Source: Bradyrhizobium guangxiense
Lineage (GTDB): Bacteria; Pseudomonadota; Alphaproteobacteria; Rhizobiales; Xanthobacteraceae
DNA length: 64,000 bases
Assembly (NCBI RefSeq): GCF_004114915.1
Contig: NZ_CP022219.1
Span: 2,386,501 to 2,450,500 of the forward strand
Reading direction: 5' to 3'
The notes under the pieces are model-generated. The model did no database searches. It was given only the letters and a program-made list of their open reading frames with translations, and had not been told where the DNA came from. Of the stretch, positions 1 through 64,000 are shown one piece after another; positions within the stretch are counted from its first letter, which is position 1; every line of letters begins with the position of its first letter. Both the position numbers and the translations under genes were made by a program.

Positions 1-1287
1 GTCTATGACTACGCCCATATCGGCAATGCGCGGCCGGTGATCGTGTTCGACGTGCTGTTTCGCTTGCTGCGCCACACCTACGGCGAGGCGCATGTCAAAT
101 ATGTCCGCAACATCACCGACGTCGACGACAAGATCAACGACCGTGCCGCGCGCGATTTCCCCGGCCTGCCGCTGAACGAGGCAATCCGGAAGGTTACCGA
201 GCAGACCGGCAAGCAGTTTCACGCCGATGTCGATGCGCTGGGCTGCTTGCGGCCGAGCGTCGAGCCGCGCGCGACCGAGCATATCGGCGAGATGCGCGAG
301 ATCATCGAGCGCCTGGTCAATGGCGGTTTTGCCTATGTCGCCGAGGATCACGTGCTGTTCTCGCCGCAGGCGATGAACGCCGCCAATTCCTCGCTGCCGC
401 GCTACGGCGCACTGTCCAAGCGCTCGCTCGACGAGATGATCGCGGGTGCGCGCGTCGATGTCGCGCCCTACAAGCATGATGCGACCGACTTCGTGCTGTG
501 GAAGCCGTCCAAGCCCGGCGAGCCGTCATGGCCGTCGCCGGCCGGTATCACGGCCGAGGGGCGCCCGGGTTGGCACATCGAGTGCTCGGCGATGGCATGG
601 AAGCATCTCGGCGAGCATTTCGACATTCATGGCGGCGGTATCGATCTCGTGTTTCCACACCACGAGAACGAGGTCGCGCAGACCTGCTGCGCGTTCCACC
701 GCGAGCGCATGGCGAATTATTGGATGCACAACGGCTTCTTGCAGGTCGAGAGCGAGAAGATGTCGAAGAGCCTCGGCAACTTCATCACCATTCACGAGCT
801 GCTCAGGGATTGGCCGGGTGAGGTGCTGCGCCTGAACATGCTCAAGACGCAGTACCGTTCGCCGATCGATTGGACCATGAAGTCGCTGGAGGAGAGCGCC
901 AAGACGCTCGATGACTGGTATCGCGTTGCAGCCGACGTCGCGCCCGGCAAGCCGGCCGCATCCGTGCTCGATCCGCTGTTCGACGATCTCAACACGCCGC
1001 TGGCGATCGCGGCGCTGCATGGCCTGCGCGGCGGCGACGTCAGTGCCCTGGCGGGCTCGTTGCGCCTGCTCGGCTTCCTGTCCGAGAGCGCAGCGCAGTG
1101 GGAAGGGCGCAAGCAGCAGGCGAGCGGGGTCGATGCCAAGGAGGTCGAGCGCTTGATCGCCGAGCGGACAGCTGCGCGCGTACGGAAGGACTTTGGGGAG
1201 TCCGACCGCATCCGTGATCTGCTCGCCGCGATGGGCATTGCGATCAAGGACTCCAAGGAAGGAACGACGTGGGAGGTCGCGCGATGA
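1..1287 (+). CDS. cysS: Cysteinyl-tRNA synthetase, 5' end cut off by the window
   Basis: Class I aminoacyl-tRNA synthetase that charges tRNA-Cys in the cytoplasm. The frame is open from base 1, and 428 residues are visible. The HIGH signature appears as HIGNARP within the first dozen residues, so only the extreme N-terminus is missing. The KMSKS loop is present as EKMSKSLGN, and the zinc-site motif GWHIECSAM lies between them. The DALR-type C-terminal helical region follows. The stop codon overlaps the ATG of a 37-residue ORF (ATGA), which suggests translational coupling. Family identity is secure from the two class I signatures and the zinc site; the true start lies outside the window. Confidence 0.96.
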
Positions 1288-1397
1288 AGCGGCCGGACAC
1301 GCCTTTCCCGCGGCACTGGCTCTATTACATCGCGCTGAAGATCGCGCTGCTCGCGGGTGCCGTGGCGCTGGTGCTCAAGCTCTATGGGATGTGGTGA
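1284..1397 (+). CDS. 37-residue single-pass membrane peptide
   Basis: Reading from the ATG that overlaps the cysS stop (ATGA) gives a 37-residue protein. It has a short basic and proline-rich N-terminus ([12 protein letters not shown]), then one hydrophobic helix of about 20 residues ([14 protein letters not shown]), and ends in YGMW. The downstream GNAT gene starts 5 bases after the stop, so the peptide sits inside a tightly packed cysS-GNAT-cimA operon. The coupling on both sides and the clean membrane helix argue that it is real. No function is recognised. An inner-membrane location is inferred from the helix alone. Confidence 0.6.
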
Positions 1398-1402
1398 GGA
1401 CG

Positions 1403-1894
1403 ATGGGACAGACTTTGCCAAAGCCGGCACTTAGGCCGTTCCTTCCCGATGACCTGCCGGTGCTCGCCGCGATCTTCACCGCCAGCATCGAGGAGCTGAC
1501 CGGCGACGACTATAGCGAGGCGCAGCAGGAAGCCTGGATGGCAGCCGCGGCGGACGAGGAGTTCGGCAAGCGGCTCGCCTCCGACCTGACGCTGATCGCA
1601 ACGCTCGAAGGCTCGCCCGTGGGCTTCGCCTCGCTGCGCGGCACCGATCACATCCGTATGCTCTATGTGCATCCGGCCGTCAGCGGGCAGGGCATTGCGA
1701 CCATGCTGGTCGACGCGCTGGAGAAACTGGCCGGCGGCCGCGGCGCGACGAGCCTGTCGGTCGATGCCAGCGACAACGCGCAGGGCTTCTTCGCCAAGCG
1801 CGGCTACACCGCCCAGCAGCGCAACAGCGTCACCATCAACGACGAGTGGCTCGCCAACACCACCATGAAGAAGACGCTCGGAGCGACGCAATGA
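1403..1894 (+). CDS. GNAT-family N-acetyltransferase
   Basis: A 163-residue protein with the GNAT fold pattern. The acyl-CoA-binding motif A is visible as MLYVHPAVSGQGIATML at about residues 90-106, with the expected Q/R-x-x-G-x-G/A spacing. The C-terminal part (SVDASDNAQGFFAKRGY) matches motif B, in which an aromatic residue follows a helix. It probably transfers an acetyl group from acetyl-CoA to a small molecule or to a protein N-terminus; the substrate cannot be told. The start ATG at 1403 was chosen because an upstream extension would run through the 37-residue gene. The stop overlaps the cimA start (ATGA). Confidence 0.85.
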   Translation: MGQTLPKPALRPFLPDDLPVLAAIFTASIEELTGDDYSEAQQEAWMAAAADEEFGKRLASDLTLIATLEGSPVGFASLRGTDHIRMLYVHPAVSGQGIATMLVDALEKLAGGRGATSLSVDASDNAQGFFAKRGYTAQQRNSVTINDEWLANTTMKKTLGATQ

Positions 1895-3489
1895 GCAAGG
1901 AGCGCCTTTATCTGTTCGACACCACGCTGCGCGACGGCGCGCAGACCAACGGCGTCGATTTCACTCTGGCCGACAAGCAGGTCATCGCCGCGATGCTAGA
2001 CGATCTCGGCATCGACTACGTCGAAGGCGGCTATCCCGGCGCCAACCCGCTCGATACTGAGTTCTTCGGCTCTAAGCCCAAGCTCGCCCATGCGCGCTTC
2101 ACGGCCTTCGGCATGACGCGCCGGGCCGGGCGCTCGGTCTCGAACGATCCCGGTGTGGTCGGACTGTTGGAAGCGAAAGCGGATGCGATCTGCTTCGTGG
2201 CAAAGTCCTCGGCCTATCAGGTGCGCGTCGCGCTGGAGACGACGAAGGAGGAAAACCTCGCCTCCATCCGCGACAGCGTCGCGGCCGCGAAGGCCGCCGG
2301 TCGCGAGGTCATGCTGGACTGCGAGCATTTCTTCGACGGCTACAAGGAAGATTCGAGTTTTGCGCTCGCTTGCGCAAAAGCCGCCTTCGATGCTGGCGCG
2401 CGCTGGGTGGTGCTGTGCGACACCAATGGCGGCACCATGCCTGATGAGGTCGAGGCCATCGTCACCGAAGTGACGAAGCACATCCCCGGCGATCATGTCG
2501 GCATTCACGCCCATAACGACACCGAGCAGGCGGTGGCCAATTCGCTCGCCGCAGTGCGTGCCGGCGCGCGGCAGATCCAGGGCACGCTGAACGGTCTCGG
2601 CGAGCGCTGCGGCAACGCCAATCTGTGCTCGCTGATTCCGACGCTGAAATTGAAAAGGGAGTTTGCGAACGCCTTCGAGATCGGCGTCACGGCGGAGAAG
2701 CTGGCAACGCTCGTCAAGGTGTCGCGTACGCTCGACGACATGCTCAATCGCGTGCCGAACCGGCATGCTCCTTACGTCGGCGAGAGCGCCTTCGTCACCA
2801 AGACCGGCATACATGCCTCCGCGGTGCTGAAGGATCCGCAGACCTACGAGCACGTGCTGCCGGAGTCGGTCGGCAATCACCGCAAGGTGCTGGTCTCGGA
2901 CCAGGCCGGACGTTCCAACGTCATCGCCGAGCTCGACCGTGCCGGCATTCCCTACGAGAAGAGCGATCCGAAGCTGACGCGCCTCGTCGAGGAGTTGAAG
3001 GAGCGCGAGGCCGCCGGCTACGCCTATGAGTCCGCGAATGCCTCCTTCGAGCTCCTGGCGCGCCGCACCCTCGGCAAGGTGCCGCATTATTTCGAGGTCG
3101 AGCAGTTCGACGTCAATGTCGAGCAGCGCTACAACGCGCTCGGCGAGCGCGTCACCGTGGCGCTCGCGGTGGTCAAGGTCGACGTCGCCGGCGAGCACCT
3201 GATCTCGGCCGCCGAAGGCAACGGCCCGGTCAACGCGCTCGACGTTGCCATGCGCAAGGATCTCGGCAAGTACCAGAAATACATCGAGGGCTTGAGGCTG
3301 ATCGACTACCGGGTGCGTATCCTCAACGGCGGCACCGGCGCGGTTACGCGCGTGCTGATCGAGAGCGAGGACGAGAACGGCGACAGCTGGACCACGGTCG
3401 GCGTCTCCCCGAACATCATCGACGCCTCGTTCCAGGCGCTGATGGATTCGGTGATCTACAAGCTGGTGAAGTCGGGGGCGCCGGCGTAA
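1891..3489 (+). CDS. cimA: (R)-citramalate synthase / LeuA-family acyltransferase
   Basis: Condenses acetyl-CoA with pyruvate to citramalate, the first step of the threonine-independent isoleucine route. The 532 residues match the CimA branch of the isopropylmalate/homocitrate synthase family. The N-terminal TIM barrel opens with DTTLRDGAQ (residues 10-18), carries HAHND for metal binding near residue 208, and includes the GLGERCGN loop. The C-terminal third has the LeuA regulatory domain, ending in GVSPNIIDASFQALMDSVIYKL. The ATG overlaps the GNAT stop, so it is probably the last gene of the cysS operon. Substrate preference (pyruvate versus 2-oxoisovalerate) is inferred from length and family, not proven. 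Confidence 0.88.
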   Translation: MSKERLYLFDTTLRDGAQTNGVDFTLADKQVIAAMLDDLGIDYVEGGYPGANPLDTEFFGSKPKLAHARFTAFGMTRRAGRSVSNDPGVVGLLEAKADAICFVAKSSAYQVRVALETTKEENLASIRDSVAAAKAAGREVMLDCEHFFDGYKEDSSFALACAKAAFDAGARWVVLCDTNGGTMPDEVEAIVTEVTKHIPGDHVGIHAHNDTEQAVANSLAAVRAGARQIQGTLNGLGERCGNANLCSLIPTLKLKREFANAFEIGVTAEKLATLVKVSRTLDDMLNRVPNRHAPYVGESAFVTKTGIHASAVLKDPQTYEHVLPESVGNHRKVLVSDQAGRSNVIAELDRAGIPYEKSDPKLTRLVEELKEREAAGYAYESANASFELLARRTLGKVPHYFEVEQFDVNVEQRYNALGERVTVALAVVKVDVAGEHLISAAEGNGPVNALDVAMRKDLGKYQKYIEGLRLIDYRVRILNGGTGAVTRVLIESEDENGDSWTTVGVSPNIIDASFQALMDSVIYKLVKSGAPA

Positions 3490-3497
3490 CTATCGCG

Positions 3498-3579
3498 GAG
3501 TCATTCCGGGGCGGTCCGCAGCACCGAACCCGGAATCTCGCGATTCCGGGTTCACGCTTCGCGTGCCCCGGAATGACTC
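3498..3579. repeat. Nested inverted repeat, GTCATTCCGGGGC family, copy 1
   Basis: The outer arms GAGTCATTCCGGGGC (3498-3512) and GCCCCGGAATGACTC (3565-3579) are perfectly complementary over 15 bases. An inner hairpin (AACCCGGAATC, loop TCGC, GATTCCGGGTT) occupies 3527-3552. The same family recurs near 18.7, 35.9 and 48.6 kb. Each copy lies between genes, usually just after a stop codon. It can fold as a two-storey cruciform or RNA hairpin but has no T-run, so it is not a classical terminator. Confidence 0.85.
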
Positions 3580-3594
3580 AGGGAGGGGGCAAGC

Positions 3595-3972
3595 ATGATC
3601 GACCACATTTCCGTCGGCGTCAGCGATCTCGAGCGTGCCGCACGATTCTACGAGGCCACGCTCGCGGCCCTCGGCCTCACGCGTCTCGTCACGCGGCCCC
3701 GAACGGTCGGATTCGGCAAGGCCTATCCCGAGTTCTGGATCAATCTGCGCGAGACCATGCCGCGTGTGCCGGCGGAGAGCGGCGTGCACATCTGCCTGCG
3801 GGCGAGAACGACCGACGAGGTCGATGCGTTTCATGCCGCAGCTCTCGCGACAGGCGGAGCCTCAGACGGGGCGCCCGGCATCCGCCCGCACGACCGCGTA
3901 CGCTATTACGCGGCCTTCGTCACCGATCCCGACGGCAACCGCATCGAGGCGGTGACGTTTCCGGCAGACTAA
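3595..3972 (+). CDS. VOC-family (glyoxalase/bleomycin resistance-like) protein
   Basis: A 125-residue single-module vicinal-oxygen-chelate protein. It starts MIDHISVGVSDLERAARFYEATL, the standard first beta-alpha unit with a potential metal-ligand His at residue 4. It ends with YYAAFVTDPDGNRIEAVTF, the usual second half with a Glu ligand. The family includes lyases, isomerases, dioxygenases and antibiotic-binding proteins, and nothing here decides between them. A good Shine-Dalgarno (AGGGAGGGGG) precedes the ATG. The gene converges on the LOG gene, and the two overlap by 4 bases at their stops. Confidence 0.8.
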   Translation: MIDHISVGVSDLERAARFYEATLAALGLTRLVTRPRTVGFGKAYPEFWINLRETMPRVPAESGVHICLRARTTDEVDAFHAAALATGGASDGAPGIRPHDRVRYYAAFVTDPDGNRIEAVTFPAD

Positions 3973-4574
3973 AGCTTGCGCGCCACTTCCGGCGCGAGAT
4001 CGCGCTGGCTGTCGGGAATCTGCGCAGCCGCGGCGCGCAGCCGCGGGACGATCTCCTCGACCTTGTCCGCCTTCAGGATGTCGACGGTAAGGCCGGCGCG
4101 GATGAACTCCGTTTGGCGCATATGGGCCACCAGGGAGAACAGCGGCTCCCAGAAATTGTCGATGTTGGCGAGCAGCACCGGCTTGGCGTGACGGCCGAGT
4201 TGCTGCCAGGTCAGCTGCTCGACCAGCTCCTCGAGCGTGCCGAGCCCTCCGGGCAAGGCGACGAAGGCGTCGGAGCGCTCGAACATCAGCCGCTTGCGCT
4301 CGTGCATGTCGGGTGTGACGACCATCTCCTGCACCCGCGTCAGCGCGTTCTCGCGCATCCGGAGGAAGTCGGGGATGATGCCGGTGACGGTGCCGCCGTG
4401 ATCCAGCACGGAGGTTGCGACCGCCCCCATCAGTCCGAGCGAGCCGCCGCCATAGACGAGGCGGATCTTGTTGTCCGCCAGCGCCTTGCCGAGGGCTTTC
4501 GCCGCTTCGATGAAGTTGGGATTGGTTCCTGGGCCGGAGCCGCAATAGACACAGACGGTTTTGATCGTGCTCAT
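3969..4574 (-). CDS. LOG-family (Rossmann fold, TIGR00730-type) protein
   Basis: A 201-residue protein of the lysine-decarboxylase-like LOG family, many members of which are cytokinin riboside 5'-monophosphate phosphoribohydrolases acting on AMP or isopentenyl-AMP. The diagnostic PGGxGTxxE motif is present as LPGGLGTLEE. The N-terminal nucleotide-fold motif CVYCGSGPGTNPNF and the internal VYGGGSLGLMG also fit. An alternative start three codons upstream (4583) is possible. Cytokinin activation would be of interest in a plant-associated bacterium, but nucleotide phosphoribohydrolase activity is as far as the sequence allows. Confidence 0.85.
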   Translation of the reverse strand: MSTIKTVCVYCGSGPGTNPNFIEAAKALGKALADNKIRLVYGGGSLGLMGAVATSVLDHGGTVTGIIPDFLRMRENALTRVQEMVVTPDMHERKRLMFERSDAFVALPGGLGTLEELVEQLTWQQLGRHAKPVLLANIDNFWEPLFSLVAHMRQTEFIRAGLTVDILKADKVEEIVPRLRAAAAQIPDSQRDLAPEVARKL

Positions 4575-4638
4575 TGGTGCCATGATGCATTGCAGCGAAG
4601 AGGCGTCAAGCCCTTCAGGTGATTCGGATGAGCCGGAA

Positions 4639-4652
4639 ATTTACCGGTAAAT
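4639..4652. promoter_or_regulatory. 14-bp perfect palindrome between divergent LOG and ABC-exporter genes
   Basis: ATTTACCGGTAAAT is fully self-complementary and unusually AT-rich for this genome. It sits 65 bases upstream of the LOG gene and 124 bases upstream of the ABC exporter, in the only shared promoter region of the two. It has the size and symmetry of a dimeric repressor site. No regulator is assigned. Confidence 0.45.
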
Positions 4653-4775
4653 GGCGACAAACAATCGAAGATTCGCCATCTGGCGGGGTGCGCTGCCATC
4701 GGGAAGGCTCTATATGACAGGCGAAAATCGTAAATCGCGGCGACGCTCGCATCCGGCGGGCTTTCAGGCTTCTTG

Positions 4776-6731
4776 ATGGACCAACCTCAATCGTTCGACG
4801 GCGCCGACGTTCCCAATGCTGCCGGCGGCCCGCCGGAACGGGCCACGCTGATGGGCACGCTCGCGCATCTGTGGCCCTATATCTGGCCGGGCGACCGCTT
4901 CGACCTGAAGATGCGGGTGGTTTGGTCGCTGGTGCTGCTGCTCGCCGCCAAGCTGATCACGCTCGCGGTACCGTTCAGCTTCAAATGGGCCACGGACGCG
5001 CTGACGGGCGCCAACTCGGCGCCGGTCGCGGCCGACAATTGGCAGCTGTGGGTGATCGCCTCGCCGCTATTGCTGACCGCGAGCTACGGCGTGATGCGCA
5101 TCCTGATGGCGCTGCTGACGCAATGGCGCGACGGCATCTTCGCGCGCGTCGCCATGCACGCGGTGCGCAAGCTCGCCACCATCACCTTCGTCCACATGCA
5201 CGAGCTGTCGTTGCGCTTTCACCTGGAGCGCAAGACCGGCGGGCTGACGCGCGTGCTCGAGCGCGGCCGCGAGGGGATCGAGGTCATCGTCCGCATGGTG
5301 ATCCTGCAGCTGATCCCGACCATCGTCGAGGTCTCGCTGCTGATGGCCGTGCTGCTCTGGCAGTTCGACTGGCGCTACGTTGTCGCGACCCTGATCACGG
5401 TCGCCGTCTACATGTACTACACCTATATCGCGACCGAATGGCGGATCGGCATCCGCCGCAAGATGAACGATTCCGACACCGAGGCGAACACCAAGGCGAT
5501 CGACTCGCTGCTCAACTACGAGACTGTGAAATATTTCGGGGCCGAGGCGCGCGAGGCGCAGCGCTACGACAAATCGGTGGAGCGCTACGAGGAAGCGAGC
5601 GTCCGCACCTACACCTCGCTCGCGGTGCTCAACACCGGCCAGGCGGTGATCTTCACGCTGGGCCTGACCGCGACCATGTTGATGTGCGCGATCGGCGTAC
5701 GCAACGGCACAAACACGGTCGGCGATTTCGTGCTGGTCAACGCCATGATGATCCAGCTCTACCAACCGCTGAACTTCATGGGCATGGTCTATCGCGAGAT
5801 CAAGCAGGCGATCATCGACATCGAGAAGATGTTCAATGTGCTGGGCCGCGAGGCCGAGATCAAGGACGCGCCCGATGCCAAGCCGCTGGTGATCTCCGCC
5901 GGCACCGTGCGCTTCGAGGACGTGCGCTTTGCCTATGAGCCGACGCGCCCGATCCTCAAGGGCATCAGCTTCGAGGTGCCGGCCGGCAAGACCGTCGCGA
6001 TCGTCGGCCCGTCCGGCGCGGGCAAGTCGACCATCTCGCGCCTGCTGTTTCGCCTCTACGACGTCTCCGGCGGCAAGATCCTGATCGACGGCCAGGACAT
6101 CCGCGCGGTGACGCAGGATTCCCTTCGCGCTGCCATCGGCATGGTGCCGCAGGACACCGTGCTGTTCAACGACACCATCCGCTACAACATCCGCTACGGC
6201 CGTTGGGACGCCAGCGATGCCGAAGTCGAAGAGGCGGCGCAACTGGCGCAGATCGACCACTTCATCCGCATGTCGCCCAAGGGTTACGAGACCCAGGTCG
6301 GCGAGCGCGGGCTCAAACTGTCGGGCGGCGAGAAGCAGCGCGTCGCAATCGCGCGCACCGTGCTGAAGGCGCCGCCGATCCTGGTGCTGGACGAGGCGAC
6401 CTCGGCGCTCGATACCCATACCGAACACGAGATCCAGGGCGCGCTCGACCGCGTGGCGAAGAACCGCACCTCGCTGGTGATCGCGCACCGGCTTTCGACC
6501 ATCGTCGGGGCCGACGAGATCATCGTGCTGGATCAGGGCCGCATCGCCGAGCGGGGGACCCACGCCAAGCTGCTCGCCCATGGCGGCCTCTATGCCAGCA
6601 TGTGGAACAGGCAGCGCGAGGCCGAGGCGGCGCGGGAGAAGCTGGCCAAGATGGCCGACAGCAAAGAGGCGCCCAACCGGGAGCCGCCGCCCGTCAGCGA
6701 CGCCCTGACCGCGCCTGCGGCGGCGGAGTGA
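4776..6731 (+). CDS. Atm1/HMT1-type ABC exporter (fused membrane and ATPase half)
   Basis: A 651-residue half-transporter that probably works as a homodimer in the inner membrane. Residues up to about 340 hold six transmembrane helices and the Atm1-characteristic segment ETVKYFGAEARE. The nucleotide-binding domain follows, with Walker A GPSGAGKST (about 411-419), signature LSGGEKQR (about 514) and Walker B ILVLDEATSALD (about 535). Mitochondrial Atm1 and bacterial relatives export glutathione-linked sulfur or metal species, giving a role in iron-sulfur or heavy-metal homeostasis. ATG 4776 was preferred over the TTG directly before it. Family placement is firm; the cargo is inferred. Confidence 0.88.
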   Translation: MDQPQSFDGADVPNAAGGPPERATLMGTLAHLWPYIWPGDRFDLKMRVVWSLVLLLAAKLITLAVPFSFKWATDALTGANSAPVAADNWQLWVIASPLLLTASYGVMRILMALLTQWRDGIFARVAMHAVRKLATITFVHMHELSLRFHLERKTGGLTRVLERGREGIEVIVRMVILQLIPTIVEVSLLMAVLLWQFDWRYVVATLITVAVYMYYTYIATEWRIGIRRKMNDSDTEANTKAIDSLLNYETVKYFGAEAREAQRYDKSVERYEEASVRTYTSLAVLNTGQAVIFTLGLTATMLMCAIGVRNGTNTVGDFVLVNAMMIQLYQPLNFMGMVYREIKQAIIDIEKMFNVLGREAEIKDAPDAKPLVISAGTVRFEDVRFAYEPTRPILKGISFEVPAGKTVAIVGPSGAGKSTISRLLFRLYDVSGGKILIDGQDIRAVTQDSLRAAIGMVPQDTVLFNDTIRYNIRYGRWDASDAEVEEAAQLAQIDHFIRMSPKGYETQVGERGLKLSGGEKQRVAIARTVLKAPPILVLDEATSALDTHTEHEIQGALDRVAKNRTSLVIAHRLSTIVGADEIIVLDQGRIAERGTHAKLLAHGGLYASMWNRQREAEAAREKLAKMADSKEAPNREPPPVSDALTAPAAAE

Positions 6732-6809
6732 CCTTGTCTCCGGTCCCAACTCTGGCCTAAACAGGCCCGCGCGACGACCCGTGCCATTAACCCCGAGCGG
6801 CAGATAGCG

Positions 6810-7508
6810 ATGTCCATTCTCGATTCGATCCAGCGTCAGACCCCGCCGATCCACAAGGAGGGCTATCCCTTCATCGGCGGCTTTGCGCTGGCGAGCCTGA
6901 TCCTGTTCTGGCTGTGGTCGCCGTTGGGCTGGATCGGTACGATCCTGACGGTGTGGTGCGCGCTGTTCTTCCGCGATCCCGTGCGCGTGACGCCGGTGCG
7001 CGAGGGGCTGGTGGTGTCGCCAGCCGACGGCCGCGTTTCGATGATCACCATGGCGCTGCCGCCGGCCGAGCTCGGTCTCGGCGATCGGCCGTTGCCGCGT
7101 ATCTCGGTGTTCATGAGCGTGTTCAACTGCCACGTGAACCGCAGTCCGATCGCGGGCAGGGTGGATCGGATCGCCTACCGGCCCGGCCTCTTCATCAATG
7201 CCGAGCTCGACAAGGCGAGCGAGGACAATGAGCGCAACTCGCTGGTCATCTCGACGCCGACGGCGCGCATCGGCGTGATCCAGATCGCGGGCCTCGTCGC
7301 CAAGCGCATCGTCTGCTTCGTCAGGGAAGGCCAGGCGATCGGCGCCGGCGAGCGCTTCGGTCTGATCCGCTTCGGCTCACGGCTCGACGTCTATCTGCCG
7401 CTCGGCACTAAGGCGCTGGTCTCGGAAGGGCAGATCGCCATCGCCGGCGAGACCATCTTGGCGGCCCTCGCCGGCGACGACCCGAGCCGCGCCTACCGCG
7501 CCAGTTAA
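6810..7508 (+). CDS. psd: Phosphatidylserine decarboxylase proenzyme
   Basis: Makes phosphatidylethanolamine by decarboxylating phosphatidylserine at the inner membrane. The 232 residues match the short PSD-A form. It has an N-terminal pair of hydrophobic helices ([16 protein letters not shown]), the conserved SPADGRVS and [13 protein letters not shown] segments, and the self-cleavage site. The site reads FGS rather than the textbook LGS, with the pyruvoyl-forming serine at about residue 190 (IRFGSRLD). It is followed by pssA, which supplies its substrate. Confidence 0.95.
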
Positions 7509-7527
7509 CGAAAGTCGGCCCGAGGGG

Positions 7528-7550
7528 CCTTCCGCCGCAATGGCGGAGGG
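7528..7550 (+). other. Hairpin between psd and pssA
   Basis: CCTTCCGCC and GGCGGAGGG pair over nine positions (one G-T pair) around the loop GCAAT. There is no T-run, so it is not called a terminator. It may limit read-through or stabilise the psd message. Confidence 0.35.
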
Positions 7551-7591
7551 GGATGCGGCTTGCTATATCTCGCCTCGAGGTGAGGACAGCC

Positions 7592-8470
7592 ATGACGCCC
7601 TATGACTTCAAATACCCGGATACGCGCCCCCGGCGGTTCCGCCCGATACCGGTGCGGATGCTGGTGCCCAACGTCATCACGCTGCTGGCGATCTGCGCCG
7701 GCCTGACCTCGATCCGCCTCTCGATCGAAGGGCGGATCTCGCTCGCCGTCTATGCCATTGTGTTCGCGGCCGCGCTCGACGGTATCGACGGGGGCATCGC
7801 GCGCATGATCAAGGGGCAGTCCAAGTTCGGCGCCGAGCTCGACAGCCTCGCCGATTTCGTCAATTTCGGCGTGGCGCCCGGTCTCATGCTGTATTTCTGG
7901 CAGCTGCACGAGCTCGGCAATGCCGGCTGGATCGCCGCCATGGTGTTCGCGATTTCCGGCGGCCTGCGCCTGGCCCGCTTCAATGCCACCATGGACGACC
8001 CGAACAAGCCCGCCTTCGCGGCCAATTTCTTCACCGGCGTGCCGGCGCCGGCCGGCGCGATCACCGTGCTGCTGCCGATCTATGTCGCCTTCCTCGAGCT
8101 CGGCCGCATGCCTGCGGCGGTGACCGCGGCCTATACGCTTCTGATCGCCTTCCTGATGGTGTCGCGCCTGCCGGTGTTCTCCGGCAAGACCAAGCGCATG
8201 CGCGTGCCGCCGGAGCTGGTGCTGCCGGCCTTCGTCGCGGTGATCGTCTTCATCGCGCTGCTGATCGCCTATCCCTGGCACGTGCTCTCGATCGGCACGG
8301 TGCTCTATCTCCTCGCTTTGCCGCTCGGCTACAAATCCTATCGCGACCAGGCGCGCGCCATGGAAGCCTCTGCTCCTACGGGAGGCGAGGTCGCCTCGCC
8401 GCCGTCGGCGCCGACGCTGGCGAACGTGGCGGAGCCGCCGCAGGAGGACCGTCCAGGGCGGCTGCACTGA
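7592..8470 (+). CDS. pssA: CDP-diacylglycerol--serine O-phosphatidyltransferase
   Basis: Transfers a phosphatidyl group from CDP-diacylglycerol to serine. The protein has 292 residues with several membrane helices. The CDP-alcohol phosphatidyltransferase signature DG-x2-AR-x8-G-x3-D-x3-D is complete, reading from DGGIAR to ELDSLAD at about residues 66-88. ATG 7592 was chosen over the upstream ATG at 7553 because a GTGAGGA ribosome site precedes it at suitable spacing. The gene lies directly after psd, the usual arrangement for phosphatidylethanolamine synthesis. Confidence 0.93.
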   Translation: MTPYDFKYPDTRPRRFRPIPVRMLVPNVITLLAICAGLTSIRLSIEGRISLAVYAIVFAAALDGIDGGIARMIKGQSKFGAELDSLADFVNFGVAPGLMLYFWQLHELGNAGWIAAMVFAISGGLRLARFNATMDDPNKPAFAANFFTGVPAPAGAITVLLPIYVAFLELGRMPAAVTAAYTLLIAFLMVSRLPVFSGKTKRMRVPPELVLPAFVAVIVFIALLIAYPWHVLSIGTVLYLLALPLGYKSYRDQARAMEASAPTGGEVASPPSAPTLANVAEPPQEDRPGRLH

Positions 8471-8594
8471 GCGTTTTTTCGCGGATATCTGCCATGATGG
8501 CGCGCTGAGTTGGGTCGAGACCCGATCTCGGCTATATCGCCCTGATGCCGGCGGCATCGCGCAATCAACCGCCGCCAATCTGGGAGAGAACGCC

Positions 8595-9314
8595 GTGACC
8601 AATTCCGCGACCGGGCCGCTGCCCGCTGCCGTCCTCGAAGCGCTGGGCCGCTACGATACGCCGACGATCTGCAATGCCATGGAGATCGTGGCGCCCGAGC
8701 GCCGGCTGATCGGCTACACCACCAAGCAACTGGTCTGCCCGTTTCCCGACCTGCCGCCGATCGTCGGCTATGCTCGCACGGTTGCCATCCGCTCGGTGCT
8801 GAAGTCCTCGCTTCCCGCCGAGGAACAGTCGAAGCGCCGCATCGAATATTACGAATATGTCGGCACCGGCCATGGTCCGCGCATCTCCGTGATCCAGGAC
8901 ATCGACGGCCCTGACGTCGGCTACGGTGCGTTCTGGGGCGAGGTGCAGAGCAACGTGCACAAGGCGCTCGGCTGCCTCGGCGTCATCACCGACGGCTCGA
9001 TCCGCGACATTCCGCAATGGGCGCCCGGCTTCCAGGCGCTGGCCGGCTCGATCGGCCCCTCGCACGCCTGGGTGCATGCGGAAAGCTTCGGCGGCGAGGT
9101 TCGCGTCGCCGGCATGACCGTGAGGTCGGACGACCTGATTCATGCCGATCAGCACGGCGCCATCGTGATCCCGCTCGACGTCGCGGCCAAGCTGCCCGAG
9201 GCTGCCGAGCTCTGCGGCCGCCGCGAGACGCCGATCCTGGAGATCGCCCGCAGTCCCGACTTTTCGCTGGAGAAGCTGAAGGCCGCGCTGAAGCGCTCGG
9301 CGGAGATTCACTGA
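8595..9314 (+). CDS. RraA-family (class II aldolase-like fold) protein
   Basis: A 239-residue protein with the RraA/HMG-aldolase fold. The central motif HKALGCLGVITDGSIRD matches the family's metal and substrate loop (G-x-x-D-G-x-x-R-D). The C-terminal IHADQHGAIVIPLDVA is the second conserved block. Alphaproteobacterial members often act as aldolases or decarboxylases on hydroxy-oxo acids; others bind RNase E, and the longer sequence here favours the former. The start is GTG, preceded by GGGAGAG. It stands alone, with no catabolic neighbour to fix a substrate. Confidence 0.72.
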   Translation: MTNSATGPLPAAVLEALGRYDTPTICNAMEIVAPERRLIGYTTKQLVCPFPDLPPIVGYARTVAIRSVLKSSLPAEEQSKRRIEYYEYVGTGHGPRISVIQDIDGPDVGYGAFWGEVQSNVHKALGCLGVITDGSIRDIPQWAPGFQALAGSIGPSHAWVHAESFGGEVRVAGMTVRSDDLIHADQHGAIVIPLDVAAKLPEAAELCGRRETPILEIARSPDFSLEKLKAALKRSAEIH

Positions 9315-9317
9315 AGC

Positions 9318-9611
9318 TTACGGCGATGAGGCCGGTCGCGAGCTGCCTTGTTCGGTCAGGAACAGGGCGGCCTGATCCGGCTCTCCGAACACGGCGGCGG
9401 CGCATCCGATCAAGGTGAAGCCGCCTGCGAGATCCCACAGCGTGATCTCGTCCGCGCTGCCGGTGCTCTGAATCAATCGCGCGGCGATGACGGCGAAGGC
9501 AGCCTCGACAAAGAGCACGGCGCTGAACGCCGGCAGGACGAGCTCCGGCTCGAGCAGATGCAGCGCCAGCACCGCCGGCAACGCCGTGAGAAGACTGAAC
9601 AGCGTCAACAT
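9318..9611 (-). CDS. Small three-helix membrane protein of unknown function
   Basis: A 97-residue protein with three predicted transmembrane stretches: LFSLLTALPAVLALHLL, FSAVLFVEAAFAVIAARLI and LAGGFTLIGCAAAVFG. A short polar C-terminal tail follows. It ends 3 bases from the stop of the convergent RraA-family gene. No family is recognised. The hydrophobic pattern in one frame, absent from the other frames, is the main evidence that it is coding. Confidence 0.6.
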   Translation of the reverse strand: MLTLFSLLTALPAVLALHLLEPELVLPAFSAVLFVEAAFAVIAARLIQSTGSADEITLWDLAGGFTLIGCAAAVFGEPDQAALFLTEQGSSRPASSP

Positions 9612-9901
9612 TGCAAATCGCTCCCGCGATCGAGCAGGCCGCAGCCCATGGGATGATACTGCATCGTCGCCCGTCGCGGATGTGGCGCGGGGCCGCAGTC
9701 ATGGTTAGCAAAGCGTTGAGATTCCTGACGGCGGTCGGCAAAGCCGGCCGCATTTCGGCGCGCTGCGCCGGTCTGCCGGGCCTGCCCAACTTAACCTTTA
9801 CGCGGCTTTAAGGGCGGCGCTCTAGGGTTTCCGATGCGGTTCGGGGTTGGGCCGCGCCAGCGGCCAGGACGGCCGTTGTTGCGTACGCGTTGGAGTATCC
9901 C

Positions 9902-10675
9902 ATGGATATCATGACGGGCGTTGGGCTCACGGCCGGCATCATCGTCATCACGGCGATGATTTTCATGGGCGGCGACCTTCACATGTTCATCTCCGAACAT
10001 GCGATGATCATCATCTTCGGCGGCTCGATCTCGGCCACCATGATCCGCTTTCCGCTCTCGGCGCTGCTGCACGGCCTTCCGCTCGGCGCCAAGTTCGCCT
10101 TCACCATGAGCCGGCTGTCGGCGCACGACCTCGTCGACGAGCTCGCCCGCATCGCCGAGATCGCGCGCAAGCAGGGCCCGGTCGGCCTCGAAAAGGTCGA
10201 GACCGACGAGCCGTTCCTCGCCAAGGGCATCCGCTACGTCGCCGACGGCTACGACCTCGACTTCATCCGAGACAATCTCGAGCGCGACCGCGACAACTTC
10301 CTGATGCACCTCGACGAGGGCAGCAAGATCTACCGCGCCATCGGCGATTGCGCTCCGGCCTTCGGCATGATCGGCACCCTGATCGGCATGGTGCAGATGT
10401 TCGCCAACATGACCGACCCTTCCAAGCTCGGCCCGTTCATGGCGACCGCGCTGCTCGCGACGCTCTACGGCGCGCTGGTTGCGAACCTGTTCTGTCTGCC
10501 GATCGCCGATAAGCTGCATGGCAAGCTGCTTGACGAAGAGACCAACCGCACCCTGATCATCGACGGCATCCTGATGATCCGCGACTCCAAGAGCCCGACG
10601 CTCGTGCGCGAAATGCTGCTGGCCTACCTGCCGGAGAAGCATCGTCACGCCGAGGGCGAGCCGGTGCCGGCGTAA
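9902..10675 (+). CDS. motA: Flagellar stator protein, MotA/TolQ/ExbB family
   Basis: Forms the proton channel of the flagellar stator with MotB. The 257 residues contain two N-terminal helices (TAGIIVITAMIFMGG and MIIIFGGSISATMI), a long cytoplasmic loop with the rotor-contact region, and two C-terminal helices. The third helix carries CAPAFGMIGTLIGMV, with the conserved channel proline, and the fourth reads LLATLYGALVANLF. ATG 9902 was chosen over a TTG at 9890 because GGAG lies 6 bases upstream. motB follows after 24 bases. No other flagellar gene is in the window. Confidence 0.9.
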   Translation: MDIMTGVGLTAGIIVITAMIFMGGDLHMFISEHAMIIIFGGSISATMIRFPLSALLHGLPLGAKFAFTMSRLSAHDLVDELARIAEIARKQGPVGLEKVETDEPFLAKGIRYVADGYDLDFIRDNLERDRDNFLMHLDEGSKIYRAIGDCAPAFGMIGTLIGMVQMFANMTDPSKLGPFMATALLATLYGALVANLFCLPIADKLHGKLLDEETNRTLIIDGILMIRDSKSPTLVREMLLAYLPEKHRHAEGEPVPA

Positions 10676-10699
10676 GCCGGCCCGCCGGGATTTTCAGCC

Positions 10700-11530
10700 A
10701 TGGCCAAGAAGAAACGCGGCGATGCGCATGGCGGCGGTCACGGCTGGGTCGTGACCTTCGCAGACCTCATGGGCTTGATGATGAGCTTCTTCGTCATGCT
10801 CGTGGCGTTCTCGACGCAGGACGCCAACAAGCTGAAGATCGTCGCCGGCTCGATGCGCGACGCCTTCGGCGTGCAGAGCGAGGCGCGCTATGCCGGCATC
10901 GTCGAGTCCGACGGCCTGCCGACGCGCCCGAGGCTGAAGAACGTCGATCACATCCAGCCCGAGGACGCCTCCAACACCCCGACCCCGGACCAGGAAGACC
11001 GCGACAAGACCTCCGGCGCCAAGATCAAGGTCGATCGCAATTTCGCGCTCGCCGCAGCCTCGCTGCGCCAGGCGCTGCAGGACATGCCGGAGCTGACCGA
11101 GATGTCCAAGCACATCATGTTCGAGGAGACCAAGCAGGGTCTCAACCTGGAGATCGTCGACCAGGACGGCCGCTCGATGTTCGCCGACGGCTCCAAGGTG
11201 CCCTATGACCGCACCCGCCGTCTGGTCGAGAAGCTCGCGATCCCGCTCAAGGCGACGCCGCTGCGCGTCTCCATCGCCGGCCACACCGCGGCCGGCTTCG
11301 TGCCGAACCGCAGCGACTACGGCGCCTTCGATCTGTCGGCCGACCGTGCCAATGCCGTGCGTCAGATCCTCGAACGCGAGGGCCTGCCGCCATCGCACAT
11401 CTTCGCCGTCTCCGGCAAGGCGGACACCCAGCCGCTGTTTCCGGACGATCCTTCGCTCGCGGCCAACCGGCGAGTGACCATCACCCTGATGCGCGAAGAT
11501 CCGCCGCTGCCGCCCAATCTGAAGCCCTGA
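10700..11530 (+). CDS. motB: Flagellar stator protein MotB, OmpA-like C-terminus
   Basis: A 276-residue partner of MotA. The single N-terminal helix holds the essential proton-carrying aspartate (Asp22 in TFADLMGLMMSFFVMLVAF). The region from about residue 150 is an OmpA/peptidoglycan-binding domain, with SIAGHTA and the C-terminal FDLSADRANAVRQIL and NRRVTITLMR segments that anchor the stator to the wall. A charged linker rich in D, E and K (about residues 70-115) joins the two. An aspartate in a proton-type context suggests a proton-driven motor, which is inference. Confidence 0.92.
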   Translation: MAKKKRGDAHGGGHGWVVTFADLMGLMMSFFVMLVAFSTQDANKLKIVAGSMRDAFGVQSEARYAGIVESDGLPTRPRLKNVDHIQPEDASNTPTPDQEDRDKTSGAKIKVDRNFALAAASLRQALQDMPELTEMSKHIMFEETKQGLNLEIVDQDGRSMFADGSKVPYDRTRRLVEKLAIPLKATPLRVSIAGHTAAGFVPNRSDYGAFDLSADRANAVRQILEREGLPPSHIFAVSGKADTQPLFPDDPSLAANRRVTITLMREDPPLPPNLKP

Positions 11531-11600
11531 GCATGATCCGGGCCCGAAGCGCCGCGTTGGCGTAAAGCGGGCACCGGTTTTCCGACGAGAGCAGGCTCGG
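11530..11600. repeat. Dispersed intergenic repeat-like segment (GAGCATGATCC...GGTTTTCCG type)
   Basis: The stretch begins GAGCATGATCCGGGCC, directly at the motB stop, and continues to GCACCGGTTTTCCGACGAGAG. Segments with GCATGATCC followed by GGTTTTCCG are a common short interspersed element in Bradyrhizobium intergenic DNA, by recollection. The remaining bases to the kup start hold nothing recognised. Confidence 0.4.
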
Positions 11601-11781
11601 ACACCAAGGCCTCTTGCGCTACCATCTTACCTGAGGCATGTCGTCGCGCTGGCGATGAGCGTGGCTGCGGCGTCACAGCATCCGTCTCGGCGCCTGCTAT
11701 GGTGGCGCGGCGATTGACAGGGGCACCGGAAGCGTCAAAAGGCGCCGGATCAATTCCAGGGACGAAACGTTTTCCACCTTC

Positions 11782-13680
11782 ATGACGGCGAGCATCACAC
11801 AGGCCGAGACCCAGGAAGGGCCGGTCAGATCAGGTTTTTGGGCCCTCACGCTCGGGAGCATCGGCGTCGTTTTCGGCGATATCGGCACCTCGCCGCTCTA
11901 TGCATTCCACGAAGCTGTCAGGGGCGCGGCCCATGGTGAGCCGGTCTCGCGGGTCATCGTGCTCGGCGTGCTCTCGCTGATCCTGTGGGCGCTCTTGATC
12001 GTCGTCACCGCCAAATACGTCCTGCTGCTGCTGCGCGCCGACAATAACGGGGAGGGCGGCACGCTCTCGCTGATGGCGCTCGGCCAGCGCGCCCTCGGGC
12101 GGCGGAGCTGGTTCCTGCTGGCCCTCGGCGTGATCGGCGCCTCCATGTTCATCGGCGATTCCATGATCACGCCGGCGATCTCGGTGCTATCGGCGGTCGA
12201 AGGCCTGAAGCTCGCAACCCCCGCGTTCGAGCACTACGTCGTGCCGCTCACCGTCCTCATCCTCGCGCTGCTGTTCGCGGTCCAGAGCAAGGGGACCGCG
12301 CTGGTCGCCTCGGCCTTCGGGCCGGTGATGGTAGTCTGGTTCACCGTCATCGCGGTGATGGGCGCGGTCCATATCGTCGATGATCCCTCCGTGCTGGCGG
12401 CGATCAATCCCTATTACGCGGTGCAGTTCGTGCTGTCGCATGGCACGATCGGCCTCGTGACGCTCGGCGCCGTGTTCCTGGCGGTGACGGGGGGCGAGGC
12501 GCTCTACGCCGATCTTGGCCATTTCGGGCGAAAGCCGATCCAGTCGGCCTGGATGTTCTTCGTGCTGCCGGCGCTGTTGATCAACTATTTCGGGCAGGGC
12601 GCGCTGGTACTGTCCGACCCCAGCGCGATCGAGCACTCGTTCTATCGCATGGTCCCTGAGCGTCTGGTGCTGCCGCTGGTCGGGCTCGCGACTGCAGCGA
12701 CCGTGATCGCGAGCCAGGCGGTGATCACAGGTGCCTATTCGCTGGTCTATCAGGCGGTGCAGCTCGGTCTGCTGCCGCGCTTCGAGGTCCGTTATACCTC
12801 CGAGGCCCATGCCGGCCAGATCTATCTGCCGCGGGTGAACCGGCTGCTGCTGATCGGCGTGATGCTGCTGGTGCTGCTCTTCCACACCCCCAGCAATCTG
12901 GCCTCGGCCTACGGCATCGCGGTCTCCACCACCATGGTCGCCGACGGCATCATGGGCTTCGTCGTGATCTGGAAATTGTGGAACTGGCGCGCTGCCGCCG
13001 CTGCCGCCGTGATCATGCCCTTCGTCGTCGTCGATTTGAGTTTCTTCAGCGCCAATCTCTTGAAGCTGCTCGAGGGGGCCTGGGTGCCGCTGCTGTTCGG
13101 CGTGGCCATGGCGGGAACGATCTGGACCTGGCGCAAGGGCTCGGGGATTCTGATTCAGAAGACGCGCCGGATCGAGGTGCCGCTGGACGACCTAATCCGC
13201 AGCCTCGAGAAACGGCCCCCGCACGTCGTCAAGGGCACCGCGGTGTTTCTGACCAGCGATCCCGCGTTCGTGCCGACCGCGCTGCTGCACAATCTCAAGC
13301 ACAACAAGGTGCTGCATGAGCACAACGTGATCCTGACCATCGAGACCGCGCAGACGCCGCGGGTCGACCTCGCGGAGCGGTTCCGCATGGAGAAGATCAG
13401 CGACAAGTTCTCCAAGGTCCGTCTGCGCTTCGGATTCATGGAGCAGCCGAACGTACCCAAGGCGCTCGCGATCGCGCGCAAGCAGGGCTGGCAGTTCGAT
13501 ATCATGTCCACGTCGTTCTTCGTGTCGCGACGGTCGCTGAAGGCGTCAGCGCAGTCGGGCATGCCGCTGTGGCAGGACCATTTGTTCATTGCGCTGAGCC
13601 GGTCCGCGAACGATGCCACCGACTATTTCCAGATTCCCACGGGACGGGTGGTTGAAGTTGGAACCCAGGTCACTATTTGA
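11782..13680 (+). CDS. kup: Low-affinity K+ uptake transporter Kup, first tandem copy
   Basis: A 632-residue potassium-proton symporter of the inner membrane. The family signature [11 protein letters not shown] lies near residues 32-42. About twelve transmembrane helices follow to residue 430, including the conserved RADNNGEGG loop and the [13 protein letters not shown] segment. A roughly 200-residue cytoplasmic C-terminal domain ends in [20 protein letters not shown]. The next gene is a second full-length kup 141 bases downstream. The paralogues differ most in the N-terminal tail and the periplasmic loops. Confidence 0.95.
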
Positions 13681-13821
13681 AGCGCAACTGGCAAGTCTAT
13701 GCAAATTTCGCATGGCAAGGGCCCGAAATCGGGCTAGGCTATGCCGGTAGCGCAGGACTATAAGCCGCGCGCTCTTCCGCCGTTGTGCAGTGAAGCATTT
13801 TAGAGGCCACCGGGCTCTCCC

Positions 13822-15750
13822 ATGACAAGCGACGTAGCAGTTCCCGCCCCGGAAACGGCGGCGGCCAATGGGCATGGCGACGCCCACACCACCGCCGGCT
13901 TCGGCGCACTGACGCTCGGCAGTATCGGCGTGGTCTATGGCGATATCGGCACCAGCCCGCTCTACGCGTTTCGCGAAGCAGTGATGGCCGCCTCGGGCGC
14001 CGAGGGGGTGCCGACGCCAGCAGCGGTGCTCGGCGTTCTCTCGTTGATCCTGTGGGCGCTGATCGTCGTGGTGACGCTCAAATACGTCGTGATCCTGCTT
14101 CGTGCCGACAACAACGGCGAGGGCGGCACGCTTGCATTGATGGCGCTGGCCCAGCGCGCGGTCGGTACCGGCGGGGCGACCATCGTGCTGCTCGGCATCA
14201 TCTCCGGTGCGCTGTTCTATGGTGACGCAGTGATCACGCCGGCGCTCTCGGTGCTGTCGGCGATCGAGGGCATGAAGGACGTCACCCTGACGTTCGAGCC
14301 TTACATCGTGCCGCTAACCGTCGTGATCCTGGCCTGCCTGTTCGCCGTTCAGTCCCGCGGCACGGCCCGCGTTGCCGCCTTTTTCGGCCCGATCATGTGC
14401 GTCTGGTTTGCGGTCCTTGCGGCGGCGGCGATCCATCCCATTATCCAGCAGCCGCAGGTGCTGTACGCGCTGAACCCGCTCTACGCCGTGTCCTTCATGC
14501 TTCACCACGGCATCATCGGCTTCGTGACGCTGGGCGCCGTGTTCCTAGCGGTCACCGGCGCTGAGGCGCTCTACGCCGACCTCGGCCATTTCGGCAAGCG
14601 GCCGATCCAGACCGCCTGGCTGTTCATCGTGCTGCCATCGCTGGCGCTGAATTATCTGGGGCAGGGTGCTCTCGTCCTTGGCGATCCCGGCGCGATCGTA
14701 AGCCCGTTCTTCCAGCTCTTCCCGCAAGGCTTTGTTCGCGGCAGCATGGTCGTGCTGGCGACCATGGCGACCGTGATCGCCAGCCAGGCGGTGATCACCG
14801 GCGCCTATTCGCTGACGCGGCAGGCGATCCAGCTCGGGCTGCTGCCGCGGTTCGAAATTCGCCATACGTCGGAAGTCCATTCCGGCCAGATCTTCATCCC
14901 GCGCATCAACCAATTGCTGCTGGTCTCGGTGGTGTTGCTGGTACTGCTATTCCGCTCCTCCAGTGCGCTGGCCTCGGCCTATGGCATCTCCGTCACGGGC
15001 ACCATGGTGGTCACCGCGATGATGGGCTTTGTCGTGATCTGGAAGGGCTGGCGGTGGTCGCCGCTCGCCGCCGGCGCGCTGATTGCCCCGTTCCTGTTCC
15101 TCGATCTGACCTTCCTGACCGCCAACCTGCTCAAGGTGTTCGAGGGCGGCTGGGTGCCGCTGGCGCTTGGCGCGCTCATGATCATTCTGATGTACACGTG
15201 GCGGCGCGGCAGCCGGCTGCTGTTCGAGAAGTCCCGCAAGCTCGAGTTCCCGCTCGCCGATCTCGTGGCGATGCTGGAGAAGCGGCCGCCGCAGCGCGTG
15301 CCCGGTACCGCGGTGTTCCTGACCTCGGATCCGCTCAGCGCGCCGACCGCGCTGATGCATAGTCTGAAACACTACAAGGTGCTGCACGAGAAGAACGTCA
15401 TTCTCACCATCGAGACGGCGCAGACCCCGCGGATCGATCCGTCCGAGCGCGTGAAACTGGAGCAGATCTCGCCGACCTTCTCCAAGGTGACGCTGAAGTT
15501 CGGCTTCATGGAATCGCCCAACGTGCCGAAGGCGCTGGCGATCGCCCGCAAGCTCGGCTGGCAGTTCGACATCATGTCGACCTCGTTCTTCCTGTCGCGG
15601 AGGGCGCTGAAGCCGGCCGCCCATTCGGGCATGCCGCGCTGGCAGGACCGGCTGTTCATCTCGCTCAGCCGCTCTGCCAACGACGCCACGGACTATTTTC
15701 AGATTCCCTCTGGCCGCGTGGTCGAAGTCGGCACCCAGGTGGCGATTTAG
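13822..15750 (+). CDS. kup: Low-affinity K+ uptake transporter Kup, second tandem copy
   Basis: A 642-residue paralogue of the preceding gene with the same architecture: [34 protein letters not shown], then a C-terminal cytoplasmic domain ending [20 protein letters not shown]. The last 20 residues differ from copy 1 at only two positions, while the extreme N-terminus (about 30 residues) is unrelated. The 141-base gap can hold its own promoter, so the two copies may be expressed under different conditions. Confidence 0.95.
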
Positions 15751-15773
15751 GGCCGGAGCCGGCGCGCTGTACT

Positions 15774-15887
15774 GTCATCGCCCGGCTTTGACCGGGCGAT
15801 CCAGCCTCCCAGAGGCCGGAGTTGAAGAGCTCGCTCTCGCCACAGCCGCCGCGGCGTACTGGATTCCCTGCCTGCGCGGGGAATGAC
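15774..15887. repeat. Intergenic palindromic repeat (ATCGCCCGG...CCGGGCGAT type)
   Basis: A perfect hairpin ATCGCCCGG / CCGGGCGAT (15777-15785 with 15792-15800) opens the element, and GGGGAATGAC closes it at 15878-15887. The 333-base stretch between kup and the rhodanese gene (15751-16083) holds this element and no visible gene. The form is that of a dispersed miniature repeat, different in sequence from the GTCATTCCGGGGC family but similar in its AATGAC end. Confidence 0.6.
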
Positions 15888-16083
15888 ACCGACGGGTGGC
15901 GAGAGGTGAAGCTGGATTTCCGGGCGTGGCCCTGAAAGCCGCACTTCAAGTCGCTGCGATTTAGCTTTAACTTGCGCCGCGCGGCTCAAGCCTTTGTAGC
16001 GCTTGATTTTCGTCTCTCGAGAGGCGAGGTTGCCGCCGGCCGGGGACGCCCCGGCATACGGCCCTGCGACGTTGGAGGATGAT

Positions 16084-16410
16084 GTGGCAAACCAGGTACA
16101 GGATCTGACCCCGGACGAGGTCTCCAAAGGTGTCGCGGAAGGGCGCTATCTGCTGGTCGACGTTCGCGAGCCGAACGAGGTGCAGGCCGAGGCCTATCCT
16201 TACGGCGTCGTGGTGCCGCTCTCGACCTTCGATCCCAAGGCGATCCCCGATCCCCAGGGCAAGCAGGTCGTGTTCGCCTGCCGCTCGGGCAAGCGCTCGG
16301 TGACGGCCTCGCTCGCGGCGCAGGCGGCGGGCCTGCCTTACGACAAGCATCTGGCCGGTGGCATGCTGGGCTGGAAGGCGGCGGGTCTTCCCAGCAAGGT
16401 CGGTGGCTGA
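16084..16410 (+). CDS. Single-domain rhodanese-like sulfurtransferase
   Basis: A 108-residue single rhodanese domain. The active-site loop FACRSGKRS carries the catalytic cysteine at about residue 66 and has the length typical of sulfur-transferring rather than phosphatase-like members. The N-terminal LTPDEV and LLVDVREPNE are standard. GTG 16084 is chosen as start because GGAGG lies at 16074-16078 with 5 bases spacing; the longer upstream reading has no such site. It probably moves sulfane sulfur from thiosulfate or a persulfide to an acceptor. The aminotransferase starts 8 bases later. Confidence 0.85.
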   Translation: MANQVQDLTPDEVSKGVAEGRYLLVDVREPNEVQAEAYPYGVVVPLSTFDPKAIPDPQGKQVVFACRSGKRSVTASLAAQAAGLPYDKHLAGGMLGWKAAGLPSKVGG

Positions 16411-16418
16411 CCCGGCCG

Positions 16419-17597
16419 ATGTCGAAGAGCTCCAATCTGAACAAGGTCTTCGCCGACCTTCCCGTCACCATCTTCGAGGCGATGTCGCAGGCCGCGCGCG
16501 ACAACAATGCCATCAATCTCGGTCAGGGCTTTCCTGACGATCCCGGCCCGGAGGACATCCGCCGCGCCGCGGCCGAGGCCTCGCTGAACGGCTACAACCA
16601 GTACCCCTCCATGATGGGCCTGCCGGAGCTGCGACAGGCGATCGCGACCCATTACGGCCATTGGCACGGCCTCAAGCTCGATCCGATGAGCGAGGTGATG
16701 GTGACCTCCGGCGGCACCGAGGCGCTGACCTCGGCGATCCTCGCCGTGGTCCAGCCCGGCGACGAGGTCGTCTGCTTCCAGCCGGTCTACGATTCCTATC
16801 TGCCGATCATCCGCCAGGCCGGCGGCATTCCGCGCCTGGTCCGGCTCGAGCCGCCGCACTGGCGGGTGAATGAGGACATGCTGAAAAGCGTCTTCAATTC
16901 AAAGACCAAGGCGGTTCTGTTCAACAATCCCCTGAATCCGTCGGCGGTGGTCTATCCGCGCGAGGACCTCGAGCTGCTTGCGCGCTACTGCCAGAAGTTC
17001 GACGTCATCGCGATCTGCGACGAGGTCTGGGAGCACGTCACCTTCGACGAGCACAAGCACATCCCTCTGATCACCATCCCCGGGATGCGTGAGCGCACCA
17101 TCAAGGTCGGCTCGGCCGGCAAGATCTTCTCGCTGACGGGCTGGAAGATCGGTTTCGTCTGCGCGGCGCCGCCGCTTTTGCGCGTCGCCGCCAAGGTGCA
17201 CCAGTTCCTGACCTTCACCACCGCGCCGAACCTGCAGGCCGCCGTGGCCTACGGTCTCGGCAAGTCCGACGACTACTTCTTGTCGATGCGCAAGGATTTG
17301 ACGCGGAGCAGGGACCGCCTGGCCAAGGGGCTGGAGAGCCTCGGTTTCCCCGTGCTGAAGTCGCAGGGCACCTACTTCCTCACCGTCGACCTGTCGCCGC
17401 TCGGGCTGAACGAGAGCGACACAGAGTTCTGCTGGCGTATCGTGAAAGACTACAAGGTGGCGGCGATCCCGGTGTCGGCGTTCTACGAGCAGGATCCGGT
17501 GACCTCGGTTGTTCGCTTCTGCTTTGCCAAGAAGGATGAGACGCTCGACACCGCGCTGGAGCGGCTGTCGGACGCTGTGCGTGGACGCAAGAGGTAG
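16419..17597 (+). CDS. PLP-dependent class I/II aminotransferase
   Basis: A 392-residue fold-type I aminotransferase. The Schiff-base lysine lies at about residue 235 in VGSAGKIFSLTGWKIGF, followed by the expected T-G-W-K-x-G. Other family marks are NLGQGFPD near residue 30, NQYPSMMGLPELR, VTSGGTEAL for phosphate binding, NNPLNPS and CDEVWEH with the ring-contacting Asp. The pattern resembles kynurenine-oxoglutarate/cysteine-S-conjugate transaminases more than aspartate aminotransferase, but the amino donor is not decided. It is probably co-transcribed with the rhodanese gene; a cysteine-conjugate lyase role would fit that neighbour, which is inference. Confidence 0.88.
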   Translation: MSKSSNLNKVFADLPVTIFEAMSQAARDNNAINLGQGFPDDPGPEDIRRAAAEASLNGYNQYPSMMGLPELRQAIATHYGHWHGLKLDPMSEVMVTSGGTEALTSAILAVVQPGDEVVCFQPVYDSYLPIIRQAGGIPRLVRLEPPHWRVNEDMLKSVFNSKTKAVLFNNPLNPSAVVYPREDLELLARYCQKFDVIAICDEVWEHVTFDEHKHIPLITIPGMRERTIKVGSAGKIFSLTGWKIGFVCAAPPLLRVAAKVHQFLTFTTAPNLQAAVAYGLGKSDDYFLSMRKDLTRSRDRLAKGLESLGFPVLKSQGTYFLTVDLSPLGLNESDTEFCWRIVKDYKVAAIPVSAFYEQDPVTSVVRFCFAKKDETLDTALERLSDAVRGRKR

Positions 17598-17604
17598 AAA
17601 GAAG

Positions 17605-18717
17605 ATGACGGACGTCGGCCGTTCGGGGTTTCGTCTGGGTCTTGCCATCGCCGCCGCGCTGACGTTGCTTTCCCCGCCCGCGGGGGCCGAGGAGCGCGTC
17701 GTCAACTTCTACAACTGGTCCAACTACATGGCGCCGGATGTCCTTGAGAACTTCACCAAGGAGACCGGCATCAAGGTGGTCTACGACACCTTCGACGCCA
17801 ACGAGACGTTGGAGACGCGCCTGATGGCCGGCAAGTCCGGCTACGACGTCGTGGTGCCCACCGCCTATTTCCTGCAGCGGCAGATCAAGGCCAACATCTT
17901 TCAGAAGCTCGACAAGTCGAAGCTGCCGAACCTTGGCAATGCCTGGCCGGTGGTGACCCAGCGTCTTGCGACCTACGACCCCGGCAACGTCTACGCCGCC
18001 AACTACATGTGGGGCACGACCGGCATCGGCTACAACGTCGCCAGGGTGAAGCAGATCCTCGGACCCGATGCCAAGATCGACAGTTGGGACATCGTCTTCA
18101 AGCCGGAGAATTTGGCAAAATTCAAAGACTGCGGCGTGCACATGCTCGACTCCGCCGACGACATCTTTCCGGCGGCGCTGAGCTATCTCGGACTCGACCC
18201 GAACTCGACCAAGCAGGCGGATCTGGAGAAGGCCGCGGACATCGTCTCCAAGGTTCGGCCGTCCGTGCGAAAATTCCATTCGTCTGAATATTTAAGCGCG
18301 CTCGCCACCGGCGAGATCTGCTTCGTGGTCGGCTGGTCCGGCGACATCATGCAGGCCCGCGCGCGCGCGGCGGAAGCCAAGAGTGGCGTCGAGATCGGCT
18401 ACACCATTCCGAAGGAGGGCGCGCAGATGTTCTTCGACAATCTCGCGATTCCTGCGGACGCGAAGAACGTCAAGGAAGCCTACGAGCTGATCAACTATCT
18501 CTACCGCCCGGACGTCGCCGCCAAGAACTCGGACTTCCTATCCTACGCCAACGGCAACCTCGCCAGCCAGAAACTGGTCGATCCGAAAATCCTTGATGAC
18601 AAGAACATCTATCCGGACGAGGCGACGCTTTCAAAACTGTTCGTCATCACAGCGCGCGAGCCGGCGACCCAGCGCATCATCAACCGGCTCTGGACCAAGG
18701 TGAAGACGGGGCGGTAA
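17605..18717 (+). CDS. Polyamine (spermidine/putrescine) ABC transporter periplasmic binding protein
   Basis: A 370-residue PotF/PotD-type solute-binding protein. The signal peptide runs to about residue 28 (LAIAAALTLLSPPAGAEE). The mature start VNFYNWSNYMAPDVLENFTKETGIKV is highly typical of PotF. Aromatic and acidic residues of the polyamine pocket are present (YNWSNY, TYDPGN, MWGTTGIGYN, MLDSADD). ATG 17605 follows a purine-rich GAAAGAAG and avoids running back into the aminotransferase. No permease or ATPase gene is adjacent, so its partners must lie elsewhere. Confidence 0.88.
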   Translation: MTDVGRSGFRLGLAIAAALTLLSPPAGAEERVVNFYNWSNYMAPDVLENFTKETGIKVVYDTFDANETLETRLMAGKSGYDVVVPTAYFLQRQIKANIFQKLDKSKLPNLGNAWPVVTQRLATYDPGNVYAANYMWGTTGIGYNVARVKQILGPDAKIDSWDIVFKPENLAKFKDCGVHMLDSADDIFPAALSYLGLDPNSTKQADLEKAADIVSKVRPSVRKFHSSEYLSALATGEICFVVGWSGDIMQARARAAEAKSGVEIGYTIPKEGAQMFFDNLAIPADAKNVKEAYELINYLYRPDVAAKNSDFLSYANGNLASQKLVDPKILDDKNIYPDEATLSKLFVITAREPATQRIINRLWTKVKTGR

Positions 18718-18724
18718 GGCTCAG

Positions 18725-18804
18725 GTCATTGCGGGGCGATGCGAAGCATCGAGTCTGGAATCTCGAGATTCCGGGTTCGGTCCTTCGGACCGCCCCGGAA
18801 TGAC
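18725..18804. repeat. Nested inverted repeat, GTCATTCCGGGGC family, copy 2
   Basis: GTCATTGCGGGGCG at the left pairs with CGCCCCGGAATGAC at the right with one mismatch, and an inner GGAATC-TCGA-GATTCC hairpin lies between. It fills the gap between the convergent polyamine-binding gene and lpxXL. Confidence 0.75.
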
Positions 18805-18820
18805 GGCAGAGGCGCTGCTG

Positions 18821-19753
18821 CTACCGCCACCGCCTGTGCAGCCACAGCCATTGCTCGGGATGCTCGCGCACCCAGCTTTCCACCACGTTGGTGATCGCCT
18901 GTGTCGTGCCCTGGATGTCGATCTTGCCCTCGGCGTCGCGCACCGGCGGAATTTCCTCCGTCAGCTCGGCGCGGAAGCGAAAGCCCGGCAGGCGGATGAT
19001 GCGCACGCCGTGGATCGGGCATTCGACCTGGCGCAAGAGGCGCGCCAGCATCGGGTTGGCGCGGGTCTTGCGGCCGAAGAAAGTGACCTCGACGCCGCCG
19101 GTCAGGTACTGATCGATCAGCATGGCGACGTGCTTGCCATCCTTCAGCGCCTGGGCGAGCCGCAGCGGCGCCTCGCGGCCGGCCGGGATCAGCGTGCCCA
19201 TATTGACTTGGCGCATCTCCTGAATGATGCGATCGGCTGAGGCGATGTTCGGCCGGCGATAGAGGATCGCGGCGTCCAGCCCGTGCGCGACGGCGGCGAG
19301 AGCCGGCAATTCCCAATTGGCGAGATGCGCGGCGAAGATCAGCGCCGGCTTGCCGTCGTCGCGGATCTGGTCGAACAGCTCGATGCTGCGCTGGGGCAGC
19401 TCGATGCGGCTCTTCTCCGGATGCTCGCGATCATAGTCCCAGACGTGGTCCATGTGGGCGAATTCGGCGCCGACGCGGCCGAGATTGTCCCACACGCCCA
19501 TCAGGATCTGTTCGATCTCCTCCGGCGACTTCTCGGGAAAGGCGGCGGTGAGATTGGCGCGGCCGATGCGGTGCTCGCGCAGGCGCGGGCCGATCGTCCT
19601 GGTGACGCGCGCGAAGAAATCCGAGGTCTTGATTGGATCGAAATAGCGCGTGGTGCGCAGCATGCCGACAGTGGCGGCGCCGATCAGGCCTCCGCTGATC
19701 GATTTGGCTGCATTCCGCGCGCGAATCTTCGTGCCGAGAGAGATCAGCGCCAT
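18821..19753 (-). CDS. lpxXL: Lipid A very-long-chain acyltransferase, LpxXL-like (HtrB/LpxL family)
   Basis: A 310-residue lysophospholipid/lauroyl acyltransferase family protein. The catalytic HxxNWE motif is seen as AAHLANWEL at about residue 145. A membrane-anchoring N-terminus and the conserved LIDQYLTGGVEVTFFGRK segment follow. In Rhizobiales the LpxXL branch attaches a 27-hydroxyoctacosanoate-type acyl chain to lipid A, using AcpXL as donor. Here the assignment rests on the position at the end of the acpXL-fabZ-fabF-fabF block, 8 bases after fabF. By family alone it could be any secondary acyltransferase. Confidence 0.85.
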   Translation of the reverse strand: MALISLGTKIRARNAAKSISGGLIGAATVGMLRTTRYFDPIKTSDFFARVTRTIGPRLREHRIGRANLTAAFPEKSPEEIEQILMGVWDNLGRVGAEFAHMDHVWDYDREHPEKSRIELPQRSIELFDQIRDDGKPALIFAAHLANWELPALAAVAHGLDAAILYRRPNIASADRIIQEMRQVNMGTLIPAGREAPLRLAQALKDGKHVAMLIDQYLTGGVEVTFFGRKTRANPMLARLLRQVECPIHGVRIIRLPGFRFRAELTEEIPPVRDAEGKIDIQGTTQAITNVVESWVREHPEQWLWLHRRWR

Positions 19754-19761
19754 ACGCCCGG

Positions 19762-21039
19762 TCAGGCCGGTTCGCGGGTCAGGATCAGCGAGGCGTTCTG
19801 GCCGCCGAAGCCGAACGAGTTCGACATCACCGCGGTGACGCGGGCATCGCGCGCCTTGTTGCCGACCACGTTGAACAGGATCGTGGGATCCGGAGTCTCG
19901 TAATTGATCGTCGGCGGGATGCGCTGATGCTCGAGCGTGAGCAGCGAGAAGATCGCCTCGACCGCGCCGGCCGCCGAGATGGTATGGCCGACCATCGACT
20001 TGTTGGAGGTGACCGGAATCTTCTGCGCGAGCTCGCCGAACACGGCCGATGTCGTATTGAACTCCATCTTGTCGTTCTCGGGCGTCGCGGTGCCGTGCGC
20101 GTTGATGTGGTCGATCTGGTCAGGCGTCATGCCGGCGTCGGCCAGCGTCTTGTTCATGCAGCCGATGATCGGCTTGCCATCGGGCGAGGAGCGGGTGCGA
20201 TGGAACGAATCGGTGAGCTCGCCGCAGCCGGCGATCACGCCGAGGATCTTTGCGCCGCGCGCGGTCGCTGCTTCATAGCTCTCCAGCACCAGCGCGCCGG
20301 CGCCTTCGGCCATGACGAAGCCGTCGCGATTTTTGGAGAAGGGGCGGGAGGCCGCCTGCGGCGGATCGTTCTGGGTCGACAGCGCAGAGAGAAGCGAGAA
20401 GCGCACCAGCGCTTCCGGATTCACGGTGCCGTCGGTCGCGACGCACAGGGCGGCATCGGTCTCGCCGCGGCGGATCGCCTCGACGCCGAGCTGGATCGAG
20501 GTGGCTCCGGACGCGCAGGCCGTCGACAGCGAGATCGGCGAACCCTTGGTGCCGAAGGTCTCGGCGAGATGCGCGGCCACCGAGCCGAACATGAAGCGGT
20601 GATGATAGGCGCTGTACTTGCCGCCGCCGGAAATGCGCAGCAAATCGTCATAGGTGAAGTCCGGCTTGCCGACGGCGCGGCCGAGCTCGCGGCGCTGCGG
20701 CCATTCCACCTCGACCGGCGCAACCGCCAGGAAGAGGGGGCCCGGGAAATCGGCCTTGGCGCCGATGCCGGCCTGCTCCAGCGCTTCCTGCGTCACCAGC
20801 TCGGCCATCCGTTCGGACAGGCCGGTGGACGAGAACGGATCGACGCTGACGAAATCGACGGTGCCGGCCATCGTGGTCTTCAGGCCGTCGACCGGAAAGC
20901 GCGTGATGGTGCGGATGCCGGATTCGCCGGCGACGAGCTTCGCCCAATTGTCGGCCTTGCCGGCACCGAGCGAGGTCATGATGCCCATGCCGGTGACGAC
21001 GACGACGGGGCGCCCGAATTTGTCGCGTGGTGCAGTCAT
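19762..21039 (-). CDS. Beta-ketoacyl-ACP synthase II for very-long-chain fatty acid (FabF1XL-like)
   Basis: A 425-residue condensing enzyme with the full Cys-His-His triad: Cys175 in STACASGAT, His315 in NAHGTATPEND and His352 in SMVGHTISAAG. It elongates acyl chains on the dedicated carrier AcpXL. It lies 51 bases downstream of a second, degenerate ketosynthase and upstream of lpxXL on the minus strand. Conserved C-terminal NSFGFGGQNASLIL is present. The role in lipid A acyl-chain elongation is drawn from the conserved rhizobial gene order. Confidence 0.9.
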   Translation of the reverse strand: MTAPRDKFGRPVVVVTGMGIMTSLGAGKADNWAKLVAGESGIRTITRFPVDGLKTTMAGTVDFVSVDPFSSTGLSERMAELVTQEALEQAGIGAKADFPGPLFLAVAPVEVEWPQRRELGRAVGKPDFTYDDLLRISGGGKYSAYHHRFMFGSVAAHLAETFGTKGSPISLSTACASGATSIQLGVEAIRRGETDAALCVATDGTVNPEALVRFSLLSALSTQNDPPQAASRPFSKNRDGFVMAEGAGALVLESYEAATARGAKILGVIAGCGELTDSFHRTRSSPDGKPIIGCMNKTLADAGMTPDQIDHINAHGTATPENDKMEFNTTSAVFGELAQKIPVTSNKSMVGHTISAAGAVEAIFSLLTLEHQRIPPTINYETPDPTILFNVVGNKARDARVTAVMSNSFGFGGQNASLILTREPA

Positions 21040-21090
21040 GTCGATCCCCCGATAGAGCTAGAGCGTCATCCGGCCAAAGCGCGCCGCGCC

Positions 21091-22296
21091 TCAGCCGACA
21101 GCTTCGACCAGCGCCATGCCTTCGCCGCGCCAGTGTCCGGCCCCCACCACCACAATCTGGGTGGGCGCCCCCTGCATTTCAATCTCGGTCCCCGTGGAAT
21201 CGTTCGGCGGGAACAGCGCGCCACGCGAAATCGACAACGCGGCGAGCGCGAGGCCGAGCGGGAATTGCGTTTCCATGGTGTGACCGAACATCGTGCCGGT
21301 CGAGCGCACCGGGAAATCGGCATGGCCTTTCAGGAAGCCCCGCTCTTCCGAGGTCGCCGGCTCCGCGCCGGTCGCGCCCGTGATGATCGCGCCCTTGCCC
21401 TCGCGCTTGGGCAGCTTGGCCCACAGCTGCTCCAGCGTTGCGGCCATATCGCCGGGCTGCTTGCGCCGGGCGAGGTCGGCAACGACGCTGGTGAGCTTCG
21501 CGAACGGCTTGGCACCGCGCGCCTCGGCATGCGCCTTCGATTCCAGCACCAGGAACGCGCCGGCCGAGCCGAGCGCGAAGCCGGCGTGGTCCTTGCGCGC
21601 CCATACCGGAGCGAACTTGTCCTTGAGGTTGAAGTCGCCGAATTCATAGAGGACCATCAGGTCCTTGCGCTCGCCATTATGCGGGCCGCCGACGAGGGCG
21701 ATGTCGCTCTCGCCCGAGGCGATGCGCGCCAGTGCAATGCGCGCAGCGTCGGCGCCGGCCACTTCCTCGCCCATGAAGGTGCGCGAGGTGCCGCCAAGGC
21801 CGTGCACGATGGCGATGTTGCCGGCGAGCAGGTTGGAGAGCTGCGCCAGGAACAAGGTGGGGCGCAGATCGCTCATCAGCCGTTCGTTGAGGAAGCCGGG
21901 CGCGTTCGCCCCCTTGGCCTCGGCCGTCAGGACGCCGGTGTCGACGTTGAGATCGCGCTCGCCGCCGCCAGCGGCGACCACCATGTCGATCTTCGACAGG
22001 ATGTCCTTGTTGCCCTTGATCCCGGCCGAGTCGAGCGCGAGGCCCGCGGCATAGGTGCCGATGCGCTGCCAGGCTTCCATCTGACGCTGGTCGCCCTTTT
22101 TCGGAATCTGGGCGTCGAAGCTGACCGGCATCAGGGGATGCACGATGTAGGGCGCAAAACCCTTCTCATCGACGTTGATGCGCTTGTCCTGAAGCGCGGC
22201 CCAGTTGGCCTCGAGGCCCTCACCCAGCGAAGTCGCGAGTCCAATGCCGGTGATCCAGACTTCCGTCTGGCCGGGCTTCGAAGCTGTGTCAGTCAT
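21091..22296 (-). CDS. Ketosynthase-like protein lacking the catalytic cysteine (FabF2XL position)
   Basis: A 401-residue thiolase-fold protein in the second fabF position of the lipid A long-chain block. The fold marks are visible (VWITGIGLATSLGEG at the start, MFGHTMETQFPLGLALAAL near residue 336). The whole protein contains no cysteine, and where FabF has its nucleophile this protein reads GLGGTSRTFMGEE (about 166-178). The first catalytic histidine motif (AHGTxTxxND) is also missing, replaced by TGATGAEPATSEERG; only the second, His339, remains. It resembles a chain-length-factor-like partner of the intact ketosynthase. Its ATG overlaps the fabZ stop. Confidence 0.85.
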   Translation of the reverse strand: MTDTASKPGQTEVWITGIGLATSLGEGLEANWAALQDKRINVDEKGFAPYIVHPLMPVSFDAQIPKKGDQRQMEAWQRIGTYAAGLALDSAGIKGNKDILSKIDMVVAAGGGERDLNVDTGVLTAEAKGANAPGFLNERLMSDLRPTLFLAQLSNLLAGNIAIVHGLGGTSRTFMGEEVAGADAARIALARIASGESDIALVGGPHNGERKDLMVLYEFGDFNLKDKFAPVWARKDHAGFALGSAGAFLVLESKAHAEARGAKPFAKLTSVVADLARRKQPGDMAATLEQLWAKLPKREGKGAIITGATGAEPATSEERGFLKGHADFPVRSTGTMFGHTMETQFPLGLALAALSISRGALFPPNDSTGTEIEMQGAPTQIVVVGAGHWRGEGMALVEAVG

Positions 22297-22763
22297 GGTG
22301 ATACGACCTGTTGCGGAAAGCCGACGCGTTCGGCGACCTTCGCCATGTATCCGCGCATGTCCGCATTGGGGAAGGGGATCAGCGTGAAGGTGAGCGCGGA
22401 ATTGGCGCGCAGCTTGCCGCCGACTCTGATCTTGGCTTCGGTCATGGCATAGCCCGAGCCCTCATGGACGAGGCTCGCCTCGATGCTCATGAGATCGCCG
22501 GGGAAGACCGAGCCGCGGACCTTGGCCTCCTTCACGGCGGCGAGAATCGGCATGCGCTCGAACTTGAACACGCCGAGCTGGAGCCAGCCCGAGGCCTGCG
22601 CCATCGATTCGATCAGGAGCACGCCGGGCATCAAGGGGTAACCCGGGAAGTGCCCCTCGAAGATGGTGCTTTCCTTCGGGACCTGGGCTTCGACGACGAT
22701 CGTCTTCTCGTCGACCTTGAGGTCGACGATGCGATCGATCATGTGGAAGTATTCGAGTTGCAT
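22293..22763 (-). CDS. 3-hydroxyacyl-ACP dehydratase, FabZ-type, of the lipid A long-chain block
   Basis: A 156-residue hot-dog fold dehydratase. The catalytic histidine is His38 in EGHFPGYPLMPGV and the acid is Glu52 in LLIESMAQ. It removes water from 3-hydroxyacyl chains during very-long-chain elongation on AcpXL. ATG 22763 (MQLEYFHMID) was preferred because a longer reading would overlap acpXL. It starts 10 bases after the acpXL stop and overlaps the next fabF by 4 bases, so the block is translationally coupled. Confidence 0.9.
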   Translation of the reverse strand: MQLEYFHMIDRIVDLKVDEKTIVVEAQVPKESTIFEGHFPGYPLMPGVLLIESMAQASGWLQLGVFKFERMPILAAVKEAKVRGSVFPGDLMSIEASLVHEGSGYAMTEAKIRVGGKLRANSALTFTLIPFPNADMRGYMAKVAERVGFPQQVVSP

Positions 22764-22773
22764 GACCGCGCGC

Positions 22774-23061
22774 TTAGGCGCTCGCGCCCTTGGCCGCAAC
22801 CAGTTCGTCGATGCGGGCGCACAGATTCTTCAGCACGAAATACTGCTCGGTGGTCGCCTTGCCGTCGTTGACCTCCTGGGTCCACTTTTCCAGCGGTAGC
22901 TTGATGCCGAACTGCTTGTCGATCGCGAACGCGATGTCCAGGAAATCGAGGCTGTCGATGCCGAGATCGTCGATGGCATGGCTATCCGGCGTGATCGTGT
23001 CGCGCGGGATGTCGCAGGTTTCAGCGATGATCGTGGCGACCTGATCGAATGTGGAAGACAT
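22774..23061 (-). CDS. acpXL: Acyl carrier protein AcpXL for very-long-chain lipid A fatty acid
   Basis: A 95-residue acyl carrier protein, longer than the usual 78 and typical of AcpXL. The 4'-phosphopantetheine serine is Ser37 in [15 protein letters not shown]. The extended C-terminal helix ([22 protein letters not shown]) is the usual difference from housekeeping AcpP. It is the first gene of a five-gene minus-strand operon leading to lpxXL. A GTG immediately before the ATG is a less likely start. The upstream 220 bases should carry the promoter; no motif is called there. Confidence 0.93.
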
Positions 23062-23283
23062 CACTAAGCCTTTGATATATTGCGGGTATTTGTCAGATTT
23101 TCCAGAGTGGCACGGTGGGTGGGCATCGCGCCCCTGATGACGCCCTCAAACCCCCCTCTGGCCGGGTCGAAAGCCCGTATATCGGAGCGCCGCCCTGAGT
23201 TCAATGGAGCCGGGCCGGCAGGGAGATCGGGCTGGGGATGCCCCGCCTGAGCCGCTTCCGCCGCGGGCCGCGGCGGATCGGAC

Positions 23284-23625
23284 CTAGATATGCGGCGTTG
23301 TGATCTTGACGCAGTCGCGGCGGCCCATCAGCACGCAATCCTGGGTCCGGCGCAGATCCGCAATGCTGACCGCGAGCCAAATTCCGATGGCGGTCAGGGC
23401 GATGGTGAAGGCCAGCGCCGCGATGTTGGCGAGCATGCGGTGACGGAAATGGTCCGGCTCGCTGCGAGGCTGCTCATAGCGTGACAGGTCGAGCGGTTCG
23501 GGCGCAGCGCGCAACGGCTGCACTGTACCGTTGCCGCGGTGGACCTTCGGGGCGGACGAGGTGCGCGGCCTGAACTGGAGCACCCGGTGCTCGTCGTCAG
23601 AGCTTATGGGCCGCTGGTTATTCAT
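23284..23625 (-). CDS. Single-pass membrane protein of unknown function
   Basis: A 113-residue protein with a long polar N-terminus of about 65 residues (rich in R, P, S and E). One membrane helix (MLANIAALAFTIALTAIGIWLAVSI) follows, then a short tail with two cysteines in DCVLMGRRDC. The arrangement predicts the two cysteines on the outer face, where they could form a disulfide. No family is recognised. It is transcribed in the same direction as the acpXL operon but separated by 222 bases. Confidence 0.6.
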   Translation of the reverse strand: MNNQRPISSDDEHRVLQFRPRTSSAPKVHRGNGTVQPLRAAPEPLDLSRYEQPRSEPDHFRHRMLANIAALAFTIALTAIGIWLAVSIADLRRTQDCVLMGRRDCVKITTPHI

Positions 23626-23964
23626 GGGGCGGGGAACACTCCGAAGCAGCGATTTTAGATAGCATACGTGATGAACGCGTTGCAGAAAATCTTTTCAATG
23701 CCCGCGTGTATTCGGAGCGCGCACTATTTGTGCGCGGGTTGGCGTGCAACGATCGCGGAACGGCCGTCATGTCGGCGGCAGGGCGCGGGGCGCTGCGCTG
23801 CAATAACCGGCATGGCGAGACCGCGAGACTTCACGCCTTCGTTCCCGTCAACATCGGCTTGTGATCTCGACGCCCTTCCGAACACGTTTTGCCGCCGCAG
23901 GGCCCATGTCATAGTCGGGGGGAACCCGAACCGTCAGTTGCATCCATGCGAGGGCCTTTCGACC
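23626..23964. other. 339-base gene-free stretch with one hairpin
   Basis: The only structure noted is a perfect hairpin CGCGCAC-TATTT-GTGCGCG at 23718-23736, without a T-run. Reading frames extending the ParB-like gene upstream through this stretch have no credible start or family similarity. It presumably holds the divergent promoters of the membrane protein and the ParB-like gene. Confidence 0.4.
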
Positions 23965-24594
23965 ATGACCACGACCAACGCGCGCGAGCCGAGAGTGCAT
24001 CCGGTCCCGATCCTGTCGCTCCGGCCGACGCAGATGACGGTCGGCATGCGCGAGGTCAAGGAGAAGCGCAAGCGCTGGCGCGAGCATGGCAGGAAGAAGC
24101 AGGCCGATCTGCTCGGCAAGCACATGATCCCGGTCGTCTACGGTCCGGACGCACGCTATTACGTGATCGACCATCATCATCTCGGCCGCGCGCTGCACGA
24201 CGAAGGTGTCGAGGAGGTGCTGGTGACCGTCGTCGGCGACCTCCGCATGGTCGAGCGCGAGGCGTTCTGGGGCGTGATGGACAACAAGCGCTGGGTCTAC
24301 CCTTACGACGCCAAGGGTGAGCGGAGGTCGTTCCGCGATCTGCCGAAATCGGTCGCCGATCTCAAGGACGATCCGTTCCGCAGCCTTGCCGGCGAATTGC
24401 GCCGCATGGGGGGCTTCGCCAAGGACACCACGCCGTTCTCCGAATTTCTGTGGGCTGACTTCCTGCGCCGAAAACTCTTGCGCAAGGTGGTGGAAGCCGA
24501 TTTCGACAAGGCGCTCGAGAAGGCGATGGCCGCGGCAAAAAGCAGGGATGCGATCTATCTGCCCGGCTGGTGCGGTCCGGAGGACGATGATTAG
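23965..24594 (+). CDS. ParB-like nuclease-domain protein (ParBc_2 type)
   Basis: A 209-residue protein. The stretch PVPILSLRPTQMTVGMREV followed by IPVVYGPDARYYVIDHHHLGRAL has the ParB/sulfiredoxin-like layout, where a binding or catalytic D-x-H-H replaces the GERR-type box. It belongs with the solitary ParBc_2 proteins rather than chromosome-partition ParB: there is no helix-turn-helix, no parA neighbour and no parS site seen. The C-terminal half is basic and helical. ATG 23965 marks where the conserved part begins. Function unknown. Confidence 0.7.
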   Translation: MTTTNAREPRVHPVPILSLRPTQMTVGMREVKEKRKRWREHGRKKQADLLGKHMIPVVYGPDARYYVIDHHHLGRALHDEGVEEVLVTVVGDLRMVEREAFWGVMDNKRWVYPYDAKGERRSFRDLPKSVADLKDDPFRSLAGELRRMGGFAKDTTPFSEFLWADFLRRKLLRKVVEADFDKALEKAMAAAKSRDAIYLPGWCGPEDDD

Positions 24595-24703
24595 GATTGT
24601 CGGGGGCCGCGCAGCGATATGGCCCCATCGGGCGGAAGGCCGTGAGATCTGAAGCGGCCGACGCTCGCTTCCATTCAGGCACGACCGTGCGCAGCCGCAG
24701 GCA

Positions 24704-24859
24704 TCAGTCGCGCTGGAAGATCCTGGCGCCGGGGTAGGCGCGGCGGGCGTAAGTGACCACCAGCGCGCGGTCCTGGGTGTCCAGGAAGGGCGTTCGGATC
24801 TGGCAGGATCCGACGATGAGGTGCCACAGGCCGTTGAGCTTCTGGATCACGATCTCCAT
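24704..24859 (-). CDS. 51-residue conserved-looking small protein
   Basis: The minus strand from ATG 24859 encodes MEIVIQKLNGLWHLIVGSC and continues to YPGARIFQRD before the stop. The composition is balanced, with alternating hydrophobic residues that look like a small beta-rich fold, unlike the arginine-rich shadow frames around it. It lies alone between the ParB-like gene and a 47-residue exported peptide. No function is recognised. Confidence 0.5.
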   Translation of the reverse strand: MEIVIQKLNGLWHLIVGSCQIRTPFLDTQDRALVVTYARRAYPGARIFQRD

Positions 24860-25117
24860 TTGAGTAGTCCTCGATCACTCCCATTCCAGCGAATGCTGCT
24901 TCGTCGCCGCAGTGTTTGGGATCGCGGTCGCGGGTGCGAAATTCCCAACACGGCCGCAAAACACGTCGACCCTTGTTAGTTGGTTACGAAATGCGCCCAG
25001 ATAAGCCGGATCTCATCACAGCCGCTTGAGCGAAATCAATTTCCGCCCCCATGAAACCGTCCTGAAACAAAGCCGTCCCATCTCTATGGGGTAGTCGAGC
25101 TCACACAGGAGGCGAAC

Positions 25118-25261
25118 ATGCGCCGTCTGGTTTTCGCAATTGCCTTGCTCGCGGTCGCTTCGGCGGGAATCTCGGCATCCTTTGCCGCGGTCCACCACGC
25201 CAAGACGTTGACGTTCGCGGAACGCTTTGCTCCGGCGCTCGAGTTGATGGCGAAGCGCTAG
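25118..25261 (+). CDS. 47-residue exported peptide
   Basis: A strong Shine-Dalgarno AGGAGG (25107-25112) stands 5 bases before an ATG. The product begins with a basic end and hydrophobic core (MRRLVFAIALLAVASAGISA) that reads as a signal peptide with possible cleavage near ASFAA. A mature part of about 22 residues follows (HHAKTLTFAERFAPALELM). It may be a small periplasmic peptide or a membrane-tethered one. No relative is recognised. The 234 bases after it, to 25495, hold nothing seen. Confidence 0.55.
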   Translation: MRRLVFAIALLAVASAGISASFAAVHHAKTLTFAERFAPALELMAKR

Positions 25262-25495
25262 CGGCACACGTCTCGCAGCCGTAAGCGATGCAGCGGCTGC
25301 TCGCTCCGACGCGGACATCACGTCGCACCTGTCGAGCGGCGATGGCGGAGACAGCCTTGACCTGTCGCAAACCTGCCTCGCCCTGAGCGGCTAACGTGTG
25401 CCTGCATGGTTGCAGAGACAGCGTTGCGCCCCGACGCCGAGGGCCAAGGCTCCAAGTCATGCAGATCAAGTCATGCAGATTTTGGAGGCACGGCC

Positions 25496-25663
25496 ATGAG
25501 CGTCATCTTTCGCATCCTCTTTGTCCTTGCCGGCGCGATCACGGCGCTGTTCGTCGCGCGTGACGCGCTGAATTTCACCATCATCCAGACCTTCGTCGCC
25601 GTCCTGCTCGTCACCGCCGTCGTCGGTGTCGGCAGCCTCTGGAGCCTGCGGCGAAAGTCGTGA
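25496..25663 (+). CDS. 55-residue membrane peptide coupled to the P-type ATPase
   Basis: ATG 25496 follows TGGAGG. The product has two hydrophobic segments, VIFRILFVLAGAITALFV and FTIIQTFVAVLLVTAVVGVGSLWSL, and a basic end RRKS. The stop overlaps the GTG start of the P-type ATPase (GTGA), so the two are translationally coupled and probably made in fixed ratio. A small hydrophobic subunit or regulator of the pump is an inference from coupling and topology. Confidence 0.65.
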   Translation: MSVIFRILFVLAGAITALFVARDALNFTIIQTFVAVLLVTAVVGVGSLWSLRRKS

Positions 25664-28212
25664 GTGAGGTGCAACGCTATAGTTCTGTCGGGCTGAGCGA
25701 AGCAGAAGCTCAAGCGAGGCTCGCGGCGGACGGCCCCAACGAATTGCCCCGGCCGGAACGACGCAGTTCCCTGCGCATCGTGGTGGAAGTGCTGCGCGAG
25801 CCGATGCTGCTGCTGTTGCTTTGCGGCGGGCTGATCTACCTCGTGCTCGGCGATCTCAAGGAGGCGCTGATCCTCCTGGCGTTCGGGGCGATGTCCATTG
25901 TGATCACGGTGGTGCAGGAGACCCGGACCGAGCGGGTGCTGGAAGCCTTGCGCGACCTGACCAGCCCGCGCGCGCTGGTGGTGCGGGACGGTGCGCGCAA
26001 GCGGATTGCCGGCCGCGAGGTCGTGCAGGGCGACCTTCTCGTCCTGGGCGAAGGCGATCGCGTTCCCGCCGACGCCGCGCTCGTCGAGGCGCGCGACCTG
26101 CAGATCGACGAGTCCCTGCTGACCGGCGAGTCGGTGCCCGTCCGCAAGAAGACCGCCGACAAGGTCGCTGCGGCCGATCACCGCCCCGGCGGCGAGGATC
26201 AGCCATTCGTGTATTCCGGTTCGCTCGTCGTGCGCGGCGAGGGGCTGGCGCTGGTCGAGGCTACCGGGCCGCGCAGCGAGATCGGGAAGATCGGGCTGTC
26301 GCTGCGCGGCCTGCAGGCCGAGCGGCCGCGGCTTCAGCAACAGACCGCAAGGCTGGTGCGCCTCTGTTTTCTCGGCGGCGCCGTGATCAGCCTGGCCGCC
26401 GTTGCCCTCTACGGCGTCTTGCGCGGCGACTGGCTGCAAGCGCTGCTGGCAGGCGTCGCCATCGGCATGTCGATGCTTCCGGAGGAGTTTGCCGTCGTGC
26501 TCACGGTGTTCATGGCGATGGGCGCGTGGCGGATCTCGCAGGCCCGCGTCCTGACGCGGCGCGCCGCCGCCATCGAGCTCCTCGGCTCGGCGACCGTTCT
26601 GTGCACTGACAAGACCGGAACGCTGACGCAGAACCAGATGTCGGTTGCCGAGCTGCGGCTGCTCGATGGGACTCGCCTGCGTGCGGCCGCGTCCGGACAG
26701 GATCATGTCGGGCCCGAATTCGTCGAGCTGGCGCGCTGTGGGGCGCTGGCGAGCTCTGCGGAGCCGTTCGATCCGATGGAGAAGGCTCTGCATCTGTTTG
26801 CGCGGGGTGTCTTGCGGGAAGGTGATGTGCCGGATGCCGAGCGGACGCTGGTGCGGACCTATGGTCTGCGTCCCGAGCTGCTGGCCATGACCCAGGTTTG
26901 GCGCACATCCGCAGCCGCGCACCTCGTCGCGTGCGCCAAGGGCGCGCCGGAGGCGATTGCGCGGCTGTGCAGGCTGAACGACGCCGACCGGGAGGCCGTG
27001 CAGGCGGCTGTCGGCGCAATGGCGAAGGACGGGCTTCGCGTGCTGGGGATGGCGGTTGCCGCGTGCGAGGACGCTTCACTGCCGACGTCCCAGGAGGCTT
27101 TCGCATTCCGCTTTGTCGGCCTGGTCGGGCTTGCCGATCCGTTGCGGGCTCATGTTCCGGAGGCGGTTCGCGAATGCCGCGCGGCGGGAATCCGCGTCAT
27201 CATGATCACGGGCGACTATCCGGCAACGGCCGTCGCCATTGCGCACCAGGCCGGACTCGACGTCAGCGACATCATGACCGGCGATCAGGTCAAGCAGGCC
27301 GACGATGCGGCGCTCGCGGAGCGCGCCCGACATGTGAACGTGTTCGCGCGGGTCCTGCCGGAGCAGAAGCTGCGGATCGTCCAGGCGATGAAGCGCAACG
27401 GCGAGATCGTCGCGATGACCGGCGACGGCGTCAATGACGCGCCATCCCTGAAGGCTGCCCATATCGGGATTGCGATGGGCGGGCGCGGCACCGATGTCGC
27501 CCGCGAGGCGTCCTCGATCGTCCTGCTCGACGATGACTTCAGCTCCATCGTTGCATCGATCCGCCTCGGGCGCCGGATCTACGACAATCTCCGCAAGGCG
27601 ATGGCCTTCATTTTCGCCGTCCACGTTCCGATCGCGGGGCTTGCCCTGCTTCCGCTGGTGTTCGGGCTGCCCCTGGTTCTTGGTCCCGTTCACATTGCGT
27701 TTCTGGAGCTGATCATCGACCCCGTCTGCTCGCTCGTGTTCGAAGCCGAGCGAGAGGAGCGCGATGTCATGACGCGTCCGCCGCGGCGCGCCGATGGGGA
27801 GCTGTTCTCGTGGGCCTTGGTCGGCTGGAGCGTTCTCCAGGGCATCATGGCATTTGCATTGATCGCCGCGATCTTTGTCGTCGCGCTTCATTCCGGCATG
27901 CCGCCCGATGAGGCGCGAGCGCTCGCCTTCATCGCGCTCGTCGTCTGTGTCGTCGCGCTGGTGCTGGTCAACCGATCCTTCAGCGCATCCTTCTTGTCGG
28001 CCTTCTTCCGTCCGAACCCGGCATTGTTCTGGATCTTCCTGTCGATCGCGCTCGTGCTCGCTGCGGCCTTGTTCTGGCCGCCGGCGTCGGGTCTGTTCCG
28101 TTTTGGTCCGTTGCATCTGGACGATCTAATCGTCACGCTCGGCGCGGGATTGCTGGTGCTCACGCTGCTCGAATTGCTGAAACCGATCTGGGCGCGGCGG
28201 TTGCGATTCTAA
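25660..28212 (+). CDS. P-type cation-transporting ATPase (P2-like)
   Basis: An 850-residue ion pump of the inner membrane. An N-terminal cation-ATPase region opens LSEAEAQARLAADGPNELP. The actuator motif is TGES in LLTGESVPV, the phosphorylation site DKTGTLTQNQ, and the hinge MTGDGVNDAPSLKAAHIGIAMG. About ten membrane helices are expected. The helix-4 ion motif reads PEEFA where relatives usually have PEEFP or PEGLP. There are no N-terminal heavy-metal CxxC motifs, so a P1B metal pump is unlikely. Calcium, magnesium or another cation is possible. The start is GTG, overlapping the stop of the 55-residue membrane gene. Confidence 0.9.
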   Translation: MSEVQRYSSVGLSEAEAQARLAADGPNELPRPERRSSLRIVVEVLREPMLLLLLCGGLIYLVLGDLKEALILLAFGAMSIVITVVQETRTERVLEALRDLTSPRALVVRDGARKRIAGREVVQGDLLVLGEGDRVPADAALVEARDLQIDESLLTGESVPVRKKTADKVAAADHRPGGEDQPFVYSGSLVVRGEGLALVEATGPRSEIGKIGLSLRGLQAERPRLQQQTARLVRLCFLGGAVISLAAVALYGVLRGDWLQALLAGVAIGMSMLPEEFAVVLTVFMAMGAWRISQARVLTRRAAAIELLGSATVLCTDKTGTLTQNQMSVAELRLLDGTRLRAAASGQDHVGPEFVELARCGALASSAEPFDPMEKALHLFARGVLREGDVPDAERTLVRTYGLRPELLAMTQVWRTSAAAHLVACAKGAPEAIARLCRLNDADREAVQAAVGAMAKDGLRVLGMAVAACEDASLPTSQEAFAFRFVGLVGLADPLRAHVPEAVRECRAAGIRVIMITGDYPATAVAIAHQAGLDVSDIMTGDQVKQADDAALAERARHVNVFARVLPEQKLRIVQAMKRNGEIVAMTGDGVNDAPSLKAAHIGIAMGGRGTDVAREASSIVLLDDDFSSIVASIRLGRRIYDNLRKAMAFIFAVHVPIAGLALLPLVFGLPLVLGPVHIAFLELIIDPVCSLVFEAEREERDVMTRPPRRADGELFSWALVGWSVLQGIMAFALIAAIFVVALHSGMPPDEARALAFIALVVCVVALVLVNRSFSASFLSAFFRPNPALFWIFLSIALVLAAALFWPPASGLFRFGPLHLDDLIVTLGAGLLVLTLLELLKPIWARRLRF

Positions 28213-28312
28213 TCCGGGCGGCAGCTCAGTCGTCGCAGTGCGCAGCGGCTGGATCGTCAGCGTCAGGAATTCATGCAGCCAGCGGAAGACGCGTGCGAGA
28301 TGCCGGCGTCAT

Positions 28313-28347
28313 TTCATTGGAATGAATCCAGTCTAAATAGATTCTAC
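28313..28347. promoter_or_regulatory. AT-rich inverted repeats upstream of the siderophore receptor
   Basis: TTCATT-GG-AATGAA (28313-28326) is a perfect 6-base-arm palindrome, and about 10 bases on lies TCTA-AA-TAGA inside an AT-rich run. The position, about 100 bases before a TonB-dependent receptor, suits an iron-responsive operator (Irr- or Fur-type). The sequence does not match a consensus I can state with confidence. Confidence 0.3.
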
Positions 28348-28399
28348 GACACGAGCGCCCAAAAGACTTTGATTATGCGCTCGGAGTCTCTGCATGGTC

Positions 28400-28419
28400 G
28401 TCCCCGTAAATTCGGGGAC
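28400..28419 (+). promoter_or_regulatory. Hairpin 5 bases before the receptor start codon
   Basis: GTCCCCG-TAAATT-CGGGGAC forms a perfect 7-base stem, and its right arm ends 5 bases before ATG 28425. Folded, it would cover the only possible ribosome-binding purines, so it could limit translation of the receptor. Confidence 0.4.
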
Positions 28420-28424
28420 TGGAA

Positions 28425-30731
28425 ATGCTGGAATTCGTGTTTGACGGACGCGCAACGAAGCGCGGACGCGTGTCGGTGCTGTGCGGTCTTCTCGCGCTTC
28501 CTCCGGCCATCGCCTTTGGCGACGATGCGCGAGCCCAGAGCGTGAGTGGAGCATCTGATCTTCCGCCGGTCGTGGTCGAGCAAAGCCGTGCGAACAAGCG
28601 TTCGGTCACGACATCGCGCACCTCGCGATCCCTGGGGGCCCGACGCGCGAGATCGCGCACGGCTGGACAGCCGTCCCAGGCCGGTTCTCAGCCGGCCGCC
28701 GCTGCAATGGAACGCGGCACGGATCCGGTCAGGGGTTTTGTACCCGTCGTCAGCTCGGCTGCGATGAAGTCCGACACGCCCATCCTCGAGACCCCACAAT
28801 CCGTTTCCGTCGTCAGCCGCGACCAGCTCGATGCCCGTTCGGTCACGACGCTGGTCGAAGGTTTGCAGTATGTCGCGGGTCTCGCCATCCAGCCCGGCGG
28901 CAAGGACCCGCGGTTCGACAACGTCTACATCCGCGGCTTCGACAACAATGGCTACGGCGCCTATCGCGACGGACTTCGCGAGGTCGGCGATCCCAACTTC
29001 TTGTCGCTGTTCCGCAACGAGCCCTACGGCTTCGAGCGCATCGACGTCATCAAGGGGCCGAGCTCCGTCATGTACGGGCAGGGCGCGCCGGGCGGCCTCG
29101 TCGACGTCATCAGCAAGCGGCCGACCGACAAGGCCTTTGGCGAGATCGTCGGTCAGTTCGGCAATTACGACCGGTTTCAGGGCGCATTCGATTTCGGCGG
29201 GCCCGCGACCAAGGACGGCACGCTGCTCTACCGGTTGACCGGCGTGTTCCGCGATTCCGACGCGCAGATCGCCAACTTCTCGAATTTCGTGAAGGACAAC
29301 CGGACCTATATCGCTCCCGGCGTGACCTGGAAGCCGACCAACGACACCACGCTGACCATTCTCGCCGACTATACCCACGATCTGACCGGCAACGCCTTTC
29401 CGCTGTCTATGGCTCATCTCAGCGGCGGAAAGGTCACCGGTATCACGGCGCTGCCGCTGTTCCTCGGTGACCCCAGCTACAACAGGTTCGACCAGGAGCA
29501 GGAGCGCGTCGGCTATCAGTTCGAGCATCGGTTCAGCAACAATCTGATCTTCGAATCGAAGGCTCGCTACGGCCACACCGAGCTCGACTATCGCTATCTG
29601 ACGTTCATCGGAACTCCGCTTGATACGACGACGGTCTTTCCGCGTCGCGCGATGCGCATCCAGGAGCAAGTCGATACCCTGTCGACCGACAACCACCTGA
29701 TTAGCAAGTTCGGCACGGGGCCGCTTCAGCACACGGTGGTCTCCGGCGTCGACTATCTGACGTTCAACATGACGGACCGGACCTATTCCGGAATTGCGCC
29801 GTCGCTCAGCAAGATCAATCCAGTCTACGACCAAGCCATCGCGGTTCCGACTACGGTCGTCACTCCATCAGCGAACCAGACGATCGACCAGGTGGGCGTC
29901 TATGTGCAGGACCAGATGAAGATCCAGAACTGGATCTTTACATTGGGCGGACGTTACGACGCCTCCGAGCAGAACACCTACGCCTTGGCGACCAACAAGA
30001 CCACCGACACCAAGGACACCGCCTTTACCAAGCGAGGCGCCGTCTCCTACGTGTTCGATTCCGGCGTGGCACCTTACTACAGCTACTCGGAATCCTTCCT
30101 GCCGACCCCGGGCACGGACTTTTCGGGCAGCCCGTTCAAGCCGACGACGGCGCAGCAGCATGAGATCGGCGTTAAATACCAGCCGTCGCGAACCCTGTTG
30201 ATGACGGTGGCGCTGTATGACCTGACGCGGCAAAACTCACTCACGAGCGATCCATCGCATCTCGGCTTCTCGGTCCAGCTCGGCGAGGTGAACTCGCGTG
30301 GTATCGAGTTCGAGACGCTGGCGCAGATCGTGCCCGGGCTAAACCTCGTGGCGACCTACACCAATCAGGATGTGAAGGTGACCCAAACCACCGCTGCCGC
30401 TGACCTCGGCAAGGTGCCGACGCTGGTGGCCCGCCAGATGGCGTCGGCCTATCTCGACTACACGATCCAGGGTGGGACGTGGGACGGTTGGGGTCTTGGC
30501 GGCGGCGTCCGCTACAACGGACCGACCTTTGCCGACACCACCAACACCATCGTCAACGAAGGTTACGTCGTGTTCGATGCTGGCCTGCATTATCGCCAGC
30601 CGAAGGGCGTGAACCTGGCGCTGAACGTGAAGAACATCGCCGACCGTGTCACGCTTGCCTGCACGACGAGTGGCGGCTGCCAATACACCAGCCCGCGCAC
30701 CATCACGGGCACGGTCAGCTATCGCTGGTAG
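28425..30731 (+). CDS. TonB-dependent ferric-siderophore (ferrichrome-type) receptor
   Basis: A 768-residue outer-membrane receptor of the FhuA/FhuE class. The signal peptide ends near residue 38 (DDARAQ). A TonB-box-like DLPPVVVEQ follows, then an unusual low-complexity R/S/A-rich linker of about 50 residues. The plug domain starts at DTPILETPQSVSVVSRDQL and includes VYIRGFDNNGYGAYRDGLRE and the IDVIKGPSSVMYGQGAPGG signature. The barrel ends in VSYRW with a terminal aromatic. The late cysteine pair (LACTTSGGCQY) is typical of hydroxamate receptors. It heads an operon with a PepSY protein and a 69-residue membrane protein. No FecA-type signalling domain is present. Confidence 0.92.
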   Translation: MLEFVFDGRATKRGRVSVLCGLLALPPAIAFGDDARAQSVSGASDLPPVVVEQSRANKRSVTTSRTSRSLGARRARSRTAGQPSQAGSQPAAAAMERGTDPVRGFVPVVSSAAMKSDTPILETPQSVSVVSRDQLDARSVTTLVEGLQYVAGLAIQPGGKDPRFDNVYIRGFDNNGYGAYRDGLREVGDPNFLSLFRNEPYGFERIDVIKGPSSVMYGQGAPGGLVDVISKRPTDKAFGEIVGQFGNYDRFQGAFDFGGPATKDGTLLYRLTGVFRDSDAQIANFSNFVKDNRTYIAPGVTWKPTNDTTLTILADYTHDLTGNAFPLSMAHLSGGKVTGITALPLFLGDPSYNRFDQEQERVGYQFEHRFSNNLIFESKARYGHTELDYRYLTFIGTPLDTTTVFPRRAMRIQEQVDTLSTDNHLISKFGTGPLQHTVVSGVDYLTFNMTDRTYSGIAPSLSKINPVYDQAIAVPTTVVTPSANQTIDQVGVYVQDQMKIQNWIFTLGGRYDASEQNTYALATNKTTDTKDTAFTKRGAVSYVFDSGVAPYYSYSESFLPTPGTDFSGSPFKPTTAQQHEIGVKYQPSRTLLMTVALYDLTRQNSLTSDPSHLGFSVQLGEVNSRGIEFETLAQIVPGLNLVATYTNQDVKVTQTTAAADLGKVPTLVARQMASAYLDYTIQGGTWDGWGLGGGVRYNGPTFADTTNTIVNEGYVVFDAGLHYRQPKGVNLALNVKNIADRVTLACTTSGGCQYTSPRTITGTVSYRW

Positions 30732-30739
30732 GGATCGTC

Positions 30740-31888
30740 ATGGTTCAGGCACGCACGATCCGCCTATGGTCCCGCATTCACACCGGGACCTCGCTGGTGT
30801 GCATGCTGTTCCTGCTGATGCTGTGCGTGACGGGGCTTCCGCTGGTCTTTCACGACGAGATCGACGATCTGCTCGAGGACGAGATTGCGGCGCCCGTCAT
30901 GCCGGAGGGTACGGCGCGGCTTTCGCTCGACCGGATGATCGCCGCGGCTCAGACCCGGTTTCCCGGTCAGTATGTCCTGCTTCTCAATCTGAAGCAGACG
31001 GAGCCGCTGGTGACGGTCGCGGTTTCTCCGACCGCTGTTCCGGCACCTGGTAACTTCCATCGCCTCACGCTCGATGCCCGGACGGCCAAGGTGCTCGGGG
31101 AGGAAGCGCCGCATCAGGATGTCATGGACATCGTGTTGCGCATTCACAAGGACATGTTCGCAGGTCTGCCTGGCGAATTGTTTCTCGGTGCGATGGGGCT
31201 TGTTTTCGCCGCGTCGATCATATCGGGTGTGATCGTGTATTGGCCGTTCATGCGACGGCTCGAATTCGGTACGATCCGCCGGCGGTCGTCGCCTCGCGCC
31301 AAATGGCTCGACACCCATAATCTCCTCGGCATCGTCACCGTGACCTGGACGATGGTCGTCGGCCTCACCGGCATGATCAACACGCTGGCGACGCCGCTGT
31401 TTGATTTGTGGCGTGCGCAGTTGATCCCGGTCTTGCTGGCGCCTCATCTCGGCAAGCCCGTGGCTCCGATCCCTTCGGTCCAGGCCGCCGTCGACCTCGT
31501 TCGCGCCAGATTTCCCGATCGTTTGGTCACCTCGGTGACGATGCCGACATCGGCGCGCTTCGGCAGTCCGCAGCACCTCGTGGTCTGGACCAAGGGCGCG
31601 ACGCCCTTCACGGCGCGCATGCTCCAGCCGATGCTGGTCGACGCCAATGACGGCAGGACGATCGTGGCCCCCGAGGTGCCCTGGTATCTGAAGACGCTTC
31701 AGGTCTCGCGTCCGCTGCATTTCGGCGACTATGGCGGGCTTCCGCTGAAGATCATCTGGGCGCTGCTGGACGTCATCGCGATCGTCGTGCTCGTCAGCGG
31801 AATCTATCTCTGGGTGGCAAGGCGAAAGCCCTCCGTGCGCCGCAAGCTGCTCGATGCCGGCGGCCCGACCGCGGCGGTCGGCGCTTAG
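30740..31888 (+). CDS. PepSY-domain transmembrane protein (putative ferric-siderophore reductase)
   Basis: A 382-residue inner-membrane protein with about four helices and two periplasmic PepSY-like segments. The first helix reads SRIHTGTSLVCMLFLLMLCVTGLPLVFHDE, with conserved histidines that in relatives bind haem. HKDMFAGLPGELFLGAMGLVF and WLDTHNLLGIVTVTWTMVVGLTG supply further conserved histidines. It starts 8 bases after the receptor stop. Such proteins beside TonB receptors are thought to reduce ferric siderophores after uptake. The role here is inferred from position and histidine pattern. Confidence 0.85.
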   Translation: MVQARTIRLWSRIHTGTSLVCMLFLLMLCVTGLPLVFHDEIDDLLEDEIAAPVMPEGTARLSLDRMIAAAQTRFPGQYVLLLNLKQTEPLVTVAVSPTAVPAPGNFHRLTLDARTAKVLGEEAPHQDVMDIVLRIHKDMFAGLPGELFLGAMGLVFAASIISGVIVYWPFMRRLEFGTIRRRSSPRAKWLDTHNLLGIVTVTWTMVVGLTGMINTLATPLFDLWRAQLIPVLLAPHLGKPVAPIPSVQAAVDLVRARFPDRLVTSVTMPTSARFGSPQHLVVWTKGATPFTARMLQPMLVDANDGRTIVAPEVPWYLKTLQVSRPLHFGDYGGLPLKIIWALLDVIAIVVLVSGIYLWVARRKPSVRRKLLDAGGPTAAVGA

Positions 31889-31891
31889 CCC

Positions 31892-32101
31892 ATGGCCACT
31901 CCCGCCCCGAACCAGCCTCGTGTTCACAGGAGCGCATGGGACGTCTTCCGCATCCCACTCCTGGTCGACGTCGCCTGCGGCCTGGGACTGGGGTTCGCGC
32001 TGGTCGGAGATGGCGTGTGGGACGGACTCTCCTGGCTGGCATTGTCGTTGCCGATCGTTCTGACGATCGTCTGCTGGTGCCGCGCGAATGATCCGCGCTG
32101 A
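31892..32101 (+). CDS. 69-residue membrane protein of the siderophore operon
   Basis: Starts 3 bases after the PepSY stop, so it belongs to the same operon. It has two hydrophobic stretches (PLLVDVACGLGLGFALV and LSWLALSLPIVLTIVCWC) with polar ends. Small two-helix proteins of this kind commonly follow PepSY genes; the function is unknown. The stop lies 3 bases before the end of the convergent MgtC-like gene. Confidence 0.75.
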   Translation: MATPAPNQPRVHRSAWDVFRIPLLVDVACGLGLGFALVGDGVWDGLSWLALSLPIVLTIVCWCRANDPR

Positions 32102-32104
32102 GGG

Positions 32105-32620
32105 TCACGGCCGGCGATCGGGCTCCGACAGATGGTGCTCCTCGATATCGTAGCCGACCTCGTGTCTCTCGTCCTTGCCGCCAAGCATCCGATGCAGCCA
32201 GCGTTCGACCCGGCGGCCGATCGTGAGCAGAACGAAGGCGAAGGCCAGCGCGATCAGGACGATCTTCCATTGCCCGGCGCCGCAGGCAATGCCGAGACAG
32301 GCGGCGAGAAAGGTGCAGGCCGCGCTGGTCAGGCCCCGCACGCGAAAACGGTCGCTCTCGTGGACGATGACGCCAGCCCCGAGAAAGCCGATCCCGGTCA
32401 GGATGCCCTGGATCACACGGCTCGCCGCATCGGTGATCTTGCCGGGTTCGGCAAATTGGACCGCAAGCAGCACGACGGTTGCGGTGGAGAGCCCGACGAT
32501 GCCGAGCGTCTTCAGCCCGATCGGCTTGCCGTGCAGGTCGCGGTTCAGGCCGATCGCACTGCCGGCGAGCGTGGCGCTGCCGAGGCGCAGCAAAATTTCG
32601 GGCCAATCCAGCTCGATCAT
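32105..32620 (-). CDS. MgtC/SapB-family membrane protein
   Basis: A 171-residue inner-membrane protein. The family marks are IGLNRDLHGKPIGLKT, GILTGIGFLGAGVIVHE and VRGLTSAACTFLAACLGIACG, spread over four to five helices. MgtC proteins help survival in low magnesium and modulate the F-ATPase in intracellular pathogens; this one has only the membrane domain, without the C-terminal ACT-like part. ATG 32620 (MIELDWPEILLRL) was chosen because the upstream extension is arginine-rich and unlike the family. Confidence 0.87.
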   Translation of the reverse strand: MIELDWPEILLRLGSATLAGSAIGLNRDLHGKPIGLKTLGIVGLSTATVVLLAVQFAEPGKITDAASRVIQGILTGIGFLGAGVIVHESDRFRVRGLTSAACTFLAACLGIACGAGQWKIVLIALAFAFVLLTIGRRVERWLHRMLGGKDERHEVGYDIEEHHLSEPDRRP

Positions 32621-32790
32621 ATCTTGTCCGTCATCTCGTCGGCCGCGTCCCATGAGATCGTATGCCGGCTTGCTGTGGCAAGGGACGCCGGGTTCGCGCC
32701 GGCGAAACATAGTCTATGCGGGCGAGAGGCTCAACGCGGTGCGCAAGCCGGGGGCATGATACTGTAATTTGCGGAAGTGGTGTCCGCCCC

Positions 32791-34548
32791 TTACCGCAGC
32801 GGCTTCTTCAGCAGCGAGAAGCGGTCGGGGTCGAGGCCCATCGACGGCTGCAGCATCGGGGCTTCGACGCTGGACATGGTCTTGGCGGGCGGGGCCGAGA
32901 ACACCGGATCGTTCGGCACGTCGCGCTGCGAGGTGGCACCGCGCCAGCGCTCGAGCACGGCGCTGACGAAATGCATGTCGTGGCCCGAGGTGACGGACGG
33001 CACGCTCGAGATGGTGGCTTCGCCGCGCGGCAATTGATGCGGCGGTACTTCCTTGAAGCGCAGGCGGGTCGGCAGCGCGACGCCTTCGCCGAAGGCCAGC
33101 ACTTCACGCGTTCCGAGCGAGGGCACGAAGGAGAGCAGGTTCGCGGCCGCATCCGACACCGCGGCGCGCAGCAGTGCCTGGTCGCGGTCGTTGGCAAGAC
33201 GCATCGTGAACAGCGTGTTGCACTGGGAGATGATGGTGGCGTCGAGCTCGGCCGGACGCTGGGTGATGAGACCGAGATAGACGCCGTATTTGCGGCCTTC
33301 CTTGGCGATGCGCGAGACCGCCTTGCGGGTCGGCCCGAAGCCGATGTTGCGGTCGGCAGAGGCGTAGCGATGCGCTTCCTCGCACACGAACAGCAGCGGC
33401 GAGACCCCGTCGCTCCACAGGCCGAAGTCGAACGCCATGCGACAGAGCACCGAGACGACGGAATCGATGACTTCTGCCGGGAAGCCGGCGAGTTGCATCA
33501 CCGTCATCGGCTTGCCGTTCGCGGGGAGGCGGAACAGATGGCTGATGACCTCGGCCATGGTGTCGCCGCCGACATTGGCGTTGTCGAACATGAAGGCGTA
33601 GCGCGGGTCGTTGCGCACCGCCTCGATGCGCGAGATCAGCTTGTGATAGATGATGCGCGATGAGCGGTTCTCGAGCTTGCCCATGCGCTCGTCGATCAGC
33701 GACAGCAGGTCGACCAGACGATAGGGCACCGGCGTGTCGACGGTGTAGCCGACCTGCTTGGGATCGATGCGCTTGAGGCCGATGCGGTCGGCGTTCTGGT
33801 ACTGGGTGTAGACGCCCTTGGCGAGCGGGATCACCTCGGCGAGAATGTCGAGCTCTTCCGGCACGCCGGCGCGGCCGCCGAACAGCACGTCGACGATTTC
33901 CTCGAAATTGAACAGCCAGAACGGCAGCTTCAGGTTCCGCGGGTTCAGCACCAGCGCGCGGTCGCCGAAGCAGCGGCCATATTCGTTGTGCACGTCGAGC
34001 AGGAAGATGCGCAGGTTCGGACGCGCCTTCAGGATCTCGTTGAGCAGCAGCGACACGCCGGTGGATTTGCCGACGCCGGTCGATCCCAGCACCGCAAAAT
34101 GCTTGGACAGCATTTCCTCGACGTCGACATAGGCGACCACCGAGCGGTCCTGCTGCAGGAAGCCGACATTGATCTGGTCCGAGCCGGTCGGTGCGTAGAT
34201 CGTGCGCAGCTCCTGGCTCGTGATCAGATCGACGGCGTCGCCGATGGTCGGATAATTGGTGACGCCGCGCTGGAATTTCGGCTTGTCGCTGGCATTGAGG
34301 ATCTCGCCGAGCAAGTCGACCGAGGCGATCGCGATGTAATTGTCCGCGCCCGACAGATTCTCGCAGGACACCTCGGTGATCATCGCGACGATGACCGAGC
34401 TGGCGCAGCGAATGCTGACAAAGCGGCCGACGGTCGCACGAACTTCCGAGATCGGCATCTGGCCGGTCGCCAACAGCCCGACCCGGGCGAGCGATCCACG
34501 TACCGAAATCACGCGTCCAAAGGATGTCACGATCAATGAACCGGGCAA
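32791..34548 (-). CDS. HerA/FtsK-like ATPase with HAS-barrel (DUF87 type)
   Basis: A 585-residue ATPase of the HerA type. The N-terminal 130 residues form a beta-rich HAS-barrel-like part. Walker A is GSTGVGKST (about 157-165), followed by FLLDVHNEYGRCFGD. Walker B is LLFVCEEAHRY, and the sensor region GLITQRPAELDATIISQCNTLF is typical. HerA proteins are hexameric DNA pumps that work with the nuclease NurA, or as defence components. Neither a NurA nor another nuclease gene is adjacent. The start is uncertain: TTG 34548 opens the frame, and other TTG or GTG codons lie shortly inside. Confidence 0.85.
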   Translation of the reverse strand: MPGSLIVTSFGRVISVRGSLARVGLLATGQMPISEVRATVGRFVSIRCASSVIVAMITEVSCENLSGADNYIAIASVDLLGEILNASDKPKFQRGVTNYPTIGDAVDLITSQELRTIYAPTGSDQINVGFLQQDRSVVAYVDVEEMLSKHFAVLGSTGVGKSTGVSLLLNEILKARPNLRIFLLDVHNEYGRCFGDRALVLNPRNLKLPFWLFNFEEIVDVLFGGRAGVPEELDILAEVIPLAKGVYTQYQNADRIGLKRIDPKQVGYTVDTPVPYRLVDLLSLIDERMGKLENRSSRIIYHKLISRIEAVRNDPRYAFMFDNANVGGDTMAEVISHLFRLPANGKPMTVMQLAGFPAEVIDSVVSVLCRMAFDFGLWSDGVSPLLFVCEEAHRYASADRNIGFGPTRKAVSRIAKEGRKYGVYLGLITQRPAELDATIISQCNTLFTMRLANDRDQALLRAAVSDAAANLLSFVPSLGTREVLAFGEGVALPTRLRFKEVPPHQLPRGEATISSVPSVTSGHDMHFVSAVLERWRGATSQRDVPNDPVFSAPPAKTMSSVEAPMLQPSMGLDPDRFSLLKKPLR

Positions 34549-34949
34549 GAGCGAGGAATTTGTTCCAGACTATGTGTGGCCGCCGCTGCACAAACGGTTA
34601 AACGCCGGGCGCGCCCGCTCCGTTAAATCTGCGGTAATTCGGTCGGGAGCTTTGTCGCAAATGCAAAATATTGGGTCGAAACGCCAGGAAAATACGGCAT
34701 TTCGAGGCGATTTAGGCGAGGCGGCCTTAAGGAAGAGTTTACCATCCGGGCAAGCTGACCTCAGTCCCAATGACCCAACGCGAGCAGCCGAGGAGCCATT
34801 CGCAACGAGAGGGCCGGTTGATTTGTTGACGGGACCTAATCATTTGTACATTAGTACAAATGAAATCATAACCAATGCTGCCGCGCAGGGGCGCGCGTCG
34901 TTGTGCCCCAATGGCCCCGTCGGTCAGCAGCCGAGTCCCGGAGGAAATC
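34549..34949. other. Gene-free promoter region between the HerA-like ATPase and the dioxygenase
   Basis: The 401 bases contain no credible coding frame. The left part is AT-richer than its surroundings and presumably holds the HerA promoter. The right part carries the promoter and operator described at 34826-34862. Confidence 0.5.
34826..34862 (+). promoter_or_regulatory. Promoter with TetR-type operator for the extradiol dioxygenase
   Basis: TTGACG (34826-34831) is a good -35 box. The operator CATTTGTAC-ATTA-GTACAAATG (34841-34862) has perfect 9-base arms and covers the -10 position. The same arrangement recurs in front of the tetR gene (58363-58399), where a 45-base comparison from TTGTTGAC onward shows the same order of blocks: TTGACG, ACCT, TTTGTAC-N4-GTACAAA. 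Binding of that TetR here is an inference from the shared site. Confidence 0.7.
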
Positions 34950-35918
34950 ATGCAGCCCGAACCGATCCTCGATCTCGCCCATCTCGGCCATATGGAGCTG
35001 CTGACGCCGAGGCCCGACGAGAGCCTGAAATTCTTCGTCGACGTCATGGGCATGACGGTCAGCGGCCAGAAGGGCGAGTCGGTCTATTTGCGCGGCTGGG
35101 ACGATTACGAGCGCTATTCGCTCAAGCTCACGGCGTCGAAGACATCGGGCATGGGTCACATGGCGCTACGCGCGCGTAGCCAGCAGGCGCTCGAGCGCCG
35201 CGTCGCCGCGCTCAAGGGAACCGGCTTCGACATCGGCTGGATCGACGGCGACATGGGGCAGGGCCCGACCTTCCGCTGCCGCGATCCCGACGGGCACATC
35301 GTCGAGCTCTATTACGAGACCGAATGGTACCAGGCTCCGCCGGAGCTGAGGCCCGCGCTGAAGAACCAGGCGCAGCGCTTTCCCGCGCGCGGCGTCAATG
35401 TCCGTCGCCTCGATCATCTCAACTGCCTCGCCGTCGACATCAAGGCCAACCGCGAGTTCTTCGAGAACTACCTCGGCTGCCGCCTCACCGAGCAAATCGT
35501 GCTCAATGACGGCCGGGAAGCGGCGATGTGGCTGACGATGTCGAACAAGAGCTACGACTTTGCCTATTCGCTCGACCATTCAGGCGTGCCGGGCCGCTTC
35601 CATCACGTCACCTACGCGCTCGACAGCCGCGAGGAGATCCTTCGTGCTGCCGATATCTTCCTCGAGAACGGCGTGCACATCGAGACCGGGCCACACAAGC
35701 ACGCGATCCAGCAGACCTTCTTTCTTTACGTCTACGAACCCGGCGGCAACCGTGTCGAGGTCGCCAATGCCGGCGCCCGCCTGATTCTCGCGCCCGACTG
35801 GAAGCCGATCGTGTGGACCGAGGAGGAGCGCAAGAAGGGCCAGGCCTGGGGGTTGAAGACGATCGAGTCCTTCCACACCCACGGCACGCCACCGGTGGAG
35901 GTGAAGAAGCACGGGTAG
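34950..35918 (+). CDS. Extradiol (catechol 2,3-type) ring-cleavage dioxygenase, VOC superfamily
   Basis: A 322-residue two-domain class I extradiol dioxygenase. Iron ligands can be placed in the C-terminal module: a His in RRLDHLNCL, a His in RFHHVTYAL and Glu in YEPGGNRVEV. The last is part of the extradiol signature YVYEPGGNRVE. GGAGG at 34940-34944 sets the start. It cleaves a catechol-like ring next to the hydroxyl pair, yielding a semialdehyde. The substrate is not evident, but the operator shared with the tetR cluster at 58-63 kb suggests it feeds that pathway. No other catabolic gene adjoins it. Confidence 0.88.
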   Translation: MQPEPILDLAHLGHMELLTPRPDESLKFFVDVMGMTVSGQKGESVYLRGWDDYERYSLKLTASKTSGMGHMALRARSQQALERRVAALKGTGFDIGWIDGDMGQGPTFRCRDPDGHIVELYYETEWYQAPPELRPALKNQAQRFPARGVNVRRLDHLNCLAVDIKANREFFENYLGCRLTEQIVLNDGREAAMWLTMSNKSYDFAYSLDHSGVPGRFHHVTYALDSREEILRAADIFLENGVHIETGPHKHAIQQTFFLYVYEPGGNRVEVANAGARLILAPDWKPIVWTEEERKKGQAWGLKTIESFHTHGTPPVEVKKHG

Positions 35919-35944
35919 CGTTGTGGCTCTGCGCTTCATTCAGC

Positions 35945-36045
35945 GTCATTCGTGGGCCGGAGCGTAGCGAGGGAGCCCGGAATCCATAAACACCAGCCGG
36001 GGTTATGGATTTCGGGCTCGCCGCTTCGCGGCGCCCCGGAATGAC
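35945..36045. repeat. Nested inverted repeat, GTCATTCCGGGGC family, copy 3
   Basis: It runs from GTCATT at the left to CGCCCCGGAATGAC at the right. The inner part has complementary GCCCGGAATCCATAA and TTATGGATTTCGGGC (one mismatch). It lies between the convergent dioxygenase and nicB-like genes and ends 1 base before the nicB-like stop. Confidence 0.75.
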
Positions 36046-36046
36046 G

Positions 36047-39000
36047 TTAGTGGGCTGAACTCCGCACGCGTGCGATCGTCTCGCGCACGCCGGTCCAGGC
36101 CGCCTTGCCGGGTGCGAACTGCCTACGCAGGAAGTTGACGAGCTCCTCGACCTGCGCGTCGCTCATGCTGTTCCTGAACGCCGGCATATAGCCGAGATCG
36201 CTCGACACTGGCTCGGCGATGCCGTGCAGGATCACCTGCACGAGATTATCCGATGTCTCACTGTGCAGATTGCTGTTGAGCGCGAGCGAGGGGCGGCTGC
36301 CGAATAGCGGCAGGGCGCCGACCTCGTGGCAGACCGCGCAGGCGCCCTGGTAGAGGCGGGCGCCGGTCGAGGAGGCGACGGTGACTTGCGTCGCGCTCTC
36401 GAGCTTCGCGGCGAGTGCGTCCTGCGGCGCAATCGGCGCGTCGTTGAACGCGTTGAGATAGATCGCCATCGCACGAATGTCCTGGTCGGGCAGGGCCTTG
36501 AGGTCCCTGACGACAGGCGCCATGGGGCCGGCCGCGACGCCGTGATAGCGGGAATGTCCGGTGCGCAAATAGGCGAACAGCTCGTCCTCGTTCCACGGGA
36601 TCGGTGCGCGCGAGAGCGAGGTCAACGCCGGTGCTTCCCAGCCTTCGGCAAAGCCGCCGGCAAGATAGCTTTCGCGCTGCTCGGCGCCGAGCGCGTTGCG
36701 CGGCGAATGGCAAGCGCTGCAATGGCCGAGGCTCTCGACCAGATAAGCGCCGCGATTCCAGGCCTCGGACTTTGCGGGATCGGGCTTGAACTCCTTGGTT
36801 TGATGGAACAGTGCGTTCCAGCCTGCCAGCAGCGGGCGCAGATTGAACGGGAAGGCGAGCGTGTTGGCGGGGGTCGTCGCGCGCACCGCGGGCTGCGCCA
36901 TCAGGTAAGCATAGAGCGCTTGCAGATCGGCGTCGCTGGTCTTTGAAAAATGCGTGTAGGGGAAGGCGGGATAGAGCGGCCGTCCGTCGCGATGCAGTCC
37001 GTCGCGCATGGCGCGTTCGAAGGCGGGGTAGGACCAGGCTCCGATGCCGGTCTCGACATCGGGTGTGATGTTGGTGCTGTGGATCGTGCCGAACGGCGTT
37101 TCCAGCGCACGCCCGCCGGCATTGAGCGCGCCGCCAAGCTTGGTATGGCACTCCGCGCAATTGCCGAGCGCCGCGAGCTGCGCGCCGCGGGCGATCGTCG
37201 CCGCGGAATAGACCGACGCGTCGGGCCGTGCGATCGGCGCAATCGCGCGGCCAGGAAGCACCGCGGCGCCGACGCCGATGGCGGCCGTGCAGACGGCCGC
37301 AATCGTCGCGAAGATGCCGGCGCGCTTGGTGAATGGATTTGCCCAGATGCGAGATGGCGGCGATGCTGCCGGCGCGGGCAGCGCCTGCGGCCTTACCGCT
37401 GCATCGCCGTGCAACCCTTTCAGGATGCGCTCCGGCGTGAACGGCGGCTCGCGAAAGCGCACGCCGGTGGCATCGAAGATCGCATTGGCAATCGCGGCTG
37501 CGCTCGGCACGGACGCGGACTCGCCGACGCCGAGCGGCGGCTGATCCTGCCGCGGCAGCATCAGCACGTCGATCTTGGGCACGTCCGGGAAGGGGATGAT
37601 CGGATAGGCGCCCCATTCGCGCGCCGCCACCGCGCCGCGCTCGAACGAGACCTCCTCCATCAGTGCGCGGCTGGTGGACTGGATGACATTGCCGTGGATC
37701 TGGTGGCGCACGCCGTCCGGGTTGATCATCAGTCCGGAATCCTGCCCTGCGACCACGCGGGTCACGCTGACGTCGCCGGTCGTCTTGTTCACGGCAACGT
37801 CGGTGACCCAGGCCGACCACGCCGCGCCGTAGCCGGGAAACTTGCTGTGGACGTAAAGAGCATAGGCAAAGCCGCGGCCGTGCACGACCTCGCCGTCCTT
37901 CTCCTCGCGCACGGGGCGTGGTTTCCACCCCGCGCGTTCGGCGACCGCGTTGACGAGATCGACGGCGCGCGGGTCTTTCAGATAGCGCAGGCGGTACTCG
38001 ATCGGATCGACGCCGGCCTCGGTTGCGGCCTCGTCGATGTAGGATTCGTGCGCAAAGGTGTTCGGCAGGGCCGAGACGCCGCGAAACCAGGAGGCGCGCA
38101 CGATCGGCGGCATGTCGTGGGCGACGACGCGCATGTTGTCGTAGTCATAGGGCGGGATCGCGGTGCGGTCGCCCATCTGCAGCACGGCCGGCTCCGGTGC
38201 GATGCGGCCGGTCAGCAGCAGCGCCAGCGTCGGCGCGCCATTCGACGGATAGCGCGTGGCGAGATCGTAACCGGCGATGCCGCCGTGGGCATCGAGCCCG
38301 CCATCGACGTCGATGAGCTGCGCGGTGCCCTTGGGCTCCCAGGCATGCTCCTGCTCGCGCGTCAGCTGCACGCGCACGGGCCGGCGGACCGCGCGCGACA
38401 GCAGCAGTGCGTCGGCCGTGACGTCGTCGGCGCAGTTGCGGCCATAGCAGCCGGCGGCCTCCAGCCGGATGATCTCGATCTCGCTCTCGGGTCGCTCGAT
38501 CAGGAGCGCTAGATCGCTGCGCAGCACGTGCGGATTCTGTGTGCCCGACCAGACCCTGACATTGCCGTCCTGAAAATCCGCCACGGCGCAGGACGGGCCG
38601 ATCGAGGCGTGCATCTGATACGGCCACACGTAAGTACGCTGCATCGGCTTGGCCGCACCGGCGATCGCCGCGCCGACATCGCCCTTGTCGATCAGCGTGC
38701 GCGGTGTCGACGGATTGGCGCGCAGCGCGGTCTCGACGTCGGAAAGATCGGTCAATGTCGGCGTCGGCTTCCAGCTCACCTTGAGCTGCTCCGCCGCGCG
38801 GATCGCGTTCTCCTCGCGGTCGGCAACGATGCCGACGAAATCGCCGAGGCGCACGACGGCCATGATGCCGGGGATATCGCGCACCGAGGACTCGTCGACG
38901 GCAATCAGGCTGGTGCCGACGAACGGGCCGGCGTCGACGCCGGCATAGGGTGGACGCACCACGCGGCCGTGCAGCATGCCGGGCACGCGGACGTCGTGCA

Positions 39001-39571
39001 CGAAGGTCAGCTCGCCCGTGGCCTTGGCGGGCAGGTCGACGCGGGGCGTCGACTGGCCGACGATGGAGTAGTCGCCGACAGGCTTCACGGTGACGTCATC
39101 GGCAAGCTCGAGCCGGATCGCTTCGCCGCCGATCAGTTCGCCGTAGCTGACGCTGCGGTTGTCGCGACCGCGAACGAGGCCGTCTTCTACCCGGAGATCG
39201 GCGGCCGGCACTTCGAGTCGCTCGGCCGCGCGCGCGATCAGGAAGTGACGTGCCTGCGCCGCGGCCTTGCGCAAGGGCACGGCGGTGATCTGGATGGTCT
39301 CGCTCGCGATCGTCGCGCCCTGGTTCGGCACCAAGGCGGTGTCGCCAAGCACCACGACGACGCGCGCAAAGGACACGTCCAGCTCTTCGGCGACGATCTG
39401 GCCGAGCGCCGTGCGAATGCCGGTGCCGAGATCGACGTGGCCGTTATAGGCCGTGACCGATCCGTCCGCGGTGATCCGCACGAAGGTCTCGGATGTGACC
39501 TCGTCCACGGTGCGGGCGACGACGAGCGAACCGGATGGATGCTCAGCTCCGTTCGAAACAGGGGAGGCCAT
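36047..39571 (-). CDS. Nicotinate dehydrogenase-like molybdenum subunit fused to tri-haem cytochrome c (NicB-like)
   Basis: A 1174-residue large subunit of the xanthine oxidase family. Residues 1 to about 740 are the molybdopterin-binding part (VDLGTGIRTALGQIVAEEL, RDIPGIMAVVRLGD, AAGCYGRNCADDVTADA, VGESASVPSAAAIANAIF). A membrane helix (GIFATIAAVCTAAIGVGAAV, about 745-770) follows. The C-terminal part has three c-type haem sites: CAECH near 804, CSACH near 951 and CAVCH near 1077. This matches the NicB architecture of Pseudomonas nicotinate hydroxylase, which passes electrons to cytochrome c instead of NAD. The start overlaps the stop of the iron-sulfur subunit (ATGA). Another N-heterocycle or aldehyde substrate cannot be excluded. 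Confidence 0.85.
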   Translation of the reverse strand: MASPVSNGAEHPSGSLVVARTVDEVTSETFVRITADGSVTAYNGHVDLGTGIRTALGQIVAEELDVSFARVVVVLGDTALVPNQGATIASETIQITAVPLRKAAAQARHFLIARAAERLEVPAADLRVEDGLVRGRDNRSVSYGELIGGEAIRLELADDVTVKPVGDYSIVGQSTPRVDLPAKATGELTFVHDVRVPGMLHGRVVRPPYAGVDAGPFVGTSLIAVDESSVRDIPGIMAVVRLGDFVGIVADREENAIRAAEQLKVSWKPTPTLTDLSDVETALRANPSTPRTLIDKGDVGAAIAGAAKPMQRTYVWPYQMHASIGPSCAVADFQDGNVRVWSGTQNPHVLRSDLALLIERPESEIEIIRLEAAGCYGRNCADDVTADALLLSRAVRRPVRVQLTREQEHAWEPKGTAQLIDVDGGLDAHGGIAGYDLATRYPSNGAPTLALLLTGRIAPEPAVLQMGDRTAIPPYDYDNMRVVAHDMPPIVRASWFRGVSALPNTFAHESYIDEAATEAGVDPIEYRLRYLKDPRAVDLVNAVAERAGWKPRPVREEKDGEVVHGRGFAYALYVHSKFPGYGAAWSAWVTDVAVNKTTGDVSVTRVVAGQDSGLMINPDGVRHQIHGNVIQSTSRALMEEVSFERGAVAAREWGAYPIIPFPDVPKIDVLMLPRQDQPPLGVGESASVPSAAAIANAIFDATGVRFREPPFTPERILKGLHGDAAVRPQALPAPAASPPSRIWANPFTKRAGIFATIAAVCTAAIGVGAAVLPGRAIAPIARPDASVYSAATIARGAQLAALGNCAECHTKLGGALNAGGRALETPFGTIHSTNITPDVETGIGAWSYPAFERAMRDGLHRDGRPLYPAFPYTHFSKTSDADLQALYAYLMAQPAVRATTPANTLAFPFNLRPLLAGWNALFHQTKEFKPDPAKSEAWNRGAYLVESLGHCSACHSPRNALGAEQRESYLAGGFAEGWEAPALTSLSRAPIPWNEDELFAYLRTGHSRYHGVAAGPMAPVVRDLKALPDQDIRAMAIYLNAFNDAPIAPQDALAAKLESATQVTVASSTGARLYQGACAVCHEVGALPLFGSRPSLALNSNLHSETSDNLVQVILHGIAEPVSSDLGYMPAFRNSMSDAQVEELVNFLRRQFAPGKAAWTGVRETIARVRSSAH

Positions 39572-40053
39572 CAATCTGCGGCCTCGGTGAGCTGGCCGGA
39601 GGCGCGCATCACGGCGCGCAGGATTTCGACATGGGTGCCGCAGCGGCAGAGATTGTAGCGCAGCGCCGCCAGCGCCTCCTGCTCGGTCGGCCGCGGGTTG
39701 ATCGCGAGCAATGCCTTGGTGGTCATGATCATGCCGTTGAGACAGTAGCCGCATTGCGCGGCCTGCTCGTCAATGAAGGCCTGCTGCACGACATCAGGCT
39801 TGTCGCGCGTGCCGAGCCCCTCGAGCGTCACGATGTCGCGGCCAGCGCAGCCGCCGACGGGAATCACGCAGGAGCGCGCCGCTGTGCCGTCGATCAGGAC
39901 CGTGCAGGTGCCGCATTCGCCGAGGCCGCAACCATATTTCGGGCCGTTGAGTGCGAGATCGTTGCGTAGCACGTAGAGCAGCGGCGTCTCTGGCGCCGCC
40001 GCGACCTCGATGATCCTGCCGTTCACGGTGAGGCGGATCGGTGTCTGCGTCAT
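39571..40053 (-). CDS. Nicotinate dehydrogenase-like 2x[2Fe-2S] subunit (NicA-like)
   Basis: A 160-residue small subunit. The N-terminal plant-type cluster is bound by Cys in YGCGLGECGTCTVLIDG plus the later SC. The C-terminal cluster is bound by the CGYC and CRCG pairs (AQCGYCLNGMIM, NLCRCGTHVEI). It relays electrons from the molybdenum centre to the haem domain of the large subunit. An upstream ATG at 40059 is equally possible. The promoter region is shared with the divergent hydroxynicotinate reductase gene and holds a palindrome about 54 bases upstream. Confidence 0.9.
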   Translation of the reverse strand: MTQTPIRLTVNGRIIEVAAAPETPLLYVLRNDLALNGPKYGCGLGECGTCTVLIDGTAARSCVIPVGGCAGRDIVTLEGLGTRDKPDVVQQAFIDEQAAQCGYCLNGMIMTTKALLAINPRPTEQEALAALRYNLCRCGTHVEILRAVMRASGQLTEAAD

Positions 40054-40106
40054 CCTCATTCTCAAGCCTGCGGCAAATTGCTGCCAAGTTTCGATTGCGA
40101 CGATAC

Positions 40107-40122
40107 CGTTTGTACACAAACG
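40107..40122. promoter_or_regulatory. Palindrome CGTTTGT-AC-ACAAACG before the nicAB-like operon
   Basis: Perfect 7-base arms around a 2-base centre, 54 bases upstream of the nicA-like start. The core TTTGTACACAAA fits TTNGTRYACNAA, the pattern also found in front of the reductase (40263-40274) and the enamidase (49943-49954). It is a probable operator of the MarR-family regulator encoded at 48.1 kb. Confidence 0.6.
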
Positions 40123-40230
40123 TGCAAGCCGTGCATGCCGCACTGCAGCGCGGCTGCCTGCTTTGTGGACAGGGTGGATAGGCAAATGAGGTTTTATGCG
40201 GCAGCCGCGCCTTTTGCGCTGCACCGCCGC

Positions 40231-40278
40231 TTGACAGCGCCAGGGGAGCGCGCGCAACATCGTTCGTGTACGAATGAT
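40231..40278 (+). promoter_or_regulatory. Promoter and operator of the hydroxynicotinate reductase operon
   Basis: TTGACA (40231-40236) is a consensus -35 box. Eighteen bases on, CAACAT (40255-40260) is a weak -10. The operator ATCGTTCGTGTACGAATGAT (40259-40278) overlaps the expected transcription start and is palindromic at 16 of 20 positions. Fifteen of 18 bases match the site at 49940-49957. Confidence 0.6.
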
Positions 40279-40286
40279 AACCGCAA

Positions 40287-41762
40287 ATGTCCGCTGGCTC
40301 CGACATGGTGACTGAAACGACGAGCGCTGTCATCGACAAGATCCGCTGCGATGCTTGTCCGGTGATGTGCTACATCAAGCCGGGCGCGGCGGGGGCCTGC
40401 GATCGCTACGCCAACCACGACGGCAAGCTCGTCCGCGTCGATCCGCACGTGATCCTGGAACGCACCGTCTCGCATGGCGGCAAGCTGGTCCCGTTCAGCC
40501 GCACGGAAGATTGGGACGGCAAGATCGTCCACGAACCCTCGACCTTCGTCACGGCGATCGGCGCGGGTACGACCTATCCCGATTACAAGCCGGCGCCGTT
40601 CATCGTCTCCGCGGAGGTTGACGGCGTCGACATGGTGACTGTGGTCACCGAGGGCATTTTCTCCTATTGCGGCGTCAAGGTGAAGATCGACACCGACCGC
40701 TATCTCGGCCCGGAGACCGCGACCGTTCGCGCGCAGGGCGAAGCCGTGGGACACGTCACCACGAGCGAATATGGCTCCCAGATGCTGTCGCTGGGCGGCG
40801 TGCATCACCTGACTGGCGGCTCCAAGAAAGAGGGTCGCGTCACCTGCGACACACTGATGGACCTCGCCAATTGCAAGGCGGTCGAGCTCACCATCGACGG
40901 CGGGGCCGCGGTGGTAGTGCAGGCCGGTCAGCCGCCGATCGTCAACGGCGTGAGGGAAGAGCGCATGCGCGTCGGCTGCGGCTCGGCGACGATCGGCATG
41001 TTCGCCAAGCAATGGCACGGCAAGGTCGACGAGGTCGTCGTGGTCGACGACCACATCACCGGCGTGCTGAGCGAGCACCAGGCCGGCAAGCTGCTCGACA
41101 TCGCCGACACCGGCATCAAGATGAAGGGCCGCCGGTCGACGCCCGGGCGCTATTTCCAGGTCGCCGATCCCGGCACGGGTTGGGGCGGCACCAACATCTC
41201 CGATCCCTTGTCGATCCTCGGGCCGTTCGATGCCAAGGAAGCAAAGCCCGGTCTGACCATGCTGATGGTTTCCACCACCGGGGAACATTCGTCCTATTAC
41301 GTGCTGGACGAGGCCTTGAAGCCGGTCGAGACCGAGATGCCTGCCGACCTGAAGTTCTCGGTCGAGCGCATCCAGGAGAATTGCGAGCCGGCGCTGTGCA
41401 CGGTGCTGTTCATGGCGGGCGCCGGCGGCTCCTTGCGCGCCGGCGTCACCGACAATCCGGTGCGGCTGACGCGCTCGGTGAAGGACGCGCTGACGCGCGT
41501 CACCAGCGGCGGTGCGCCGGTCTATGTCTGGCCCGGCGGCGGCATCACCTACATGGTCGATGTCACGCAGATGCCGGCGGGCGCGTTCGGCTATGTGCCG
41601 ACGCCGGCGCTGGTCGCGCCGATCGAATTTACGATGAAGCTGTCCGACTACGCCGCGCTCGGCGGACACATGGATTATGTGAAGCCGCTTTCCGAGGTGC
41701 AGAACGGCGAGGATGTTCGCCAGCTGCCTTGGCAGAATCCGATTCCGGGGCCGCGGGCATGA
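40287..41762 (+). CDS. 6-hydroxynicotinate reductase-like iron-sulfur flavoprotein
   Basis: A 491-residue protein resembling the 6-hydroxynicotinate reductase of Eubacterium barkeri, which uses reduced ferredoxin to convert 6-hydroxynicotinate to 1,4,5,6-tetrahydro-6-oxonicotinate. An N-terminal four-cysteine motif (C21-x2-C24-x3-C28-x9-C38) can bind a [4Fe-4S] cluster. Six more cysteines occur at 128, 187, 196, 231, 366 and 371. The E. barkeri enzyme carries covalently bound flavin; a weak flavin-transfer-like motif DDHITGV is at 254-260. Context supports the name: a NicAB-like hydroxylase diverges from it and an enamidase lies downstream. ATG 40305 is an alternative start. Confidence 0.75.
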   Translation: MSAGSDMVTETTSAVIDKIRCDACPVMCYIKPGAAGACDRYANHDGKLVRVDPHVILERTVSHGGKLVPFSRTEDWDGKIVHEPSTFVTAIGAGTTYPDYKPAPFIVSAEVDGVDMVTVVTEGIFSYCGVKVKIDTDRYLGPETATVRAQGEAVGHVTTSEYGSQMLSLGGVHHLTGGSKKEGRVTCDTLMDLANCKAVELTIDGGAAVVVQAGQPPIVNGVREERMRVGCGSATIGMFAKQWHGKVDEVVVVDDHITGVLSEHQAGKLLDIADTGIKMKGRRSTPGRYFQVADPGTGWGGTNISDPLSILGPFDAKEAKPGLTMLMVSTTGEHSSYYVLDEALKPVETEMPADLKFSVERIQENCEPALCTVLFMAGAGGSLRAGVTDNPVRLTRSVKDALTRVTSGGAPVYVWPGGGITYMVDVTQMPAGAFGYVPTPALVAPIEFTMKLSDYAALGGHMDYVKPLSEVQNGEDVRQLPWQNPIPGPRA

Positions 41763-42655
41763 CGAGGATCCCGCAAATCGCATTGCTGTCAGATGGCCGG
41801 CGGCTGCATTTGCAGGATGGACCGATCGATCTGATCATTGAGGCGAAGGGGCGCGTGGACGCGGTTCATGCGGCCTATGAGGCTGCGGCGCGGCGCTTCA
41901 CGGGCCTGCTCGACGAGCTCTGCGCGGAGCTGCCGACGCTGCGCGCTGCTGCCGAGGCGCGGACCTCCCTGAAGGGCGTGGTGGCGCGCCGGATGCACGC
42001 CGCAGTCGCGCCCTTTGCTGCTGATGGCTTCATCACGCCGATGGCTGCTGTTGCCGGCAGTGTGGCGGAGGAGATTCTCGGCGCCATGTTGGGCGCTGCG
42101 GGCCTTGATCGGGCCTATGTCAACAATGGCGGCGACATTGCCGTTCATCTGGGCAGAGGCGAGCATTTTTCGATTGGCCTGATGGATCGCCCCGATCGTG
42201 ACGGCGTCATGCGAGCCATGCGGGTCGATGCGGATGACCAGGTCGGGGGCGTCGCGACCAGCGGGCGCCACGGCCGCAGCTTTTCGCTCGGGATTGCCGA
42301 CGCGGTCACGGTGTTGGCCGCGACGGCTTCACAGGCCGACGCCGCGGCGACGGTCATCGCCAACGCCGTCGATCTGCCGGGGCATCCCGCCATCGCCAGG
42401 CAGCCGGCCTGCGAGCTTCAGCCCGACAGCGATCTCGGCGCACGTCTCGTCACCCGACATGTCGGTGAACTGTCACAGAATGAGATCGCCGCCGCCCTCG
42501 AATCTGGCGCGGAATGTGCACGTCAATTGTTCGATCGCGGCTTGATCGAGGGGGCCGTATTGCAGCTTTGTGGTGATATGCTTGTCATCGGACCCAAGGA
42601 TATAGAACAGCAAAGAACGCGTCCGCGTCTGCCGGAGAACGCGGTCTGTGCCTGA
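41759..42655 (+). CDS. UPF0280-family (ApbE-like superfamily) protein
   Basis: A 298-residue protein of the UPF0280 family, recognised from VNNGGDIAVHLGRGEHFSIGL, GGVATSGRHGRSFSLGIADAVTVLA and ADAAATVIANAVD. By recollection the family shares its fold with ApbE, the flavin transferase. Those segments parallel ApbE's N-x-G-G-D and A-T-S-G blocks. The ATG overlaps the reductase stop (ATGA), so the two are made together. Since the homologous reductase has a covalent flavin, a maturation role is a plausible inference. No signal peptide is present, so it acts in the cytoplasm. Confidence 0.8.
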   Translation: MTRIPQIALLSDGRRLHLQDGPIDLIIEAKGRVDAVHAAYEAAARRFTGLLDELCAELPTLRAAAEARTSLKGVVARRMHAAVAPFAADGFITPMAAVAGSVAEEILGAMLGAAGLDRAYVNNGGDIAVHLGRGEHFSIGLMDRPDRDGVMRAMRVDADDQVGGVATSGRHGRSFSLGIADAVTVLAATASQADAAATVIANAVDLPGHPAIARQPACELQPDSDLGARLVTRHVGELSQNEIAAALESGAECARQLFDRGLIEGAVLQLCGDMLVIGPKDIEQQRTRPRLPENAVCA

Positions 42656-42670
42656 ACAGGGAAGCGAAAC

Positions 42671-43255
42671 ATGAGCGCGATCATCCGCAAGATCGTCACC
42701 GTCGTCGAAGAGACGCAGATGGAGATGGGCCGCCAGGTCTCGCCGCCGACCCGGCGCGCGGCGGCGATCGCCGTGATCGAAAATCCCTTCGCCGGAAGGT
42801 ATGTCGAGGATCTCTCGCCGCTGATCGCGATCGGCGAAGAGCTGGGCGAACTCTTGGCGAAGCGCGCCGTGGCTGCGCTCGGCGTCGATGGCGCCAAGGC
42901 GCAGAGCTACGGCAAGGCCGCGGCCGTCGGCGAGAACGGCGAGCTGGAACACGCCGCCGCGATCCTTCACCCCAAGATGGGCGCGCCGGTGCGCAAGGTT
43001 CTGACCAAGGGCGCGGCGCTGATCCCATCGTCGAAGAAACGCAGCGGGCCCGGGACGACGCTCGACATTCCGCTCGGCCACAAGGACGCTGCCTTCGTGC
43101 GCAGCCATTTCGACGGCATGGAAGTTCAGATCAATGACGCGCCGCGCGCCAACGAGATCATGGTCGCCGTCGCCGTCACCGACAGCGGACGTCCTTTGCC
43201 GCGCGTCGGCGGGCTCACGGTTGCGGAAGTGAAGGGCGAGGACGGTCTGAGATAG
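42671..43255 (+). CDS. DUF1185 ("amino acid synthesis") family protein
   Basis: A 194-residue protein of the PF06684 family. The marks are IRKIVTVVEETQMEMG at the start, AAIAVIENPFAGRYVEDLSPLI, GENGELEHAAAILHPKMGAPVRKVL and NDAPRANEIMVAVAVTDSGRPLPRVGG. The biochemical role of the family is not established despite its name. It lies 15 bases after the UPF0280 gene, in the same operon as the hydroxynicotinate reductase. A step in ring processing, or a cofactor role, is possible. Confidence 0.82.
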   Translation: MSAIIRKIVTVVEETQMEMGRQVSPPTRRAAAIAVIENPFAGRYVEDLSPLIAIGEELGELLAKRAVAALGVDGAKAQSYGKAAAVGENGELEHAAAILHPKMGAPVRKVLTKGAALIPSSKKRSGPGTTLDIPLGHKDAAFVRSHFDGMEVQINDAPRANEIMVAVAVTDSGRPLPRVGGLTVAEVKGEDGLR

Positions 43256-43335
43256 GGTTTGAGCCGGGGAGGCGGGCACAGCTTCTCCGACAAGGTCACG
43301 CTGAAGACGTCAAGAGTTCAAAACTGGAGGTTGGG

Positions 43336-44538
43336 ATGCGAGCGAGAAACTATTTTGTGGGCGCGGCCTTCGCGCTTCTGGCAGGCGGCATGGCTCATTC
43401 GGCTCTGGCGCAAGACATCAAGATCGGCGAGATCAACAGCTATTCGCTGCTGCCGGCCTTCACCGAGCCCTATCGCAAGGGCTGGCAGCTCGCCGTCGAG
43501 GAGGTCAACGCGGCCGGCGGCATCAACGGCAAGAAGCTCGTCGTCATCTCCAAGGACGACGGCGGCAAGCCGGCGGACGCGCAGACCGCGGCCAATGAGC
43601 TCGTCTCGAGCGAGGGCGTTGCGATGCTCGCGGGCACGTTCCTGTCCAATATCGGTCTTGCGGTCAGCGACTTCGCCAACCAGAAGAAGGTGTTCTTCCT
43701 CGCGGCCGAGCCGCTGACGGACGCGATCACGTGGTCCAAAGGCAACAAATACACCTTCCGCCTGCGTCCCTCCAACTACATGCAGGCGGCGATGCTGGTG
43801 GAGGCTGCTGCCAAGCTGCCGGCCAAGCGCTGGGCGACGATCGCGCCGAACTATGAATACGGCCAGTCGGCGGTCGCGGTGTTCAAGAAGCTGATGTCGG
43901 AGAAGCGTCCGGACATCCAGTGGGTCGACGAGCAGTGGCCGCCGCAAGGCAAGATCGACGCCGGCCCGGTGGTGCAGGCCGTCGCCGCCGCCAATCCCGA
44001 GGCCATCCTCAACGTCACCTTCGGTGCCGACCTCGTCAAGCTCGTGCGCGAAGGCAACACCCGCGGCCTGTTCAAGGGACGCGAGGTCGTCTCGTTCCTG
44101 ACCGGCGAGCCCGAATATCTCGATCCGCTCAAGGACGAGACGCCGGAGGGCTGGATCGTCACGGGCTATCCCTGGTACTCGATCAAGACGCCCGAGCATG
44201 ACGCCTTCCTGAAGGCCTATCAGGCCAAGTACAACGACTATCCGCGCCTCGGCTCGATCGTCGGCTACCAGACCATCAAGTCGGCGGCTGCGATCCTCGC
44301 CAAGGCTGGCACGAGCGATCCGGAGAAGCTGATCGCGGCGGCAGAAGGTCTCTCGGTGCCGTCGCCGTTCGGGGAGATCACCTTCCGCAAGATCGACCAC
44401 CAGTCGACCCTCGGTGCCTTCGTCGGCAAGACCGCGCTGAAGGACGGCAAGGGCGTGATGGTGGACTCGTCCTACAAGAAGGGCTCCGACTATCTGCCTG
44501 GCGATGCCGAAGTCGAGAAGCTGCGCCCGAAGGATTGA
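43336..44538 (+). CDS. Branched-chain-amino-acid-type ABC transporter substrate-binding protein
   Basis: A 400-residue periplasmic LivJ/LivK-like protein. The signal peptide ends after ALA (MAHSALAQDIKIGEIN). The Venus-flytrap fold shows KGWQLAVEEVNAAGGINGKKL and VVISKDDGGKPADAQTAANELV. GGAGG precedes the ATG. In this island it may bind an aromatic or N-heterocyclic acid rather than an amino acid, since members of the family often serve catabolic clusters; this is inference. The permease and ATPases follow after a repeat. Confidence 0.88.
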   Translation: MRARNYFVGAAFALLAGGMAHSALAQDIKIGEINSYSLLPAFTEPYRKGWQLAVEEVNAAGGINGKKLVVISKDDGGKPADAQTAANELVSSEGVAMLAGTFLSNIGLAVSDFANQKKVFFLAAEPLTDAITWSKGNKYTFRLRPSNYMQAAMLVEAAAKLPAKRWATIAPNYEYGQSAVAVFKKLMSEKRPDIQWVDEQWPPQGKIDAGPVVQAVAAANPEAILNVTFGADLVKLVREGNTRGLFKGREVVSFLTGEPEYLDPLKDETPEGWIVTGYPWYSIKTPEHDAFLKAYQAKYNDYPRLGSIVGYQTIKSAAAILAKAGTSDPEKLIAAAEGLSVPSPFGEITFRKIDHQSTLGAFVGKTALKDGKGVMVDSSYKKGSDYLPGDAEVEKLRPKD

Positions 44539-44549
44539 GGGCTCGCTGC

Positions 44550-44663
44550 CGTAGGGTGGGTTAGCCCTGCTGATGCGCAAAGCGCATCTGGGGGGCGCAA
44601 CCCACCGCTTTCGGCGCCACGCGAGAAAAGGCGGTGGGTTACGCTTCGCTAACCCACCCTACG
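44550..44663. repeat. Inverted repeat of the GTAGGGTGGGTTAGC family
   Basis: CGTAGGGTGGGTTAGC (44550-44565) and its exact complement GCTAACCCACCCTACG (44648-44663) flank internal GCGCAACCCACCGC and GCGGTGGGTTACGC, which also pair. It is a typical miniature palindromic element and sits inside the ABC-transporter operon, between the binding-protein and permease genes. Confidence 0.85.
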
Positions 44664-44694
44664 ATTTCTGAGACTTAACGAACCCGGACCGCCG

Positions 44695-46584
44695 ATGGCC
44701 TTTTATGTCGTACAGTTTCTGACCGGTCTCGCCAGCGCAGCGTCGCTGTTCCTGGTGGCCTCGGGCCTGTCGATCATCTTCGGCGTGACGCGGATCGTGA
44801 ATTTCGCGCATGGCGCCTTCTACATGATCGGCGCCTATATCGCTTTCACGCTGACCGAACGCCTGTCGGGCGCGTTCGGCTTCTGGGGCAGCATCGTGCT
44901 GGCCGCGCTCGCGGTGGCGCTGATCGGCGTCATCGTCGAAATGGTGCTGCTCCGGCGCATCTACCATGCGCCCGAGCTGTTCCAGCTGCTCGCGACCTTC
45001 GGCCTGACCTTGATGGTCGAGGATCTCGTCGTGCTGGTCTGGGGGCCTGACGATCTCGTCGGCCGCCGCGCGCCGGGCTTCAAGGGCGCCATCGATTTCT
45101 TCGGCCAGAACATCCCGAGCTACGATCTATTCCTGATCGTGCTCGGACCGGTCGTGCTCGGCATTCTCTGGCTGCTGTTCCAGCGCACGCGCTGGGGCGT
45201 GCTGGTGCGTGCGGCAACGCAGGACCGCGACATGGTCGCAGCCCTGGGCGTCAATCAAAAATGGCTGTTCACATCGGTGTTCGCCGTCGGCGTCTTCCTC
45301 GCCGCGCTCGGCGGGGCGCTCCAGATCCCGCGCGATGCCGTGCATCACGCCATGGACCTGCGCATCATCGTCGAGGTCTTCGTCGTCGTCGTGATCGGCG
45401 GCCTCGGCAGCATCATCGGCGCCTTCGTCGCGGCGGTGCTGGTCTCCGAGCTCAACGCCTTCGGCATCCTGATCTTCCCGAAGATCTCCATCATCCTGGT
45501 CTTCCTGGTGATGGCGGTGGTGCTGATCGTGCGGCCCTGGGGCCTGTTCGGCAAGCCGGAGGCGCCCGCGCGCAAGACGCCGGGGCTCACCGTCAATCCG
45601 TGGCGGCCCTTGACGTCCAACGAGCGGATGGCCGCGCTTGCGGCGCTGATCGTCGCGGCGATGCTGCCGCTGTTCGCCGGCAATTACGCGCTGACCGTCG
45701 GCTCGGAGATCGCGATCTTCGTGATCTTCGCCGTCAGCCTGCACTTCCTGATGTCTGTCGGCGGGCTCGCCTCGTTCGGCCATGCCGCATATTTCGGCCT
45801 TGGCGCGTATGGCATCGCCTTCCTTGCCAAGATGGCGGGGCTGCCGATGATCGTCTGCCTGCTGCTCGGTCCGCTGCTCGGCTGCATGGGGGCCGCCGTG
45901 TTCGGCTTCTTCGCGGTCCAGCTTTCCGGTGTCTACTTCGCGATGCTGACGTTGGCGTTCGCTCAAATCGTCTGGTCGATCGCCTTCCAATGGGTGAGCG
46001 TCACCGGCGGCGACAACGGCATACTGGGCGTGTGGCCGTCGAGCTGGGCGGCCAGCCCGTCGCATTTCTATTGGCTGGCGCTCGGCGTTGCGGCGCTGGT
46101 GACGATCGCGCTGCGGGCCATGGTGTTCTCGCCATTCGGCTATGCGCTCAGGGCCACGCGCGACTCGCTTCTGCGCAGCGAGGCGATCGGCATCGATGCC
46201 AAACGCATCCAGTGGACGGCCTTCGTGATCGCCGGCACGACCGCCGGCATCGGTGGTGCGCTGTTCGCCTACCTCAAGGGCAGCGTCTTTCCCGATAATC
46301 TCGGCATCTCGTTGTCGGTCGACGCGCTCGTCATGGTACTCCTCGGCGGCGTCGAGACGGTCTCCGGCGCGGTGATCGGCGCCATCGTCTACAAGGCGCT
46401 CAACATCTGGCTGGTCAGCCAGACCGATCTGTCGAAGCTCGTGCTCGGCGGCTTCATCGTGCTGATCGTTGTGGTCTTTCCCAAGGGCATCGTCGGCATG
46501 CTGGAAATGCTGGCGCAGCGCCGCCGGAAATCCTCTCCGCCGGGATCCCCCTTGCTTGCAAAGCCGATCGAGTCCGCCGAATGA
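44695..46584 (+). CDS. Fused branched-chain-type ABC permease (LivH-LivM)
   Basis: A 629-residue protein joining both permease halves. Residues 1 to about 290 are LivH-like (ASGLSIIFGVTRIVNFAHGAFYMIGAYIAF with the NFAHG motif). After a linker near residue 300 comes a LivM-like half (SVGGLASFGHAAYFGLGAYG, GVYFAMLTLAFAQ, GIGGALFAYLKG, ETVSGAVIGAIVYKAL). The fusion would fix a 1:1 assembly of the transmembrane pair. It overlaps the ATPase gene by 4 bases at its end. Confidence 0.92.
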   Translation: MAFYVVQFLTGLASAASLFLVASGLSIIFGVTRIVNFAHGAFYMIGAYIAFTLTERLSGAFGFWGSIVLAALAVALIGVIVEMVLLRRIYHAPELFQLLATFGLTLMVEDLVVLVWGPDDLVGRRAPGFKGAIDFFGQNIPSYDLFLIVLGPVVLGILWLLFQRTRWGVLVRAATQDRDMVAALGVNQKWLFTSVFAVGVFLAALGGALQIPRDAVHHAMDLRIIVEVFVVVVIGGLGSIIGAFVAAVLVSELNAFGILIFPKISIILVFLVMAVVLIVRPWGLFGKPEAPARKTPGLTVNPWRPLTSNERMAALAALIVAAMLPLFAGNYALTVGSEIAIFVIFAVSLHFLMSVGGLASFGHAAYFGLGAYGIAFLAKMAGLPMIVCLLLGPLLGCMGAAVFGFFAVQLSGVYFAMLTLAFAQIVWSIAFQWVSVTGGDNGILGVWPSSWAASPSHFYWLALGVAALVTIALRAMVFSPFGYALRATRDSLLRSEAIGIDAKRIQWTAFVIAGTTAGIGGALFAYLKGSVFPDNLGISLSVDALVMVLLGGVETVSGAVIGAIVYKALNIWLVSQTDLSKLVLGGFIVLIVVVFPKGIVGMLEMLAQRRRKSSPPGSPLLAKPIESAE

Positions 46585-47372
46585 GCGTTGCGCCCACACT
46601 TCTCGCAGTCGAAGGCCTGACCAAATCCTATGGCGGCATCCACGCCGTGCGCGGGGTGTCGTTCTCGCTGCGCGCCGGCGAGATCCTGGCGCTGATCGGG
46701 CCGAACGGCGCGGGCAAGAGCACCTGCTTCGACATGCTGAACGGCCAGAACAAGCCCGACTCCGGTCATGTGCGCTTGTCGGGTGAGGAGACCACCGGCA
46801 AGAAGCCGCGTGAGATCTGGCGCATGGGCGTCGGACGGACCTTCCAGATCACCGCGACCTTCGCCACCATGACCGTGCGCGAGAACGTGCAAGTCGCGCT
46901 GATCTCGTACGGCAAGCAGCTGTTCAATCTGTTCGGCTCGGCGCCGAAGTTCGACCGCGACGAGGCCGGCCGGCTGCTCGAGCTGGTCGGCATGGGCGGC
47001 TATGCCGATCGCCCCTGCGGCGAGCTCGCCTATGGCGACCTCAAGCGGCTCGAGCTTGCGGTCGCGCTCGCCAACCAGCCGAAGCTGTTGCTGATGGACG
47101 AGCCGACCGCCGGCATGGCGCCGCGCGAGCGGGTCGATCTGATGCGGCTCACCGCGCAAATCGCGCGCGAGAAATCGATCGGCGTGCTCTTCACCGAGCA
47201 CGACATGGACGTTGTGTTCGAGCATGCCGACCGCATCATCGTGCTCAACCGCGGCACGCTGATCGCCGAAGGCACGCCGGCCGAGGTGCGCGGCAATCCG
47301 CAGGTGCAGGCGGTCTATCTCGGCGAAGGCCTTGTCTACGATGCCCGCCATCGCGAGGGAGCATCGTTGTGA
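46581..47372 (+). CDS. ABC transporter ATP-binding protein, LivG type
   Basis: A 263-residue ATPase. Walker A is GPNGAGKST, the signature-like loop is [17 protein letters not shown] (LivG-type, with YGD in place of SGG), and Walker B is [15 protein letters not shown]. The LivG-specific [20 protein letters not shown] is present. It overlaps the permease gene at its start (ATGA) and the LivF gene at its end (GTGA). Confidence 0.93.
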
Positions 47373-48073
47373 AGCTGACTGTCGAGGGCCTCAACAGCCA
47401 TTACGGCCCGGCGCATATCCTGTTCGACATCGGCTTCGAGGTCGGCGAGGGCGAGGTGGTGGCGCTGCTCGGCCGCAATGGTGCCGGCAAGTCGACCACG
47501 TTCCGTTCGATTGTCGGTCTCGTCGCCCAGCGGACCGGACGCATCATGTTCGAAGGCAAGGACGTCTCGGCAAGGCCGACGCACGAGATCGTCCGCGAAG
47601 GGCTCGGCTACGTGCCGGAGGAACGGCGAATCTTCACCGACCTGACGGTGGAGGAGAATCTCGAGGTTGGCCGCCAGCCGAAGCGTCCGAACGCCCCGCA
47701 CTGGACCCGTGAGAAGCTGTTCACGCTGTTTCCAAATCTCGGCGAGATGAAGAACCGTCCGGGCGGCCGCATGAGCGGTGGCGAGCAGCAGATGCTCACC
47801 ATTGCCCGCACGCTGATGGGCAATCCGTCGCTGGTGCTGCTCGACGAGCCCTCGGAAGGCCTGTCGCCGAAGATCGTGGAGCAAATGGTCGAGGCCATCC
47901 TGACCATGAAGAAAGAGGGCGTCAGCATCGTCGTCTCCGAGCAGAATCTGCATTTCGCACGGCTCATCTCTGATCGCGCCTACATCATCGAGCGCGGCCG
48001 CATCTGCTTTGGCGGCACCATGGTCGAGCTGGACGCGCGTCCTGATATCCGCGACGCGCATCTGTCGTTGTGA
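47369..48073 (+). CDS. ABC transporter ATP-binding protein, LivF type
   Basis: A 234-residue ATPase. Walker A is GRNGAGKST, the LivF-typical GYVPEERRIFTDLTVEENL is present, the signature is MSGGEQQMLTIARTL, and Walker B is LVLLDEPSEGLSPK. The start is GTG, overlapping the LivG stop. The stop overlaps the GTG of the MarR gene, so regulator and transporter are translationally coupled. Confidence 0.93.
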   Translation: MKLTVEGLNSHYGPAHILFDIGFEVGEGEVVALLGRNGAGKSTTFRSIVGLVAQRTGRIMFEGKDVSARPTHEIVREGLGYVPEERRIFTDLTVEENLEVGRQPKRPNAPHWTREKLFTLFPNLGEMKNRPGGRMSGGEQQMLTIARTLMGNPSLVLLDEPSEGLSPKIVEQMVEAILTMKKEGVSIVVSEQNLHFARLISDRAYIIERGRICFGGTMVELDARPDIRDAHLSL

Positions 48074-48555
48074 AGGCGAAGGGAAGGGACGGCGAGCGGA
48101 TGGCGAGAAGCGTTGCGGCCAGGAAAGGCGTCAAACCGGGGAAACCGGCTTACGTGCTCGACGAGCAGGTCGGCTTCATCCTGCGTCAGGTCTGGCAGCG
48201 CCACAGCTCGATCTTCGCCCGCGATATCGGCACCAACTTGACGCCGACGCAATGGGCAGCGCTGTCGAAGCTCGCCGAGACCGGGCCGTGCTCGCAGAAC
48301 CAGCTCGGGCGTCTGACCGCGATGGACGTCGCGACCATCAAGGGCGTGATCGACCGCCTGACGGCGCGGGGGCTGACCGAGACCAGCCAGGATCCGGAGG
48401 ACGGACGGCGCCTGCTGGTGAGCCTGACGCGCGCCGGTCAGCAGCTTGCGGAGAAGGTTGCCCCGAATGCGCTCGCCGTCACCCGTGAGACGCTGGCGCC
48501 GCTGGACGCCAAGGAGCGCGAGATGCTGATGGCGTTGTTGAACAAGCTGCGGTGA
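48070..48555 (+). CDS. MarR-family transcriptional regulator (candidate regulator of the N-heterocycle island)
   Basis: A 161-residue winged-helix protein. The recognition segment CSQNQLGRLTAMDVATIKGVIDRL and wing DPEDGRRLLVSLTRAGQQL are typical of MarR. GTG 48070 overlaps the LivF stop; ATG 48100 is an alternative. In Pseudomonas the nicotinate genes are controlled by the MarR protein NicR, which senses 6-hydroxynicotinate. The related palindromes at 40.1, 40.3 and 49.9 kb fit the size of a MarR dimer site. Control of the island by this protein is inferred from those facts. Confidence 0.87.
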   Translation: MKAKGRDGERMARSVAARKGVKPGKPAYVLDEQVGFILRQVWQRHSSIFARDIGTNLTPTQWAALSKLAETGPCSQNQLGRLTAMDVATIKGVIDRLTARGLTETSQDPEDGRRLLVSLTRAGQQLAEKVAPNALAVTRETLAPLDAKEREMLMALLNKLR

Positions 48556-48563
48556 TGCGCCCT

Positions 48564-48656
48564 GTCATCCGGGGCACGCGCATCGCGCGTGAACCCGGAA
48601 TCCAGAGGTCGTTGCGCGAGATTCCGGCTTCGCGCTCACGCGCGCCCCGGAATGAC
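48564..48656. repeat. Nested inverted repeat, GTCATTCCGGGGC family, copy 4
   Basis: GTCATCCGGGGC at the left pairs with GCCCCGGAATGAC at the right apart from one unpaired base. An inner AACCCGGAATC and GATTCCGGCTT pair imperfectly. It lies between the convergent marR and enamidase genes. Confidence 0.75.
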
Positions 48657-48667
48657 GGCAAGTGCCG

Positions 48668-49864
48668 TCACTTCGCCACCACCTCGGGCACCTTGCCGGC
48701 CGGGGGCGTATTGCGGCTGCGCTGGGTGCGCACGATGCCGTCGATGATGGTCATGCCGATGCCGGGGAGGTCGCCGAGCTGCACGCTCTCCAGGATGTTC
48801 TTGCCCGGCGAGTGCTGCGCCTTGTCCATGATGACGAAATCGGCGGAACGGCCGACTTCGATCAGGCCGCAATCGAGCTGGCGCATCCGCGCGGTGTTGC
48901 CGGTGGCGAGGCAGAACGCGATTTCGGCCGGCAGCTCGCCGAGCGAGGACAGCATCGAGACCATGCGCAGGATGCCAAGCGGCTGCACGCCGGAGCCGGC
49001 GGGCGCATCGGTGCCGAGGATGACGCGGTGCAGATCGCCCATCTCGCGCGCGGTGCGCAGCGTGAACAGCGCGGAGCGCTCATTGCCGTTGTGCACGAGC
49101 TCGAGCCCGCGCTTGCAGCCCTCACAGATGCAGCGGATTTGGTCGTCGGGCAGAGCGGTGTGGCCGCCATTGATGTGGCCGATGACGTCGGTGTCGGCCT
49201 CCAGCACCACGTCCTTGTCGATCAGGCCGGAGCCGGGGATCGAGGGGCCGCCGGTGTGGATCGTGCTCTGGATGCCGTATTTGCGCGCCCAGCCCACCAT
49301 CTTGCGCGCGGTCGGGCCGTCCTTGACGCCGCCGAGGCCGACCTCGCCGAGCAGCTTGACGCCGTTCGCCGCCATCTCCTTGAAGTCTTCTTCCACCATC
49401 TCGCATTCGATCACCGGCGCGCCGGCGTGAACCTTCACCCCGCCCGGACGCAGCGTCCAGAACGCGCGCTGGGCGAACACCGCCATCGCCTTGAGGCCGA
49501 CGACGTCGCGGGGGCGGCCGGGCATGTGCACTTCGCCGGCGGAGATCATGGTGGTGACGCCGCCATGGAGATAGCTGTCGATCCAGTTGATCTGGTTCTG
49601 GCGCGGCGTCCAGTCGCCGGCGACGGGGTGGACGTGGCTGTCGATCAGGCCCGGCGCGACCGTGGTGCCGTTGGCATCGACGATCGTGGTCGCGCCTTCG
49701 ATGTCGACGTCCTTGAAGCGGCCGATCGCGGTGATCTTGCCGTTCTCGGCGACGATGGTGTCGCCGTCCAGGATCGGCTTTTCCAAAGCGCCGGACAGGA
49801 TCAGGCCGATATTGCGGATCACGAGCTTCGAGGGTCCGGCGGCCTGGGGGGCGTCATGCGCCAT
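48668..49864 (-). CDS. Enamidase-like amidohydrolase (6-oxo-1,4,5,6-tetrahydronicotinate hydrolase)
   Basis: A 398-residue metal-dependent amidohydrolase. It resembles E. barkeri enamidase along its length, by recollection: RNIGLILSG at the start, GLIDSHVHPVAGDWTPRQ, HGGVTTMISAGEVHMPGRP, GEVGLGG, HTGGPSIPGSG, GHINGGHTALP, GTDAPAGSG and the end GDLPGIGMTIIDG / RNTPPAGK. Metal ligands are His77, His79, Glu174, His203, His230 and Asp286. Enamidase opens the ring of tetrahydro-oxonicotinate to 2-formylglutarate and ammonia. It is transcribed towards marR, from a promoter region holding the shared palindrome. Confidence 0.85.
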   Translation of the reverse strand: MAHDAPQAAGPSKLVIRNIGLILSGALEKPILDGDTIVAENGKITAIGRFKDVDIEGATTIVDANGTTVAPGLIDSHVHPVAGDWTPRQNQINWIDSYLHGGVTTMISAGEVHMPGRPRDVVGLKAMAVFAQRAFWTLRPGGVKVHAGAPVIECEMVEEDFKEMAANGVKLLGEVGLGGVKDGPTARKMVGWARKYGIQSTIHTGGPSIPGSGLIDKDVVLEADTDVIGHINGGHTALPDDQIRCICEGCKRGLELVHNGNERSALFTLRTAREMGDLHRVILGTDAPAGSGVQPLGILRMVSMLSSLGELPAEIAFCLATGNTARMRQLDCGLIEVGRSADFVIMDKAQHSPGKNILESVQLGDLPGIGMTIIDGIVRTQRSRNTPPAGKVPEVVAK

Positions 49865-49939
49865 GGAAGGGGCTCCTTATTCCTAACTGCAAGGCTTTCG
49901 ATCTTGGGCAGCCTTGACCGCGGGATCAAGCAGGATTAT

Positions 49940-49968
49940 TCATTAGTATACGAATGATCGTGTACTAA
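49940..49968. promoter_or_regulatory. Operator-like palindromes between enamidase and ferredoxin reductase genes
   Basis: TCATTAGTATACGAATGA (49940-49957) is palindromic at 16 of 18 positions. It is followed directly by a related ATCGTGTACTAA (49957-49968) that matches the core at 40263-40274 at 10 of 12 positions. The pair lies 76 bases upstream of the enamidase and about 55 bases upstream of the reductase gene, so it could control both divergent units. Confidence 0.6.
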
Positions 49969-50022
49969 CGACGCATAGCTGGACCGCCTCGAAAACCGCA
50001 ATGACGCGACAGGGAAGGTGAG

Positions 50023-50796
50023 ATGAGCAATTTCAATCAGGAAAGCGTTTTGAGCGTCCACCACTGGACCGACACGCTGTTCTCCTTCAAGACCACCCGC
50101 AGCCCGACCTTCCGCTTCCGCAACGGCGAATTCACCATGATCGGACTCAAGGTCGGCGAGAAGCCGCTGCTGCGGGCCTATAGCGTCGCCAGCGCCAATT
50201 ACGAGGACACGCTGGAGTTCTTCTCGATCAAGGTGCCGGACGGCCCGCTGACCTCACGCCTGCAGCACTTGAAGGAAGGCGACGAGATCATCGTCAGCCG
50301 CAAGGCCACCGGCACTCTCGTGATCGACAATCTCGAGGAGGGGCGCAATCTCTACCTGATCGGCACTGGCACCGGTCTGGCGCCGTTCCTGAGCGTCATC
50401 AAGGACCCCGAGACCTACGAGCGCTTCGAGAAGGTGGTGCTGCTGCACGGCTGCCGGCATGTGAAGGAGCTCGCCTATGGCGAGATGATCACCGAGCATC
50501 TGCCGAAGGACGAGCTGCTGGGCGAATACATCCGAGGTCAGCTGATCTACTACCCGACCGTGACCCGCGATCCCTTCCGCAACCGCGGCCGCATCACCGA
50601 CCTCATCACCTCGGGCAAGCTGTTCGCCGATATCGGCCTGCCGGCGCTGGAAGCCGCCCATGACCGCGTCATGATCTGCGGCAGCCCGGCGCTGGTGGCG
50701 GACACCCGCGTGCTCCTGGGGGAGCGGGGCTTTGCCGAAGGCAATCACGGTGAGCCGGCCCAGTTCGTGGTCGAAAAGGCCTTTGCCGAGCGCTGA
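50023..50796 (+). CDS. fpr: Ferredoxin--NADP+ reductase (bacterial Fpr type)
   Basis: A 257-residue flavoenzyme. The FAD-binding motif is LLRAYSVASANYEDTLEFFSIKVPDGPLTSRL (RxYS and the GxLTSxL block), the NADP motif is IGTGTGLAPFLSV, and the protein ends in VVEKAFAER, typical of alphaproteobacterial Fpr. It exchanges electrons between NADPH and ferredoxin. It may be a general enzyme, but sharing a promoter region and operator with the enamidase gene suggests it supplies reduced ferredoxin to the hydroxynicotinate reductase; that is inference. Confidence 0.93.
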   Translation: MSNFNQESVLSVHHWTDTLFSFKTTRSPTFRFRNGEFTMIGLKVGEKPLLRAYSVASANYEDTLEFFSIKVPDGPLTSRLQHLKEGDEIIVSRKATGTLVIDNLEEGRNLYLIGTGTGLAPFLSVIKDPETYERFEKVVLLHGCRHVKELAYGEMITEHLPKDELLGEYIRGQLIYYPTVTRDPFRNRGRITDLITSGKLFADIGLPALEAAHDRVMICGSPALVADTRVLLGERGFAEGNHGEPAQFVVEKAFAER

Positions 50797-50902
50797 ACGC
50801 GCAATTCTTGCCCGAGAAGACCGTATTTCCGCCGCCAGGCGGGCGTTGCGGCGCCGATTCGGCGCTTGATACACTGTGGGAGCGAATCAGCGGAGTTCCC
50901 AC

Positions 50903-51226
50903 ATGGTTGCGGACAGCGACAGCAACATCGCCTGGCACCGGGTTCAGTTGAAGAAGAATCGCGCCGAGTTGAAGGCGTTGGAGACCGCGCGCTTCACGAT
51001 GGGGGAGATCGCCTCGTCGAAGCGGAACGGCCAGACCCAAAAGGCGGTCGCCGAACTCAAGCGCAAGATCGCGCAGTCCGAACGGGTGATCGCCGATCAC
51101 GACAAGCGCACGCGCCGGCCGCTCGCAACCGATTTGCAGAGCCTCAGTAGTGGCAGCTGGAGCCATTGGGACGCCTACACGCAACAGCAGCGCAAGGCGG
51201 GGCAGCGTTCGCCGGGACGCGGATAG
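50903..51226 (+). CDS. Small coiled-coil protein of unknown function
   Basis: A 107-residue, highly charged protein. Residues 10 to about 75 should form a helical hairpin or coiled coil (VQLKKNRAELKALETARFTMGEI, KAVAELKRKIAQSERVIADHDKR). A serine- and tryptophan-containing tail (SSGSWSHWDAYTQQQ) follows. ATG 50903 has CGGAG about 8 bases upstream. It stands alone between the ferredoxin reductase and the P450, in the same direction. No family is recognised. Confidence 0.65.
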   Translation: MVADSDSNIAWHRVQLKKNRAELKALETARFTMGEIASSKRNGQTQKAVAELKRKIAQSERVIADHDKRTRRPLATDLQSLSSGSWSHWDAYTQQQRKAGQRSPGRG

Positions 51227-51303
51227 ACACGTCGCCGCACCCCTTGCACCGGCGACACCGCGCACCATCTGCGTGAGACGCCAGCAATCAGTCCGGTGAT
51301 CCC

Positions 51304-52575
51304 ATGACTGTGCGCCTCGATTTCACCAGCGAGGCCTTCTTTCGCGATCCGCCGAAGGCGATTGCGACGTTGCGCATGTCCGGCCCCGTGGTCGCGACAC
51401 ACTTCCCTCTCATCGGCGACGTCTGGATCACCACGACCCATGACGCCACCGCGCAGGTCCTGAAGGACGGCGCGACCTTCACGTTGCGCAAGGAGGACGG
51501 CGACGTCGCCGGCTTGCGCTGGTGGATGCCGAGATACGTCAGGACCATCGCCAACAACATGCTGACGATGGACGAGCCTGACCATACCAGGCTGCGCGGC
51601 ATCGTGGACGAGGCCTTTCGTCGCCGCGCCATCGTCGCGATGGAGCCGCGGATCCGGGCCATCGCCGACGGTCTCGCGGGCGAGCTCTTTGCGAACGGAA
51701 ATCCGGCCGATCTCGTCCAGCGCTATGCGCGCATCCTGCCGCTCGCGGTGATCTCCGAACTCCTGGGCCTGCCGCCGGCCGACCGTCCGCGATTCATCGC
51801 CTGGGCCAACGAGATGTCCTCGCTGACCAATGTCCTCAGCTTTTTCCGCCTGCTGTTCGCGTTCCGCAAGATGCGCGCCTATCTCGAACGACAATTGCAG
51901 ATCGCGCGCGAGCAGGGCGGCGAGGGGCTGATCGCCGAGTTGATCCAGGTCGAGCGCGAAGGCGGCCAGATCTCGCCTGACGAAATGGTCTCGATGGTCT
52001 TTCTGCTGCTTGCGGCGGGGGCGGAGACCACCACGCATCTGATCAGCGGCTCGGCTTACGAGCTGCTCAGGAATCCCCACCTGCGCGATTGGCTCGAACA
52101 GGACTGGAGCCGGGTCGGCCTCGCCGTCGAAGAATTCCTGCGCTTCGTCTCGCCTGTGCAGTTCTCCAAGCCGCGCTATGTGCGGCGGGACGTCGAGGTC
52201 GAGGGCGTGCACCTCAAGAAGGGTGATCGCGTCATGGTCATGCTCGCCGCCGCAAACATGGATCCGGCGATGCATGATCGTCCCGAGCGGCTCGATCTCG
52301 AACGCAAGCCGAACCGTCACATCTCGTTCGGAACAGGGATCCATTTCTGCCTCGGCCATCAGCTCGCGCGCATCGAGGCGGCCTGCGCGCTGGAAGCGCT
52401 GTTTGTGCGGTGGCCGAAACTTGCGTTGGCCGTCGACCCCACCGAGATCCACTGGCGCAAGCGGCCGGGCTTGCGCGCAATCGCGACGCTTCCCGTCACG
52501 TCCGAGGGCCGTGGAACACAGATGATTGCGCGCGGTGAGGCGAGCATCGATCGTTCCCTCACCGCGGCGAGCTGA
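51304..52575 (+). CDS. Cytochrome P450
   Basis: A 423-residue soluble bacterial P450. The haem-binding loop FGTGIHFCLGHQLAR gives Cys349 as thiolate ligand. The oxygen-binding I-helix motif is AGAETTTH (238-245), and the K-helix ExxR is Glu277-Arg280 in EEFLRF. It hydroxylates an unknown organic substrate using electrons from a ferredoxin system. No ferredoxin gene adjoins it, although a ferredoxin reductase lies 0.5 kb upstream. The C-terminal 35 residues past the last helix are variable. Confidence 0.93.
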   Translation: MTVRLDFTSEAFFRDPPKAIATLRMSGPVVATHFPLIGDVWITTTHDATAQVLKDGATFTLRKEDGDVAGLRWWMPRYVRTIANNMLTMDEPDHTRLRGIVDEAFRRRAIVAMEPRIRAIADGLAGELFANGNPADLVQRYARILPLAVISELLGLPPADRPRFIAWANEMSSLTNVLSFFRLLFAFRKMRAYLERQLQIAREQGGEGLIAELIQVEREGGQISPDEMVSMVFLLLAAGAETTTHLISGSAYELLRNPHLRDWLEQDWSRVGLAVEEFLRFVSPVQFSKPRYVRRDVEVEGVHLKKGDRVMVMLAAANMDPAMHDRPERLDLERKPNRHISFGTGIHFCLGHQLARIEAACALEALFVRWPKLALAVDPTEIHWRKRPGLRAIATLPVTSEGRGTQMIARGEASIDRSLTAAS

Positions 52576-52618
52576 AAGCGCATCCTTTCGGAAAATCTTC
52601 GTCGGTCCTGATCGATCA

Positions 52619-52643
52619 GGAACGGTCTGCCATTCGTGCTGTT
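52619..52643 (+). promoter_or_regulatory. EcfG-type (general stress) promoter candidate
   Basis: GGAAC (52619-52623), a spacer of 17, then GTT (52641-52643) matches the pattern of alphaproteobacterial EcfG promoters (GGAAC-N16/17-(C)GTT), with T instead of C before GTT. It lies 80 bases upstream of the first of four small hydrophilic genes, the kind of product often found in that regulon. Confidence 0.45.
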
Positions 52644-52722
52644 GTCACAGGCACATCGGACGCGGCAAGGGGTTCCACAGCCATCGGTGTCGCGGACCGT
52701 CGCCTGAACGGGAGACAAGATC

Positions 52723-52908
52723 ATGACCAGCAAGATGCCACCTGTTCCGCCGGAAAATCAGAGCCGCAAGGGAACCGGCGACCGCAAGCAGATGTCCGCT
52801 GATCAGACGCCACAAGGCCAGCAGCGCGCGCAAAATCCGGACCAGCAGGGACAGCAGGGCAACATCAAGCAGAACACGACCAATCAAGGCTATCAGCAAG
52901 ATCGCTGA
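52723..52908 (+). CDS. 61-residue glutamine-rich hydrophilic protein
   Basis: A low-complexity protein rich in Gln, Asn, Lys and Pro (SADQTPQGQQRAQNPDQQGQQG), with no hydrophobic segment, so it is expected to be intrinsically disordered. It is the first of four small same-strand genes ending at a terminator at 53.7 kb. Short disordered proteins of this type in rhizobia are often induced by desiccation or general stress; that role is inferred. Confidence 0.6.
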   Translation: MTSKMPPVPPENQSRKGTGDRKQMSADQTPQGQQRAQNPDQQGQQGNIKQNTTNQGYQQDR

Positions 52909-52922
52909 GGAGGACGACATCC

Positions 52923-53123
52923 ATGTCGACATCCACCAAGACTCCGAACAGCATCCGCCAGGGCGGACCAGGCGCTTCACATGAGAACGCAAAGGCGCCG
53001 CTGGAGGTGAAGAAGCCGCCGGCGGACAATTCGCAGCGCAGCCACAGCCGCGTCTCCGGTGGCGGGGGCGAGCACGACTCCCACCACTCCCACGATGAGG
53101 CTGGCAAGGGCGGCGGTAGGTGA
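52923..53123 (+). CDS. 66-residue histidine/glycine-rich hydrophilic protein
   Basis: Starts 14 bases after the previous stop, with GAGGA upstream. It is low in hydrophobic residues and ends in a His/Ser/Gly-rich tail (GGGGEHDSHHSHDEAGKGGG) that could bind divalent metal. It is probably disordered. No family is recognised. Confidence 0.58.
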   Translation: MSTSTKTPNSIRQGGPGASHENAKAPLEVKKPPADNSQRSHSRVSGGGGEHDSHHSHDEAGKGGGR

Positions 53124-53138
53124 CGATTGGAGATCAGC

Positions 53139-53402
53139 ATGCAAGGCAAAAAGACCCACGAGCAGCAGGTGCGCATCCTCGAGCGCAGGCCTGACGTTCC
53201 CGATGCGAGGGAGCTCGATCAGGCCTCCGGCCGCAACATCGAGGATACCGCCGTTCATCGCGCGCGGCCGGAGGCTCGACACAGCGAGTTTCCGGTGAGC
53301 CGCGGCGGCCTCAACCAGGAGAGCGACCACAACAAGCACAACGATTCCGGCCAGAGCGGCCACAAGCCGCCGAAACCGACGGCGGCGCAACAGAAGCACT
53401 AG
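53139..53402 (+). CDS. 87-residue hydrophilic protein
   Basis: ATG 53139 begins MQGKKTHEQQVRILERRPDVPDARELDQASG; TTG 53127 is a possible alternative with 4 extra residues. The N-terminal half has a regular pattern (ILERRPDVPDA) seen in small rhizobial stress proteins, and the C-terminal half is His, Asn and Lys-rich (NQESDHNKHNDSGQSGHK). It is the third gene of the small-protein operon. Confidence 0.62.
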   Translation: MQGKKTHEQQVRILERRPDVPDARELDQASGRNIEDTAVHRARPEARHSEFPVSRGGLNQESDHNKHNDSGQSGHKPPKPTAAQQKH

Positions 53403-53429
53403 AGAGGATCACGGCAAGAGGAGAGACGG

Positions 53430-53672
53430 ATGCCAGCTGGGCACGGCAGCAAGACGCATTTCAGATCGGGCATGCATGGCAAGGGCGACGGCACTGGCGG
53501 ATTGACCGACGTGCCGAAGGAGATGATCGGCGACAACATGGTCCTGTCCAACCGCGACAAGAAACAGCATTCGGACATTCGTGGCATGGACGGCAAATCC
53601 ATCCAGACCGAACAATATCAGGACCACTCAGCAAACCGGCTCGACGAGAAGCCGGAGGCCGACGAGACCTGA
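53430..53672 (+). CDS. 80-residue hydrophilic protein
   Basis: Preceded by AGAGGAGAGACGG. The protein (MPAGHGSKTHFRSGMHGKGDG...) is rich in Gly, His, Asp and Lys. It carries the ordered-looking segment GGLTDVPKEMIGDNMVLSNRDKKQHS and the GMDGKSIQTEQ block. It is the last gene before the terminator. No function is recognised. Confidence 0.62.
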   Translation: MPAGHGSKTHFRSGMHGKGDGTGGLTDVPKEMIGDNMVLSNRDKKQHSDIRGMDGKSIQTEQYQDHSANRLDEKPEADET

Positions 53673-53696
53673 GAGGGGCGTTCCTCCCGCCAACTT

Positions 53697-53727
53697 GCGG
53701 ACCGGCGTTCAGCCGGTCCGCTTTTTT
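53697..53727 (+). terminator. Rho-independent terminator of the small-protein operon
   Basis: GCGGACCGGC, loop GTTCA, GCCGGTCCGC forms a perfect 10-base GC-rich stem directly followed by TTTTTT. It works for the plus strand only, since the minus side has no T-run, and it overlaps the last codons of the convergent DUF763 gene. Confidence 0.92.
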
Positions 53728-54959
53728 GTGGGCGAAAGATCGCGCTCCCAGCCGAACACGGAGCGGCCGTCGAGATCGGGCGAGGCGGCGCGCTCGCCGG
53801 CGATGTAGGCGTCCACGGAAGGGCCGTGCACGGTCCGCTCCAGCCGGCGTGCCTGATCGTCGAGCCGCCTGATCGCCTGCATTTCTTCCTCGCGCCCGAG
53901 CTTCGCGCTCTGGATCGCGCCCTTCAGCACCCGGATCGTCTCGTCATAGACCTTGATCGGAACGGGATAGGGATGCCGGTCCTTGCCGCCATGGGCGAGC
54001 GAGAAACGCGCGGGGTCCTTGAAACGATAGGGCGCACCGTGCACCACCTCCGCGACCATCGCGAGCGAGCGCACGGTGCGGGCGCCGACGCCCGGCGTCA
54101 GCAGCAGGTCCGGAAAATCGACGGGCCCACGCTCGGCTGCGGCCGCCAGCGTGCCGTGCAGGCGGCGCGCGAACACGTCCTTCGGCCTGACGTCGTGATG
54201 CGCGGGCATGATCAGATGCGGCAGCACGGCCTGTGCCGGCTCGGGCGCGGTCCCGACCAGCCGTTCGAACTCGCAGACGATGCGATCAGGGCCGAGATCG
54301 CCCAACAGATCCAGCTGCGCGCTGCGTGAGACGTCGGCGCGATGGTCGGTGAGATTGACGATCTCGCCCTGCTGGGGGCCGTCGATCGCACTGTGCGGCG
54401 TATCGACAAAGCTCTTCAGCGCCTCGGAATGCCAGTGATAGCGTCGTGCCTGCCGCTTGTCGCCGTTCATGCCCTGCTGCACCACCGTCCATTTGCCGTC
54501 GGCGGTCACGAAGAAGCCGTGGAGATAGAGGTCGAAGCCGTCCTGCACGGCCGCGCTGTCGACCTTCGCCACCAGGCGGCTGGCGCGGGTCAGCTTTGCG
54601 CCGTCGAAGCCGACGCGGTCGCCGAGCTGCATCAACTCGTCCGGTGTCTTGCGCGAATGCTGGCCTCGGCCGCCGCAGACATAAATCCCGAGTTCGTCCT
54701 GAAGCGGCCCAAGCCCGCGCTTCAGTGCGCCAATCACGGAGGTCGTTATCCCCGAGGAGTGCCAATCCATCCCCATCACGGCGCCGAACGACTGGAACCA
54801 GAACGGATGAGACAGGCGCTGCAGAAATGCATCGCGGCCGTAATGATGCACGATCGCCTGCGTGACGATTGACCCGAGCGAGGCCATGCGGCTCGCCAGC
54901 CAGGGCGGAACCCGTCCGGTGTGCAAGGGAAGATCGGCGCTGCCGCTACGTCGAGTCAT
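53709..54959 (-). CDS. DUF763 family protein
   Basis: A 416-residue protein that opens with RSGSADLPLHTGRVPPWLASRMA, the recognisable start of the DUF763 family. Other conserved blocks are HPFWFQSFGAVMGMDWHSSGITTSV, YVCGGRGQHSRKTPDEL, WTVVQQGMN and LLLTPGVGARTVRSLAMVAEVVHG. The last holds a helix-hairpin-helix-like PGVGARTVRSL, which suggests nucleic-acid contact. The family is of unknown function in bacteria and archaea. It stands alone; its stop lies in the loop of the convergent terminator. Confidence 0.88.
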   Translation of the reverse strand: MTRRSGSADLPLHTGRVPPWLASRMASLGSIVTQAIVHHYGRDAFLQRLSHPFWFQSFGAVMGMDWHSSGITTSVIGALKRGLGPLQDELGIYVCGGRGQHSRKTPDELMQLGDRVGFDGAKLTRASRLVAKVDSAAVQDGFDLYLHGFFVTADGKWTVVQQGMNGDKRQARRYHWHSEALKSFVDTPHSAIDGPQQGEIVNLTDHRADVSRSAQLDLLGDLGPDRIVCEFERLVGTAPEPAQAVLPHLIMPAHHDVRPKDVFARRLHGTLAAAAERGPVDFPDLLLTPGVGARTVRSLAMVAEVVHGAPYRFKDPARFSLAHGGKDRHPYPVPIKVYDETIRVLKGAIQSAKLGREEEMQAIRRLDDQARRLERTVHGPSVDAYIAGERAASPDLDGRSVFGWERDLSPTKKRTG

Positions 54960-55085
54960 GAGTGTCTCAAGTTAGCCCAGTTCGGTGACGGTTGCACCAG
55001 CGGAATGCTGCGTTGCAGAGGACGGGGGAGCGAAGCCGGTCCGCAAGGCGTTGTGCGGGCTACCGCAAGGCAACGAGGAATGGCG

Positions 55086-56228
55086 ATGCATTGGCAGGCC
55101 TTGATGGCCGAGATCGACAGGATGCTCGGCTGGATACCGTCGTGGTTTGTCGGCCTCAGCCTGGTCGTCGGCGCGATCCTGCTCGCGCTGTCGTTCTACC
55201 GGGTCGCGACATGGCTGCTGAACCGCGCCTTTGGAACCCGTCTTCCGCTGCTCGGCGTGTTCATCGCGCGCACGTCCGGCCCGGCTCAGCTGGCGCTATG
55301 TCTGGCGGCCGTCCCTTTGGTCTTGCCGCTGGCGCCGCTCGACGACACGATCCGAACGCCGCTGATGCGCCTGTTCGTCGTGGCCGTCATCGCCCTGATC
55401 GGCTGGATCTCGATCAGGGTCGTCGACATGAGCGCGGCGCGCTACCTGCAGAATTTTCGCGATGTCACCGAGAATTTCGTCGCGCGCAAGCACGTGACGC
55501 AGGTTCGCGTGTTCAAGCGCGTCACCGACACCATCATCGTCATCATCACGGTGTCCACGGCGCTGATGACGTTCGATTCGGTGCGGCAGTACGGCGTCAG
55601 CCTGTTCGCCTCTGCAGGTGCCGCCGGTATCATCGTCGGTCTTGCCGCGCGGCCGCTGCTGAGCAATCTGATCGCGGGCCTGCAGATCGCGATCCCCCAG
55701 CCGATCCGCATCGAGGACGTCGTGATCATCGAGAACGAGTGGGGCTGGGTCGAGGACATCGCCTCGACCTATGTCGTGATCCGGCTGTGGGACTGGCGCC
55801 GCATGGTGGTGCCGCTGTCCTATTTCATCGAAAAGCCGTTCCAGAACTGGACTCGCGACACCGCATCCCTGATCGGCGTGATCGCGCTCCATGTCGATTA
55901 TCGTGCCGACGTTCCGCGCATCCGGCGCTGGCTGGAAGAGGCGGTGAAGCAGTCCAAGCTCTGGGACGGGGCGGTGGTCAATCTTCAGGTGATCGACGCG
56001 GATGCGCGCACCATCGAGCTGCGGGCGCTGGTCAGCGCGCGGAATGCGCCGCAATCCTGGGACCTGCGCTGCGAGATCAGGGAAAAGCTCGTGGCCTTCA
56101 TTCGCGATGAGATGCCGGAGGCGCTGCCGCGCGATCGCGCGATCCTGATCCCGTCGGCCGACGATGATGCCGATCTCCTGCGGCGCGCCGGCACACCGGA
56201 GAAGGTGCGGGCGGCCGCGCGCAATTGA
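55086..56228 (+). CDS. Small-conductance mechanosensitive channel (MscS family)
   Basis: A 380-residue membrane protein with four to five helices ending in the pore-lining segment VSLFASAGAAGIIVGLAARPLLSNLIAGLQIAI, the glycine-alanine-rich TM3 of MscS. The beta-domain follows (PIRIEDVVIIENEWGWVEDIASTYVVIRLWDWRRMVVPLSYF). It opens under membrane tension to release solutes during osmotic down-shock. ATG 55086 has GAGG at suitable distance; ATG 55080 is too close to it. Confidence 0.9.
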   Translation: MHWQALMAEIDRMLGWIPSWFVGLSLVVGAILLALSFYRVATWLLNRAFGTRLPLLGVFIARTSGPAQLALCLAAVPLVLPLAPLDDTIRTPLMRLFVVAVIALIGWISIRVVDMSAARYLQNFRDVTENFVARKHVTQVRVFKRVTDTIIVIITVSTALMTFDSVRQYGVSLFASAGAAGIIVGLAARPLLSNLIAGLQIAIPQPIRIEDVVIIENEWGWVEDIASTYVVIRLWDWRRMVVPLSYFIEKPFQNWTRDTASLIGVIALHVDYRADVPRIRRWLEEAVKQSKLWDGAVVNLQVIDADARTIELRALVSARNAPQSWDLRCEIREKLVAFIRDEMPEALPRDRAILIPSADDDADLLRRAGTPEKVRAAARN

Positions 56229-56240
56229 CGCCCAATGCGA

Positions 56241-57164
56241 TCAGCGGCTGCCGACCATGGCGACACCGGCGGGACCGTCCGCGCGCGGTCGCCGCTTGCG
56301 CAGCGTTCGCCGCGCCCAGATCAGGAGGCCGGTCGATAGCAGGGTCAGCAGTGCGATTGACGTCACGACATTGAGCGGCGAGGCGATCAGGGCCGACCAG
56401 TTTCCCTCGTGGATCAGGCGCGGCCAGTTGCGCGGTAGCGGCGTGACCTCAGACGACGTGATGGCGTAGGCGCGCAACTCGCCGCCGTCGTAAAGTCTCG
56501 CCATCATGCGGCCGCCGCGCGTACCGATCGAGATCACATGCGACAGCTCATGCGAGGCTGCGACCATGCGGATCGCGTCGGGCAGGGCGAGGGGGCGACC
56601 GCCCGCGCTGGAAGCGGGGGCCGTCTGAAAGGTGAGGCCGAACGCCATGCAGAGGCCGGTCAACGGGCTGAGCAGGATCAGCGGCAGCGTGAACCACGCC
56701 GTTCCCTTGTGCCATCCCGAGAGCGTGTTGCGCAGCCGCGGCAATCCCATGACGATGCCGAGCAGCAGGATGATCACCATGGCGAGCGTGGACGCCGTCA
56801 CCAGCCAGGCCTGTCCCATGAGACGTTCATGAGTGAATCGCGCCCAGAGGAAGACATTCGACAGGGTCGAGCCTGGCGAGGCGGCTTCGCCGGTTGCAAG
56901 ATCGATTGCCGACGCACTGCTGCCTTGCAGCGTGATGCTGCGGCTGCCGGCGTTGATGGAGAGTCCGCGCGCCTTGCCGTCGGGATCGTACCGCTTCACC
57001 AGCTCGATGACGCGACCGGGGTCGATCGCGGGGCCGCCAATGCCACTCGTTTGCACGAGGGGCTCGATGGACAGGATCAGGCCGGTGGCGATGATCACGA
57101 ACAGCGGGAGAGCGAAGACCAGAGTGATCCAGCGATGAAGTCTCAACAAGGCGGGCTTGTTCAT
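56241..57164 (-). CDS. PepSY-associated membrane protein
   Basis: A 307-residue inner-membrane protein. The first helix is LLRLHRWITLVFALPLFVIIATGLILSIEP with the usual early His, and further conserved histidines are in RFTHERLM and LSGWHKGTAWFTLPLILL. A periplasmic PepSY-like part lies between helices 1 and 2. Such proteins are linked to iron-siderophore or haem-related reduction. No TonB receptor is adjacent here, unlike the paralogue at 30.7 kb. It converges on the MscS gene. Confidence 0.82.
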   Translation of the reverse strand: MNKPALLRLHRWITLVFALPLFVIIATGLILSIEPLVQTSGIGGPAIDPGRVIELVKRYDPDGKARGLSINAGSRSITLQGSSASAIDLATGEAASPGSTLSNVFLWARFTHERLMGQAWLVTASTLAMVIILLLGIVMGLPRLRNTLSGWHKGTAWFTLPLILLSPLTGLCMAFGLTFQTAPASSAGGRPLALPDAIRMVAASHELSHVISIGTRGGRMMARLYDGGELRAYAITSSEVTPLPRNWPRLIHEGNWSALIASPLNVVTSIALLTLLSTGLLIWARRTLRKRRPRADGPAGVAMVGSR

Positions 57165-57301
57165 TCGTCGTCCTCAGTGTTCTCTCAGCCGTGCTCGCGC
57201 ACAGCCGTGCAAAACACAAATGACGCTTTGTCCATGTTGTTGCGTTGACTTGCAGCAACCGGAATTAAAGTTCGCTGCAGCACGCCCTCATCTGGAGACC
57301 T

Positions 57302-58279
57302 TCACTGTGCGCGGATATTGGCCGCCTTCAGCACCGGCTCCCATTTGGTCGCCTCCGCATGCATGTACGCGTCAAAGTCCTTGGCGGAGGAGCCGACCGG
57401 CGTTGCGCCGATCTTGTCCAGCGTCGACAGGACGCCTGGATCCTTCAGCGCCGCCTTCAGGTCGGTCTCGAGCTTCGCGACGATCTCGGGCGGCATCTTG
57501 GCCGGGCCGAGCACGCCCCACCAGACCGAGACGTCATAGCCGGCTACGCCGGCTTCCGCGACCGTCGGAACGTTCGGCAGCGCCTTGGAGCGCTCGGCCG
57601 AGGTCACGGCGAGCGCGCGCACCGGGCCGCCCTCGAGCTGGCCGATCGCTTCGGCGAGCGGATTGATGCTGAGCGGGATCTCGCCGGCGATCACGGCCGT
57701 CAGCGCCGGCGCGCCCCCCTTGTAGGGGATCGCGACGATCTTGGCGCCGGACATGTGCTTGAGCAGCTCACCGGCGAGATGGGCCGAAGTGCCGTTGCCG
57801 GACATGCCGTAGGAGAGCTTGTCCGGCTCCTTCTTCGCCGCGGCGAGGAGATCGCCGAGCGTCCTGTAGGGACTGTCCTTGGCCACGACGATCGCAAGCG
57901 GAGAGGAGGCGACCTCCGTGATGCCCGTGAAATCCTTGAAGGTGTCGTAGGGCACACTCGAATAGATGAACTGGTTCAGGGGATGGCCGCTCGCGACGAG
58001 AATGAGCGTGTACCCATCGGGCGCGGCCTGCGTCAGCGCCTGCGAGGCGACGATGCCGCCTGCGCCGGGACGATTGTCGATGACCGGCTGCTGGCCCCAG
58101 GTCTTGGCCAGCGCCTGGCCCAGGGTGCGCGCGAGCACATCGACCGCGCCGCCGGCGGCATAGGGGACCAGAATGTGGACCGGCTTGCTCGGATAATTTT
58201 CGGCAGCGTGCGTGGCGGCGCCCATCAGCAGACCGGCACCCAGCACCAGCCCGCCGATCGTCTTGTTCAAACCCAGCAT
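57302..58279 (-). CDS. Bug/TctC-type periplasmic solute-binding protein
   Basis: A 325-residue tripartite-tricarboxylate family binding protein. The signal peptide reaches ATHAAE (about residue 26). The mature form begins NYPSKPVHILVPYAAGGAVDVLAR, with the Bug motif PGAGGIVASQAL and the pocket loop AAPDGYTLILVASG. Such proteins bind carboxylates or aromatic acids (TphC is one). It diverges from the tetR cluster across a 122-base gap containing the operator, so it probably delivers that pathway's substrate. AAGGAG precedes ATG 58279. No membrane components lie nearby. Confidence 0.9.
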   Translation of the reverse strand: MLGLNKTIGGLVLGAGLLMGAATHAAENYPSKPVHILVPYAAGGAVDVLARTLGQALAKTWGQQPVIDNRPGAGGIVASQALTQAAPDGYTLILVASGHPLNQFIYSSVPYDTFKDFTGITEVASSPLAIVVAKDSPYRTLGDLLAAAKKEPDKLSYGMSGNGTSAHLAGELLKHMSGAKIVAIPYKGGAPALTAVIAGEIPLSINPLAEAIGQLEGGPVRALAVTSAERSKALPNVPTVAEAGVAGYDVSVWWGVLGPAKMPPEIVAKLETDLKAALKDPGVLSTLDKIGATPVGSSAKDFDAYMHAEATKWEPVLKAANIRAQ

Positions 58280-58362
58280 ATTCCCAGCACTCCTTGAGGG
58301 CATTCGCGCGCCCGCGGCGGTCTCCAACAACCCGGTCTCGGACGCCGCCCCGGTGGTTTTTG

Positions 58363-58399
58363 TTGACGAGACCTGATCTTTTGTACGATAGTACAAATC
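58363..58399 (+). promoter_or_regulatory. tetR promoter with operator TTTGTAC-GATA-GTACAAA
   Basis: TTGACG (58363-58368) is the -35 box. The palindrome TTTGTAC (58380-58386), spacer GATA, GTACAAA (58391-58397) covers the -10 (TACGAT or nearby). The tetR ATG begins at 58402, 5 bases after the right arm, so the transcript is probably leaderless or nearly so and autoregulated. The same layout occurs at 34826-34862. Confidence 0.72.
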
Positions 58400-58401
58400 A
58401 C

Positions 58402-59112
58402 ATGGCACGCAAGCCCACCAGCAAGGAAGCGGCCCGCAAGCCGAACATGCGCGAGGCGATCCTCGCTGCGGCCGAGGAGCTGTTCGCCACCAACGGCTTC
58501 AATGCCGTCTCGGTGCGCGACATCGCGCAAGCCGCCGGGGCCAATCCCGGCAGCGTGACCTATCATTTCAAGACCAAGGACGGTCTGCTGCTCGAGATCT
58601 ATCGGCGCCATTGTGGGCCGATGAACCTGCGCCGTTCGGAACTGCTCGCGGCCGCGCGGCGCGTGCGCGATCTCCAGGACCGGCTGGAAGCGATCGTGCG
58701 CGCCTATGTGGTGCCGGCCTTCACCTCGGGCAGCGACCTTGCCGGCGGCGGAGCGCGCTTTACGCGGCTGCGCGCGGTGATGTCGGCCGAAGGCAACGAG
58801 GTCGCGCGCAAGATCATCGCGCAGACTTTCGACGACCCCAGCCATGCCTTCATCGATGCGATCCATGAAAGCCTGCCGCAGATTCCGCGCACCGACATCG
58901 TCTGGCGCAGCCACTTCCTGCTCGGCGCGCTCTATTATTCGCTGGTGACGCCGGACCGCGTCACGCGCCTGTCGCGCGGCGAGGCCGACGGCGGCGACGC
59001 CGCCAATGCCATCGAGCAGCTGGTGCAGGCGACGGTCGCCTCGTTCCAGGCGCCGCCGCTCGATCATGCCGCGCCGGCGCGGCGGCGGCCGGTTGTCAGC
59101 AGCAAGACTTGA
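58402..59112 (+). CDS. TetR-family transcriptional regulator
   Basis: A 236-residue repressor. The N-terminal HTH is canonical (REAILAAAEELFATNGF, VRDIAQAAGANPGSVTYHF, KDGLLLEIYRRH). The C-terminal ligand domain has a conserved arrangement seen in regulators of aromatic catabolism (TRLRAVMSAEGNEVARKII). ATG 58402 is chosen because the upstream frame would run through the promoter and operator. It heads the catabolic operon; the next gene begins 32 bases after its stop. Control of its own promoter, of the divergent binding protein and of the distant dioxygenase is inferred from operator positions. Confidence 0.9.
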   Translation: MARKPTSKEAARKPNMREAILAAAEELFATNGFNAVSVRDIAQAAGANPGSVTYHFKTKDGLLLEIYRRHCGPMNLRRSELLAAARRVRDLQDRLEAIVRAYVVPAFTSGSDLAGGGARFTRLRAVMSAEGNEVARKIIAQTFDDPSHAFIDAIHESLPQIPRTDIVWRSHFLLGALYYSLVTPDRVTRLSRGEADGGDAANAIEQLVQATVASFQAPPLDHAAPARRRPVVSSKT

Positions 59113-59144
59113 AAGAAGCGGCCTCGCTTTCGGTAGTTCACCTG

Positions 59145-60029
59145 ATGACGATGATGTACACGCCGACCATTCCGCCGCCCGATCCGAACACGCGCACGCC
59201 CAAGTTCAAGCTGCCGAAACTGTCCTGCGACGCGCATTGCCACATCTTCGGGCCGGGCGCGAAATACCCTTACGCGCCTGATCGCTCCTACACGCCGCCG
59301 GATGCGCCGCTCGAGGATTTCAGGGCGCTCCATGCCAAGCTCGGTGTCGAGCGCGCGGTCATCGTTAATGCCAGCGTGCACGGCACCGACAACACGGTGG
59401 CGCTCGACGCCATCGCTGAGAGCAACGGCGCCTACCGCGCCGTCGCCAATATCGACGATACCATCACCGAGCGCGGGCTTGTCGTGCTGCACGAGGGCGG
59501 CTTCCGCGGCTGCCGCTTCAATTTCGTCCGCCATCTTGGTGGCGTGCCCGACAAGCGCGTGTTCGACCGCGTCATTGCCATGGTCGCGCCGCTCGGCTGG
59601 CATATCGACCTGCATTTCGATGCGATCGACCTGTCTGACTATGCCGACATGCTGGCGAGGTTGCCGCTCAGCTACACGATCGACCATATGGGACGCGTGA
59701 AGGCGTCCGAGGGACTCGGCCAGCTTCCGTTCAAGATCCTGATCGAGCTGATGCAGCGCGACGAGAAATGCTGGGTCAAGATCTGCGGTTCGGAGCGCGT
59801 ATCATCCGCTGGCGCGCCGTTTACCGATGCGGTGCCGTTCGCGCAAAGGATCGTCGAGACCGCGCCCGACCGTGTCATCTGGGGCACCGACTGGCCGCAC
59901 CCCAACGTCAAGGTGATGCCGAACGACGGCGATCTTGTCGATCTGATCCCACTGTTCGCGCCGGAGCCGGAGCTTCAACAGAAGATTCTCGTCGACAACC
60001 CTGCGCGCCTGTTCGAGTTCGGTCGATGA
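59145..60029 (+). CDS. Amidohydrolase-2 family, 2-pyrone-4,6-dicarboxylate hydrolase-like (LigI-like)
   Basis: A 294-residue TIM-barrel hydrolase. The HxH-type motif is CDAHCHIFGPG near residue 29, followed by SYTPPDAPLEDF as in LigI. The catalytic Asp lies in WGTDWPHPN near residue 252. LigI opens 2-pyrone-4,6-dicarboxylate to 4-oxalomesaconate in the protocatechuate 4,5-cleavage route, and the next two genes encode the following steps. Several ATGs (59145, 59151, 59154) are possible starts. Another lactone of similar shape cannot be excluded. Confidence 0.8.
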   Translation: MTMMYTPTIPPPDPNTRTPKFKLPKLSCDAHCHIFGPGAKYPYAPDRSYTPPDAPLEDFRALHAKLGVERAVIVNASVHGTDNTVALDAIAESNGAYRAVANIDDTITERGLVVLHEGGFRGCRFNFVRHLGGVPDKRVFDRVIAMVAPLGWHIDLHFDAIDLSDYADMLARLPLSYTIDHMGRVKASEGLGQLPFKILIELMQRDEKCWVKICGSERVSSAGAPFTDAVPFAQRIVETAPDRVIWGTDWPHPNVKVMPNDGDLVDLIPLFAPEPELQQKILVDNPARLFEFGR

Positions 60030-60081
60030 CAACGATGGCAATCGATACAAAGTCAACGAACGAAAGAGGGGAGTTCGTCCC

Positions 60082-60795
60082 ATGAAGACAGGTCTCGTGG
60101 TCACCGCCCATCCCGGCGATTTCGTCTGGCGCGCCGGCGGTGCCATCGCGCTGCATGCGAAGAAGGGCTATCGCATGAAGATCGTCTGCCTGTCCTTCGG
60201 CGAGCGCGGCGAGAGCCAGTTCGCCTGGAAGGAGAAGGGCGCGACGCTGGAATCGGTCAAGGCCGGCCGCAAGGACGAAGCGGAGCGGGCGGCGAAGCTT
60301 TTGGGCGCCGAGATCGAGTTCTTCGATTGCGGCGATTATCCCCTGAAGCTCACCGAGGCGCATTTCGATCGCATGGTCGACATCTACCGCGAGCTCAACC
60401 CGAGCTTCGTGCTGACGCATGCGCTGGAAGATCCCTATAATTTCGACCATCCGAATGCGGCGCATTTCGCGCAGGAGACGCGCGTGGTCGCGCAGGCGAT
60501 GGGCCACAAGCCCGGCGCGCAGTACAAATATTCCGCGCCCCCTGTGTTCCTGTTCGAGCCGCACCAGCCCGAGCAGTGCAACTACAAGCCGGACACGATC
60601 GTCAAGATCGACGAGGTCTGGAAAGAGAAGTACGAGGCGTTCCAGATCCTGGCCGCACAGAAGCACCTCTGGGGTTATTACGAGCGCGTTGCGCTGAACC
60701 GTGGCATCCAGGGCAGCCGCAACACGGGCGTGCCCATGACTTATGGCGAAGCCTATCAGCGCCTGTTCCCGACCGTTGCGGAGGAGCTGGCATGA
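60082..60795 (+). CDS. PIG-L family 4-oxalomesaconate hydratase-like (GalB-like)
   Basis: A 237-residue LmbE/PIG-L fold protein. It resembles the Pseudomonas GalB hydratase more than deacetylases: [18 protein letters not shown] at the start, [46 protein letters not shown] and [11 protein letters not shown]. GalB adds water to 4-oxalomesaconate to give 4-carboxy-4-hydroxy-2-oxoadipate. The stop overlaps the aldolase start (ATGA), so product and next enzyme are coupled. Confidence 0.85.
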
Positions 60796-61475
60796 AGCCG
60801 GTCGTCGTTCGCAACATCAAGCGTGCCGATCCTGCCGGAATGGCGGAATACGGCGTCTCGACCGTGCACGAGGCCTATGGGCGCATCGGCCTGATGAAGC
60901 CCTACCTGCGGCCGGTCTGGTCGGGCGCGGCGATTGCGGGTCCTGCCGTCACCGTGCTGGCGCAGCCCGGCGACAACTGGATGATCCATGTCGCGGTCGA
61001 GCAGTGCAGGAAGGGCGACATCCTCGTGGTCGGCTGCACCACCGACAATACCGACGGCATGTTCGGCGAGCTGCTGGCGACCTCGCTGCAGGCGCGGGGC
61101 GTGCAGGGGCTGGTCATCGATGCCGGCTGCCGCGACGTCAAAGCCCTGCACGAGATGAAGTTTCCGGTGTGGTCGCGCGCGGTCTCGGCCAAGGGCACGG
61201 TCAAGGCGACGCTCGGTTCGGTCAACGTCCCCGTGGTCTGCGCCGGCGTCAATGTCGATCCCGGCGACGTCATCGTGGCCGACGACGATGGCGTCGTCGT
61301 GGTGGGGAAGCGCTATGCGGCTGAAGTTGCCGAGAAGGCGAGGAAGCGCAACGCGGATGAGGGCGGCAAGCGCACGCGCCTCGCCTCGGGTGAGCTGGGT
61401 CTCGACATGTACAACATGCGCGAGGCGCTGGCGAAGGCCGGGCTCGTCTATGTCGACAATCCCGAGGACGTCTGA
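60792..61475 (+). CDS. 4-carboxy-4-hydroxy-2-oxoadipate aldolase-like (RraA fold, LigK/GalC type)
   Basis: A 227-residue class II pyruvate aldolase of the RraA fold. The active-site loop is [30 protein letters not shown], with the metal-binding Asp and the Arg-Asp pair, and the LigK-like [19 protein letters not shown] follows. It splits 4-carboxy-4-hydroxy-2-oxoadipate into pyruvate and oxaloacetate. Its coupling to the GalB-like gene supports the specific name over a general RraA label. Confidence 0.87.
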
Positions 61476-61489
61476 GGCGGAGCGGGCGG

Positions 61490-62359
61490 ATGGATCGTCT
61501 CAAGCTGAAGGCCGTGCTCGGCAGTCACCCCCACGTCCAGGCGGTGAAGGGCGGCACGCTGCGCTCCGATCTTCTTGAGCTGGACTTCATCGAGTACACG
61601 CCGACCAACCCCGCGTTAAAGCCGATGGTGCGGGAGCAGGCCTTCGACGTCTGCGAGATGGCGATCGTCACCTATCTGATGGCGAAGGCGCATGGCAAGC
61701 CGCTGGTGCTGTTGCCGGCGACCATGCTCGGCCGTTTCCAGCATTCTTATGCCCTCTACAATCCCGCCCGGGGAACGCTCGGTCCATCCGACCTCGAAGG
61801 CAAGCGCGTCGGCATCCGCTCGTTCACGACGACGACCGGCGCCTGGATCAGGGGCATCCTCGCCAACGACTACGGCGTGAGCCTCGACAAGATCCACTGG
61901 ATCACCTTCGAGGACCCGCACGTGGCCGAATATGTCGACACCACCGAACGCGCTCCGAAGGACAAGAAGGTCCTGCAGATGCTGCTCGACGGCGAGCTCG
62001 ACGCCGTGCTTGGCGAGACCTCCGACAATCCCAGGCTCTCGCCTCTGTTTCCCGATCCGGCTGTGGAAGCCGCCAGATGGTACGCCAAGCGCGGCGTCGT
62101 GCCGGTCAATCATCTCGTGGTCGTGACCGAGCAGCTTGCGAGATCGCGCCCCGACGTGGTCGCGGGCGTCTATGATCTGCTCAAGCGGAACAAGGAGCAG
62201 ATGGGGCCTGTGGCAACGCCCGATTTGGTTCCGTTCGGTGTCGAGGCCAACCGGAAGCCACTCGAGCTGATCATCGACTATGTGTTCCAGCAGGCGCTGA
62301 TTCCGCGCCGCTATGCGGTCGAGGAGCTGTTCGACGAGACGACGCGAGGATTGAATTGA
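61490..62359 (+). CDS. 4,5-dihydroxyphthalate decarboxylase-like protein
   Basis: A 289-residue protein with a periplasmic-binding-protein fold but no signal peptide, as in 4,5-dihydroxyphthalate decarboxylases. Visible blocks are LDFIEYTPTNPALKPMVREQAFDVCEMAIVTY, GKRVGIRSFTTTTGAWIRGILANDYGV and GELDAVLGE. Known enzymes have about 330 residues, so this one is shorter. A decarboxylation step feeding a catecholic acid into the pathway is plausible from context, but the fold also occurs in uptake proteins. It is separated by 14 bases from the aldolase gene. Confidence 0.7.
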   Translation: MDRLKLKAVLGSHPHVQAVKGGTLRSDLLELDFIEYTPTNPALKPMVREQAFDVCEMAIVTYLMAKAHGKPLVLLPATMLGRFQHSYALYNPARGTLGPSDLEGKRVGIRSFTTTTGAWIRGILANDYGVSLDKIHWITFEDPHVAEYVDTTERAPKDKKVLQMLLDGELDAVLGETSDNPRLSPLFPDPAVEAARWYAKRGVVPVNHLVVVTEQLARSRPDVVAGVYDLLKRNKEQMGPVATPDLVPFGVEANRKPLELIIDYVFQQALIPRRYAVEELFDETTRGLN

Positions 62360-63273
62360 TGGCGGATCCGAAGCGATGGCAGATCGGGCTGGTCGGTTAT
62401 GGCGAGGTCGGCCGGATCCTGGCCGAGGATTTGCGCCAGCAGGATATCAAGGTCTCCGCCTATGACATCAAGCTCGGAAGCGAGCAGGGCGCTTCTCTGA
62501 AGGAGCACGCGGCAAGATTCGGTGTGGCGCTTGCCGCCTCTCACGCGGAGCTGACCGCGAAATGCGATTTCGTCATCTCCGCCGTCACCGCCAGCCAGGC
62601 CGTGCCGGTGGCGAAGGCCTGCGCGGCGGCGATCAACCAGGGCACCTGGTTCCTGGATTTCAATTCGGCCTCTCCCGGCGCCAAGCAACGCGCGGCGGCA
62701 CTGATCGATGGTGGAGGCGGTCGCTATGTCGAGGGCGCGGTGATGACCTCGGTGCCACCTTATCGCATCAAGGTGCCGCTGCTGCTCGGCGGTTCCGGCG
62801 CGAGGGAGCTGGAGCCGCTGCTGAACGCGATCGGCTTTGCCGCGAAGGTCGCCAGCGACAAGTTAGGTGTGTCCTCGGCGGTGAAGATGTGCCGCAGCAT
62901 CATGATCAAGGGTCTCGAGGCCATGGTCATCGAGAGTTTCACGACCGCTCGCGCCTATGGGGTCGAAGACGCGGTGCTGGCCTCGCTCACAGAGACGTTC
63001 CCCGCCATCGACTGGGAGAAGCAGGGCGCCTATTTCTTCCAGCGCGTGATCGAGCACGGTCGCCGGCGGGCCGAGGAAGTACGTGAGGTCGCCGAGACCG
63101 TGCGCGAGGCGGGGCTGACGCCATGGTCGGCGCAGGGCACCGCCGAGCGGCAGGCCTGGGTCGCAGATCTCGCCGATGAAGGATTGTTTGGCGCCAGGGG
63201 CACGAAGGAGTTCGCCCGCAGCGCTGATTGGCGGACCGAGGCCGACCGGATATTGGCGAAGATCAGGCGCTGA
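62359..63273 (+). CDS. NAD(P)-dependent oxidoreductase with DUF1932 C-terminal domain
   Basis: A 304-residue dehydrogenase of the 6-phosphogluconate/hydroxyisobutyrate type. The Rossmann motif GLVGYGEVGRILAEDL lies near residue 10, DFNSASPGAKQRAAALI follows, and the catalytic-lysine region is LGVSSAVKMCRSIMIKGLEAM. The C-terminal part matches DUF1932. Position in the operon (TGATG overlap with the preceding stop) suggests it oxidises a pathway intermediate, perhaps the ring-cleavage semialdehyde, as LigC does in other bacteria, though LigC is from a different family. Confidence 0.8.
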   Translation: MADPKRWQIGLVGYGEVGRILAEDLRQQDIKVSAYDIKLGSEQGASLKEHAARFGVALAASHAELTAKCDFVISAVTASQAVPVAKACAAAINQGTWFLDFNSASPGAKQRAAALIDGGGGRYVEGAVMTSVPPYRIKVPLLLGGSGARELEPLLNAIGFAAKVASDKLGVSSAVKMCRSIMIKGLEAMVIESFTTARAYGVEDAVLASLTETFPAIDWEKQGAYFFQRVIEHGRRRAEEVREVAETVREAGLTPWSAQGTAERQAWVADLADEGLFGARGTKEFARSADWRTEADRILAKIRR

Positions 63274-63289
63274 CGCCGAACATCGCTGT

Positions 63290-63610
63290 TCAGCTCAAGA
63301 CCTTGCTGCCGTCGCGATAGTTCGAGATTTCGTCGCGGGCGAGTTCGATCGCATCGACCAGGCTCTTGGCCTTGCGTACGACCTGCTCCTTGGCGGGCGC
63401 GGTGCGGAACTCGGCGAGGATCATGCGGATGCATTTGTCGGCGGTATCGAGCGTCCAGAGCGCGCGCGTCATGTCGTCCTGTGTATGGATCGCCGCGATA
63501 TCGAGGCCCGACAACACTTCGCCGATTCCGTTCAATCGCTTGACGGCCGTTTCCGCAGGCGTGTTGGCGCGAATGGAGCGGTCATCGATGCTACTGAAGG
63601 CGTTGAACAT
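63290..63610 (-). CDS. Small helical protein of unknown function
   Basis: A 106-residue, mainly helical protein (NTPAETAVKRLNGIGEVLSGLDIAA, MTRALWTLDTADKCIRMILAEF, VVRKAKSLVDAIELARDEISNY). It converges on the DUF1932 gene, 16 bases apart. No signal peptide or membrane helix. No family is recognised. Confidence 0.65.
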   Translation of the reverse strand: MFNAFSSIDDRSIRANTPAETAVKRLNGIGEVLSGLDIAAIHTQDDMTRALWTLDTADKCIRMILAEFRTAPAKEQVVRKAKSLVDAIELARDEISNYRDGSKVLS

Positions 63611-63816
63611 ATACGTGCTTTCCCACTGAACCCGGATGGTTCAGAGCGTCCCTTGATATGATCCTGATGGCCTCTTGTGCAATGCGCGCAGCTACGGTCC
63701 GGGATTCTACCGGCTCGGTTTCAGGCAAGAATCGGCTGTGAAATCAGCGCGAAACGGCTCGGTCATCAGCTGCGTGTCCCGACGATTTTACCGCTGGACG
63801 TCCCACCGAACCCGGT

Positions 63817-64000
63817 TCAGCTCCCGGGCCGGAACAGAACGGGCCGCTGCCGGACAAACGTCTGCCGGCCACTCTTGAAACCCATCACGACATCAGGCAG
63901 CTCGGCGATGGCAAAGCGGCTATCCCTCGTGTCGAGCACGACGAGATCGGCGGGGTTGCCGAGCTTGATGCCGTAATCGCTAAGGTTCATCAGCCGCGCC
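63817..64000 (-). CDS. Amidohydrolase (cytosine-deaminase-like), 3' end only
   Basis: The minus strand from the right edge reads 60 residues to a TGA at 63817-63819. They include MNLSDYGIKLGNPADLVVLDTRDSRFAIAELPD and MGFKSGRQTFVRQRPVL. The G-x-x-A-D-L-V-V-L-D block is the typical C-terminal strand pair of amidohydrolases of the cytosine-deaminase/imidazolonepropionase group. The rest lies beyond the window. The 206 bases to its left (63611-63816) hold no visible gene. Confidence 0.72.
   Translation of the reverse strand, partial: ARLMNLSDYGIKLGNPADLVVLDTRDSRFAIAELPDVVMGFKSGRQTFVRQRPVLFRPGS

Follow-up and report, generated by a model that had tools for sequence, protein, structure and literature searches.

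We infer from gene content, homology, linkage, co-occurrence across genomes and protein folds that a gene island of the soil bacterium Bradyrhizobium guangxiense serves the use of nicotinate by a reductive route that was originally described in an anaerobe (probability about 0.8). This reading covers every reaction, the electron path and the roles of two partner proteins, UPF0280 (COG2122) and AA_synth. All the genes named by a sequence-only reading of the window (the 64,000 nucleotides analyzed here), including the claimed NicAB-like hydroxylase, 6-hydroxynicotinate reductase (Hnr)-like and enamidase-like genes, were found as intact open reading frames (ORFs) (Table 1). The assembly is not an unreported one. 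The island and its pathway reading are already published, as the same cluster is described in four rhizobial/Bradyrhizobiaceae genomes: Azorhizobium caulinodans, B. japonicum USDA110 (blr3818-3830), R. palustris HaA2 and strain SG-6C (PMC3511419, 2012). What the present analysis adds is a cross-genome comparison that ties UPF0280 to Hnr and AA_synth to the enamidase step.

Table 1. Features of the island, in window coordinates
Feature	Position	Strand	Evidence
NicB-like hydroxylase large subunit	36047..39571	-	PF20256, PF02738, PF13442/PF00034
NicA-like 2Fe-2S subunit	39571..40053	-	PF01799, PF00111
Hnr, putative 6-hydroxynicotinate reductase	40287..41762	+	41.7% to E. barkeri Hnr
UPF0280/COG2122, ApbE fold	41759..42655	+	
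AA_synth (PF06684/DUF1185)	42671..43255	+	PF06684, 2qtp
Liv-type ABC importer	43336..48073	+	PF13458, PF02653
Importer binding protein	43336-44538	+	
Importer fused permease	44695-46584	+	
Importer ATPases	46581-47372 and 47369-48073	+	named from ORF translation only
MarR-family regulator	48070..48555	+	PF01047
Enamidase	48668..49864	-	2vun, 45.7% to E. barkeri
Fpr-type ferredoxin/flavodoxin-NADP reductase	50023..50796	+	NF008178, below cut-off

A proposed reductive nicotinate pathway

In this pathway, the Liv-type importer would take up nicotinate and NicAB would convert it to 6-hydroxynicotinate, handing the electrons on to the respiratory chain by way of 2Fe-2S and haem c. Hnr would then reduce the ring to 1,4,5,6-tetrahydro-6-oxonicotinate, and enamidase would open it to 2-formylglutarate and NH3, after which the published glutarate route would take over. 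The same series had been predicted from the sequence for a respiring bacterium, and it is supported by homology to the enzymes of Eubacterium barkeri and by the growth and metabolite data for SG-6C on nicotinate and 6-hydroxynicotinate (PMC3511419). In SG-6C no metabolite past 6-hydroxynicotinate was detected, so that the reductive step there also rests on genes. The fate of 2-formylglutarate, previously called open, is open with regard to the genes but not to the route, since the paper takes the remaining steps through glutarate, as for Azorhizobium (PMC3511419).

The published cluster comes from the same family or genus and has genes for the same three opening steps, along with an ABC transporter and a pair of conserved proteins of unknown function, most likely UPF0280 and AA_synth (PMC3511419); as described there, it shows no difference in kind from the island. 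The E. barkeri cluster carries homologs of the island's genes for the molybdenum hydroxylase (there a nicotinate dehydrogenase), Hnr, UPF0280, enamidase and AA_synth. It differs in having four separate dehydrogenase ORFs, later fermentation genes and an Hnr that carries a 2[4Fe-4S] domain at its N-terminus. With the E. barkeri ORF that we take to be Mgm (2-methyleneglutarate mutase) as query, the B. guangxiense genome gave no full match and one partial match of 100 residues (29 bits). In the Pseudomonas putida nic pathway, the ring is cleaved oxidatively (maleamate route), whereas in the island it would be reduced and hydrolyzed; nicC, nicX, nicD and nicF were not seen in the list of window ORFs. 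The NicAB of P. putida presumably resembles the island's cytochrome-linked hydroxylase.

The hydroxylase and the choice of substrate

The NicB-like protein (1174 aa) has molybdopterin-binding and cytochrome c domains by Pfam, with its Mo-cofactor domains in permuted order and three haem-c sites (CxxCH at 807, 953 and 1080, numbered in a reading that is 2 residues longer). The NicA-like protein has both 2Fe-2S domains (Pfam), and the two genes overlap in TGATG. The hydroxylase thus shows the NicAB-type architecture, a 2Fe-2S small subunit with a Mo large subunit bearing three haem c, and the NdhFSLM architecture of the E. barkeri-type Mo hydroxylase is absent from the island. Its pairing with Hnr, pointed out in the sequence-only reading, is real but rare: a NicAB-type hydroxylase was found in 2/68 alphaproteobacterial Hnr loci, compared with a fused 2Fe-2S/Mo subunit in 57/68. 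One Neorhizobium plasmid also pairs Hnr with a NicAB-type hydroxylase.

A search against characterized enzymes favored the assignments of Hnr (41.7% over 456 aa to Hnr of the E. barkeri locus) and enamidase (45.7%), but less so that of NicB. Stretches of NicB matched nicotinate dehydrogenase subunits (3hrd; E. barkeri locus) among other Mo hydroxylases, and its best Mo-domain match in the PDB was an aldehyde dehydrogenase (8gy3_C, 7e-55; 3hrd_B, 1e-30), so that its substrate is not fixed by sequence alone. Can the island instead act on another pyridine or N-heterocycle, with nicotinate as a side substrate only? The absence of a nicotinate enzyme at the top of the PDB matches would fit this idea, as would the differing hydroxylases that accompany Hnr relatives and the differing ring-openers of the 68 Hnr loci: 21 loci had hyuA (hydantoinase/oxoprolinase-type, counted at 600 bits or more) and 30 came from enamidase genomes (enamidase counted at E<=1e-60 only), with no overlap, while 17 fell into neither group. 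However, the island is the enamidase variant and not the hyuAB variant, and SG-6C, which belongs to the Bradyrhizobiaceae and has this cluster, is described as fully degrading both nicotinate and 6-hydroxynicotinate (PMC3511419). We therefore regard another principal substrate as improbable and retain nicotinate.

Hnr and its electron supply

Hnr was found in 68/385 alphaproteobacterial genomes. Its presence in 96/98 sampled Bradyrhizobium genomes argues that the island is no chance cluster. The protein is a putative reducer of 6-hydroxynicotinate by homology. Its four-Cys cluster motif (C21/C24/C28/C38) kept all four Cys in 58/58 aligned sequences, in which C231 and C366 were also invariant, and the pattern CxxCx3Cx9C was present in 65/66 alphaproteobacterial Hnr frames. 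The motif of the N-terminal 2[4Fe-4S] domain, CxxCxxCxxxC, occurred in 0/66 of these frames, and a profile scan of the window Hnr gave no Fer4 match. E. barkeri Hnr has a Fer4 domain, and by motif the N-terminal domain was present in all 7 anaerobe-type Hnr loci examined, of 10. In one further record (P0063), Hnr and UPF0280 lie in a single reading frame, which may be a frameshift; it was left out. The 25% locus L113 was likewise excluded from the counts.

Electrons for Hnr would probably come from NADPH through the island Fpr to a separate carrier, which would replace the fused ferredoxin domain of anaerobic Hnr. The Fpr-like protein scored 164.9 bits to NF008178 (cut-off, 390) and is the third copy in the genome, the other copies being at 62-63%. 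Its gene is divergent from the enamidase gene, an arrangement that recurs on a Sulfitobacter plasmid (L161), and it was within the fetched stretch, some stretches being short, in only 4/68 Hnr loci. An acyl-CoA dehydrogenase near the Sulfitobacter island was considered as a glutaryl-CoA dehydrogenase and rejected as ACAD11-like.

UPF0280 accompanies Hnr

The hnr and UPF0280 genes of the island overlap in ATGA. Among the 385 alphaproteobacterial genomes, UPF0280 was present in 68/68 with Hnr and in 0/317 others, once six weak matches in Hnr-less genomes (E 4.6e-7 to 6.5e-4) were set aside, and it adjoined hnr on the same strand in 67/68. In a phylum-wide sample, UPF0280 and Hnr occurred in the same 12/170 genomes, 7 of the 12 being outside the first sample. 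The hydroxylase and ring-opener vary across Hnr loci while UPF0280 stays. In E. barkeri, UPF0280 also adjoins hnr (180 bits to NF003322, below the cut-off of 290). The co-occurrence of island genes could reflect joint operon transfer, and its Fisher values ignore relatedness between genomes. We propose that Hnr has UPF0280 as an obligate partner, serving either as a maturation factor or as a subunit.

Could this partner be a flavin transferase? The whole ApbE fold is present in UPF0280, with Ser168 and Asp194 in 44/44 aligned sequences. ApbE flavin transferases use a Ser-His-Asp triad (PMC12052999); the equivalent residues, taken from sequence and not from superposition, did not form one in UPF0280, which has no conserved His between Ser168 and Asp194 and at best a column of 35/44 anywhere. 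Compared with ApbE/FmnB/Ftp, the spacing from Ser to Asp is also shorter (25 residues in 43/44), and the target motif DxxS/TGAS/T is absent from Hnr, which instead has VGCGSAT with V/I/A and never Asp at its first position (58/58). Plain flavin transfer is therefore unlikely, given the lack of both an invariant His and a target motif. Flavinylation at the GCGSAT threonine was likewise rejected as a general mechanism, as Thr235 at the last position is Ala in 10/58.

A second alternative is that UPF0280 traffics sulfide or persulfide in sulfur assimilation and only happens to sit in the operon, as proposed for COG2122 relatives. COG2122 and DUF39 are needed for homocysteine synthesis in Desulfovibrio, where their fitness profiles correlate at r=0.98 (PMC5764234), and of three genomes in which Hnr and DUF39 both occur, two have an additional UPF0280 adjoining DUF39 (the L159 copy being named by ORF reading). 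Against this, E. barkeri gave no DUF39 match, yet its UPF0280 adjoins hnr; the DUF39-linked UPF0280 that was scanned fitted the other subfamily better (NF003323, 253 bits, versus NF003322, 69, both below cut-off); and the pairing with Hnr in Alphaproteobacteria is perfect. These data leave little room for a bystander in sulfur assimilation and favor an obligate Hnr partner, for which a persulfide role on Cys231 or Cys366 of Hnr is possible.

AA_synth and the enamidase step

The best PDB chain for the enamidase-like protein was 2vun, "ENAMIDASE" (E=5e-109, residues 12-394), a sequence that E. barkeri VPI 5359 carries with a 100% match. AA_synth was well above threshold (PF06684, 253.4 bits, cut-off 27; 2qtp, 297 bits). 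It was present in 31/31 enamidase genomes among the 385 alphaproteobacterial genomes, within 1.5 kb of enamidase at only 14/31 places, and in E. barkeri it directly follows enamidase in the fermentation cluster. It was absent from 9/68 Hnr genomes and present in 22/317 without Hnr (one sub-cut-off match, G056, was dropped), three of these Hnr-less genomes having it beside enamidase-like genes. At Hnr-less AA_synth loci, studied as one each in 20/22 genomes, an alpha/beta hydrolase was near in 13/20 and a luciferase-like monooxygenase in 9/20, compared with 0/67 Hnr loci; the neighbor queries were drawn from three of the 20 (L118, L123 and L131), which therefore match themselves in these counts. 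Where Hnr is absent, AA_synth often has a gene neighborhood similar to the Rut uracil pathway, although the Rut-like neighbors scanned matched other monooxygenase, reductase and hydrolase models and not Rut models.

We propose AA_synth as a candidate enamine deaminase that completes the enamidase step, most likely by hydrolyzing the released enamine/imine. This would be the same chemistry as that of the Rid/RutC enamine deaminases; AA_synth itself gave no Pfam Rid match. The Bacillus chorismate mutase-like class of folds also includes YjgF-like proteins. AA_synth is reported to have a fold of this class and to form a hexamer (PMC2954203), whereas Rid proteins are trimers (PMC4433059). The E. 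barkeri enamidase, described as bifunctional (PMC9304392), may need no helper. A role in amino-acid metabolism, as the name AA_synth implies and unrelated to the pathway, was deduced from the fold and from neighboring branched-chain amino-acid transporter genes (PMC2954203). However, a branched-chain-type transporter is part of many Hnr loci, and the presence of AA_synth in every one of the 31 enamidase genomes, as well as in the fermentation cluster of E. barkeri, makes this role very unlikely.

Implications

Through the island, functions of two so far unexplained protein families can be tested on simple, assayable substrates and in laboratory strains that are not pathogenic. Anaerobes also need UPF0280/COG2122 to make homocysteine, a role described as unsettled (PMC5764234); Hnr, as a clean partner in an aerobe, would help to settle it. 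More tentatively, and with the odds against it, UPF0280 might serve specifically to activate reductive iron-sulfur enzymes, using an ApbE scaffold without its His chemistry, with one paralog for Hnr-type ring reductases and one for the DUF39 homocysteine enzyme. As part of the same speculation, PF06684 might be a second enamine/imine deaminase family for enamidase- and Rut-like ring openings, and both families might mark a widespread, modular reductive breakdown of N-heterocycles in aerobes, in which hydroxylase and ring-opener are exchangeable. As Hnr was found in 68/385 alphaproteobacterial genomes, members of this class may commonly break down N-heterocycles by reduction.

Linkage of UPF0280 to Hnr

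Is UPF0280 an obligate partner of the 6-hydroxynicotinate reductase-like protein Hnr? Of the 385 alphaproteobacterial genomes that made up one sample, 68 carried Hnr, and UPF0280 (model NF003322) was found in those same 68; none of the 385 carried either one alone, once six weak matches to UPF0280 (E 4.6e-7 to 6.5e-4) had been set aside. Sixty-five of the UPF0280 proteins scored above the NF003322 cut-off, and three were pieces on broken contigs. The two genes were adjacent on the same strand in 67 of the 68 genomes; in the remaining one, hnr reaches a contig end and UPF0280 starts another contig. A phylum sample of 170 genomes gave 12 with Hnr and 12 with UPF0280, the identical genomes, 7 of them absent from the first sample. 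Other island members were more loosely associated with the 68 Hnr genomes (AA_synth in 59, enamidase in 30), and NicB was found in 2 of the 68 Hnr loci.

Ten enamidase loci (L103 to L112; nine Firmicutes-type by title and one Deltaproteobacterium metagenome-assembled genome [MAG]) contained Hnr in 10/10 and UPF0280 and AA_synth in 9/10 each. The exception was L107, whose hnr is cut short near a contig end. The UPF0280 of Eubacterium barkeri scored 180 bits, below the NF003322 cut-off of 290. One 764-amino-acid protein (P0063) reads Hnr and UPF0280 as one chain, either a fusion or a frameshift. Acetobacterium bakii (L158) and a Bacillota MAG (L159) have DUF39 operons with their own UPF0280, besides the Hnr-linked UPF0280 in both genomes.

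Hydantoinase/oxoprolinase-type hyuAB genes were seen in Hnr-UPF0280 clusters (L003, L004, L006, L040, L042, L043, L050, L057, L058, L092, L098, L099, and others). hyuA was present at ≥600 bits in 21 of the 68 Hnr loci, and a true enamidase in none of those genomes. The hyuAB-bearing clusters are probably reductive pathways for other N-heterocycles.

Identity and setting of the island genes

The genes named by the sequence-only reading exist and are uninterrupted, and one- to four-base overlaps between several adjacent genes give the island an operon-like arrangement.

Island genes with checked bounds in the window
Gene	Positions	Strand
NicB-like	36047-39571	-
NicA-like	39571-40053	-
Hnr	40287-41762	+
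UPF0280	41759-42655	+
AA_synth	42671-43255	+
Liv-type ABC	43336-48073	+
MarR	48070-48555	+
enamidase	48668-49864	-
Fpr	50023-50796	+

The two regions flanking the island, window 34875-35918 and 51304-52575, look by eye like genes for a dioxygenase of the VOC type and for a cytochrome P450. Also by eye, open reading frames at window 59109-63273 look like genes of aromatic meta-cleavage (amidohydrolase, PIG-L deacetylase, aldolase, and dehydrogenase).

For the window enamidase, 2vun ("ENAMIDASE") was the sole PDB sequence with E below 1e-50, and its sequence has a 100% match in the genome of E. barkeri VPI 5359 (L103). Identities between the window and L103 were 45.7% for enamidase, 41.7% for Hnr, 32% for UPF0280, and 55% for AA_synth. 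At E ≤ 0.001 window Hnr had no Pfam/NCBIfam match (GCV_T_C was sub-threshold at E = 0.019), and at E ≤ 1 it matched no PDB sequence. Its four cluster cysteines, C231, and C366 were kept in 58/58 aligned sequences. NicB has Mo domains and three haem-c sites. Because the best PDB match of its Mo domain was an aldehyde dehydrogenase, with nicotinate dehydrogenase matches weaker, the NicB substrate assignment rests on gene context.

Electron supply to Hnr

All seven Hnr frames that were examined in the ten enamidase loci carry paired N-terminal CxxCxxCxxxC motifs, the E. barkeri protein having Fer4 domains as well; the paired motifs occur in 0/66 alphaproteobacterial frames. The window Fpr, a ferredoxin/flavodoxin-NADP reductase-type protein, is a divergent third copy in its genome. 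Its gene is divergently placed to enamidase both in the window and on a Sulfitobacter plasmid, and fpr was found in only 4 of the 68 fetched Hnr loci. A path from NADPH through Fpr and a carrier is likely for the window Hnr and is not general. Beside enamidase, the Sulfitobacter island (L161:1096-7794) also has genes for a ligase, a hydratase, and a 3-hydroxyacyl-CoA dehydrogenase and an ACAD11-like gene, possibly for later pathway steps.

AA_synth and the enamidase step

AA_synth was present in 31/31 genomes with a true enamidase (69 to 100% identity), 30 of which also have Hnr. In 14 of 31 places AA_synth was no more than 1.5 kb from enamidase; the window is among the 17 with a larger distance. 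In E. barkeri, AA_synth directly follows enamidase. An AA_synth with 65% or more identity to that of the window occurred in 24 of the 68 Hnr loci, each of the 24 belonging to an enamidase genome, and in 0/38 loci of genomes without enamidase. Six enamidase genomes remain; in all five for which another locus was fetched, that locus has AA_synth (71 to 80%). Near enamidase-like genes (36 to 43%), AA_synth was within 1.5 kb in 7/15 places, three of them in Hnr-less genomes; in L114, L115, and L116, from Hnr-less genomes, it adjoins an enamidase-like amidohydrolase (about 40 to 43%).

We surveyed 20 Hnr-less AA_synth loci, from 20 of 22 such genomes. With queries drawn from three of these loci, alpha/beta hydrolase (13), luciferase-like monooxygenase (9), aldehyde dehydrogenase (9), flavin reductase (6), and Rid protein (2) were found within 6 kb of AA_synth, and the same five types near AA_synth in 0/67 Hnr loci. 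We take most of these neighbors to represent enzyme types that operate in the Rut uracil pathway. Those scanned matched other NCBIfam models and no Rut model. Rut-like clusters, in which AA_synth is accompanied by an alpha/beta hydrolase, a luciferase-like monooxygenase, and an aldehyde dehydrogenase, were seen in L121 to L124 and L126 to L130, all from Hnr-less genomes. According to PMC8113886, RutC of the Rut pathway deaminates 3-aminoacrylate; PMC2954203 describes a chorismate-mutase-like fold for AA_synth. R6, R108, R178, H94, and H146 were invariant in 99/99 AA_synth sequences. Ring-amide hydrolysis would give an enamine first and an aldehyde afterwards, so an enamine deaminase role would fit AA_synth.

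Relation to the published cluster

PMC3511419 names four carriers of the same cluster (A. caulinodans, B. japonicum USDA110, R. palustris HaA2, and strain SG-6C) and describes a homologue that shares 42% identity with E. barkeri Hnr. It reports that SG-6C grows on nicotinate and on 6-hydroxynicotinate, that metabolites beyond 6-hydroxynicotinate were not detected in SG-6C, and it cites an Azorhizobium route via glutarate; Alhapel 2006, Kitts 1992, and Kitts 1989 enter here through PMC3511419 and PMC9304392. Judged from gene content, UPF0280 and AA_synth are most likely the two conserved unknown proteins of that cluster. Homology and these published data from relatives support the predicted conversion of nicotinate to 2-formylglutarate and ammonia in a respiring bacterium. 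Since the cluster is already in PMC3511419, the headline finding is known. A literature search, with most subscription papers outside its scope, did not find the linkage results for UPF0280 and AA_synth or the missing Hnr ferredoxin domain reported. What is new here is the linkage of these two families, together with the finding that alphaproteobacterial Hnr lacks the ferredoxin domain.

The nearest named relatives of the window Hnr, from an 8.2-Mb genome, are Bradyrhizobium. Hnr was present in 96/98 genomes sampled from this genus and is thus normal equipment of Bradyrhizobium.
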